Part shown: positions 1-46,718 of the stretch, piece after piece
How the letters are laid out: each line of letters opens with the position of its first letter
Position numbering within the stretch: position 1 is the first letter of the stretch
Source of the DNA: Willaertia magna
Lineage: Eukaryota > Heterolobosea > Eutetramitea > Acrasida > Naegleriidae
Reading direction: 5' to 3'
DNA length: 46,718 nt
Assembly (NCBI GenBank): GCA_902984215.1
Contig: CADWAF010004623.1
Location: forward strand, 1 to 46,718
Made by a program: the position numbers and the translations under genes
Notes under the pieces: model-generated
Seen by the model: the letters and a program-made list of their open reading frames with translations, nothing else
Told to the model about the DNA's origin: nothing
Database searches by the model: none

Positions 1-2
1 CA

Positions 3-1613
3 CTATCGTTAAAAAGCTTATTAAAATTACACAAGTTATCTCCATGTGGTTGCTACAAGCCAGGAGGTATTGGTGTAAATAAGAAACATCCGTTATGGGG
101 CAGTGCCAGTGAACAATTCATTAGATTAACACCAGCTGAATATACTGATGGAGTTAAGGCAATGCCAAGATTAAAATATTCTGCAAGAGAACTTAGTAAT
201 GTATTTGTACATCAAGAGAAATGTGACACTGTCAATGATTTTAATGTTAACGCCTTGTTTTATACTTTTGGTCAATTTAGAGATCACGATTTTGATTCTG
301 CTGGAAATAATCGTGCAATTGGTGAAGCTTTTACAATTCCAGGTCTTCCTGACGATCCAAATCCAAGATTACGTAATGGTATTCCAATGACAAGATCATT
401 ATTTAGTTCAAACAAATTAATTTTCTCTACTCAACCTGTTAATCCAGTAAATCATGTCACAAGTTATTTTGATTGTTCAGAAATTTATGGTAGCGATCCA
501 GTTCGTGCTAAGGCATTAAGATTATTAAAAGGTGGTTTATTAAAATATGAAGAAAAGAATGGTAAAGAATTCTTACCAAGAGCAACTAAAGTAGATGGAC
601 AATTCTTAGAAGGCACTGCAGAAAATGCAACAATTGCGGGTGACGTTAGACAAACTGAAAATATTGGTTTATCAGCTGTTCATATCGTTTTCTTAAGAGA
701 ACACAATAGAATTGCAAGATTATTGGCAAAAAGATTTCATTTAAACAAAAAACAATTATGTAAAGCTAAGGTAGATGAAAAACTATATCAAACAGCAAGA
801 GCAATTAATTGTGCACAAATTCAAGCAATTACATATAATGAATGGTTACCAAAGTTATTAGGTAAACACACTGTTAAGCCAAGTAAGGTTAAATATAATG
901 AAGATACTCCTGTAACAGTATCAGCAGAGTTTGCAACAGCATCTTATAGATTTGGTCACAGTTTAGTTAGTTGTGAATTTATTAGGGTTGATGAAAAGGG
1001 AAAGACAGTTGAACCTGCTTTGGAAGTTAAAGATGCTTTTGGTGCTTATGAAAAGTTATTAGAAAGTAAAGAATTAGAATACTTCCTTAGAGGTTTAAGT
1101 GTACATCATGCTTCTAATTTAGATGTTAAAGTTGTTGATGATTTAAGAAACTTTTTATTTGGTAGAAATGTGGCATTTGATTTACCAGCTTTCAACATTC
1201 AAAGAGGACGTGACCACGGTTTACCAGATTTTAATAAGATGAGAACACATTTAGGATTAAAACCATTGAAAGCAACTGAAATTACTAATGATAAAGATTT
1301 ACAAGAAAAATTAATTAAATATTTTGGAAATGATTTAACTGATTGTGACCCATGGATTTGTATGTTAATTGAAAAGAAACAAGGTAATTCACAATTAGGT
1401 GAATTGTCAACTGCTATTATAAAGGATCAATTTAGAAGATTTATTGAGGGTGATAGATGTTTTTATTCACATAAAAAGACAAGTATTGTAAGAGCATTGT
1501 TTAAGGAAATTAATAAGGTTAGAATGGCTGATATTATTGCAGTTAATACTGGTATTAAGAGATATGAAAATGCATTGGAAGGTTCAGCATTCGATGCAAA
1601 ACCTGGTTATTAA
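3..1613 (+). CDS. Animal-type haem peroxidase, 5' end outside window
   Basis: This is the C-terminal ~536 residues of a peroxidase of the animal haem peroxidase (peroxidasin/myeloperoxidase) superfamily, which oxidises substrates with H2O2. The frame is open from base 3, so the first visible Met (162) is internal. Residues before it (KHPLWGSA...RLTPAEYTDGV) already match the family's conserved entry segment. Family landmarks follow in order: the distal-His/Ca-binding motif FGQFRDHDF (His codon 285-287), AGDVRQTENIGLSAVH with the catalytic Arg, FLREHNRIARLL, the proximal-haem-His motif YRFGHSLV (His codon 957-959), and NIQRGRDHGLPDFN near 1195-1230. All key residues are present, so the domain looks active. 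A signal peptide would lie upstream and cannot be judged. The first ~11 codons could include an exon boundary, since an AG occurs near base 36. Stop is TAA. No intron is seen inside the visible part. Confidence 0.93.
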   Translation, partial: LSLKSLLKLHKLSPCGCYKPGGIGVNKKHPLWGSASEQFIRLTPAEYTDGVKAMPRLKYSARELSNVFVHQEKCDTVNDFNVNALFYTFGQFRDHDFDSAGNNRAIGEAFTIPGLPDDPNPRLRNGIPMTRSLFSSNKLIFSTQPVNPVNHVTSYFDCSEIYGSDPVRAKALRLLKGGLLKYEEKNGKEFLPRATKVDGQFLEGTAENATIAGDVRQTENIGLSAVHIVFLREHNRIARLLAKRFHLNKKQLCKAKVDEKLYQTARAINCAQIQAITYNEWLPKLLGKHTVKPSKVKYNEDTPVTVSAEFATASYRFGHSLVSCEFIRVDEKGKTVEPALEVKDAFGAYEKLLESKELEYFLRGLSVHHASNLDVKVVDDLRNFLFGRNVAFDLPAFNIQRGRDHGLPDFNKMRTHLGLKPLKATEITNDKDLQEKLIKYFGNDLTDCDPWICMLIEKKQGNSQLGELSTAIIKDQFRRFIEGDRCFYSHKKTSIVRALFKEINKVRMADIIAVNTGIKRYENALEGSAFDAKPGY

Positions 1614-1739
1614 TTTCTAATAACTTCACATTAACACCTGTAAATTTAACAAAATAAAATAATTCATTACAACGTGAAAAATTCTCCAGCTTAATCACCT
1701 TGCCTACCAAATTAAACGGACTTCAATTACGTGTAAAAA

Positions 1740-2225
1740 ATGTCCAAACAGTTTATGAAGTGGTTTCTTTTTTTTACTTGGTGCGAGCCTTTTGTCTTTG
1801 AAATTTTCTTTGGAATTGTTTTTTTTCTTTTTCCAAACAACTCAATAATACTAAACTCTTTTGTTAATCAACAATTATTGAAAGCCATTTTGAATTCCAA
1901 GGATATCAGCATCAGTTCCACCTTTTTAATTCGTTTTATTGGCATGCTAACTACAACATTTGGAGCTTTGCATTATCTACTTTTGTGTGCTTGTGACCAA
2001 TTGAGAAGAAATCACCCAACACAAAACAAATGGACTCAATGTTCACTCTTTAAGACTACTGTTGTCACACTTCTTATTGGAGATTTTCTTCATATTTCTT
2101 GTATTTTGTTGATGGAAGGAGCATTATTTAGTCCAATCGCCTTGCAAATACCAATGACCGCAATTTGCATTATATTCAGAACAGGTTTTCTACTAATGAG
2201 CAAAGCAAAATTAATACAAGAATAA
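1740..2225 (+). CDS. Small polytopic membrane protein, unknown function
   Basis: A 161-residue hydrophobic protein that I do not recognise. It shows about four membrane segments: residues ~8-32 (Phe-rich), ~60-82 (FLIRFIGMLTTTFGALHYLLL), ~103-125 (FKTTVVTLLIGDFLHISCILL) and ~130-152. A short basic loop (DQLRRNHPTQNK) lies between the second and third, and the C-terminus is basic. The ATG follows a run of A residues, the usual start context in this window. It lies 126 nt downstream of the peroxidase stop on the same strand. The spacing is large enough for an independent gene, and nothing suggests a functional link. Confidence 0.7.
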   Translation: MSKQFMKWFLFFTWCEPFVFEIFFGIVFFLFPNNSIILNSFVNQQLLKAILNSKDISISSTFLIRFIGMLTTTFGALHYLLLCACDQLRRNHPTQNKWTQCSLFKTTVVTLLIGDFLHISCILLMEGALFSPIALQIPMTAICIIFRTGFLLMSKAKLIQE

Positions 2226-2229
2226 AATT

Positions 2230-2235
2230 AAAAAA
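2230..2235 (-). terminator. Polymerase III T-run terminator of tRNA-Tyr
   Basis: Six T residues on the minus strand begin 4 nt past the tRNA discriminator base, as expected for polymerase III termination. In the plus direction they fall just after the stop of the membrane protein gene, so the two 3' ends converge with almost no spacer. Confidence 0.75.
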
Positions 2236-2249
2236 CTTTCCGATGAGAC

Positions 2250-2260
2250 GGAATCGAACC
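2250..2260 (-). promoter_or_regulatory. tRNA-Tyr B box
   Basis: GGTTCGATTCC on the minus strand matches the polymerase III B-box consensus GGTTCGANTCC and forms the T-arm. Confidence 0.88.
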
Positions 2261-2305
2261 GCCGACCACAGGATAACAGTTTACTTTCTACAGTCCCATG
2301 CTCTA

Positions 2306-2317
2306 CCAGCTGAGCTA
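2306..2317 (-). promoter_or_regulatory. tRNA-Tyr A box
   Basis: TAGCTCAGCTGG on the minus strand matches the polymerase III A-box consensus TRGYNNARNGG and lies at tRNA positions 8-19. Confidence 0.85.
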
Positions 2318-2378
2318 TCATTGGTCATTAATTATTGCTAGCAAATTGAAATAATGTTAGCCCATTTCGCTTTGTGGG

Positions 2379-2392
2379 TTCTTACGTAAGAA
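2379..2392. repeat. 14-nt perfect palindrome with TTACGTAA core
   Basis: TTCTTACGTAAGAA is its own reverse complement. It lies between the tRNA 5' end (55 nt away) and the 3' end of the next minus-strand gene. TTACGTAA is a classical bZIP-type binding core, but no function can be shown here. Confidence 0.35.
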
Positions 2393-2489
2393 ATGTATAA
2401 AAAAACAGATTTGTTGTTGGTGCTATTAAAATTCTTATTGTTCATCCCAATTGTTAAATTACTTTCTACACATTAAACAAATTTAAAAC

Positions 2490-2906
2490 TTAAGCATTAA
2501 CATCCGATGGCCCTCTCGGTCTAGTATGTACCATTTCTGAATATTCTTCTTTTGTAAATCTATTCATTCTAACATTTGCATCTTTAGATAATAAATATTT
2601 CTGAACCAAAGCCTTTTCATTATAATATTCTCTTTCAAATGTAAATCCAATTAATAAAACTACAGCTGAAAATGACAGAAATAGAAATGCATAATGATTA
2701 AAATATTTTGGTGTTAAATAAGGTTTACTTTTTAATTTATTCATTAAATAATTAGTTTCACTTTGTGTTAAATATGGTTGAGATCTAGGTAATTCTGGTC
2801 TTTTTGTTGTTTTAAATAAACTATAATATCTTTTAGCTACTTTTTCTTCCTTGTCAATAAATTTTTCAATCGCAATGACCCGAAGGGTTTGTATTGTTTG
2901 TCCCAT
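2490..2906 (-). CDS. Single-span membrane protein, unknown function
   Basis: A 138-residue protein without a recognised family. The N-terminal ~65 residues are basic and hydrophilic (RYYSLFKTTKRPELPR, then a Lys-rich stretch). One clear membrane helix (YAFLFLSFSAVVLLIGFTF, ~70-90) follows, then an acidic/basic tail of ~48 residues. The size and the single central helix resemble small organelle-membrane proteins such as respiratory-complex accessory subunits, but this is only analogy. The ATG is preceded by a run of A residues, supporting this start. Confidence 0.6.
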   Translation of the reverse strand: MGQTIQTLRVIAIEKFIDKEEKVAKRYYSLFKTTKRPELPRSQPYLTQSETNYLMNKLKSKPYLTPKYFNHYAFLFLSFSAVVLLIGFTFEREYYNEKALVQKYLLSKDANVRMNRFTKEEYSEMVHTRPRGPSDVNA

Positions 2907-3184
2907 TTTTTTTAATTATAAAATTATTTTTTAATTATTTTTTAATTATTTACAATATAAAAACATATAAAATTAAATCCACTCAACTTTGTTATTGTAA
3001 AAACTACAAAATTATGCAGAATTTGATCAAATTTACAATTAATTTTTGTTATTTATACTCCTTTATTGTAAAAAACGGTTAATAAAGAAACAACGGTCCA
3101 TTCCCATTCCAATAGCTTAGAACCAAAATTGGAATATATCGTTTTAAAAACAGCAATTCTAAAAAATTTGAATAAAAAAAAATA

Positions 3185-3757
3185 ATGCCAGCAATAGAAA
3201 CCACAAACAATGATAGTAATAATAAAACGATAGATTCCACAACACCCCAACCACCAACAACACAACACGGAACGATACAATTTAAAGAACCTAGTTTAGA
3301 TGTAAAAAACCATGAAGAAGCATTAGTTAAGAATAATCATCACGATGATCCACCATCTGTTATTGAATATAAAAATAAAAATCAACATGAAATTTGTTGT
3401 TTAGGTCCACAACATTTACTTTTTGGAGATACTAAAAAAGATAATAGTTTTATTGCTTATTTTCTATGGTTAATATCAACATTAATATGTTGTATTTTAT
3501 TTCCACCTTTAACAACTTATTTAATGATTTATCAACATCCAAAAGAATCTGTTAGAAGAAATTTATCTGAAGGTACAGTTGGTAGTAATAATCAACATGC
3601 TTATACTACTGCAGATAGTAGTAAGATGACTTATTTAGTTTTTTCAATAATGTTAACAATTACTTGTTGGGTACCTGCAATTATATTTAATTTTATTTTA
3701 TATTTCTGTTGTGTTGCTCCTTCTCAAACTGATGATGATGAAGATAATAATGTGTAA
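3185..3757 (+). CDS. Divergent Pmp3/YqaE-like membrane protein
   Basis: A 190-residue protein with a Thr/Asn-rich, probably disordered N-terminus (~1-90) and two hydrophobic segments. The first (LWLISTLICCILFPPLTTYL, ~97-118) holds the FPPL motif at the place where Pmp3/UPF0057 proteins have LPPL. The second (YLVFSIMLTITCWVPAIIFNFILYF, ~152-176) fits the family's second helix, which has a G-x-(I/V)-P-(G/A)-I-I motif. Pmp3 proteins are usually ~55 residues long and modulate plasma-membrane potential. This one carries a long N-terminal extension, a ~30-residue linker between the helices and an acidic tail. Family assignment rests on motif resemblance only. The tail could instead belong to an unrelated two-helix protein. 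Confidence 0.55.
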   Translation: MPAIETTNNDSNNKTIDSTTPQPPTTQHGTIQFKEPSLDVKNHEEALVKNNHHDDPPSVIEYKNKNQHEICCLGPQHLLFGDTKKDNSFIAYFLWLISTLICCILFPPLTTYLMIYQHPKESVRRNLSEGTVGSNNQHAYTTADSSKMTYLVFSIMLTITCWVPAIIFNFILYFCCVAPSQTDDDEDNNV

Positions 3758-4003
3758 TTGATTTTTAAGAATTTTAAGTTTTGTAAATATTTTTTTATAC
3801 AATAAATAATATTTTAATATTTTGTATATAATTTAGGTGTTTCTTTATGAAGTAATTTTATATTAATGTAAATTGTTCATTTGTAAATAAACATTAATGA
3901 AAGGAAATTAATAAAATAATTATTTAAAGAATAAAAATTATTCAAGGCTTAAAATACTTTAAAAAAAACTAACTAACAACAACTAAGAAGAGAATAAACA
4001 ACC

Positions 4004-4132
4004 ATGCCTTGCGAATCTTGCAAAAAGACTGGAACAAACAATCAATGCGAATGTGAAAGGACTGGAAATTGCACCTGCACTAATTGTGACTGTCCAAATT
4101 GTACAACACACCACAAAACAGAAAAGAAGTAA
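4004..4132 (+). CDS. Metallothionein-like Cys-rich small protein (42 aa)
   Basis: A 42-residue frame with nine cysteines (positions 3, 6, 15, 17, 23, 25, 28, 30, 33), in one CxxC, one CxC and then CxCxxCxCxxC. It contains no aromatic residues, two adjacent His (36-37) and a Lys-rich end. This composition and CxC/CxxC spacing are diagnostic of metallothioneins, which buffer Zn, Cu or Cd through thiolate clusters in the cytosol. The ATG lies in an A/C-rich leader and TAA ends the frame. It stands alone on the plus strand, with the PPR gene's 3' end converging 51 nt away. Small size hides it from usual gene finders. The metal preference cannot be read from sequence. A Cys-rich frame of this order arising by chance in such AT-rich DNA is very unlikely. 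Confidence 0.85.
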   Translation: MPCESCKKTGTNNQCECERTGNCTCTNCDCPNCTTHHKTEKK

Positions 4133-4183
4133 CCCAATTGAATTAAGCACAAAAATTTTTGTTAAAACTTTACAATAAATAAA

Positions 4184-6406
4184 TTAAATATTTCTTTCAA
4201 CTGGTACTGCTTCTTTAACTAATGGTTTTGTTAATAAAGGTCTACTTGATAAACAAGCAGATAAAATCTCCTCTGATCTTCTTGTTGGAATAATTTCGTT
4301 TTCAAACATTTGGCTGTAAATATGTTCTACAACTTCTTTCTTTCTAAAATTAGCTTCCATTAAAATATTAAATAATTCAACATCTTTAATACCTTCTCTT
4401 AGTAATTGATAAAATACTTGATTAATTAATAATGTATTCTTTAAATCCCTTAATTTTTCAAGTAAAAACTTATAATCATTCAAAGTTAATTCAATATCTT
4501 TTGCATTTTCTTGTTCTAATTCATTTAAATCTTCTTCATCAATTTTACTTTCATTATATCCAACAATTTTAGATAAATAATATTTAACTCTTGCATTGCT
4601 GACTGTAACAAAAGAAGCAGCTGTATATAAATAAGAAGTAGAGTCAGGTATACTACCTAATTCATCCATTAACTCCAGTATCTCAACTGCACCATCTGGA
4701 TTATGTTGAACAACATAAAATTGAATACAACAATTAAAGAAATAAAGACCATTATCATGAGTACGTCTACAATATGCAACACCTATATCAAAATACTTTT
4801 TAAATATACCTATATCTTTCTTAATAAATGCATATTCAATAAAAAGAGAATAAGTATATAGATTTGCACCAAAATCATTAGTTTCAACTAATTTTAAAGC
4901 CTTATCAATATCACCATCTAAAAGTAATCCTTTAATTAAGGGATTAAAGGAATATTTATCAGGTTTAAATTTATGATATTTTAATAATTCAAAATAAGTA
5001 ACTGCCTTTCTAATATCACGACTTTTAATACAACCATGAATTAAAATATTATATGAATATTTTGACATAAAAAATCCCTTCTTTTTCATATCTTCAAATA
5101 GTTCAATTGCTTTTTGTAAATTACCTGCATCTAATAAACCCTTTAATAATTGATTAAAACATTTATCTATAGCATTATTTTTAATAGCATTTAGTTTTTT
5201 AGGTTTAAAACAATTAATAGCGTGATTGTAATATTCATTAGCCATTGGATAATTTCCTATCTTTAAAAAATATTTAATTATTGGAATAAATGTCTCAGCA
5301 TTAGGCTTTAATCCATCAGGAGAAAATAATCTTTCATAAACATTAATAGCTAATTGTATATTATCTTGTTGACAATAACCATCAATAAATATATTTGCAG
5401 TTTCTGTATCTAGAGTCTCATTACCTTCAATCATTGATGCAATTAATGATTCAGCAACTGACATTTGTCCCATTTTACAATAATATTTAATCATTTGAAT
5501 ATAAGCTGATCTAACAACTAATGAAGGTTTATATTCTGCGTGATGTCTTAATTTATCAAAATAAAATTTAGCACTTTCAATATCATTAATAGAAATAAAA
5601 CCATCTATTAATAATCTATATATATCAGCAAATGGTTTAATATTATAATATCTAGTCATTATAAATAAATAATTTGATGCATATTTCATTTTACCATATT
5701 TTGTAATTATTGAAAATAATCTTCCAAAAAATATTTTATTTAATTTAATATCAAAACCATCTAAATTCCTTTGATGAACATATTCAAATAAATCTATAGC
5801 TTTAGATAAATCTCCTGATTCTTGATAGAATTTAAGAAATGCAGAGTATGTACCTAGATTAGGTTCTGCATATCTTCTATTCTTTGGGTTTGGTGTTTCC
5901 ATTTCTGTTAATATTGTTACTGCTTCATCTTCCATTCCGGATGATAGATAGCCTGAAATCATTTCATTGCAATGCATTACTGGTATTGTATCATCAAATT
6001 TACTTTTAAATTCTTCAAAACATTCTATCATTGTGGTTAATCTTCCAGATGCTTTTAATGCATTTAAACAAATGTAAAATATTTGTAGTTCACGTTCTTT
6101 ATCATTTGTTAGTTCTTTACCTCTTTTATGTAAAAAATAATAATTAATTATATTTTCATATCTAGCTTTATTTTTCCAACGAGTTAAATGTGAAACTAAA
6201 ATATCTTGATTTTCTGCAGAAGCAGTTTCATTTAAATGAAGAGAATAAGTGAAAAACTTTTCATTATAATTATTACTACTACTATTAATATTCAAATTTA
6301 ATGATGATAGTCTTCTTCCAGTATAATTTCGGAATGGTTGCAGATAAGATCTTTGCAGAAGCAGCTTAAAATAAGTATTGCCAGCCAAAGCAGCACTTTT
6401 TTTCAT
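4184..6406 (-). CDS. Pentatricopeptide-repeat protein, probably mitochondrial
   Basis: A 740-residue helical-repeat protein. From ~residue 110 onward it is built of ~35-residue PPR units, for example TYSAFLKFYQESGDLSKAID, YNILIHGCIKSRDIRKAVTY and FNPLIKGLLLDGDIDKALKL. PPR proteins bind organellar RNA one base per repeat and direct processing, stability, editing or translation. The N-terminus (MKKSAALAGNTYFKLLLQRS, then Arg-rich) has the look of a mitochondrial presequence. No DYW or E domain follows the repeats, so it is not itself a C-to-U editing deaminase. The C-terminus is acidic with irregular repeats. The frame extends to a TTG at 6415, but the first ATG (6406), preceded by an A-run, is the better start. 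It is divergent from the next gene (ATG at 6527), with 120 nt between them. Confidence 0.9.
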   Translation of the reverse strand: MKKSAALAGNTYFKLLLQRSYLQPFRNYTGRRLSSLNLNINSSSNNYNEKFFTYSLHLNETASAENQDILVSHLTRWKNKARYENIINYYFLHKRGKELTNDKERELQIFYICLNALKASGRLTTMIECFEEFKSKFDDTIPVMHCNEMISGYLSSGMEDEAVTILTEMETPNPKNRRYAEPNLGTYSAFLKFYQESGDLSKAIDLFEYVHQRNLDGFDIKLNKIFFGRLFSIITKYGKMKYASNYLFIMTRYYNIKPFADIYRLLIDGFISINDIESAKFYFDKLRHHAEYKPSLVVRSAYIQMIKYYCKMGQMSVAESLIASMIEGNETLDTETANIFIDGYCQQDNIQLAINVYERLFSPDGLKPNAETFIPIIKYFLKIGNYPMANEYYNHAINCFKPKKLNAIKNNAIDKCFNQLLKGLLDAGNLQKAIELFEDMKKKGFFMSKYSYNILIHGCIKSRDIRKAVTYFELLKYHKFKPDKYSFNPLIKGLLLDGDIDKALKLVETNDFGANLYTYSLFIEYAFIKKDIGIFKKYFDIGVAYCRRTHDNGLYFFNCCIQFYVVQHNPDGAVEILELMDELGSIPDSTSYLYTAASFVTVSNARVKYYLSKIVGYNESKIDEEDLNELEQENAKDIELTLNDYKFLLEKLRDLKNTLLINQVFYQLLREGIKDVELFNILMEANFRKKEVVEHIYSQMFENEIIPTRRSEEILSACLSSRPLLTKPLVKEAVPVERNI

Positions 6407-6526
6407 TTTTTGCAAAAAATTCCAAATTCAACCATTGTTTGCAAATTGGTTTTGTTAAGGTATAAATGTTTTAAATATTTTGAATTACAAAAAAGAAAGG
6501 TTGAACAGACTGAACCAAAAGAAAGA

Positions 6527-7135
6527 ATGGAGGGAAGCAAGGCTGAAAGAAGATCAAAGAGTAGAAGAAAGAGTAGTTCAAAGCAATTAGATAATCCAAC
6601 AGACATGTTTTTTATAAAGGGAAGTAAATCTTCTCATAGAATACAGGCACCCAGGACGAATGGAATAACAAAGTCAAAAAGAGGTCCTGATAGTTCTCAT
6701 AATTCTATTTTGTCAAATTCTGTTCCCTCCCATATTCTAGCCTTGTATAGTGGGAATGAAAGCAACAATGTAACAATGACGCAGTTTAGGATTGAAAGCA
6801 ACTATGATTGGCTAAGTTCTTTGGACCAACAAGACAACCAAGTTGAAGCTTCAGTAGAACCTTTTTCTGGGAACGATTTTAATACAAATGAAAAACAGCA
6901 AGTCTTCCAAAGAGAGTTTGACTTTTCGCATCATTTCTTATATCGAGATAATCTAGATGCAACTCATAAAAGTGGTAACCTTGAATTGACTCATTCTCCA
7001 CAATTCAAATTTTCATTTAATGACATAAAAGACAGTGATGAAGGTTTTCAAGAAGCTGAACTGAGTTTTATTAAAGATGAAGAAGAAATCACAGAGGAGA
7101 ACCAACTCTTTTGCGAAGATTTTAATACATATTAA
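6527..7135 (+). CDS. Disordered hypothetical protein
   Basis: A 202-residue protein with no recognised domain. It begins with a strongly basic Ser/Arg/Lys stretch (AERRSKSRRKSSSK), which could be a nuclear localisation signal. A polar, Asn/Ser/Gln-rich middle and an acidic C-terminal third (DEEEITEEN) follow. The open frame reaches back to a TTG at 6338 inside the divergent PPR gene, so I chose the ATG at 6527 as the start. It is probably real because it keeps a 200-codon frame outside neighbouring genes, but function cannot be inferred. Confidence 0.55.
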   Translation: MEGSKAERRSKSRRKSSSKQLDNPTDMFFIKGSKSSHRIQAPRTNGITKSKRGPDSSHNSILSNSVPSHILALYSGNESNNVTMTQFRIESNYDWLSSLDQQDNQVEASVEPFSGNDFNTNEKQQVFQREFDFSHHFLYRDNLDATHKSGNLELTHSPQFKFSFNDIKDSDEGFQEAELSFIKDEEEITEENQLFCEDFNTY

Positions 7136-7209
7136 AAATGATGGGAAACAATTTCTTTGCCTAAAACGCAAAAAGCAAACTTTCTTACTTTTTTTATAAG
7201 TGAATTTCG

Positions 7210-10200
7210 ATGTATCATAACAAGTGTCAAAATTCATTTCAAAAAAAAATCACGCAAAAACATCATATACACAATATAATGCAGCATGAGAACCATAGAA
7301 TTTTAATGGCTGGCCCTCAAACAAAAACTAATAACATGGCATTCAATGGATTTTATCATAGCAATGGACATCATTCCATTAATAACAATAACCACGGTAA
7401 TGTTGGTATCCCAAAAAATGCTTATGAACACGATGTAAAATTTCGATCTTCCATGATGGACAAAAACTCAAATACTTCTTATCCCCAAACATCTAATAAT
7501 TTTCAAATCAATAATACAGGAAAAAACAACATGTTTGATAATGATTCATATCGTAATGTTTTTCATAATGGTAATAATGGAAGAATTACTGATGAAGAGA
7601 GTACCGGTAGCAGTAATAGTAGTACTGGTAGTTCAGAACTTTCCTTTGGTTCAACACCCACCATAAAAACTAATAATAATAGAAAGAGTGTTACTTATGC
7701 TAATAATGATATGGATGACTTAGCATTAACACCAACTATTAATACAAATTTTAAAAAGGTTCAATCTCCTACTTTTTCACCAAACAATAGGAGAAATAAA
7801 GAAAGGTTTGTTGGTGGAAATAATTACAATCAACAACAAAATACTGTAAATAATGAAGCAACAAAAAAGACCTTAGCTTTACGTTCGCAATACTTAAATT
7901 ATTGCAAACAGTATAATGTAGAACCAAGTCAAGAAATGATTAGAAGTTTAAAGACATCTATCAAAAATCAAGAACCTTTCAGTAAATTAAGCATTTGCCA
8001 CGCTCAAGTGGATGATAATCACGTAAAAGTACTTATTCAGTCATTACATTCTTGTCAACAACAAGGAAATAACAAAAACAATACACGCAAAACTAATTCA
8101 TTAGCTACATATGACGTTAATGAAATTTTATTAAATCACAATCAAATTACAGACAAAGGTGCTTCTTTAATTATTAAAGAGCTCCTACTACCTTCCAGCA
8201 TTTATTATAATCAATTAACTAGTATTGAGTTATTTGGTAATCAATTAGGTAATGAATGTTGTAAAATTTTGGGCGAAATGTTAAAACAAAACAAAGTTTT
8301 AAAGAGATTAAAACTTGGAGACAATCAAATTGGAAGCGAAGGAGCAAAATACTTAGGAGAAGGGTTATCTTATAACACAACTCTATCACAATTACATTTA
8401 GGTGGAAATAATATTGATGCTATTGGTGTAAAATCTATTGCTAATGCATTAATCGATAATACCACTTTGACATCTTTAGGTTTAAGAGATAATAATATTG
8501 GAAGTGAAGGCATGAAGTATTTAGCTGAAACTTTAAAGTCACCAAAGACTCAATTATCTGATATTCAATTAAAAGGAAATAACATTAAGGCTGTTGGAGC
8601 TGGATTTTTATCTTCGGCTTTAATACCAAACCAATCATTAAAGGTTCTTGAATTGCAATCTAATGCAATTGGACCTGTTGGATGTAAAAGCTTATGTCAA
8701 GCCTTAAAGGACAACCACAGCGTACATGCCCTCAATTTCAATGATAATGAGTTAGGAGACGAAGGCGCAGTTTATGTAGCTAATTTATTAAAATCCAATC
8801 CTTCAATAACTACTTTGGGATTGGCAAATAATAGAATTAGAAAGAAGGGTGCATGTGCTTTGGCCGAAGCACTTAAGTTTGAACAAACTGCTATTACAGG
8901 TTTGGATTTGGGAAATAATGAAATTGGAAACGGTGGAGCAGTTTCTCTTGCTCAAGCTTTATCTGTTAATAAGGTATTAACTTCTTTAGATTTAAGAAGT
9001 TGTGAAATTCATTTGAAGGGCATTCTAGCTCTTTCCGAAGTTTGTGAAGTAAACACTTCATTACGTCATTTAGATCTTGGAGCCAACTATGCCAAGAATC
9101 AAGGTGCTTCTAGTTGGGCAACTGTTTTATCACGCAACAAAACTTTAACTAGATTATGTCTAACTGACAACCAAATATATCATGAAGGAGGTGAGGCATT
9201 GTGTGTTGGATTACAAAATAATTATACCTTAAGAAACTTTAGTTATGGTGGACAAGGCGCACAAGCAAATAGAATTGACTCCTCAATTAGACGTATTATA
9301 GATAGTATTATATCTGAGAACAAAAAACATTGGGAAATGGTTCAACAAAATGGAACTACTGAGGTGACAAACTACCAATCAAATAATCCATTGAGATTTT
9401 TAGATATTCAAAAGATGAGATTACAGCAAATGTTATTCAACCAAAGATTAGGCGGTAATGTTACAATGTCACCAATGTCGCCTATTGATGAAGATAATAC
9501 TAACAATAATTTGGACTTAAACAGTATGATGTCTCCTTCGAGCCCACTTGATTCTCTATCTGATTTATCCCTAGATGTAAATTCTAAGGGAAATCTTCCA
9601 AATTGGTTACTTTCATCCTTGCACATTCCAAGACCAACAATAAGCGAAGAGTTTGATGCAAAATTGGAGTCTATTTTCAAGAGTAAATTGTTGAAGGCAG
9701 AAAATCCAAAATTCAAAGGATGTTATTTCATTGGTAACATTATTAATACACTCAGAAAGGTACACCCTGAAGTACGTATTGATGAAGTACAATTAGTTCA
9801 ATACGCTATGAATAATCCAAAATATTATGTACATTTATCTAGAGAAATGGTAAAGACACAAATTAAGTATGTTGGATCTCAATCAGATAATAATGATTTA
9901 TTTGAAACACCAAAACTTAGAATACCAGAAAAGAGACAATCCTTGGCTTTGGATAGTTATGGAAAGACTCAACTTGACAATTTAGTTTTTATGAATGATA
10001 GACAATCATTTAATAACTACCAAACTACTTCTACAGCACCTTCAGGCACAGATCTTTCTACTAGTCCTCCAACTATCAACACTAATTTATTCCCAGCACC
10101 TATTTCTAAAAGGGCATACACCGACCCAGGATTTCTTGAGTCACGTTCAGTCAACTATAATCCATTTGGTAATTTCTTAATGAGCCCAACTGAAGAAAAG

Positions 10201-10491
10201 CAAGATAACTTTTCTTTATATTCACCATTATATCAACCTAGTTCATTCAATAATAATGTTCAAAATAGAACTTTATCACCATATGATAGCTTTGGCTATC
10301 AATCCCCAGTTGCAACTTCAGGTTACAACATGTTTAATAATACTCAATCAGGTTATGATAATTATAATAGTCTGACATCCCCAACCTCTATGCATTCGAA
10401 GCAAGTATTGGGTGCTATTGGAAGGCCTCAAAATGACTCGGATGACATGAAAAACCGTTATAATAACATGGTAAATCATTTACTCAATTAA
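7210..10491 (+). CDS. Large RI/NLRC-type leucine-rich-repeat protein
   Basis: A 1093-residue protein. Residues ~1-215 are low-complexity, rich in Asn, Ser, Thr and His. Residues ~300-675 hold about 13 consecutive 28-residue LRRs of the ribonuclease-inhibitor/RanGAP type, each close to LxxLxLxxNxIxxxGxxxLAxAL (for example LKRLKLGDNQIGSEGAKYL). They would form a curved solenoid for protein binding. After a spacer, ~residues 795-900 form a less repetitive, probably globular segment (NWLLSSLHIPRPTISEEF through YYVHLSREMVKTQIKYVG). The last ~190 residues are disordered, with Ser-Pro and Thr-Ser-Pro sites. There is no NACHT or kinase domain. The start is uncertain: ATG 7210 has a weak context, and ATG 7279 is an alternative 23 codons downstream. 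Single exon. Confidence 0.85.
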   Translation: MYHNKCQNSFQKKITQKHHIHNIMQHENHRILMAGPQTKTNNMAFNGFYHSNGHHSINNNNHGNVGIPKNAYEHDVKFRSSMMDKNSNTSYPQTSNNFQINNTGKNNMFDNDSYRNVFHNGNNGRITDEESTGSSNSSTGSSELSFGSTPTIKTNNNRKSVTYANNDMDDLALTPTINTNFKKVQSPTFSPNNRRNKERFVGGNNYNQQQNTVNNEATKKTLALRSQYLNYCKQYNVEPSQEMIRSLKTSIKNQEPFSKLSICHAQVDDNHVKVLIQSLHSCQQQGNNKNNTRKTNSLATYDVNEILLNHNQITDKGASLIIKELLLPSSIYYNQLTSIELFGNQLGNECCKILGEMLKQNKVLKRLKLGDNQIGSEGAKYLGEGLSYNTTLSQLHLGGNNIDAIGVKSIANALIDNTTLTSLGLRDNNIGSEGMKYLAETLKSPKTQLSDIQLKGNNIKAVGAGFLSSALIPNQSLKVLELQSNAIGPVGCKSLCQALKDNHSVHALNFNDNELGDEGAVYVANLLKSNPSITTLGLANNRIRKKGACALAEALKFEQTAITGLDLGNNEIGNGGAVSLAQALSVNKVLTSLDLRSCEIHLKGILALSEVCEVNTSLRHLDLGANYAKNQGASSWATVLSRNKTLTRLCLTDNQIYHEGGEALCVGLQNNYTLRNFSYGGQGAQANRIDSSIRRIIDSIISENKKHWEMVQQNGTTEVTNYQSNNPLRFLDIQKMRLQQMLFNQRLGGNVTMSPMSPIDEDNTNNNLDLNSMMSPSSPLDSLSDLSLDVNSKGNLPNWLLSSLHIPRPTISEEFDAKLESIFKSKLLKAENPKFKGCYFIGNIINTLRKVHPEVRIDEVQLVQYAMNNPKYYVHLSREMVKTQIKYVGSQSDNNDLFETPKLRIPEKRQSLALDSYGKTQLDNLVFMNDRQSFNNYQTTSTAPSGTDLSTSPPTINTNLFPAPISKRAYTDPGFLESRSVNYNPFGNFLMSPTEEKQDNFSLYSPLYQPSSFNNNVQNRTLSPYDSFGYQSPVATSGYNMFNNTQSGYDNYNSLTSPTSMHSKQVLGAIGRPQNDSDDMKNRYNNMVNHLLN

Positions 10492-10734
10492 AAGTATGTA
10501 TAAACATATAAATATCTCTTTTTACCATTTTTTAATAATTTTGTTATTGAGATAATAAAAAACAATTACAAATCAATTTAACAGCATTATTATTGTGTTA
10601 GGAATACTTTTTTCTCAAAAAATACAAATAGGCATTAAATCGTAAATTTCCCTCAAAAAAAATATTGCTTAAACTTAATGTTTATCTAGGGTAGGATATC
10701 ACCATAGACTACAAAATTTTGATCGAAATAAATT

Positions 10735-12531
10735 ATGGATATAGTAACAGTTTATAAGAAAACAAGAAAACAATTTGGTAGATATTGTGGACACTTAGAT
10801 GTAAGTGAGCCGGAAGTAATCATTGATATCAAACCGAATGAAGACGTTAAAAAGAAGTATATCAAAAAAGAACCGGTTAGTACTGGAGTTCAGGCAGTAC
10901 CCGAATTTTCAGAACATTATGTAAATACATTAACTCATGAAACAAAGGAACAAGGTATGCTTCACTTAGAAGGAGGTTGGCCTAAAGATGTTGATACCTC
11001 AAAGTTATCAAGCAAAGAAAGATACATAAAGAAAATTGAAACTAACATGGAAGATATTAATTCATTTATTGCCTTAAGAGAAAGTGTTGAACACTACCTT
11101 GATCAAAATAGTGCCTTAGATATTTATCAAGATTATTTCACAGATTCCGTTCAAGACTTTCATAGTGAGAAGCCTATGGCCAAAACTATTTCTGTAATGA
11201 AAGATCCATGTGTTGGAAGTAAAAGGGCTGTAACTAGGATTTCTTGGCTTCCAAGCGATGGTTCAAAGATTGCTGTAGCCTATTCTAATCTTGATTTTCA
11301 AAGTTTTCCAGTTAAAACCCCAACTAATGCTTACGTTTGGGATGTCAACAATCCTAACGAGCCTGAAGTTACCTTACTTCCAAACTCTCCTCTAGTTTCT
11401 ATAAAATACAATCCTAAAGAAAGTTATACAGTTGCAGGTGGTTGTTATAATGGAATTGTTTGTAAGTAGAAACAATAGTTTTTAATAATATTTACATTAA
11501 TAGCCGTTTTTGACACAAGAAAAGGAAGTGAAGAAGTATTAATATCAGATTTGAAATACAGTCACAGAGATCCAGTTTATGAGATTCATTGGTTACAAAG
11601 TAAAAGTTCTACATTCTTCCTTACTACCTCAACAGATGGTCAAGTCTTAACTTGGGATACAAGAAGTATGAAAGCACCTGTAGAAGCATTTGATTTAAAA
11701 ATACCTGATGACAAGAATGAATATAAACTGCAAGGAATTTTAGGAGGTGAATCATTGGATTATGATATTGCATACAGTCCAACTAAATTCATGGTAGGTA
11801 CCGAACAGGGAGCTGTCATAAGTTGTACAAGAAGAAAGAATAAGGGTACATCAATTGATAAAGTGTATTATGGGCATCATCATCACCATGGTCCAATTTA
11901 CTCAATTCAAAGAAGTCCTTTCATTCAAAAATACTTTATGACAATAGGGGATTGGACTATTAAGATTTGGAATGAAGATATTTCAAATGATCCTATTATT
12001 TCTACTAAATATCATGACAGCTATCTTACAAGTTGCCAATGGAGCCCTTCAAGACCTGGAGTTTTCTACACAACTAAAATGGACGGCACACTAGATGTAT
12101 GGGATTATATGTACAAACAAAATAAGCCTCTGCTGTCTGTTAGATTGTCAGACCAAGGTTTACATTGCCTCAGTGTATATGGAAAGTATTTAGCTGTTGG
12201 TGGTCGAGATGGAGCTACTAGATTGTTGGAAGTTAGTGAGGGATTAAGAGGTGAGGACAAACAAGCGGTGTTAGAAGAAAAGGATATCATATTTAATGTA
12301 AGTATTTTTGTATTAATTACTTCTAATACCTAGAAGATGTTGGAAAGGGAATCTAAAAGAGAAAGAGTTTTAATAGATAATAGAAAGGAGGCAGAACAAA
12401 ATCTGAAAAGAATTGAAGGAAAGAGAAAACAAAGGGAAGAAAATCTTAAAAATTCTTTCAGCATGTCAATTAATGAAGATGACGTGCAAGAGGAAGAGGC
12501 ACTATTCCTTGATCAAATTAAAAAGAAATAA
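10735..12531 (+). CDS. DNAI2: Axonemal dynein intermediate chain 2 (outer arm)
   Basis: Three exons give a 572-residue protein: 10735-11461, 11504-12297 and 12334-12531. Both introns (42 and 36 nt) start GTAAGT and end TAG, and phases agree. The N-terminus (DIVTVYKKTRKQFGRYC, then HLEGGWPKDVD) and the WD-repeat core (GGCYNGIV | SVFDTRKGS, YSHRDPVYEIHWLQSKSS, TSTDGQVLTWDTRSMKAP, GDWTIKIWNED) match DNAI2/IC69/ODA6, a WD40 subunit of the outer dynein arm that links the motor to doublet microtubules. The C-terminus is a charged coiled coil. A run of five His (codons 11875-11889) lies just before the GPIYSIQRSP motif. Its presence means this organism builds motile flagella. Confidence 0.95.
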
Positions 12532-12646
12532 ATTTATTTTCTGCATTTACAAAAAGAAGGAATCCTCAATCATAAAGTAAACGATAAAGTAAATAAATAT
12601 TTTTCATTGAAAATTATTAATTGGCCGTGTTCAACTTTACCCAATA

Positions 12647-13717
12647 TTACAACAAATTAACTAAAGTTGGGATATGTTCATTTACTTCTTTATCTAATTG
12701 ACTTTCACGTGTTGTGGTGAAATGTAAAAAATTACAAAGAAAATATAAAAAGGAAGGAATAAATTGTTTGAGCCTTATTTCTATTGGTTGCAAAAGTTTT
12801 TGTAAATTTGTCTTGTCAATTTCAAAAACTATTTCAACTAAAGAATTAATTAATTTGTCTTTAACATATGATTCATCTAAATGATAATCATCAACAATGA
12901 ATTGAAATACTGATTTTTTATAAATTTTAATTTCTTGCTTGACAGAAACTCTTTTAGGATAATCATAACTAGAATTAATATATAATGGAATACCATTATC
13001 CAGAAATAACACAAATGTAATGTTACTCTCTTCTTGTTCATAAGAATCATCAACTGATGTTTTAAAATTATAAAGTGTAACATATAAATGATCAAAGGAA
13101 AATTTTGATAATTTAAAAGTTTTAATAATTTCCTTTTTTAAATCTGGTTCAATAATTTGTTCATCATAATTGTAATTAAATAAAAGTGAATCATTACCAG
13201 TCAACATTTTAAACTCTCTAAATAAATGTGACTTTCCAACCTCTAAATTTGATACTTCATTAATTGTAGTTGCAATTGTCTCATAATTTTTAAAATCCTT
13301 ACTTTGAACATTAATTATTAAATCATTCATTAATTTAGGACCAACATGTAAAAGTGAAGTAGTTAATTGTAATTTACTCCAATATCTAAATAAATGTTTA
13401 AAATTTATTGGAATTTCACTAAAATAGATTGGTTTATTTTCTTTAAATACTTTCTTTTTTAAATCAAATCTTTCTCTTAACGCATCTAATGTTTTTTCAA
13501 TATGATTTACTTCTTGTTTATTTAATTTAAAAACATTACTATAATATTCTTTCATAAATAATTCAGATTGATAAATAGTATACCATTGTTTAGAAACAAA
13601 TTGAAATGAAAAGATGACATCTGAAATGGAAGAAAAACAAAATACACTTTCCAACAATAAATCATCAAGTTTTATTTGATTTTCACAATTTAATTTTCGT
13701 TTTTTACATTCAGACAT
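12647..13717 (-). CDS. F-box-like protein of a lineage-specific family
   Basis: A 356-residue protein. Residues ~15-62 (LDDLLLESVFCFSSISDVIF then SFQFVSKQWYTIY) read as a degenerate F-box: Leu-rich helix, hydrophobic D-V, then V-x-K-x-W. F-box proteins bring substrates to SCF ubiquitin ligases through SKP1. The remaining ~290 residues match no domain I know. They are shared with the protein at 37098-37877: NFKHLFRYWSKLQL versus NFEHLFKYWCKLQF, LSKFSFDHLY versus LSKLSFNHIY, and VLFLDNGIPLYINSSYDYPK versus VLFLDNGIPLLISSYFLYKK. This is the fuller of the two, with ~95 further C-terminal residues. The start ATG is preceded by an A-run. Single exon. Confidence 0.8.
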   Translation of the reverse strand: MSECKKRKLNCENQIKLDDLLLESVFCFSSISDVIFSFQFVSKQWYTIYQSELFMKEYYSNVFKLNKQEVNHIEKTLDALRERFDLKKKVFKENKPIYFSEIPINFKHLFRYWSKLQLTTSLLHVGPKLMNDLIINVQSKDFKNYETIATTINEVSNLEVGKSHLFREFKMLTGNDSLLFNYNYDEQIIEPDLKKEIIKTFKLSKFSFDHLYVTLYNFKTSVDDSYEQEESNITFVLFLDNGIPLYINSSYDYPKRVSVKQEIKIYKKSVFQFIVDDYHLDESYVKDKLINSLVEIVFEIDKTNLQKLLQPIEIRLKQFIPSFLYFLCNFLHFTTTRESQLDKEVNEHIPTLVNLL

Positions 13718-13785
13718 TTTTTTTATTCAGGAGTTGCTTTTATAACGTTACAATAATAATTTATTAACAATAAAACAAATAAATA

Positions 13786-14526
13786 TTAATTTGAAGTAGT
13801 ACTAGTAGTACTTCTACATCTATAAAAAGAAGGAAATCCACATCCAAACCAAATTACAATAAATATTAAAACTAATACAACTATAATACAAATAAGACCT
13901 AAAATAAAAGTTCTTTTCACCATTGTATTCTTTAATTCTTTACTTTTAGTTCTAAATGAATCAGCTGATTCAGCTAAATCTAAAGTTCTATTTACTAATA
14001 AATCAATCTTCTCTCCTCTATCTAAAACTTTATCAATATTGTCAATCATTGTTTCTTTTACATCTTCTATTTGTCCTTTTATTTTAGTAATTTTATCAGA
14101 TTGTTTTGTATTATTATAGAAATTAGTTTGTTGTCTTAAAATAGATCCAAATTCTTTATTTAAACTATTAGGTATATTATTTGGTAAATTATTTAATTTT
14201 TGTAAAGAATATTTCTCTAAAAAATTATTTTTAATTTCTTCTAAAAAATTAAATGGAATTCTACTTCCAAAATCTTTTCCACTCATACAGAAAAATATTA
14301 AATTAAAATCACCAACAACTAAAATATGGAAAATATATTGATCATATAAATAAGAGACTTTGGTGGATTTATTGGCGGGAATTTTTTCTATAATTTGTCT
14401 TGAAATTTGTTGAAAATTTCCTTTACTTTCTGTATATTCACATAATACATTAGTTCCTTTAGCAATTAATGAATAAATGATATTATTATCTGTTGTTGAA
14501 TGATTGTTGTTACCACTTCCGAACAT
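13786..14526 (-). CDS. VAMP7: VAMP7-type longin R-SNARE
   Basis: A 246-residue tail-anchored vesicle SNARE. Residues ~15-125 form a longin domain (IIYSLIAKGTNVLCEYTE, LYDQYIFHILVVGDFNLIFF). Residues ~145-205 are the SNARE motif (KIKGQIEDVKETMIDNIDKV), with the zero-layer arginine in LDRGEKIDLLVNRT. One transmembrane helix follows (FILGLICIIVVLVLIFIVIW). The family drives fusion of late endosomes, lysosomes and secretory vesicles; in an amoeba it probably serves phagocytic or digestive traffic. After the anchor, ~20 residues (CGFPSFYRC and a Ser/Thr-rich end) are longer than usual for VAMP7. The ATG follows eight A residues. No intron. Confidence 0.92.
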   Translation of the reverse strand: MFGSGNNNHSTTDNNIIYSLIAKGTNVLCEYTESKGNFQQISRQIIEKIPANKSTKVSYLYDQYIFHILVVGDFNLIFFCMSGKDFGSRIPFNFLEEIKNNFLEKYSLQKLNNLPNNIPNSLNKEFGSILRQQTNFYNNTKQSDKITKIKGQIEDVKETMIDNIDKVLDRGEKIDLLVNRTLDLAESADSFRTKSKELKNTMVKRTFILGLICIIVVLVLIFIVIWFGCGFPSFYRCRSTTSTTSN

Positions 14527-14771
14527 TTTTTTTTATTGCGTATTTACTTTCTTCATTGTAACCATCAAAAGTCAACATTCACAAATGATTCCACAACTAC
14601 AAATCATTTAACGGAGCAAGCTTCTCCAGTTATTCTCTTAATAATTTTATAAATTACCAATTAAATTTTAAATAAATATTGCTTTTTCGAAGGAGAAACG
14701 GTTAAACTGGGCTCACTAAGTACCAAATTTGAAAATAAGGGTATTAATAAATCATTTCAAGAAAAAAAAGA

Positions 14772-16095
14772 ATGCAAGAAGATAATAACAATATCACTAC
14801 ATTGCAGATAGAAGCAACGGAAGATAATGAAATTTCAAGTGGAAATAAAGTAGAAATTATTCATCATTCGCATGAAAATTATATTCATTGCCCTAGCTTG
14901 AATTCTTTACCAGAAACACCAAATAACGAGACAGTAATTGTTGTCACTAACAATAATACTGTTCAATATCCAATAAATGAAACGGAAGAAATAAAAGAAT
15001 GTCAGCTGCCAACATCTATAGAAAGAACATCTGTTGGAAGTAAAAGAAAAAGTAAAACTGCTAATGAAAATAAAACACAACCTCCAGCAATCAACCCAAC
15101 ACCAATCGCTCCACCACCACACCGAGGACATAATACTCCTTCCCAAATAATGGATATTTTAAAAGCTGAAGGAAAGAGAAAAGCAAGACTGACATTTGAC
15201 CAAATAATTTTATTATCTTTGTTGGCTGGGTTTTTTAAAGGAATTGCTGGAACGATATCAGTTTTTGTTGGTGGGAATGTTCCACAACTCCAAAAAGATT
15301 ATCCAGGTTTACAAAAATTATTATTTGCAGCGTATGTAATTTATTATTTTTGTAATTAAACATTTTTGAAGAGTTTTTCCAGTTGGTTTTATTTTAACAA
15401 TTTTATATGGAGCTGAATTATTTACGGGAAACACTTTAGTTGTTTTATTTAATTTATTTCACAGAAAAGAATTTAGTTGGAAGAAGTTTCTTTATGATTA
15501 TTTCCACTTTTCAAAGAATATGTTTTTATCTTTTGTTTTTAATGTTTTAGGAGCTTTTTTAACTGGTTATTTATTTGTGTACTTAACTCAACCTTGTTGT
15601 GACGCAAGTTGGATAAGTTTTGTTAAAAATTTAGCAGAAAGTAAAGTTTCAAAAACATTTGGTCAATTTGTGTTATTAGGTATTATTTGTAATGCATTAG
15701 TGACTAGTGGTGTTTACGTAGCTATGACATCTAATACAGCAGAAGGAAAGGCAATACTTGCTTATATACCAATCTTTTGTTTTGTTGCTTGTGGTTTTGA
15801 ACATTCCATAGCCAATGCTTATTATATCCCATTAGGAATGTTATATGGAGCTAAAGTTAGTGTTTATGAGTTTTTAATTGTAAATTTACTGCCTGTTACA
15901 ATAGGTAATATAATTGGTGGTAGTTTAGTTGTAGGTTGTGTGATGTTTTATGTTTATGATATTCGTTTAAGATATAATCGGTGGATTAGAAATGGAATTA
16001 AAAAGATGTGGAATTTTTGTAAATCAAAAAAGCAAAGTGAAAATAACATAACTAACGAAGGAATAGAAATGATTGATTTAGAAAAACAACAATGA
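14772..16095 (+). CDS. Formate/nitrite transporter (FNT/FocA family)
   Basis: Two exons, 14772-15331 and 15372-16095, with a 40-nt GTATGT...AAG intron, encode 427 residues. After a ~140-residue polar N-terminal region, six membrane segments carry the FNT signatures: YGAELFTGNT, ICNALVTSGVYVA, CGFEHSIANAYYIPLGM and LPVTIGNIIGGSLVVG. FNT proteins are pentameric channels or H+-coupled carriers for formate, nitrite, lactate or hydrosulfide. The conserved central His sits in GFEHSIAN. The long cytosolic N-terminus is unusual, since most FNTs start about 25 residues before helix 1. It may regulate the channel. A fermentative or nitrite/lactate export role is plausible; the substrate cannot be told from sequence. 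The stop is TGA, supporting standard code use. Confidence 0.93.
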
Positions 16096-16122
16096 AATTA
16101 TTTGCAACAGCTATATTTATTT

Positions 16123-16854
16123 TTACTTCTTAATTTGTAGTAATTCACAGAGCTTGTCAGTTTGATAAAAATTAAGGTAATAAGAACTATTTTCTTCAAT
16201 TACTGCTTGAGGAATAACCAAATACTCTTGATTATTACTGTCTTCAGTTACAATTACTCCCTTATTCACTCCAAGAACATTATCAGTAAATTTAAATCTT
16301 CCCAACTCAACTGAGTTATGTTCACGATGAAAATCAAAAACAACCAAGTCATTATTATTTTCAACAAAATAATTAACAAACTTGAATGAAGAAATTGGAC
16401 ATTTGAATTCACCATATTTTCTGTCTTTATATTTTCCTCCAATTTCACTTCTCATCCAATAAATTGACTTGGACTTGGTGTCATAATAACCAAGACCTCT
16501 ATATTCAGTGAACCATACAGCATTGGCTAATGACACAAATATTTCACCCTTTGAGTTAAAATAGAGTCCTTGAATATCAGACATTCCACCATTTCCAATA
16601 TCTGACTTGCATGCTAACGCTCCAGTATCATATTTACCAATAACAGTTTCTTCAATAGAATTACCTTTGAGTGTAACGCCAACTAAAGCCCCTTGCCTTT
16701 TAGTTAAGATATTTAAAAACTGATTGTTAATTAATACTGAATCTAATATGATGGAAGAACCTAAAGGTAAAACCTTAGTAATTGCTTTTGAATTAACATC
16801 AATAATTACAACATAATTGCAGGGGGCTTCTTCGGTTACAACGTTTTTAGTAAA
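16123..16854 (-). pseudogene. Partial beta-propeller-like protein, 5' end missing or on an unidentified exon
   Basis: An open minus-strand frame of 243 codons that has no Met until codon ~91 (ATG at 16584, MSDIQGLYFNSKGEIFVSLA). Sequence before that Met is plainly protein-like (NYVVIIDVNSKAITKVLPLG, then VLINNQFLNILTKR), so the gene should start farther upstream. It ends in a stop at 16855-16857 without a start codon. Repeating strands such as GLYFNSKGEIFVSL, KGVIVTEDSNNQEYLVIP and GLGYYDTKSKSIYWM suggest a beta-propeller; the exact family is unknown. A TTACTAA element followed by AG (minus, near 16830) could be a branch point and acceptor of a first intron, but I find no convincing upstream exon. 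Either a truncated gene copy or an unresolved first exon. Confidence 0.45.
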
Positions 16855-17224
16855 TTAGGTGGCTCAATTATATCCCTATTTGCAGAGAAAGGTTATCAAG
16901 GAGCACATGCTCTAAACAATCAGAATGCAATTTGGAGTTAATGAAGAAAAGGTACATAAACTAGCTGTAAGAATCAAACATTCCATAGACACAAAGAATA
17001 GGATCCAAGAAGAGTTAGAAAAAACATCACAATTGACTAATCAAATCAAAATTGCGTTCATTCACTGCAAACATGCAATACTCAATGAAACACAAATTAA
17101 TTACCAAAGGGCTGCTTTACTATTTGATGCGTTGGTTGAACTTTGGTTTGACAATAATGTTTCTAGTTTTTTCAAAATGGTAAAAACATCAAAACAGACA
17201 TGTTTTAGTGAGCTCTTATTGTAA
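16792..17224 (+). pseudogene. Fragmentary plus-strand coding region, two frames
   Basis: A start-less frame (16792-16938) reads GFFGYNVFSKLGGSIISLFA then EKGYQGAHALNNQ, which looks like real protein, and stops at 16939. In another frame, an ATG at 16925 opens 99 codons (MQFGVNEEKVHKLAVRIKHS, then a helical Gln/Lys/Glu-rich stretch and ALVELWFDNNVSSFFKMV) ending 7 nt from the next gene's stop. The second part may be an intact small gene. Alternatively the two parts are one gene broken by a frameshift that has also lost its 5' end. No family is recognised. Confidence 0.35.
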
Positions 17225-17231
17225 AATGTTT

Positions 17232-18005
17232 TTATTTCTTTCGTTTCTTATCTTCCTTTTCAGTATTCTTCTTCTTCTTTTTTTCATCCTTTTTATTTTC
17301 CTTTTGTTTAATCTTCTTTACTTCTTCCTTTTCAACCTTTTCATCATCTTTCTTCTTCTTCTCTCCATCAAAACCAAAAGGTAAAAATACAGTTTGTGCA
17401 ATTTGTTTAGAAAATTCATCTCTTTGTTTAATAAATTCTTCTTTTTGTGTTAATTCTTCTTTTAATAATTTCTTAGAATCAATCTTAGGTACTTTAATCT
17501 CTTGTTTCACTTTAAAATAACTATCAATCTTTAAAATTGGTTTTAATTTATCATCATCTTCACTGTTTGTAAATAAAGGTGTAACATTAATATGATTTTG
17601 TTCTTTAGATAAACTTAATCCACTTTCTTTATCAATTATTTGTAAATCATTATTAATATCTATTTTAGTTAAATGTTCTTTAACATCTTTTAATTTAAAT
17701 GAACTAGGTATTTCAATTAAAACAATTTTACTATCTTTTAATTCATCTAAATTAATTAATGGTTTTTGTTTAATTGATTCAAATTCATTTGAAAGTGTAA
17801 AGACAAATGAATTATCTTTTTTATTATCATTTTTATTATCACTCTTTTCTTTCTTTTTCTTTTTTTTATTTTCGGAAGATTTTATTTCTTCATTATCTGA
17901 TGACATGTAATTAACTTCTTTTACTTGTTCTTCTTCTTCTTTATCGTCATCATCATCATCATCTAATAAAACTATTTTTCTTTTTGTTTGTTTATTCTTC
18001 TTCAT
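17232..18005 (-). CDS. Possible RNA polymerase I subunit, A34/PAF49-like
   Basis: A 257-residue, highly charged nucleolar-type protein. It has an Asp/Glu/Lys-rich N-terminus (~1-65), a more structured middle (~70-190) and a Lys-rich tail (~200-257). The middle begins FVFTLSNEFESIKQKPLINL, continues DSKIVLIEIPSSFKLKDVKE and ends QTVFLPFGFD. That order (a short hydrophobic entry, L/I-x-x-I-P, then a terminal PFG motif and a Lys-rich tail) is what A34.5/PAF49 subunits of RNA polymerase I show; these help rRNA transcription through a heterodimer with A49. Identity by short motifs only, so tentative. The open frame extends to a GTG at 18044, but the ATG at 18005, after an A-run, is the likely start. 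Confidence 0.5.
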   Translation of the reverse strand: MKKNKQTKRKIVLLDDDDDDDKEEEEQVKEVNYMSSDNEEIKSSENKKKKKKEKSDNKNDNKKDNSFVFTLSNEFESIKQKPLINLDELKDSKIVLIEIPSSFKLKDVKEHLTKIDINNDLQIIDKESGLSLSKEQNHINVTPLFTNSEDDDKLKPILKIDSYFKVKQEIKVPKIDSKKLLKEELTQKEEFIKQRDEFSKQIAQTVFLPFGFDGEKKKKDDEKVEKEEVKKIKQKENKKDEKKKKKNTEKEDKKRKK

Positions 18006-18205
18006 TTTTTTTGAAGCTATTTTTTTATTGAACTTTTTTTTCACTCAATAAAATTGTTTTTCTTCTTTGAATACACGGGTTTTGCTGAGGCATTGGGCCC
18101 ATAGTATGGTTGTTGTACAATGTATGGATAGATAGCAGGAATAGATAATTTACATGGGTTGTTTTATTGATAGCTAGTGTTGTACAAGGTAATTTTCGAA
18201 GAGAA

Positions 18206-18826
18206 TTAGAAATAATAATTAGTGTTTAGTTCTTCTCCACACCATTTATTTAAATCAGCTAATTTCTCTTCTTCTTGTTTTGTAAAATCACTTTCAATTT
18301 CAAACATATTTCTTAAATTTTCTACAGATTTACCATTTGTAATCATACTTGCAATTTTACAAGTTAATAAATCCAATAAATTTTTAATATTTAAATAATT
18401 TGTTGCTAATAATAATTCAATTAATAAAGATTGATCCATTTCTAAAAAAGTTAAATCAAATTCACAAAGACTTTCATCAAATTGTGTTTTAGATTTAATT
18501 GGTTTTTTAATTGGATATTTTGTTATTTCTTTTTCATTTTCTTTATTTTTATGATAATAATTACAATAATCAACTATTTTTTGTAATGCTCTAGAATGAA
18601 TATTTTTTAGTGGAATTGTTATCTTTTTGTTATTATTATTAGTAGATGTTAGATTCATTTGATCTTCTTCTATTAACGTTATTTCTTCTTCTTTTATTGT
18701 AGTTTCCTCTTCCTCTTCTTCTTCATTAATTTCTAACATATCTCTAATCATTTCCGATATCATCATTGCTTCTCTATCAATGGTGAATATTTTACCATCT
18801 TTACTTTGTAATGCAATTTCTTTCAT
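18206..18826 (-). CDS. SKP1-like: Divergent SKP1-like SCF adaptor
   Basis: A 206-residue BTB/POZ-fold SKP1 protein. It starts KEIALQSKDGKIFTIDREAM (the SKP1 strand S1-S2 region) and continues IPLKNIHSRALQKIVDYCNYY. It then has FDLTFLEMDQSLLIELLLATNYLNIKNLLDLLTCKIA, the conserved SKP1 dimerisation core. It ends with the F-box-binding tail FEIESDFTKQEEEKLADLNKWCG. Compared with ordinary SKP1 (~160 residues), it carries an acidic insert (EEEEEETTIKEEE) after helix 1 and a basic insert around residues 104-125. The ending is NTNYYF rather than the canonical N-E-W-C-E-x-K. It is likely a paralogue paired with the F-box proteins of this genome. The GTG at 18862 was rejected for the A-run-preceded ATG at 18826. 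Confidence 0.88.
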   Translation of the reverse strand: MKEIALQSKDGKIFTIDREAMMISEMIRDMLEINEEEEEEETTIKEEEITLIEEDQMNLTSTNNNNKKITIPLKNIHSRALQKIVDYCNYYHKNKENEKEITKYPIKKPIKSKTQFDESLCEFDLTFLEMDQSLLIELLLATNYLNIKNLLDLLTCKIASMITNGKSVENLRNMFEIESDFTKQEEEKLADLNKWCGEELNTNYYF

Positions 18827-18901
18827 TTTTTTTTGGTTGTCAGATGATTGCGCAACTGTCACTTGTTCTCAATTACAATACTTTATTAATGCACAACAAC
18901 A

Positions 18902-21900
18902 TTAAAGTCTTTGTGGAGAAGAAATGCCTATTGTTGGATTTGTTGGTGCACTACTTCCAATTGCATTTTGAGCTTCTAGTGCTGAAGTAGTAAAATCAAT
19001 ATCAATAGCTTTACAATTAGTGATTGCATAAAGTAGTTTTTCTTTCATAATTTCTTTGGAGCTATAAGAAGGTAATTCTATAGAGAAGAAGCAAGTATGT
19101 GACAATGGTAAAAATGCATCAGGATTAGTTCTGTCAAGTTTTTGGATTTTCATTGGATTTGTAAATGCTTCACTTTCATTGATTGGCATTCTACTTCTTC
19201 CCCAAACAAATTTAAGATACAATGATCGTTGTTCTGGAGTGAATGATTGTAAAATTTCCCAGAATAGTTTAACTTCTCTTGATTGGGCATTATATCCTTC
19301 ATAAATAGTATGTTGTTTAAGCTTTTCAACATCAAGATCTGGTACACCACAAACGAGTTTTTCGAATTCTTGCCAAGTTAACAATGGGAAAAATCTGTTT
19401 GTTATTACACTATATAAACCTTTTCTTAAAGCATTAAGTTGGACTTTAAATTCACGATTTAAACGATAGTCTCTAATTAATTCTACATATTGGTTACGAT
19501 TTCCATAAGTTAATTTTACGTTACTTCCATTAGGTACCAATTCAACTTCTTTACCATCGCTTCCAATGGTAGTAAAGGTTCTGTCACAATAGGTTTCATT
19601 AAAGTTTTCTTCAATCATTTTCATTAATTCTTCAGTATCATCAGTAAATGTTGGATCTAGAGTCAAACTATCCTGTTCCAATAAGGCTTTCATTGCAGTA
19701 AACATTGCTTCATCAAATGATCTTAAATCTTCCCAAGTTAAAGGCAAATCACTAACAATCATTTTCCAAACAATAGATGGGAAATCAAATGGAAGTACGT
19801 TTTTAGTTAAAATACCAATTCCCATTATCACACCAACAAATTCATACCATTTCAAATGTTGGTCACTTGTACTTTGTGGATTTGGAATGAATTTTTCAAG
19901 ATTTTCACCACTTTGTTGTATTTTGTTTGGTGTTGGAATAAAAAGATCTAAAACAGTAGGGTCTGTAGCCAATAATTCTTGACACATATTGGTTAATGAT
20001 TCACGGAATGGTCCTCCATAGTCATCTGCTGCTTCACCAATTAAAGTCACTTTCCATGAAGCCTTTTTACTACTTAATATTCTTGGATGCATAGCCTTAA
20101 CTTGATTGTAAGCTTGGATGAAAAGTGAATTAAAGGCATTTCGTTGACGATCTGTTGGGTGGGCATCTGAAGCTAAATGTCTGTTTAACCTTAAACCAAT
20201 AGGCTCAATGGTGATATGAGATTTTGTTACTGAGTGTTGCCAAGCATCTAGTTTAACAGAATGGAAAATTCTATGCCTCATTAACTTACTTAAAATGTCT
20301 GTAATTCTAAAAACAGCTCTAGTTTTAGTAGCCAATGGGTGACTAAAATCTAAAAGATTTATAATACGAGATATTCTTCTGTTAAATAATTTTAGGAGTG
20401 TAAATCTATATCTCAATCTATTCAATGGTACTTTTTCCAATAAACCTAAATGTTTTAATTCTTCACTCCTAGGTGATAATTGGTTCCATTCAAGGCTTTG
20501 CCAACCACAATTACTGAAAGTTTCCACATACTCAATAAGTTGTTTGTCAAATTCATCCGGATTTATGTCATCAGCTTCTAACTCGCATTCATCATTGGAA
20601 ATTCCTCTAATTTTTCTTATTTTCAAAAGGGTTCTTACCTCATCCATTTCTCCTTCCAACTGAGACATTTTAGGACAGGAATCTATTGACGAAGACACGC
20701 TAAACAAATATCCCCAGTGGCTGTCCATTTCTTTTTCATATACCAAACCATAAGGAAGGTGATTGGCAGGCATTTGATTCTTTGGAGGTAACGGCCTTAC
20801 TACTCTTAAAAATATGTGCATTCTATCATGATATTTATATTCAGTCTCAGCACACTTTTCACATAAATTGTAGTTTTCGCAATTTTCACACCAATAACGA
20901 ACACCACGTATTGGATTCATTCCACAGTTGTCACATTTTACTCCCGTGTGAATATTTGCCTTAAATTGAGAACCTTGTTTCCATCTTTGGGAATAGAGGG
21001 AAGGTATTAAAGCAGGGGTACAATCAACGGGTCTTCTAATTTTCAAGAAAAGGTGCATTTCAGAGTGAACTTTTGATTGTTTTTGGATACATTTCTCACA
21101 TAAATCGTATTCTTCACATTCAACGCAATGGTACCTTACACCAACAATGTTACTTCTACAATTTGAACATTTTACTTCATGGTCACCGCCACCACATGTA
21201 AATTCAAAGAAAATAGTGTCAGTTCCATGAACTACTATTGTTTTGTCTTTCAACTCTTCCCCTCCAAATGATCCTAAATCATCAGATCCAATTTGCTTTG
21301 TACTGAAATTTAATCTATCACACTTGTGAGTCTTGCTATGCTTATCAAATGTAATGTATAAGGTTTTAGCTCCTGGAATACGTATTTTAGCAGAATCATT
21401 AACAAGGTTGTAGGGGTGTTTACTTTCTTTATACGTGACTTTCTTTTTCCTCTCCAAAATTGATTCAAATAAAGTCCAATCAGGGAAATTTCTTCCATTA
21501 CTCTGAGAAAATACTTCAAGGAATTCACGAATAATTGTCAACTGGTCAACCCATGAGACATGCTCAAACCAATCAGAGGGATTTACTCTTAACACACCAT
21601 CGGTAGATCCTACAGGTACAATAGTAGTTTCTACATTACAATTACTTTCTGGATCATATCTTACTTGAAATTCTGTGGCTACTTGGGATTGACAAGGGAA
21701 GCTTTCATTTGAAAAATATTTAGCAAACGAGGAATCATATTGTTTGTGGTGGCTTAAGGATTGGTTTCTGGCAGTTGTATGAGTACAACAAGTACATGCA
21801 TTTATAGGTGATGAAGTGTTGGAGGTCAATAAATAAAGATGATGTTTATCTAATCTTTGAAGTAAGGTGTTATTGGCTCCAGTTATTGATATGCTTGCAG

Positions 21901-24900
21901 CTGGAAAAACTGATTGACATAAATCACTTACTAGATATCTTCTAATTACTGTCATAAGCTCTGCCATACTGTGGAAGTTTGGAAGTGGATAGGCATTAAC
22001 TTCACTATATCTTAAAAATTTACGATATAAATCTTCTAATTCTACACGGAAACGTTTCAATAATTTAAGGTGGGAGTAAGGGGAATTAGAGACATTGCTA
22101 CTTAAAACTTGTGGTGAAGAGTAGTCTAATTGAAGTAAAGCATCAGATATAACTCCCTTAAATGGAGCAAACGGTGTCAATAAATATCTAAACAATGTTG
22201 GAAGATATTTGTGATATAAAGAGTTATCTTCATCAGTATTTTCATGTAGGCTTAACAAAATTCCAGATTTACTCATTTGGGAATTAATTTCTCGTCTTGT
22301 AATAGCAGCATATTTTAAAATTAAAGATGAAAGCAACATGTTTGGATTCAAGTAAGCATCTCTTTGAGACAATCGCCAAGTGAATGGGGCAGCATAGAAA
22401 GTCAAACCAACGTTCTCTTTAAGATTTGGACCAATGAAATCAAAGTAAATTTGTGCTTGACTTGGTAAATTATTTGTAGTAATTACAAAACAACGATCCA
22501 TTGGAGCAACAGGACTACCTCCTTTAATTTGGTGTGCAATTTTCTTTCCTTCACGATCATAATAGAAAGTTAAAATGTCATTGGTACTTGGTAAAGAAAA
22601 TCTTTCATCTAAAATAAAACTAACAGACGTTGTACCACAAAAGTGGATGAAATGAGATTTTAACTGAGGTGGTTGGAATAATATATTATATTCTTTTCTG
22701 TACTCAAATTTCCTAAAGTATGGAATTGTTTGGGTAAAGGCCTGAATTTCTTGTAAAGCTTCTCCTTCTAACATTTGGTATATATTGACCAATTTACCAT
22801 CTTTTCTAATAATATTTCTATCTTTCAAAAGTTCAAATGTTTCAATGGATGGTAATGTTTTGTTTGAGAAAGGATAAACATTGTCATAATCATAATGACC
22901 ATTTCCAAGTGTAGAGGTTTCTAATAACATAGTTGGTTGGGAAGCAGAAAAATTGAAATCATTATCTAAATGATGATAGGCGTCAATCATTATTTGTTTC
23001 ATAGCTTTCCATAATACTGAACTAGATTTAAAAGTGTTTTCCAAATTTAGTAAAACTGGAGCTTGTTTAGTTTCTCTAGCACTGACAATATTCAATAAAA
23101 TTTGATGGATATAGTTAGAACCTAAGCCAATATAAAATTGAGTACTCTTTGTCACCAGATCATTTAATGAAAAACCTTTTAATTCGAGAGGAGGTGTATA
23201 AATGTTTTTTGTTTCAACAAAATCTGTTACTACACTATTTGTATTTCCAAATATAGATGTTGGTTGGTCTTCAGAAACAGTTATGTAAGCACCATTTAAT
23301 AGTTTTTTCACGACAACACCTAATCTGCCTCTCATCTTCGTAAGTGTTAGCATTTTCTTACTATGCAAGCTGTTATTAATTGTATCAGAATTATCTGTTG
23401 GCGGAGAAGCAATGCGAGGAGAAACAACAACAATGTCTCCCTCTTTCACATTGGCCATTGAAGGAATATCACAAAAATTATTCTCGTTAATTTTAATATC
23501 AGGGTTTTGAAGCATTGCCTTCTTTAGTCTTATTTTCATGTCTTCATTATTGAACTCACTTCCCAAAAAGTTTATGCCATTAGATTCGTTCAGGAGAATA
23601 TTATTAACATTTTTATCATTTACATCACTCTCAGAAATTCTGGAACTTAAGCTACTTGAAGAAGATTGGTGCGGCGATCTACTATTTACAGTTTCTTCTA
23701 TTGAAACATTTCCCTCAAGTAATAAATTAAGAGCAATATTAATGTCATCTTGAGCCATTTGGAGAGCTTTTACAATTAATTGTTCATTATCAAAACCCAT
23801 AAACTTTAATTGTTGTACGAGTTGTTGCCTTATTGTTGGAACCGATTGGGTAGTAAGAGGAGTAGAGGATGCTTGTAAATTAGGTGCGGCATTTCTATGA
23901 AGATAACTAAGAGCAGTATTCATATCAATAGTAAAACTTCCTACGTTCAAGCTCTTCATAATAGCATCTCTAACATCATTTTCTGAGTAATATCCATTCA
24001 CAATTGTATTCAAAACCTTAATTTGGCTTTCAATTAGTAAATTAGATACATGTTCATTGGTATTTGTGATGAATGGTGTGGTAGCTGATTCTTTTTGTTG
24101 TGTTGGAACAATTGAATTATTGTGCTCCAATGGTTCAGAAGCATTCATTTCATATATTGCTTGTAGAGATCTGTGTATAGTTCTAGATAACGTAAATTGG
24201 AAAGGTACTTGGTTAGTAAGATTAAATTTAACTTGTACGTTTTTTCCTTTCATGGCAATAATTGGATATAGTGATGTGGATCCAACAGGAATAATGTTTC
24301 CTAAATTTACACCATTCTTTGTAAAAAATATTGAGCGTTGTTCTTTAGACCAACCACAACCAATCACATCCTTGTTTGAACAAAAAGTATATCCACTCTT
24401 TACTAAAGTATTACCTCTAAATACGTTTCCAGTGTCAGTGTGTAATGTATATATCCCAAAAGTTGCTGCAAACAATAAAGAAAATTGATAAGAACTTGAA
24501 GGAGTAGGAGGCATCTCAGAAAACCCAATGGCAATAGCATCACCTTTTTCAATAAGCTCTATTTCAAAGTAAAATCCTGGCCAAGCTTGAGGGACAGGGT
24601 GGTCTGTTCCAAGAGTACCATACTTTGGTGAATATAATCTCAAAGCGTTAAATGTAAGAATTGGCAATTCTTTTCCATTTGTTGTTAATGAATAAGGAAC
24701 TCCTTCTGTAACCAATGATTCTGGAACTACAAATCTAGAAGGACCTTTTTGTTGAGAGAATGAATTGCTTAATGTAGGATTAGATAAGATAGAATTAGAG
24801 TCTACCATAAAGTTGAGGAGAGACGTTGTTGGAGTTGCTAAATTTGTTTCAGGTGTGTGCATGTTTTTTCTAGCCAACACAGGCATTAATTTTTGTAATC

Positions 24901-27900
24901 TCAATATTAAACTTTCCATTCTATCAGAGGTAAGAATAGGATCTGAGGGTGCATGCTTTAAAGACTTGCAATTAGAAATAGAGTGGTTTTTACCCTCGCC
25001 AGCGCCACAATCACAATAGAAATCTCCAAACTCTGGTTCTCCCAAACGATGTCCTCTATGACAAGTTCTAGCACAAAATGCACAAACAGCTTGATTAGTA
25101 CTCATATTGCAGGAAATACAACTGTAGTAATATTGACGATGGAATTTTTTACCTGTAAAAGTAAAGGAACAAGAATCCAATTTTAACTCTTTTCCATAAT
25201 TGACCAAAGAGGAAAGATTGTGTGTCTTTTGCCCCAACCATACATTAATAATATTATCAGAATTATTGGAATCTGTTAATAATTGGAAGGTGGTGGCCTT
25301 TTCACCCAACAAAACCAACTGTTGAATAAAATCTTGGCGAATAGCACTGTCCTCGTCAACTCTATATGTTGAAGTGTGATCTAACAAATATTTAAGAACC
25401 ACACTTTCAGATCCTTTGGAGTTTGAAATACTCTCCATTAACCATTTCAAACATTTAATCCAAAGACTACTGTATAATAAACGTTGGTCATCATTTAAGT
25501 TTGACGAAATATCATTCTTAAATTCATCATTAAATAAATATCTACCTAAGTGTACAACAAATTTACAAATGGAGTGGACGTGTTGTTCTGTAAGAGGGAA
25601 AGATAAAAGTGGTTTTTGGGTGATGACATGAATATTTTCTGAGGAAACAAAATGCTCACGGTGAACAACTGATTTGTCTTCCAGTTCAATTTTAACAAGG
25701 TGATATGTTTCTTCAATCTCCTTAACCTTTGCAAGCTCTTGTCTCCCATTCATATCAACCAATACCTGTTCCCCAATTTGTGGGATATACTTGAAACCAC
25801 CCATTATTGTTAGTGTTGCAAATAAGCATTGAAGATCTTTGGAAATGTCAGTGTGTCTATTAAGATTTTTCAATATAGTTTCAGTGGAATCAAACAGAGC
25901 AGAATTCATTAACTGTACTAATAGTTTTACGAAATATGAGCCATTTTCAATAGACACACTAAATAGTTTTCTGATTAATAAGAAAATTTCCTTTGCTATC
26001 CTTATACCAATTACTGAGGTATTATCAGGGGAATAACCTACCACTTGTCTCATCTCATAAGAACCAAAAAATTCAAATAAAATTACAATTAAATCATTAA
26101 GTCCCCCTTGATTATTGGATTGTGGAGAAACAGTATTGTTGTGAATTGAGGAACCTGAGCTTAAAATTAATTGACTGCATAACTTTAGTGCTAATTCCTG
26201 AACATTTGGGCGTGAACTTAATTTCAATAATGGTAAGAGTAATTGTTGGAATCTTTCGCTTGACAAGCACAGTTGAGCATATGACGTGTTGCAAAGTGAA
26301 ACCATTAATGATAACATTTCCTCAAGTACTTCAACTGAAATCGATTTAGAATTTGTATTCATATCAGCAATTATTCTCTTTAAATCGTTAAATAATAAAT
26401 TGAAAACTGTATCACGAAGAGAATTTAGGTGTTGGGTATATGTAAAATCACCTTCAAAATTCTCAGATTCCTCTAACATTTCAACGCATCTTATTGATAA
26501 TAATCTAAATATTTTCCAAGCCTTCTTATTCATTTCTTTATGCTCTTCAATGAAACCGTCTTTTCTTTTGAATTTAGAATTGTCATTATTTAGATCTGTT
26601 TGTACTGGTACTGTATTATACATTAAGTGAGAAAGTTTCGTTAAAAAGTCATTGTACAAAATCCATTCTACGTCACTTGGTCTAAAAGATATTAAACTAA
26701 TATCCAAAATTTCCCTTAATAGTCCACTTCTTACTAAATTATCTAATTTCTTTTGATTATCTTCGTGTATAGAATCATCAGTTCTAATTAACCAAGCATC
26801 TAAAGGTGTAAAAAGTCCTCTCAAGAAAGCTTTAAAGCTGTGACTCATAATTTCTTGGTACATTGAACCACATCCTTCAACATTATTGAAATAATGGAAA
26901 TTAGGAGAGTCACACTTTTTCATTGATCTAGTTTGTCTAATAGACTTAATTCCATGTATAATTTCTGCCTTGACACTGTTGAATTGAGTGCTTTGAATTA
27001 ATTCATTAAACATCTGGAACGAGGTTGCTCTATTTAAAGCTCTTTCTCTTCTCATACGCATTAAATTTAACATTCTGCTTGGAATAATATCAGACTGTAC
27101 AAACTGAACAACTTTTGTTGAAATATCATTAATGAATCCATCAGTAATGAGGCTCAAATTGATTTGATCTCTGTCTAGTCTTATCTTGTTGGCAGCAATC
27201 TGGGATAATTGAGAAAGTACATAAGATTTAGAAGCTACAAGATTTGTTTGTTGGCTTTGTTGTGTTTTCTTAAACATCCAAGGTTTTTCTAAAGTCTCCA
27301 ATGAAGGAGATTTAAAACCTTCATCCCTATCATAGATCTTTGAAAGATATGAGCTCTCTAATTGCAATAAAAATTTACACTTTTGCACAATAAAGTCTCT
27401 CATATCTCTATAGGCTAATTGCTTTTGTTGTTTTGTTTGAACCATCCATTGACGAAGCGGTCTTCCTATCTTTCTCCAAACACTCTTTAATTTGTCACAT
27501 CCTTCCCCATTCATTGCACTATTTAATGACATTAGGCTCTTTTCATCAACTGGGGTTGAAAAAGGGTTGCAATCTGCAACGATTTCTGACAATTTTCTAG
27601 CTAATGCAACTAAACCAGTATGCTTCAATGTTACAGCAACGACTGCTCTTTCTGATGTCACAACATCTGCAACATTTTGCATCATCATTGTAAACGCTTC
27701 ATTCTTAAAAATTCTTAGATATAAATATTGGCAAAATTGACCAGCTTCATTATTTCCATCAATCATATCCAATAAGAATTTATCATTAATATCCATCACT
27801 TTTGTCTTTGTTTGGTCAGATTGTGAGCCTGTGCTAAGTTCTTCCTCTAAAGAAATGTTAGAGGAAGGTAGTGTATTATATTTTGGTTTCTCGTTAGTTA

Positions 27901-30900
27901 ATTTTGAATTGTAATCTACAACTAAATTGGAAAAATCATCCTCAGGTTTCAGTAATAGCTCTGTGCTTCTTTCTGACTTAACATTGCTTTCATTTTCAAT
28001 TTGGTCATCTCTGATACCATTTGCAAATAATTTACTATCAAGCCAATCTACATACTTATCTTCATCACTGCTATAAGGATAAGATGATAAAACGTATGTA
28101 GTACATCTTCCTCCCAAATGACCCAAAAGCTTTTCCAATTCATACAAGAAATGAACACAATTTTCATTGCCCACATAATTAAAGACAGGAACAACTAAGC
28201 AACGCATTCCCCATTGTGAATGTTTATCTCCTGAACGGAAAGTGGTTGTCAGGCTGTTGCCCCATGTGACAAGTGGAATAATTGGAATTGTTGAGCCATG
28301 ACCTGAAAACTGTAGTGCTTGCACATTGGTAATCTTTTGTGAAGTATTAATTCTCAAATTATCTTCAGGACCTGCAGTAATACATCTTGGATCAAATTTA
28401 ATTCCAACCGATATAACTTCATGAGAGTGATTATTAATGGTATCCTCACTTTGTGAAGAATCGGAATTAAATGTAATTTCTTTGCTTTCCGAGGCACCAG
28501 ACTCATAAGGGTGATCTGATTCCACAATCGCCCAATCAAACAACAATCCAGGACCAGTTTTTTCAGTTGTATCACTTCTTACCTCATAGTCTTCTTTGAT
28601 TCCTACAAACTGTGACAACAAATCAACTGATCTTAATAACTCAACTATATGAGGATAAAGAAATTGAGTTAATTTTTCAAAATGTTGGTCTATGTAAACC
28701 TTTGAATTATTATTTCCTTTCCATAAAAGCTTAGAAAAGCTGTGCAATACAGGAAAAACTAACCAACCAATAATGCCCTCTTGTACTTCTCTTGCTAGAC
28801 TTTTTAAAAGTTGTACAAAGAAATCTTTGGTCTCATTTTGTTGGGTTGAGCTTTCTTTTATCTCAGCCGCTACTGTACATGTCTCATTCAATAATTGTTC
28901 GCAAGTCGTCAAAAGAATATTTGTGTATTCTAATAAAACCTTAGAAGTGCTGTTACTAAGAACAGAGGAACTATTATTTCCTTTGGAGAATAAGCTAGAA
29001 ATATTTTGGACTAACGTATTTTGCCACATTAATAAAAGTCTCTTTGTCAAGAAAACTATTGCTATCATATCCTCACTGGCCACATTTAATACAGAAGACG
29101 ATGAACTTTTAGTATCTACTAAATGCTGAACAAAGTTTGATAAAGTAATCTGGTATTGTCTCTTAAGAAAATCAATTATTCTAGTAACAAAAGGTATTGC
29201 AATTGATGTATCACTAAACCCAATACCACTCCCTATAAAAGTATCAAACAAGGTAAAGTCATGAACCATTCTCTCTAATATTTTTCTTAATAAGCGTCTT
29301 TTTAAGGAGTCAGATGTACAGGAAGCAATAGCATCCTCTATAAACTGTCTTTGATCTTCAATGGTTGGATAGAATAAAGTAAAACCGCAAACCAAAACAT
29401 CTATAATACAATCACCAATATGTTTCAAATCTTTTTCACCTAATCTTGAAATTGCAATAGCTATTCTTTGATCTTTTGATTTTTGGTGGGAACTAACCAA
29501 TACATAATCATCAGCGTCAATTTCTTCTTCTTGAGAAATAGATTCAAATAAAAAATGGTTTGTCTTATTTTCTTGTTTAATCTTTTGTTGTTGTTTAATT
29601 TGTTTTACTACCCCTTTTTCTTCAGATATTTCTTCTGTTTTAGTGTTTTGGGATTGCTTGGTATCTGTTTCTATCATATCTGCATTATTTTCTTTTTTCT
29701 CTATTATTGGTTCTGTTATTGGTGAAGTATTGTTATTTTCAGTAATTGGGGTTTTTGTTTTTCCACTTTGTTGGAGTAAATCAAAGAAATATGTTCTTAA
29801 TTCATCTATAACATTTGAGCCATTTCTATTTCCAATTGTTTGTACATTATAAGAATGTAAATGAACGGAAGTTAATCTTGATATTAATTCGTCAATGTTT
29901 TCCTTATTCTTTTTCCAAAGTGATAAAGATTTAATGTTTAAATGTAAAATTCTCAAAATTGCACTCAACGAATATTGTCTGATATCACAAGAAGGACTAC
30001 TACTACCTATTTGTAACACACGATCTATTAAGTCAACCAATATTTGAAAAGTATGGGCTGAAAGTTCTATACAAAACTTAACATTTGCGCTTGTCCTGTT
30101 TTTTAAATATTTTTCTCTTTGTACAAGAAGACAATTTGAAGAAGGAGGTGTTGTACTAAAATCCTTAACTCTGGTAGATAAATTATCTCCTTCCAATGAT
30201 ATTGTTACAGATGAATTATTAGTGTTTAAATTTTTAGATAAATTTGTTTCATTCATTAAATAAAAATTAGTTAATAAATCAATTTGATTCAAAAGAAATA
30301 CGAATAATCTTTTTGCAGTAAAAGGCTTCCTAGCATTTAAATTAGCATTTGATAGTAAAGAGTATTGATTCAAAATATTTAATGGATGGTTTGAGTTATT
30401 CTGAGCTTCTGCTTTGATTTTTTCATCCTTCAACATTTGATCTACATGTGTTTTAATTAAAAATTGGAATTGTTGTAAAGGTTTTAAAGTTTCTGGTTTA
30501 AAAACAAAGGCACCATCCTCTTCTGTTTCTGTTACTAAAAGTGGATCTGAAGGATCATCTGAAAGTGTTAATAGACATTGTAAAACATATAATAAGTCTA
30601 ACAAAGATCCCTCACTTAATCCTAACAGTAATAGTGAATGAATAGATTTTGTTCTTCGTTTTAATCCGTTTTCTTTTTCTTTAGAATAATCAATTAAATA
30701 ATTTTTAACAAGTACTGTTGATTCATCTAATCCTGACGGTATTGCCAATGGATAAGCATGTTTCGTTATTAATTTATGAATAGCTTCTGACTTTGATTTC
30801 CTTAATTTAGCAAATAAACCTTTCTTTACGTCACTTTTTTGCATAGCTTTTGCTAAACTCTTAAGAAAGGTATCTAAATCTTCACGTTTTAATGGTTGAA

Positions 30901-31891
30901 ATTGATGCTCAAATATTGTTATCATATCTGAAATTCCTTTTTCTAAATCATTTACATCAAAAATATAATTAGGTGGTATAATACTTAAAGAATTATTCAA
31001 ACCTAATTGTTCAAATTGATTTTTAAGAGCTGTACAATCTGTCAATTTTAATTGTTGAAACTCTTGTACTTTTTCCAAAATTTTTAATCTTTTGTAAAGT
31101 AACAAATGATAAGAAAGTAGTGTTGCAGCAAACCTGTCATCTTCTTGAAAGGCTTCTAAATATAATTTTCTTATAGCATTACTTAAAGGAGATACATTGT
31201 TATTATTTGAATCTGTTTCGCTTAGTAAAAGGTTTGCCCCCACAGAAGTTGTGTTTTCCAGTAAATACGTTGAGAATAAATCCGCTTCTTCAAAAGCTGT
31301 CCTTGGCATTGCGCTTTTAATACAGAATAAATCTAATTTCACCAGGTCCTCTATTTTCACTGGTTGTTTGTAAAATAAATCTAATAATTCATCATAACCC
31401 CGTATATTTACTATTAAATCTTTTTGTTGATCAGTTTCGGATTTTGTTGGATTGATTGATATTGAAGTAGATCTTTGAGATTTATTATTGTTAGTATTAC
31501 TTAAAGGGAGAGTGGGTTGTGTTGTTAAATTATTATTAGGTAACAAAGAAGGAGTTATCCAAGGATTGTTATTTGTTGATGTTGGTGAAATCATTACAGG
31601 CATTGTGTTGTATGGATTTGTCATTGCATAAGAATTTGTCATTGGAACGTAATAAGAATTTGAAGGGATAGACACAGGTATGTTATTTGTTGGTGTAAAC
31701 ATGGTATTAGGGATCATTCCCGTTGGATTTGGTCTTCCATAGAATGCATTAGGATTATTCAATGCAATAGAAGGATTTCGAAAAGTAGAACCTCCGGTTG
31801 TGTTTGGACCGGAAGTAGAAGCGATAGTAGTTCTTCTGGGATTATTGGGATTTACAGGAAATGTTGGTGGTGGATTTCTATAGGGATACAT
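18902..31891 (-). CDS. Giant HECT E3 ubiquitin ligase with UBR-box, SPRY, UBA and ZZ fingers
   Basis: A single 13-kb exon encoding 4329 residues. Approximate domains: Asn/Pro/Thr-rich head (1-150); long helical region; beta-sandwich HPY-type module (~1125-1235); UBR-box (~2238-2312, CISC...CAFCARTCHRGH...CDCGAG); SPRY (~2414-2564); UBA (~2682-2725, LKFMGFDNEQL); second HPY-type module (~3490-3565, IPGAKTLYITFDKHSKTHKC); two ZZ zinc fingers (~3567-3619 and ~3649-3697, each CxNC...RYxCxxCExYxLCEKC); HECT (~3905-4329). The HECT N-lobe has GEAADDYGGPFRESL, as in HERC1/HECTD4-type ligases. The C-lobe motif SHTCFF carries catalytic Cys4267 (codon 19091-19093). About 60 residues follow it, longer than usual. 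The UBR-box suggests N-degron recognition, and the HECT domain transfers ubiquitin. The frame begins at TTG 31933; ATG 31891, after an A-run, is preferred. Confidence 0.95.
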   Translation of the reverse strand: MYPYRNPPPTFPVNPNNPRRTTIASTSGPNTTGGSTFRNPSIALNNPNAFYGRPNPTGMIPNTMFTPTNNIPVSIPSNSYYVPMTNSYAMTNPYNTMPVMISPTSTNNNPWITPSLLPNNNLTTQPTLPLSNTNNNKSQRSTSISINPTKSETDQQKDLIVNIRGYDELLDLFYKQPVKIEDLVKLDLFCIKSAMPRTAFEEADLFSTYLLENTTSVGANLLLSETDSNNNNVSPLSNAIRKLYLEAFQEDDRFAATLLSYHLLLYKRLKILEKVQEFQQLKLTDCTALKNQFEQLGLNNSLSIIPPNYIFDVNDLEKGISDMITIFEHQFQPLKREDLDTFLKSLAKAMQKSDVKKGLFAKLRKSKSEAIHKLITKHAYPLAIPSGLDESTVLVKNYLIDYSKEKENGLKRRTKSIHSLLLLGLSEGSLLDLLYVLQCLLTLSDDPSDPLLVTETEEDGAFVFKPETLKPLQQFQFLIKTHVDQMLKDEKIKAEAQNNSNHPLNILNQYSLLSNANLNARKPFTAKRLFVFLLNQIDLLTNFYLMNETNLSKNLNTNNSSVTISLEGDNLSTRVKDFSTTPPSSNCLLVQREKYLKNRTSANVKFCIELSAHTFQILVDLIDRVLQIGSSSPSCDIRQYSLSAILRILHLNIKSLSLWKKNKENIDELISRLTSVHLHSYNVQTIGNRNGSNVIDELRTYFFDLLQQSGKTKTPITENNNTSPITEPIIEKKENNADMIETDTKQSQNTKTEEISEEKGVVKQIKQQQKIKQENKTNHFLFESISQEEEIDADDYVLVSSHQKSKDQRIAIAISRLGEKDLKHIGDCIIDVLVCGFTLFYPTIEDQRQFIEDAIASCTSDSLKRRLLRKILERMVHDFTLFDTFIGSGIGFSDTSIAIPFVTRIIDFLKRQYQITLSNFVQHLVDTKSSSSSVLNVASEDMIAIVFLTKRLLLMWQNTLVQNISSLFSKGNNSSSVLSNSTSKVLLEYTNILLTTCEQLLNETCTVAAEIKESSTQQNETKDFFVQLLKSLAREVQEGIIGWLVFPVLHSFSKLLWKGNNNSKVYIDQHFEKLTQFLYPHIVELLRSVDLLSQFVGIKEDYEVRSDTTEKTGPGLLFDWAIVESDHPYESGASESKEITFNSDSSQSEDTINNHSHEVISVGIKFDPRCITAGPEDNLRINTSQKITNVQALQFSGHGSTIPIIPLVTWGNSLTTTFRSGDKHSQWGMRCLVVPVFNYVGNENCVHFLYELEKLLGHLGGRCTTYVLSSYPYSSDEDKYVDWLDSKLFANGIRDDQIENESNVKSERSTELLLKPEDDFSNLVVDYNSKLTNEKPKYNTLPSSNISLEEELSTGSQSDQTKTKVMDINDKFLLDMIDGNNEAGQFCQYLYLRIFKNEAFTMMMQNVADVVTSERAVVAVTLKHTGLVALARKLSEIVADCNPFSTPVDEKSLMSLNSAMNGEGCDKLKSVWRKIGRPLRQWMVQTKQQKQLAYRDMRDFIVQKCKFLLQLESSYLSKIYDRDEGFKSPSLETLEKPWMFKKTQQSQQTNLVASKSYVLSQLSQIAANKIRLDRDQINLSLITDGFINDISTKVVQFVQSDIIPSRMLNLMRMRRERALNRATSFQMFNELIQSTQFNSVKAEIIHGIKSIRQTRSMKKCDSPNFHYFNNVEGCGSMYQEIMSHSFKAFLRGLFTPLDAWLIRTDDSIHEDNQKKLDNLVRSGLLREILDISLISFRPSDVEWILYNDFLTKLSHLMYNTVPVQTDLNNDNSKFKRKDGFIEEHKEMNKKAWKIFRLLSIRCVEMLEESENFEGDFTYTQHLNSLRDTVFNLLFNDLKRIIADMNTNSKSISVEVLEEMLSLMVSLCNTSYAQLCLSSERFQQLLLPLLKLSSRPNVQELALKLCSQLILSSGSSIHNNTVSPQSNNQGGLNDLIVILFEFFGSYEMRQVVGYSPDNTSVIGIRIAKEIFLLIRKLFSVSIENGSYFVKLLVQLMNSALFDSTETILKNLNRHTDISKDLQCLFATLTIMGGFKYIPQIGEQVLVDMNGRQELAKVKEIEETYHLVKIELEDKSVVHREHFVSSENIHVITQKPLLSFPLTEQHVHSICKFVVHLGRYLFNDEFKNDISSNLNDDQRLLYSSLWIKCLKWLMESISNSKGSESVVLKYLLDHTSTYRVDEDSAIRQDFIQQLVLLGEKATTFQLLTDSNNSDNIINVWLGQKTHNLSSLVNYGKELKLDSCSFTFTGKKFHRQYYYSCISCNMSTNQAVCAFCARTCHRGHRLGEPEFGDFYCDCGAGEGKNHSISNCKSLKHAPSDPILTSDRMESLILRLQKLMPVLARKNMHTPETNLATPTTSLLNFMVDSNSILSNPTLSNSFSQQKGPSRFVVPESLVTEGVPYSLTTNGKELPILTFNALRLYSPKYGTLGTDHPVPQAWPGFYFEIELIEKGDAIAIGFSEMPPTPSSSYQFSLLFAATFGIYTLHTDTGNVFRGNTLVKSGYTFCSNKDVIGCGWSKEQRSIFFTKNGVNLGNIIPVGSTSLYPIIAMKGKNVQVKFNLTNQVPFQFTLSRTIHRSLQAIYEMNASEPLEHNNSIVPTQQKESATTPFITNTNEHVSNLLIESQIKVLNTIVNGYYSENDVRDAIMKSLNVGSFTIDMNTALSYLHRNAAPNLQASSTPLTTQSVPTIRQQLVQQLKFMGFDNEQLIVKALQMAQDDINIALNLLLEGNVSIEETVNSRSPHQSSSSSLSSRISESDVNDKNVNNILLNESNGINFLGSEFNNEDMKIRLKKAMLQNPDIKINENNFCDIPSMANVKEGDIVVVSPRIASPPTDNSDTINNSLHSKKMLTLTKMRGRLGVVVKKLLNGAYITVSEDQPTSIFGNTNSVVTDFVETKNIYTPPLELKGFSLNDLVTKSTQFYIGLGSNYIHQILLNIVSARETKQAPVLLNLENTFKSSSVLWKAMKQIMIDAYHHLDNDFNFSASQPTMLLETSTLGNGHYDYDNVYPFSNKTLPSIETFELLKDRNIIRKDGKLVNIYQMLEGEALQEIQAFTQTIPYFRKFEYRKEYNILFQPPQLKSHFIHFCGTTSVSFILDERFSLPSTNDILTFYYDREGKKIAHQIKGGSPVAPMDRCFVITTNNLPSQAQIYFDFIGPNLKENVGLTFYAAPFTWRLSQRDAYLNPNMLLSSLILKYAAITRREINSQMSKSGILLSLHENTDEDNSLYHKYLPTLFRYLLTPFAPFKGVISDALLQLDYSSPQVLSSNVSNSPYSHLKLLKRFRVELEDLYRKFLRYSEVNAYPLPNFHSMAELMTVIRRYLVSDLCQSVFPAASISITGANNTLLQRLDKHHLYLLTSNTSSPINACTCCTHTTARNQSLSHHKQYDSSFAKYFSNESFPCQSQVATEFQVRYDPESNCNVETTIVPVGSTDGVLRVNPSDWFEHVSWVDQLTIIREFLEVFSQSNGRNFPDWTLFESILERKKKVTYKESKHPYNLVNDSAKIRIPGAKTLYITFDKHSKTHKCDRLNFSTKQIGSDDLGSFGGEELKDKTIVVHGTDTIFFEFTCGGGDHEVKCSNCRSNIVGVRYHCVECEEYDLCEKCIQKQSKVHSEMHLFLKIRRPVDCTPALIPSLYSQRWKQGSQFKANIHTGVKCDNCGMNPIRGVRYWCENCENYNLCEKCAETEYKYHDRMHIFLRVVRPLPPKNQMPANHLPYGLVYEKEMDSHWGYLFSVSSSIDSCPKMSQLEGEMDEVRTLLKIRKIRGISNDECELEADDINPDEFDKQLIEYVETFSNCGWQSLEWNQLSPRSEELKHLGLLEKVPLNRLRYRFTLLKLFNRRISRIINLLDFSHPLATKTRAVFRITDILSKLMRHRIFHSVKLDAWQHSVTKSHITIEPIGLRLNRHLASDAHPTDRQRNAFNSLFIQAYNQVKAMHPRILSSKKASWKVTLIGEAADDYGGPFRESLTNMCQELLATDPTVLDLFIPTPNKIQQSGENLEKFIPNPQSTSDQHLKWYEFVGVIMGIGILTKNVLPFDFPSIVWKMIVSDLPLTWEDLRSFDEAMFTAMKALLEQDSLTLDPTFTDDTEELMKMIEENFNETYCDRTFTTIGSDGKEVELVPNGSNVKLTYGNRNQYVELIRDYRLNREFKVQLNALRKGLYSVITNRFFPLLTWQEFEKLVCGVPDLDVEKLKQHTIYEGYNAQSREVKLFWEILQSFTPEQRSLYLKFVWGRSRMPINESEAFTNPMKIQKLDRTNPDAFLPLSHTCFFSIELPSYSSKEIMKEKLLYAITNCKAIDIDFTTSALEAQNAIGSSAPTNPTIGISSPQRL

Positions 31892-32101
31892 TTTTCTTGA
31901 TTCAATTATTCTTCTAGTTGACAGTAATGACAAAAATCTAAAAATTTAGACTTGAGTTTCAAATAATGTTGGTAGTGTTTAATTGAACCAATTTTTTTTA
32001 TAAATAAACTGTTATCTAGTTCACTTAAGGAATCCGGTTTGGCAAAAGAGAAACAAATAAAAGAGGTAGAAATAGATTAGAAGTAAAATGTTTGAATGCT
32101 T

Positions 32102-32881
32102 TTATTGACCTCCGGTTGCTGCTGGTTGTTCTGCACCACCTTGACCACCTGCCATTCTTCCTGTTAGTAAACGACTTGTTAAGAAGAAAACACCAATCAT
32201 CAATGTTGGTCCGTATTTTTGGAAGAAACCCATTTCACGATTTACGGATTTAAAACCTACAATACGGTCAACTTTGAAAGCAGTACTTGATTGGGTGTCA
32301 TAGATAAAGCTTAAGATAAAACTTTCTTTTGTGGTGAAAATAAATTCATATGTACCACTAACAGTTCCATTTTGTGCAGTGAACTTTCCTTGGGAAGCAA
32401 TTATTTGTTTTGAAGTTGTTGATGGTAAGAAGTTATAAGATAAATCAAAAAGAACAAAATCATCCTTTTGTAATTCAGTAACATCACTTAATTCATCTTG
32501 TTCTTCTTCTTCAACCTTCTTTCTTCTAATAATCTTAAATGTTCCACTTTGTTCACTTTCACTTTGAACTAAAAGCTTAATTAAATCGGAAACATCAATT
32601 TCATCTGATGAACCTTCTTGATTTTCTTCAAAGGTACCTAATAAAAGACCTTCATGGAGTGGTGAGTATGTGAAATTATATGTACCTTTTGTTGGAATAA
32701 CAGATGAAGGATCTGCTTGATAATTTTCATTGTCAATGGTTAATAATTCAACATTCCATTCTCCTTGTAAAACATTAGCTACATTGAAATCTAAAGTAGA
32801 TGCAGCCTTTTCTTCTTCAGCAACAGCGAAAAAGCTGAAAATTACAATAGAGACTAAAAGGAAAGTTATGATATTCTTCAT
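32102..32881 (-). CDS. ER-type I membrane protein with EMC10-like C-terminus
   Basis: A 259-residue protein with a clear N-terminal signal peptide (MKNIITFLLVSIVIFSFFAV then AEEE), a luminal domain of ~185 residues and one membrane segment near the end (KYGPTLMIGVFFLTSRLL). The tail is Gly/Gln-rich (GGQGGAEQPAATGGQ). The luminal part is beta-rich (LQGEWNVELLTIDNENY, GTYNFTYSPLHEGLLLGTFE, GTVSGTYEFIFTTKESFIL) and contains possible N-glycosylation sites. The closing pattern FF-x-KY, hydrophobic helix, then G-rich tail resembles EMC10, a subunit of the ER membrane protein insertase complex. The luminal sequence match is not evident by eye, so the assignment is tentative. The start ATG is preceded by an A/T-rich run. 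Confidence 0.6.
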   Translation of the reverse strand: MKNIITFLLVSIVIFSFFAVAEEEKAASTLDFNVANVLQGEWNVELLTIDNENYQADPSSVIPTKGTYNFTYSPLHEGLLLGTFEENQEGSSDEIDVSDLIKLLVQSESEQSGTFKIIRRKKVEEEEQDELSDVTELQKDDFVLFDLSYNFLPSTTSKQIIASQGKFTAQNGTVSGTYEFIFTTKESFILSFIYDTQSSTAFKVDRIVGFKSVNREMGFFQKYGPTLMIGVFFLTSRLLTGRMAGGQGGAEQPAATGGQ

Positions 32882-33132
32882 ATTTTTTTGTTTTTCAAAA
32901 ATTATTAAAAAATTTAAGAAGAATATTTATTTAAAAAAATTAAAAGTTATCGGTTTTAATTCCGAATAGCGTATTACCTTTGCGGACACAGATGAAGTAT
33001 CAATAAACAAGATAATAAAACACGTTGCAAAATAATAATAATATTATACATGTAATTTTAAAATTTTTAAAGATGTTAAAAGTAAGAACTCTGTATCTCC
33101 CGCTCAAACTATACAGAAATTTTTTTAAAAAA

Positions 33133-33147
33133 ATGATTAGGAAATGA
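33133..33147 (+). promoter_or_regulatory. Upstream mini-ORF overlapping the main start (ATGA)
   Basis: A four-codon frame M-I-R-K-stop lies directly before the armadillo-like gene. Its ATG follows seven A residues, and its TGA stop (33145-33147) overlaps the main ATG (33144-33146) as ATGA. If transcribed, it could reduce or couple translation by reinitiation. It is only relevant if the transcript starts upstream of 33133. Confidence 0.4.
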
Positions 33148-36100
33148 AGAAATCAAATTATTATCCTGATATAAATAATCGGACAAAACATTTACCTTCT
33201 ATTCCAATTTCTCTAGATAAAAACAACAATAAATTGAACAATAACAACATTAATGCCTTAAATACCAGATATAGGTCCCAGAGCGCCTCACTTTTTAATA
33301 GCAATAATAACTCTTTTAATTTTAACAGAAGAGGTGATATTTATAACCTTGTTAATTCAGATGTTAATGAGAAATATTTTCTTTCCAATAATGCCACTTC
33401 TCATCAAAGTTCGTCAACCTGCATTTCATCTGCAATCTTCTCCGAAATGGATTATGGAGAAATACGAGAATTCAATTCATCCCCTCCTCTTTCTCCTTCT
33501 TCGTCTTCTTCTGACAGTTCAGTTTTTGCTGAGCCTCAATTAGAGAATTGCTCGCACGTATTCAACCCAACGGAACCATACCCTTACAATGATTGGTTAA
33601 AAACTCACGGAGAGAATTTAATTGATGGAGGCTCACCACTATTATTTAGTTATTACAATCAATTAAGAATGAATTGTCCTTCTAATAATGTATTTAAAAG
33701 GGCCTATCACAATGGTTCAACTACTAATTCGGGTTTTTCTTTAATTATGGCCAAAGAAAACCAAGAATCTGATTTGTGTATAACTTTCATGAAGAAAAGA
33801 ATAGAATTAAGAAAAATGTATTTGGCCTCAATGATGAATGGAGATGTAGAAAATGTGTTACAACCAAAGTTAGAGAAACCTATCACAAATGAATCAATAT
33901 TACCACAAGAAATAGTATCAAAGAAAAAAACACCAAAATATGTTAAAAAGAATGAAAAACTTTTAGACGAAGCTTTGGACAGTGTAGTCTTGGATATAAA
34001 TATTCCTTCAAATAATACAATTGTCAATTCATCAGAATTTATTGAAGAAGAGGAGGATGATTTGGATGACGAAGAAATTTCATTTGAAAGGTTGCCAAAA
34101 CCAATATCAGATATGACAAGAACAAAAAGCACATTAACCTTGACTATACCTGATGGAAAAATGGAAACTGAAAGAGATGTGGTTGTGGAGGAAAAACCCT
34201 CAGAGGATAACAAAAATACTGAGACAGCCACAGCCCACCAAGAAAAGATACCAACTAAGAAAATTACAAAACCCTTATCAATTAATTCCACAACAAGTGA
34301 ACCAAAAACTAAAAAAATAGAGAAACCTAGTAAGAAATCATCTGAGGGAAGTATTAATAGGACGCGTTTATTAAGAAGGGTAGATTTAAATGACCTTAAT
34401 AATGACAAGAAGGAAGAAAAGACCACCTATAAAAAATCGAGCTCTTCTAAGAAAAGACCAATAAAGGGAAGGGCATCCCTTAGACCTTCGTTAGAAATCA
34501 CAAATACAAAATCGAATCTAGTAACATCTCCAAGAAATAAGTCAGAAGAAAAAGAACTACCTGTAAAGAAAGAAAAAATTAAATCACTGAGAGTTTTATC
34601 TTTTAAAAGAAATGAACCTCAACTCAATTTGCCTTTATTGGCCAGCACGACCAGTTTATCAACTGATATTAAAGATTTTATTCAAAATTTTTTACATGAC
34701 TATAAAGAGACTAGTGGAGTTGAAGTAGAATACTTGTCTTCATTATATTCATTTTTGAAAGGACTTGCGATTAATACTAATCCTCAGCCTTTGCCTACTT
34801 TAGAAGACTTATTTGCTAACGAGCCCTTTTTAAATTACCTTAAACATAACATTTTGATAAGTCAACATTCTTCCCCTGAAGTTTTACTATTAACTACTAA
34901 AATAATGAGGTTATTATGTGAATACTCGTGTATCATTCTCAATATTTCTAACTCAAAATGTTCCACTTGCAACTTTAGTGCTTCATTTATTTACATGCTA
35001 AAAATAATAGTTAAATCAACTAGGCTCATAGAATTAGGTTTTGTTGACATATTAACTGATAAATTGTGGAGATTTGTCAATATGTTAGTGCAAAACCAGC
35101 AAAATGCACAGGTGGTGTTACCTTTTTCAGAAAATATAATTTATAAAACTGTTATTGATATACTTTACTCAATATCAGTTTTGGCCCAGTCAGCCCGTCA
35201 TATCAGGGAAAAATTACTCCTAACCACCAGTTTTTATCCAACAGTTATTAAAATACTGAATTTGAAAAAAAGTTCAATTAAATCACATGTATTAATATGT
35301 ATAGAGAAGATTATTTTATCCACAATAATATCTGCCTCTGCAAGTATTGGGGAGTGTGTTGATTTGGATGATGGTACTATAAAATATTTAATTGATGGTG
35401 GATTTCTCAAAGAACTATCAGTTGACCTTAGTTATTCTCAAATAGAAAAACAAAGAAATATCGATATTTCCAAGAAAAAGAAAAAGATCAATATCAGACA
35501 AGTGTTCTATCAACTTCTAAGGACCTTATCCGTGAATGAAAGAGCAAGAAATGAGATGTATCAACTGGGTTTTTTTCACTCCTTACTTTCGATGCTGAGA
35601 GATGAAAGTGAGGAGGAAAATCTGAAATTAATTGCTTTGGAAATAGCTTCAAACTTTGTTCCTTCTTCAAATATAAATTGTGACGCATTATTTCTAAAAT
35701 ATGTGTTTGATACCATTGTTGGAATGTTTGAAAAAACCTCTAGGCACGTACTATCAAATGAAGAAACACTCCCTAATAATCATGACCATGACACACTAAT
35801 ACAATTGAAATCTTTACATATTTTATCACATCTAAGTGATTACAGCAGAACCCATGACATTTTAGGAAATCCTCGTATTTTAAAGATATTTCTAGAAATA
35901 TTGGTAAGAGATATTTCAAAACAAAGTACCGACTATAAGGAGGGAATGGTGGTAACATTAACATCTGCCACGTTTTTGGCTACATTGTTGTTAAGTAATT
36001 TAAGTAAGACAAAGGAAGGCCAACAACGAATTTTTAAGGAAGGACTGAATTCAGTCATTAGATCATTAAGATTAGTGTCTTTAATGGCTGAATATCAATA

Positions 36101-36962
36101 TAGCAAAATAATTACAATAAGCGCAACAGATGAGGCACCAACTAAGCCAATTGTTTTACTTTCTGCTAGTGCTATGACCTTTGAGGAGTTCGAACTACTT
36201 CCTAAGGTTATAACTAAAACAATTGCTAATATGAGTACTTTTATTGAAAGTCACACAATGCTATTTAAGGAAACGGTACTGGATTCATTATCTTCATTAA
36301 TTTTGTATATGAAAGAAGAGAAAACAGTAGTTTGGAATTGGTATGTTACTTTTTACTTTAATTTATAACACATCACCAGCCTCTGTACTGTATCTAATCT
36401 TTGTGAGAGTGATCCAATATTACAACAAAAACTAATTTCCAAGGTAAATATCAAGAGTTGTTTACTTTTTTATTTGTTGGAGGATTCAGACCCAAAGTTA
36501 CAAGGAAGGGCAATGAGATGTGTCGCAAAGTTAGCAAAAAATGGTTTGTATATCGTTTTTAAATTATATTAACTTGGTTTTGTAGAAATGTTATTGATTT
36601 TTATCAATGAAACTTTCAAATTACACAATATTGTAAAGAGTATTGAGCACAATGAATATGAAGAATGTAAATTAGATGGATTGAGAATATTAGCACAGTT
36701 TTCACAATTTGAACAATTTCATATCCCATTGCTGGAATGTGACACTATAGAATTACTTGTAAAATCTACTCATTCTTCTATTGATGCTATAGTTATAGAA
36801 GCATTAAAGTCCTTGCTTAATTTAATTTATGCAAATGATCACAATGTAAAAGAGTTACTTGTTAAAGCTGGGACGATAGAAAGAATATGGGAGTTAAAAA
36901 GAAATCATAAAAGTTCAGAAACAGTTAAAAGGTTGTGCACTACCGCTCTAAAAGGATTGTAA
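33144..36962 (+). CDS. Armadillo/HEAT-like helical repeat protein
   Basis: Three exons, 33144-36340, 36380-36543 and 36586-36962, encode 1245 residues; phases agree. The introns are 39 nt (GTATGT...CAG) and 42 nt (GTTTGT...TAG). Residues ~1-480 are low-complexity: Ser-rich, then Lys/Glu/Ser-rich with SPRNKSEEK-like stretches. From ~residue 510 to the end the protein is alpha-helical, with units such as EVLLLTTKIMRLLCEYSCII, FYQLLRTLSVNERARNEMYQ and LKLIALEIASNFVPSSNINC, ending ALKSLLNLIYANDHNVKELL. This is the look of an armadillo/HEAT solenoid, probably a scaffold. No catalytic domain is seen, and the family is not identified. A mini-ORF overlaps the start. Confidence 0.78.
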
Positions 36963-37097
36963 ATACTTTATTGAATTTAAATTAGTTATTGATTGATATA
37001 ATATAATTTTTTTAAAATCATTTTAAAAAAATTTGTGTATAATTTATTTTATCTATTAAATAATAATATTTTTTAATAATTATAAATTTTAATATAC

Positions 37098-37877
37098 CTA
37101 ATTAAATATTTCAAAAGTTTCATCCTCTTTCTTGTATAAAAAATAACTTGAAATTAATAAAGGAATACCATTATCTAAAAATAGGACTAAAACGGTATCA
37201 GTATGGATACAATCATCGTCGTTAATAAAGTAGTAAGTTAATGGATAAATATGGTTAAATGAAAGTTTAGATAAATTAAATAATTTAAATAATTTATTCA
37301 TATCTGGTCGTAAAATATTATTATTTGGTTCAATATCTTCCATATTAGTACAATATAAATATCCATTTTTATTATTATAATTTAATCGTTCAAATAAATA
37401 AAATTTTCCCTTTTCTAAATTAATTAATTCATCCAATAATTTAATATTCTCTTTATATTTAACATAATCTTTATTTAATAAATTATTAGATAATTTTTCA
37501 TGTAATAAATAATTTTTATTGTAATACGAATAAAATTGTAATTTACACCAATATTTAAATAAATGCTCAAAATTAGAAGGTACTACATCTAAATTAAATA
37601 AATCTTTATAATCTAATGTATCATTAATAACTTCGTGTAACTCTTTTAATAAATTTTCTAAATTATTTAATTCTTCAATATTATTTAACTGAAATATATT
37701 TCCATAATAACATTTTTGAAATTCTTTAGAAATGTAAATATTATACCATTGTTTATTTACAAATTGAAATGAGGTAATAACATCAATTATTGATGAAAAT
37801 GTAAAGATAAATCTTAATGAAAGGTTGTCAATGAAAATGAATGAATCATCTATTTTTCTCTTTTTTAGTTGTGACAT
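37098..37877 (-). CDS. Short F-box-like paralogue, C-terminally truncated
   Basis: A 259-residue protein of the same family as the one at 12647-13717. Both have a basic KKRK start and an F-box-like segment (LSLRFIFTFSSIIDVITSFQ then FVNKQWYNIY). They share the FEHLFKYWCKLQF and LSKLSFNHIYPL motifs and the VLFLDNGIPLLISS strand. It stops ~95 residues earlier than its paralogue, right after a Tyr/Lys/Glu-rich segment (YFLYKKEDETFEIFN). No matching C-terminal sequence is visible in the AT-rich 135 nt downstream. The ATG is preceded by nine A residues, giving a normal start context, although it overlaps the upstream F-box/LRR frame by 13 nt. Confidence 0.75.
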   Translation of the reverse strand: MSQLKKRKIDDSFIFIDNLSLRFIFTFSSIIDVITSFQFVNKQWYNIYISKEFQKCYYGNIFQLNNIEELNNLENLLKELHEVINDTLDYKDLFNLDVVPSNFEHLFKYWCKLQFYSYYNKNYLLHEKLSNNLLNKDYVKYKENIKLLDELINLEKGKFYLFERLNYNNKNGYLYCTNMEDIEPNNNILRPDMNKLFKLFNLSKLSFNHIYPLTYYFINDDDCIHTDTVLVLFLDNGIPLLISSYFLYKKEDETFEIFN

Positions 37878-40033
37878 TTTTTTTTTATTATTTTATTGAA
37901 TGTTACAATTTTTGTTATCATCAATTTTTTTAAACTTTTTATTATAAATAACGATGGAAGATTTATTTCTTTTTTTAATTGTTTGTCATTTAATTGTTCA
38001 CAATTTTCAACATTTAATTTTTGTAATTTTATTTCATTTTCTTGTAAAATAATTGTTTTTAAACCTTTACAATTAATAATTTCTAAAAAGTTAATTTGAT
38101 TTGGAATTTTAAATTCTAATAACTTGTCACATGAATCAATATGTAAATTAATTAAACTGTCAGTTTTCATAATGAAATGGAATGATGAAGAAATTAAACA
38201 ATTACATTTAAAAAATCTTAAAGTTTGTAAATTTGTAAATTTAAAATTATTTTCTAAATTAAATTCATTTACATATTTTAAGATTAATTCTTGTAAACTT
38301 TCTGATTCAACACTTAAATCAATCGAATCTAAAGTTAATTCCAAAATTTTTAATTTTTTACCTAAATTAATAATTTTTTTAACAGAAGAACAATGACAAA
38401 TACTTAAATTTTCTAAATTAGGTAAATTATTAATTATTTCATTTAAAGAATCACTTGTTAATTCTGGTAGTGAATGCAAATTTAATAATTTTAAAGAATC
38501 ATTTCTAACTGTAACTGTAAATAAATTATCATTTGATTTAACATTAAATAATTTTAACTTTTCAATATTTTTAGATTTATTTAAAACTAAAGAAATAAAA
38601 TTAGAATTTAAATTTCCATTTAAAAAATTCAATTCTTTTAATTTATTCCATTCTATAAAATTATTTTCTTCTCTTTTTAAAATTTCATTCATTTCATCAA
38701 CTAAAATAGTCAACCCACAGATTGTAACATTTGATAATAAAGGACAGGTATTAAAAATGTTGATTAATATATATTTATCAAACTCTTCTGGAGCAATACA
38801 ATTTAATTTTTGTAATTTCTTTAAATTTGAAAAATTAAATGTGTTGTTTATATTACAGAAAGCAAAATCTAAATTTGTGATTGAAGGACAATTCTCTGCA
38901 ATATTTTGGAAACATGAATCAGTTAAAAGTTTACATTTACAAAAATCTATATTGTATAAATTATTGTGTATTGATTGAAATTGTAAATTATTTAATTTTA
39001 TAGATTCATTGATATTTAAAATTTCTAAATTTGGACAATTTAAAATTAATTGATCACTATTCATTTCCTTTAAAATTAATTGTTTTAATTTTGTATGTGA
39101 AATTACATTAAAATTATAAGAATTTGATAAATCTAAATATTCTAAATAAGGTAAATTAAATTCTGTAATTTGTTTACAAACGGCTTGTGGTGCATATTTA
39201 AATGTTAAACGTTTTAATTTAAATAAATTCTCAAAAGTATTTTCTAAAGCTCCAATATGTTCATTTGGTTGGTAAATGATAAAAGATAATAACATTGTTT
39301 CCAAGGAAATTAATTTATTTTCTTTTGTAAATAATTTATCAAATTCTTCTTTCTTTTGAAAAATTTCAAATAAAAAATCAAACTTTAAATGTGACAATTG
39401 ATTTATAATTTTTGATAGAAAATTTAAAATTGTTAAATTTCTTTCTTTATCATAAAATGTGAAAGGAGCATAAGATGAAGGTCCTCCATGGTATTCAACA
39501 AATAATTTTCTTAAATTTGGAAAATCTTCTTTACAAAACGAATAAACACCATCACTATCTAAAAAAAAATCTACTGGAAGAGCTAAAGATTCCAATTGAT
39601 TTCTATAATGAAAAGCTAAATTTGGTCCAAAATGGTCATTTGAATAATGAAAATATAAATGTTTAATATATTTTAAATTATTTAAAAAAAAATCAAATAT
39701 TTCATATTTTTTATCTTTTTCTGTTTTGTTTTTAGTATAAGATTTAAGGTAGTAAAAATGCTCTAAATAGTGGTCTACTATAATGGTTTCTAGATTGGGG
39801 AATCTAGTGGCGATAAATCGCAAAGCTTGTTTTAATGTTTTTCTTTTTTGGTAAAAGTCAACTTGTTTATTTTCCAGTGAAAATCTGATTAGTTGTGAAA
39901 TATTTAATTGAGTAATTCCATTACTAATTTTTAAACAGTTTTTATTTAAACTTAATAATTTAATTATGTCAATAGAAGAAAGATAAGAAAATATTATTTC
40001 CATAATCTCTGATGGCAGTGCATCTAACGACAT
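37865..40033 (-). CDS. F-box / leucine-rich-repeat protein
   Basis: A 722-residue protein. The N-terminal F-box is clear (LDALPSEIMEIIFSYLSSID then IIKLLSLNKNCLK). LRRs of the cysteine-containing/FBXL style run from ~residue 100 to ~700, for example LEYLDLSNSYNFNVISH, CKLLTDSCFQNIAENCPSIT and LKELNFLNGNLNSNFISLV. It would act as the substrate-recognition subunit of an SCF ligase with SKP1 and cullin. It is extremely Asn/Leu/Lys/Ile-rich, as is usual in this AT-rich genome. The last codons (KKKCHN, stop at 37865-37867) run into the start of the next minus-strand gene. The start ATG lies after nine A residues. Single exon. Confidence 0.88.
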   Translation of the reverse strand: MSLDALPSEIMEIIFSYLSSIDIIKLLSLNKNCLKISNGITQLNISQLIRFSLENKQVDFYQKRKTLKQALRFIATRFPNLETIIVDHYLEHFYYLKSYTKNKTEKDKKYEIFDFFLNNLKYIKHLYFHYSNDHFGPNLAFHYRNQLESLALPVDFFLDSDGVYSFCKEDFPNLRKLFVEYHGGPSSYAPFTFYDKERNLTILNFLSKIINQLSHLKFDFLFEIFQKKEEFDKLFTKENKLISLETMLLSFIIYQPNEHIGALENTFENLFKLKRLTFKYAPQAVCKQITEFNLPYLEYLDLSNSYNFNVISHTKLKQLILKEMNSDQLILNCPNLEILNINESIKLNNLQFQSIHNNLYNIDFCKCKLLTDSCFQNIAENCPSITNLDFAFCNINNTFNFSNLKKLQKLNCIAPEEFDKYILINIFNTCPLLSNVTICGLTILVDEMNEILKREENNFIEWNKLKELNFLNGNLNSNFISLVLNKSKNIEKLKLFNVKSNDNLFTVTVRNDSLKLLNLHSLPELTSDSLNEIINNLPNLENLSICHCSSVKKIINLGKKLKILELTLDSIDLSVESESLQELILKYVNEFNLENNFKFTNLQTLRFFKCNCLISSSFHFIMKTDSLINLHIDSCDKLLEFKIPNQINFLEIINCKGLKTIILQENEIKLQKLNVENCEQLNDKQLKKEINLPSLFIIKSLKKLMITKIVTFNKIIKKKCHN

Positions 40034-40243
40034 TTTTTTTTTGATTTTTACTGAAAATGTCAGTAATTTGTTTTGCTGTATTAGTGTTAAAAAAAAGTTA
40101 TTGTGGCCAACTGTATATCATTTCTTTTATTAATTACCAATATTGTTCTTTATTGATCATCTCTTTAATTTTCCTCTAATCCTTCCAACAAAAAGAAATT
40201 AGCTCCGTCTCAATCTTACAACAATACTTTTCATCGATAAAAA

Positions 40244-42332
40244 ATGACTTCAAAACGTGAAGCAGATGGATTGATTTTAGCCCAGTTAAAACAATTAGGA
40301 TGTGAATTAGAGGAAGGTACAGAATCGATGGCTGATGTAGATAAATTTCTATTATATCGTTCCACTGTAGTATGTTTAAAAAGTATTTCTAGAGTAAATA
40401 ATCGTGAACCGGAAGATTATCCTGAAGAAATGCCAAGTGAAATGAGTCTTTGTTTCCGTACTTGTACAGCTCTTACTCAAGCTATAAAGGTAAGTTAAAT
40501 TCCGATATAAAAAACCTTTATTTATTATTTGAATCAATAAATCAATCCTATAGGAATTTGGATATAGAGGAGATATAACATTTGATCAATTTCTTTACCC
40601 AAATGAACATATTTCAAGAAGAATTCTTAGTTGGTTAGTTGAACAAGCTCAACCACTACTAGAAAAAGGCTCAAAAAACGGAAAAGATGAAGATGAAGAT
40701 CCAACGCAAAGCTTTAAAGCAAAAATGAATAATGTTCTAAATTTTTTGGTCAATTCAACTTGGACTGTAAAAAACCAAACTGGAACTGAACCTATTTCAA
40801 TAGATGTTACTTCGAGATCTGTAAGTTGGGATAATGAGAATATTAGATGGAAAAGTTATTCAGTAAATACTTCAGAGTTAATGAAGGCTTTTGTACAATC
40901 TAATTCTGATGAATTAAATGATGAAGGTAATGATAAAATTACGGAACAAGCCTTGATGTATTATAAGAAATGTGCACCACATATTACTGAACAAGTTATT
41001 AAGAAAGATCAATTATCATCTACAGTTTTTGAAGAGAATGCAAGAAAAGTGTTAGAAGAACAACAATTAGAAGATGAATGGAATGAATTTGGTATTGATT
41101 CTGGTTTAACACGAGAAGAATATTTTAGACAAAAACAAAAGAAAGTTGACATTTTAGTTTCTGATGTTTTACGTGGAGGAAATTCAAATAATTTATCTAT
41201 TGGCAAAGATATAGGTATTGACAGTGAATTACCTTCATTAAGTGATTTACTTTTAGATTTAAATAATAATCGTAATAATTCAGGTGAAACTTCATCTACC
41301 TTTAAGAAGAGATTACTTTTTGAAACAGAGGCAGAAGATGTCACAAGAATGATGAAGAATGCAACAACATCAGCACCTAAAGATGCCAAAAGTGAGGAAG
41401 AAAAAGAAAATGAAGAAGAAGAAAGAAGAAAGAAAGAAATTGAAGAATTACAAAATACAATTGAAGCAATACAAATTAGAACTGACCAATTACAAACACA
41501 AAAAGAAACATTTAATGCTCAAATTAGACAAACTGAAGAGTTAATAGCTAATGAAAAACAACGCAATAAAGAATTAAAAACTATTCTTCAAACTGAAGAT
41601 GCAACTGCTAAGCTATTAAGAGATAGAGAAAAGATAAAACAATTAGAACAAATTACTTCTCAAGCAGGACAAAGGCTTATTGTTTTAGCTAACGAATGGG
41701 AACAACATAGAAAGCCTTTAATTGAAAAGTATAGAGCAATGAAAGAAAAGCTAAGAGATCAAAAATCCGAATATAAAGATTTACTTAATGTAGCTAAACA
41801 AAATAGAGAATCAATGAAAGAAATGATTCACTCTATAAAACAAAAAGAAGAATTAATTGTTAAAAAGAATGAAGAATATAACCAATTACCTAAAGATGTG
41901 GATCGTTCTTCTTATGTTAATAGAATTTTAGATATTGTCAGAAATATTGAAAAACAAAATGAAGAAATTGCAAAGATTTTGAATGAAAATAGAGATTTAA
42001 GTAAAGAGATTGCTGCTCTATCAGATAAGTTATCAAAAACATTCCAAGAAACAGAAGAGATGATTTATAAAGAAGCTCAAAAAGATACTGAATATAAACC
42101 TTTATACAAAGATGTTTTGGAGATTAGGGATTTATATGAAACTTTAATTGATTGTATAAATCAAAATGGTGAGGCATTAGGTAGTATTAGAGATTTAGAA
42201 AATCAAAATGAATTAATCAAAGAAAGAAATGATTCATTAAACGTTGAAAGGGTAATGAATGATTTACAAACTATTCAAAATGAAAATCAAAAATTAATAC
42301 AAATTGTACAAAGTAAGAAACAACAACAATAA
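40244..42332 (+). CDS. CCDC22: CCDC22-like subunit of the Commander complex
   Basis: Two exons, 40244-40489 and 40554-42332, with a 64-nt GTAAGT...TAG intron, encode 674 residues. The N-terminal NN-CH fold (~1-115, for example EADGLILAQLKQLGCEL, then EFGYRGDITFDQFLYPNEHI) and the C-terminal coiled coils (~285-674) match CCDC22. Diagnostic stretches are SYVNRILDIVRNIEKQNEEI and, near the end, SIRDLENQNELIKERN. CCDC22 pairs with CCDC93 and the COMMD ring in the Commander complex, which recycles endosomal membrane cargo. Together with VAMP7 it points to a full endolysosomal sorting system. The ATG has the A-run context. Confidence 0.9.
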
Positions 42333-42499
42333 ATATTTTAACTTATTTATCTTTTTAAATAGTATACTGTTTTACATTGTTTAATTTGGTCAATTCTGTA
42401 TTTAACATTATATTTTTTGGTTGACTTGTGTATTGTTGTAAAACTTTTAAAACAATCTTTTTTAAAATCCATTTAAAACTCTCAATTAGTTTTTCATAA

Positions 42500-43372
42500 T
42501 TATTGTACCTTTTCTTTTTTATGTACTGGTTCTCCCTCTTCTTCTTTATTTTCCATCATTTCTTCTTCGTTTCTTTTCAATGGTTCCCACTCCACGTGTT
42601 TTCTATTCTTTAAATCTAAATATTTATTATAATCAAATTCTTTAATATATTGAGCAACTTCTGTACTTCCTTTCTTTAATGCATATTCCTCTGCGGTATC
42701 TCCATACTGCATTGTAAAAATAAATAAATTTTATAAGTAAAATTAATATTCTTTCCAACTATTTGTAAAGAAAACTTACTCCATTCACACAATTATCTTT
42801 ATTTACTTTACCACTTTGTAATAAAAATCTAACCATCTCAAAATTCCTTTTATCAATAGCAATATGTAAGGGTGTCTAATTGAAAGAAAATAATTGTTCA
42901 ATAAATAAATGATTTTTAAAATTAAATGATAACTTACAGTGTCATCTTTATCCCAACTTAATCGATTAATATCAGCCCCATTTTGTAATAAATAATCAAC
43001 TATTTCTACATATCCGTCTGAAATTGCTCTCATTAAAGGTGTCTTAATTTATTCACTAAATTTGTTTGTAAAAATTAAACTTACATGCTTTAAATTTGAA
43101 ATTAAATTATTAAAATAAAAACAATATTTACATACTCCGTAAATACTTTTTGGATCATGTTGATTAATATTTATTAATTTATTTAATAAACATTTTTTTA
43201 CAGTTTCTAAATCACCAAATTTACAAGCATTCATTAACATCGGAAATGTATATAATTCTTCTTCTTTTTCTTCTTTTATTTCTTGTTCTTTTTCTTTTGC
43301 ATTATCATCATTTAAGCCACTACTTTGTGTGGTCGTGGATTCAATAATCTGTGCTGTCAACTTTGGGTGCAT
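42500..43372 (-). CDS. Small ankyrin-repeat protein
   Basis: Four exons (minus: 43372-43136, 43042-42938, 42875-42780, 42706-42500), each in phase 0, encode 214 residues. The introns are 93, 62 and 73 nt, start GTATGT, GTAAGT and GTAAGT, and end AAG, TAG and CAG. Exons 1-4 contain ankyrin units: LMNACKFGDLETVKKCLLNK, TPLMRAISDGYVEIVDYLLQNGADIN, TPLHIAIDKRNFEMVRFLLQ and YGDTAEEYALKKGSTEVAQYI. The N-terminus is acidic and the tail Glu/Lys-rich. Each of the last three exons starts at an ankyrin-repeat boundary, consistent with a gene built from repeat-sized exons. Ankyrin proteins bind partners; no partner is predictable here. A second possible donor (GTAAGT at ~43085) would lengthen exon 1 but break the repeat. 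Confidence 0.85.
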
Positions 43373-43774
43373 TTTTTTGTAATAAAAACAAATTTCATTC
43401 TAAAACGCTGAAAATAGTGTGCTGCAAACAACACAGTATTATTTTTGACGTTATGATAAAGATTTAAATAATTATGAAATAATAGTCAAAGAGGTAGCAG
43501 TTGTTTTCATTCCAGTTCTTCTAGTTTTGTTGTTTGGGTAACTTGGTTACTTTTTCGTTTGAAAAGAAAAAAATTCGCGCCAACGTATATTTTTACAACA
43601 CCAATAAAATCTTTTAAAAAAAATTACGTTCAAAGCCTTTACTGCAAAAAACAGGTAATTGCTAAGCAAGAAGGGAAAAACAACTCTAACTTGTAATATT
43701 TGAATTATTAATTGTAGAATTATTCTTTATCAAACAATATTTGATCATATTCTTCTGTATTATTATTACGGAAA
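43373..43774. other. Divergent intergenic region between the ankyrin and CK1 genes
   Basis: 402 nt with no frame I can support. It separates two outward-facing ATGs, so it should hold both promoters. It is AT-rich, with homopolymer T/A stretches. The only notable element is the GC-containing TTCGCGCC at 43574-43581, described separately. Confidence 0.5.
43574..43581 (+). promoter_or_regulatory. E2F-like TTCGCGCC element
   Basis: TTCGCGCC resembles the E2F/DP core (TTTSGCGC-like) and stands out in very AT-rich intergenic DNA about 195 nt before the CK1 start. Chance occurrence cannot be excluded. Confidence 0.2.
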
Positions 43775-44808
43775 ATGTCTATTGAACATAGAGTTGGTGA
43801 TAAATACGTTTTGGGTAAAAAAATTGGAAGTGGTGCTTTTGGTGAAATTTTTATTGCAACAAACAAACAAACATTAGAAAAAGTAGCTGTAAAATTAGAA
43901 CATCGTAAAGCAAAACATCCACAATTATTATATGAAGCACGTTTACTAAAATTATTGAACCTTTCAAAGAAAGGTAAGTACCTAAAAACCTTGCATTCTA
44001 TTGTTTATTTCTAGATGAAGCTGTTGGCATTCCTCGTGTAAAATGGTATGGTATAGAAGGAGATTTTAACGTGATGGTCATGGATTTACTTGGACCATCT
44101 TTAGAAGAACAATTTAATCGTTGCGGAAGAAAATTTTCATTAAAGACTGTTCTTATGTTAGCTGACCAAATGTTAAAACGTGTAGAATATCTTCATCAGA
44201 AAAATTTTATTCATAGAGATATTAAACCAGATAACTTTTTAATGGGTCCAACAAAGAAACCGGAAATTGTTTATTTAATTGATTATGGTTTAGCAAAGAA
44301 ATATAGAGATTCAAAGCATGTTCATATTCCTTATAGGGATAATAAACATTTAACAGGAACTGCTCGTTATGCAAGTATTAACAATCACTTGGGTATTGAA
44401 CAATCAAGAAGAGATGATTTGGAGTCTTTGGGATATGTTTTTATGTACTTTAATAGAGGTTCTCTTCCATGGCAAGGATTGAAGGCTAGAACAAAACTAG
44501 AAAAGTATAATAGAATTTGTGAAAAGAAAACTAGTACAGGAATTAAAGCACTTTGTGAAGGCTATCCTCCTGAATTTGCTACTTATTTGAACTATGCAAG
44601 ATCTTTAGGTTTTGAAGATAAACCTGATTATCAATATTTACGTAAATTATTCCGTGATTTGTTTGTTCGTCAAAAGTTCGTAATGGATTATGAATATGAT
44701 TGGGTAATTTTGGAAAGAAAGAAAGCAGAAGAACAGCAACTTTCTGGTCAATTGGGCAGTTCTTCAAGTCCTGCACCTTTGGATATGAATAATATTGACC
44801 AACAGTAG
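43775..44808 (+). CDS. CK1: Casein kinase 1
   Basis: Two exons, 43775-43973 and 44015-44808, with a 41-nt GTAAGT...TAG intron, encode 330 residues. The kinase domain is complete: glycine loop GSGAFGEIF, lysine in VAVKLEH, catalytic loop [14 protein letters not shown] and the CK1 signature [27 protein letters not shown]. The CK1-specific [11 protein letters not shown] and [16 protein letters not shown] are also present. The usual DFG is DYG here (44281-44289), and the APE motif is replaced by SIN as in all CK1 enzymes. The C-terminal tail is only ~45 residues. CK1 acts on acidic or pre-phosphorylated Ser/Thr in trafficking, DNA repair and signalling. Confidence 0.97.
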
Positions 44809-44979
44809 TTTATCTACAGTTTTGTAAGAGCACTTAGCTACATCTAACCCTAACTTTTCTCCTTAATAAAAAGATATTCCACAAAATGTGTGGAGATTGA
44901 ATGGCTATCATTCAGAAATAAGGAAATGAAAGTATCGGAGAAGATTGCATTAAATAATAGGTTAGAATAAAAATAAAAA

Positions 44980-45978
44980 ATGTCTTACAATTTAATATTG
45001 TTAGTATTGCTACTTGTGTTATTACTGTCATCCTTTGTTGAATTAGCTAAAATTGCAATTCATGATCCATTGCTATTAGATAAATCTGCAAAGTATAATC
45101 AAGTAGCATTAGTTAGTCCTGGGTATGGAACAAAGTGGAGTTTAAATTCCGATGCAACAATAGATTTATATATATTATTTAATCCAAAATATAAAGAAAT
45201 AAATTATGCTGTATTTCTAGAAAGAGGAGTAGAACAACATGTATTTTTAGGTGAAATTTGTGTTAAAAACATTGGTTCTGAAATTGCACAAATATTTGAA
45301 TTAACACCATTTAAGGCTCAAAAATTATTACAACAACGAGGAGTGTCAACAATTAACGAAGCATTATTCCAAACAAATAAGACAATAATTAACTCAAATG
45401 AGGATAAAATATCATTAGAAAGTAGAATAATTAATAGAATGTTAATCTCATTATCTTTACCAAAATCCTTACCATTTGGATTATACGATCCAGGAGATAT
45501 AAACAAAGAAGATTCACATAGTGTTGCCACAAACTACTTTAAATTACTTTTTATAGATAAAAATAATATGGGCCCTGACACAACTTTCTACAGTGCTTCT
45601 TTCCAAATAGTAGAACCTCCAAGGCCAATAATATTCTCAATAATTGGTGTAGTTTCTTTAGTTTTATTACCAATGACTTTATGTTGTGCTTTCATGTCAT
45701 GTTGTTGTATTGTTATAAAGAAATATAATTTATGTGATGATGAAGAATGTTTCGGTGAGGATAGTGAGGATGATGAGAATGAACAAGTGTCGTCATCATC
45801 ATTTAAGGTTTCTCAAGCTACTAATAGATTACAAAAGCTGAAAAGAGTGAATAAGGTGATTGATGAGGAGATTGAACCTACTATTAATTCTTTAGAGAAT
45901 GAAGTTAATAGTTTTACAAAAAAGAAGAGGAATTATTTACATAACAAAATGGAAGAAGAGATTTATGATAATTTATAA
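44980..45978 (+). CDS. Type I membrane protein, unknown function
   Basis: A 332-residue protein with an N-terminal signal peptide (Leu-rich, MSYNLILLVLLLVLLLSSFV). A lumenal or extracellular domain of ~200 residues follows, with a beta-rich style (IAIHDPLLLDKSAKYNQVAL, TIDLYILFNPKYKEINYAVF). One membrane segment lies at ~220-245 (FSIIGVVSLVLLPMTLCCAF). A Cys-rich juxtamembrane stretch (CCAFMSCCCIVIKKYNLC) suggests palmitoylation. A highly acidic then helical cytosolic tail completes it. No family recognised. The ATG is preceded by an A-rich leader. Single exon. Confidence 0.75.
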   Translation: MSYNLILLVLLLVLLLSSFVELAKIAIHDPLLLDKSAKYNQVALVSPGYGTKWSLNSDATIDLYILFNPKYKEINYAVFLERGVEQHVFLGEICVKNIGSEIAQIFELTPFKAQKLLQQRGVSTINEALFQTNKTIINSNEDKISLESRIINRMLISLSLPKSLPFGLYDPGDINKEDSHSVATNYFKLLFIDKNNMGPDTTFYSASFQIVEPPRPIIFSIIGVVSLVLLPMTLCCAFMSCCCIVIKKYNLCDDEECFGEDSEDDENEQVSSSSFKVSQATNRLQKLKRVNKVIDEEIEPTINSLENEVNSFTKKKRNYLHNKMEEEIYDNL

Positions 45979-46160
45979 CATGTTGTGTACTAGGTAGTTT
46001 TTTAAACAGTTATGTTTTTCTATTTAAGTTGGAAGAATTATTTGCGGGTAATTGTTTACGATAGTTAACTAAGGTTGATGGTATTTGCTATGAAAAAATA
46101 AAATTTATTGAACCTGCACTTTACAATACATTTATGTTACAACCAGTCAGGTTTATTTAA

Positions 46161-46190
46161 ATGCACACAAAAAAATGTCACAAGAATTAG
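46161..46190 (+). promoter_or_regulatory. Upstream ATG frame overlapping the acetyltransferase start
   Basis: An ATG 14 nt before the acetyltransferase start opens a nine-codon frame in a different phase, with its stop at 46188-46190 inside the coding region. If it lies in the mRNA leader, it could reduce initiation at 46175; the transcription start may instead be downstream of it. Confidence 0.25.
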
Positions 46191-46718
46191 TAATTGAATC
46201 TATTCTAAATCCAAATGACAAAAATAATGAAGAAGAATTAAAAGAATTACAACACAAAGCAAAAGAAATTGTTTTAGCTGGATTGAAAGAAAGATTTGGA
46301 GAATTAAATCCAAATTACAATCAAGATTTAAATCAACTATCTTCTCACTATTATGAATTTTTAGGTGCATTTCTTATCTCAGTAACAAAAACAATAGAAA
46401 ATAACAATGTCACAATAACAAAAGATAAACAATTAATTGGAACAGGAGCATTGTCAATTGACGATAAATTTATTTGTGGAAAAGGAAATTTTAGGATTGA
46501 AAGAGTTTCAATATTAAAGGAATTTAGAAGGAATGGATATGCTTATGAAATTACAAGGAGGTTAATTGAAATTGCAAAAGAAAAGAAACAAGAAGAAAAT
46601 GTAGGAGATGTTGTTTTAGTTGAAACAGATGTTCCTTGGGTTGATGCTATTGGTTTATATAAAAAGTTAGGATTTAAAGAAGTGAAAATTGAAGATGGAT
46701 GTGTTCATATGGAGCTGC
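46175..46718 (+). CDS. GNAT N-acetyltransferase, 3' end outside window
   Basis: The frame is open from ATG 46175 to the window edge (181 codons). The ATG follows a run of A residues. A polar helical N-terminus is followed by the GNAT core. LIGTGALSIDDKFICGKGNF and FRIERVSILKEFRRNGYAYE carry the R-R-x-G-x-A acetyl-CoA loop. VETDVPWVDAIGLYKKLGFK carries the usual A-x-x-x-Y-x-x-x-G-F motif. The family transfers acetyl groups from acetyl-CoA to amines; the substrate is unknown. Only a few residues are likely missing at the C-terminus, because the frame runs just past the typical end of the fold. Confidence 0.85.
   Translation, partial: MSQELVIESILNPNDKNNEEELKELQHKAKEIVLAGLKERFGELNPNYNQDLNQLSSHYYEFLGAFLISVTKTIENNNVTITKDKQLIGTGALSIDDKFICGKGNFRIERVSILKEFRRNGYAYEITRRLIEIAKEKKQEENVGDVVLVETDVPWVDAIGLYKKLGFKEVKIEDGCVHMEL

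Follow-up and report, generated by a model that had tools for sequence, protein, structure and literature searches.

A giant HECT ligase of Willaertia magna with a UBR4-type UBR box and its relatives

UBR5 is the textbook example of a protein that combines a UBR box with a HECT domain. The window analyzed here, a whole stretch of 46,718 nucleotides from the heterolobosean Willaertia magna, contains a gene whose initial annotation described UBR-box, SPRY, UBA, tandem ZZ, and HECT modules in one giant chain. It raises the question of whether this gene encodes UBR5, a one-off fusion, or a ligase of another kind, and which N-termini, if any, its UBR box may read.

The HECT ligase gene (18902..31891, minus strand) was a single unbroken frame running from ATG through 4329 codons to a stop, with residue i at window positions 31892-3i to 31894-3i. 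Under a model of independent bases, the chance of so long an open frame was approximately 10^-160. Frame 1 of the plus strand over 18902-31891 contained many stops, and no further frame of ≥150 aa was listed within these bounds. A named W. magna database record (P0002) corresponded to the same protein over its full length and differed from it by 8 substitutions and by 2- and 3-residue insertions. HECT and ubiquitin were unmentioned in the main text of a W. magna transcriptome paper (PMC7285305).

A Skp1 gene (18206-18862, minus strand) was located directly downstream of the HECT ligase gene on the same strand, and a frame at 37865-40033 showed an F-box match just below the cut-off. A formate/nitrite transporter (14772-16095, plus strand) was encoded by two frames, 14772-15359 and 15520-16095, as if split by one intron. 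The window also encoded an animal-type haem peroxidase (162-1613, plus), a PPR protein (4184-6415, minus), a leucine-rich repeat protein (7210-10491, plus), a longin/synaptobrevin SNARE (13786-14526, minus), and CCDC22 (40725-42332, plus).

The proposed domain set and order, UBR box, SPRY, UBA, ZZ-ZZ, and HECT, was borne out by the Pfam scan, the alignment, and the family profiles. The Pfam listing for the 4329-aa frame comprised seven families up to E 1, with zf-UBR, SPRY, two ZZ, and HECT above the cut-off and UBA below it. From the N-terminal side, with all features on the minus strand, an armadillo-type helical scaffold (25799..27790, residues ~1368-2031) was followed by a small strand-rich unit (25643..25768, residues ~2042-2083; strands in the predicted model), the UBR box (24962..25180, residues 2238-2310; Pfam 27.3 bits), and SPRY (24179..24715, residues 2393-2571; Pfam 35.9 bits and family profile). 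The UBA, annotated as a single copy, turned out to be a pair by alignment and family profile (23693..24076, residues 2606-2733; Pfam 11.5 bits, below the cut-off), of which copy 1 was degenerate in W. magna. Further downstream were a CUB-like beta-sandwich (22373..22726, residues 3056-3173) and, between this sandwich and a second strand-rich unit, a candidate zinc site (21692..21919) formed by Cys 3325, 3366, 3369, and 3400 and His 3351, which was invariant in 12/12 aligned members and had no Pfam match in the frame scan. A region with a candidate alignment to the N-terminal half of HECTD3 (20252..21568, residues 3442-3880) included the second strand-rich unit (21200..21436, residues ~3486-3564; model strands of low confidence), ZZ finger 1 (21038..21181, residues 3571-3618; Pfam and ligands), and ZZ finger 2, which was HERC2-like (20792..20947, residues 3649-3700). 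The HECT domain (18992..20134, residues ~3920-4300; Pfam 255.5 bits) carried its catalytic Cys 4267 in the motif SHTCFF (19091..19093). This cysteine, a HECT E3 feature, was invariant in 12/12 members, and the alignment of the 12 likewise confirmed that the zinc ligands of the UBR box were intact, as had been claimed for both.

Two structure models were built from 11 sequences; their confidence was modest (65.1 and 53.0), and the UBR box was poorly modelled. For the first model, the single Foldseek match at E ≤ 0.001 was CRM1, the top matches of a second aligner were only generic ARM/HEAT folds, including one HUWE1, and UBR4 was absent among the best 50 matches of either program. For the second model, Foldseek returned nothing at E ≤ 0.001; BIRC6 (E 0.0026) headed its list, followed by a glycosidase and Kremen, with UBR4 at rank 18 (E 0.012) and the p62 ZZ at rank 50. 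A structural match of this model to HECTD3 came from the second aligner alone, without Foldseek support at E ≤ 0.001.

To place the protein among known sequences, family profiles were run on the window's own frame and on all 80 database proteins yielded by protein searches; these searches reach only proteins of 0.55-1.75 times the query length that share short words with it, so counts among the 80 are not a census. All parts were found in the order UBR, SPRY, UBA, ZZ-ZZ, HECT in 11 of the 80 (P0002-P0009, P0071, P0072, and P0081), and P0073 was a twelfth relative with the complete layout except SPRY. Because 11 rows (the window's frame, P0073, and nine of the 11 full-layout proteins) went into the profiles, those nine match by construction; P0002 and P0081 were outside the profile set, and P0002 was almost identical to the window's frame. 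Independent precomputed Pfam lists contained SPRY in nine of the 11 (P0002-P0009 and P0081; not in P0071, P0072, or P0073) and zf-UBR also in nine (P0002-P0009 and P0071; not in P0072, P0073, or P0081), and a pairwise search made both SPRY and the UBR box visible in P0071 and P0072. Records with a named organism among the 12 were from W. magna, Naegleria lovaniensis, N. gruberi, and Percolomonas cosmopolitus, all four heterolobosean, with Naegleria placed in Heterolobosea from a literature abstract. The source record of the N. gruberi protein gives it the name 'ubiquitin protein ligase'. The suggestion of a one-off fusion was not borne out: the survey of architectures found an orthologue family, with all parts present in 11 of the 80 proteins.

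Outside this family, a UBR box and HECT occurred together in two of the 80 proteins, P0022 from Hondaea and P0063, a UBR5, and the family profiles found UBR, SPRY, and HECT together in no protein outside the family. UBR boxes have been described as co-occurring with HECT and with ZZ domains, and as occurring in Heterolobosea (PMC4506424). No title or abstract on the UBR-SPRY-UBA-ZZ-ZZ-HECT architecture was found among the papers listed by text searches, for which 'ZZ' was too short a term.

Against solved structures, the W. magna UBR box scored 60.4 bits with UBR4, 38.7 bits with FBXO11, and 23.2 bits with UBR5; judged at the sequence level, it is of the UBR4 type and not of the UBR5 type. The pocket residues described for UBR4 (PMC10687169) were transferred through a gapless alignment of the two boxes, which mapped F1671 to F2250, F1713 to Y2292, D1715 to D2294, D1721 to G2300, and K1708 to E2287. 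In UBR4, F1671 and F1713 are described as stacking on a first residue that is aromatic or Arg and D1715 as holding the amine, with a minor role for D1721, and K1708 as favoring Glu and excluding Lys/Arg at position 2; F1671 is given as unique to UBR4 among human UBR boxes (PMC10687169). Binding by the isolated UBR4 box is weak, with KD values of 385 μM for YIFS and 626 μM for RIFS, and tens of μM for better peptides (PMC10687169). The W. magna box thus carries F2250, Y2292, and D2294, a predicted pocket for the alpha-amine and the first side chain. In the 12-member alignment, in which the window's frame stands in for P0002, F2250 and D2294 were each kept in 10/12 and Y2292 in 11/12, all three together in 10/12. 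Position 2287 was acidic in 11/12 members and Lys or Arg in 5/5 UBR4/BIG boxes examined. Since the box is UBR4-type, it would be predicted to read aromatic or Arg N-termini and not classical UBR1/2 type 1. The exceptions were P0073 and P0081, which kept all zinc ligands yet had lost pocket residues, so that a UBR box can persist without the pocket. Of all the results, this loss weighs most heavily against N-degron reading as a general role.

The UBR-box tree comprised 21 rows, 18 from proteins and three from the genome, and omitted N. gruberi, P0002, a second weak segment of Hondaea P0022, and all PDB chains. P0068, which we take to be from Cyanophora, was among the rows. The HECT family lay on one side of a branch (89/99), beside the UBR4s, in a tree where no branch was strongly supported and several rows were long. 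The Hondaea box, itself long-branched, was placed within the family's side, and the bootstrap of the tree as a whole had not settled.

The HECT tree was built from 27 of 81 proteins together with seven other HECT loci among the genome matches listed. The family formed a clade (100/100) inside a group (100/99) with HERC2 and giant protist ligases, and UBR5, represented by one row on a long branch, fell outside. This position and the UBR-box bit scores led to the rejection of UBR5 orthology, so the claim that the protein is not UBR5 stood, its HECT domain being on another branch and its UBR box far closer to that of UBR4. The best solved-chain match of the HECT domain was HECTD3, at 191 bits alone and 273 bits with the family profile. 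Of the 15 non-family database proteins in this tree, all but two, the UBR5 and Hondaea P0022, showed no UBR box. P0022 carried a UBR-box-like segment of its own at residues 3249-3316 and was located on the same HERC2-like HECT branch as the family, adjoining P0014, which showed none; it may represent an independent pairing of UBR and HECT.

Both annotated ZZ fingers were present, but a full p62-type N-degron pocket was not kept in the W. magna protein. Against solved chains, ZZ2 was nearest to the HERC2 ZZ (50.6 bits) and then to the PRT1 ZZ (38 bits), whose chain names mention F-, Y-, and W-degrons. In the p62 ZZ, Asp129 and Asp149 are described as holding the amine, and single mutants including D129N as binding nearly 30-fold more weakly (PMC6098011). 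The equivalent positions in W. magna were Ser/Asp in ZZ1 and Asp/Asn in ZZ2, and Asn occupied the Asp149 position of ZZ2 in 12/12 members. Both Asp equivalents occurred in one finger only in ZZ1 of P0073, and the ZZs of 11/12 members are therefore not predicted to be p62-type readers. The ZZ pair as a p62-like N-degron reader was thus rejected for these 11 on an incomplete pocket, with P0073 ZZ1 excepted.

Taken together, the sequence establishes an intact HECT domain with its cysteine, a scaffold of the armadillo type, and a UBR box that keeps every zinc ligand as well as the UBR4 pocket; N-degron binding, its specificity, and ubiquitin transfer are what we infer. We put at about an even chance that the protein is a HECT ligase of the HERC2/HECTD3-like branch that would recognize some of its substrates through exposed N-termini. 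This is the best explanation because the box is nearest to UBR4, the pocket is kept in 10/12, the HECT domain belongs to the HERC2 group, the cysteine is kept in 12/12, and the genome matched enzyme families that make Arg N-degrons, namely ATE_C (a profile that also matches in one bacterial control), Nt_Gln_amidase, and N_Asn_amidohyd. As in UBR4, D2294 would hold the free alpha-amine of the substrate, and F2250 and Y2292 would stack against a first residue that is aromatic or Arg. The acidic residue 2287, in place of Lys1708 of UBR4, would shift the position-2 preference from Glu or small residues to Lys/Arg. SPRY, ZZ, and CUB-like units may provide extra substrate contacts, the UBA pair may bind ubiquitin already attached to the substrate, and the HECT cysteine would then pass ubiquitin on. 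Counting against this account are the pocket loss in P0073 and P0081, the weak binding of the isolated UBR4 box itself, and the absence in 11/12 members of both p62 Asp equivalents from either ZZ.

The most serious alternative, to which we assign a substantial probability short of an even one, is that the UBR box serves only as a structural or protein-protein zinc module and that SPRY, ZZ, or a CUB-like unit picks the substrates, with N-termini unread. The retention of ligands and loss of the pocket in P0073 and P0081 favor it, as do the related UBR box of FBXO11 and the description of many UBR-box proteins as not binding N-degrons (PMC4506424); the conservation of the pocket residues in 10/12 members, including the UBR4-type Phe, argues against it. 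It appears improbable that the protein is instead a ligase of HERC2-like character, with ZZ fingers that recognize the tails of histones or SUMO and the UBR box as a minor addition. In favor of this, ZZ2 had its best match in the HERC2 ZZ, in chains whose names give a link to SUMO1 or H3; the HECT domain falls into one group with HERC2, and the family ARM profile matched one HERC2 (P0079). Set against this are the lack of RCC1 repeats by Pfam and the Asn shared by all ZZ2 fingers at the p62 Asp149 position. An artefact, by assembly error or by fusion of two adjacent genes, has negligible probability: the frame is uninterrupted, and the domain order recurs in 11 database proteins, among them a separate W. 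magna entry and another whose name is in transcriptome style, which contradicts an assembly fusion.

A further reading concerns where the box came from, and begins with the other UBR boxes of the genome. Four zf-UBR loci above the cut-off were found in the W. magna assembly, a lower bound since the assembly is partial (19.24 Mb examined vs. 36.6 and 47.6 Mb given as published for two strains): the window, a UBR1-type gene (C304) with PRT6_C and a UBR1-like winged helix in the adjacent frame, C751, and C396. The C751 locus scored 36.3 bits in the genome search, and the Pfam scan of its 602-aa frame gave a weak PHD only and no UBR box. C396 (L017 1818-5192, plus strand) encoded a protein kinase (162 bits) in which residues 716-772 resembled a UBR box; this segment scored 25.3 bits in the genome search and 20.3 bits, under the cut-off, in the frame scan. 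The UBR4 orthologue was a separate unbroken frame of 3838 codons on contig C623 (L016 135-9599 and L013), with PF13764 (651 bits) and PF24079. No UBR box was found on C623 by the genome-wide zf-UBR search, by Pfam in the first 3155 residues, or by the family profile over the whole frame with filters off, and the same profile succeeded in 5/5 other UBR4s. Homology to UBR4s started at residue 962-967, ~100 residues past the box site in the moss BIG protein, and residues 700-960 held one Cys.

These observations, together with the place of the HECT family beside the UBR4s in the UBR-box tree, would fit a relocated reader, in which N-terminus reading moved from UBR4 to the HECT ligase and UBR4 retained only its scaffold and catalytic module. 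However, the UBR4 evidence comes from one species and a partial assembly, the UBR-box tree has no strongly supported branch, and the site of loss is extrapolated because UBR4 homology was not detectable upstream of residue 962. We consider this relocation rather unlikely, and we hold just as tentatively its fuller form, that in Heterolobosea the UBR4 reader moved to a HERC2/HECTD3-like HECT, the charge of the position-2 pocket was reversed, and UBR4 lost its reader. In that case the protein would be a lineage-specific N-recognin coupling N-end reading to a catalytic Cys and not to the E4 module of UBR4. If the box of UBR4 was indeed lost in these cells, reading of N-ends would be a movable part and not a fixed property of UBR4, which could be tested in a free-living amoeba described as non-pathogenic (PMC7168187).

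Whatever its origin, a ligase of the HERC2/HECTD3-like branch with a candidate N-terminus reader remains our preferred reading, and its layout, compared by sequence, matches no named ligase family tested: UBR4/BIG, UBR5, HECTD3, and HERC2 each fail on a tested defining feature. It shares with UBR5 a UBR box and HECT within one giant chain, but differs in the branch of its HECT domain (the UBR5 row being long) and in a UBR box that matches UBR5 at only 23.2 bits; the UBR5 feature MLLE was absent among the seven Pfam families listed. Such a pairing on another branch of the HECT tree, with a box of the UBR4 type, suggests that the combination arose more than once. HECTD3, the best solved match of the HECT domain, has 861 aa vs. 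4329 aa and an inserted substrate-binding DOC domain (PMC13196369); the Pfam scan found no DOC/APC10 in the W. magna protein, which instead has its ZZ pair within the HECTD3-aligned range. HERC2 and giant protist HECTs (e.g., P0010-P0025) share its HECT clade, and some have ARM, UBA, SPRY, or ZZ/sandwich pieces, but HERC2 records list RCC1 repeats, which the Pfam scan did not find here. UBR4/BIG has the nearest UBR box, an aromatic and amine pocket, and giant size, and some UBR4/BIG proteins also have ZZ. In contrast to this family, the UBR4s found were without HECT and have their own C-terminal catalytic module, PF13764, which by Pfam scan was absent from the W. magna HECT ligase and present in the separate gene. 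Their second-position residue is also of opposite charge, Lys/Arg in UBR4 and acidic in the HECT family, and this change at one residue yields a sharp and cheap prediction of which N-termini would be read.
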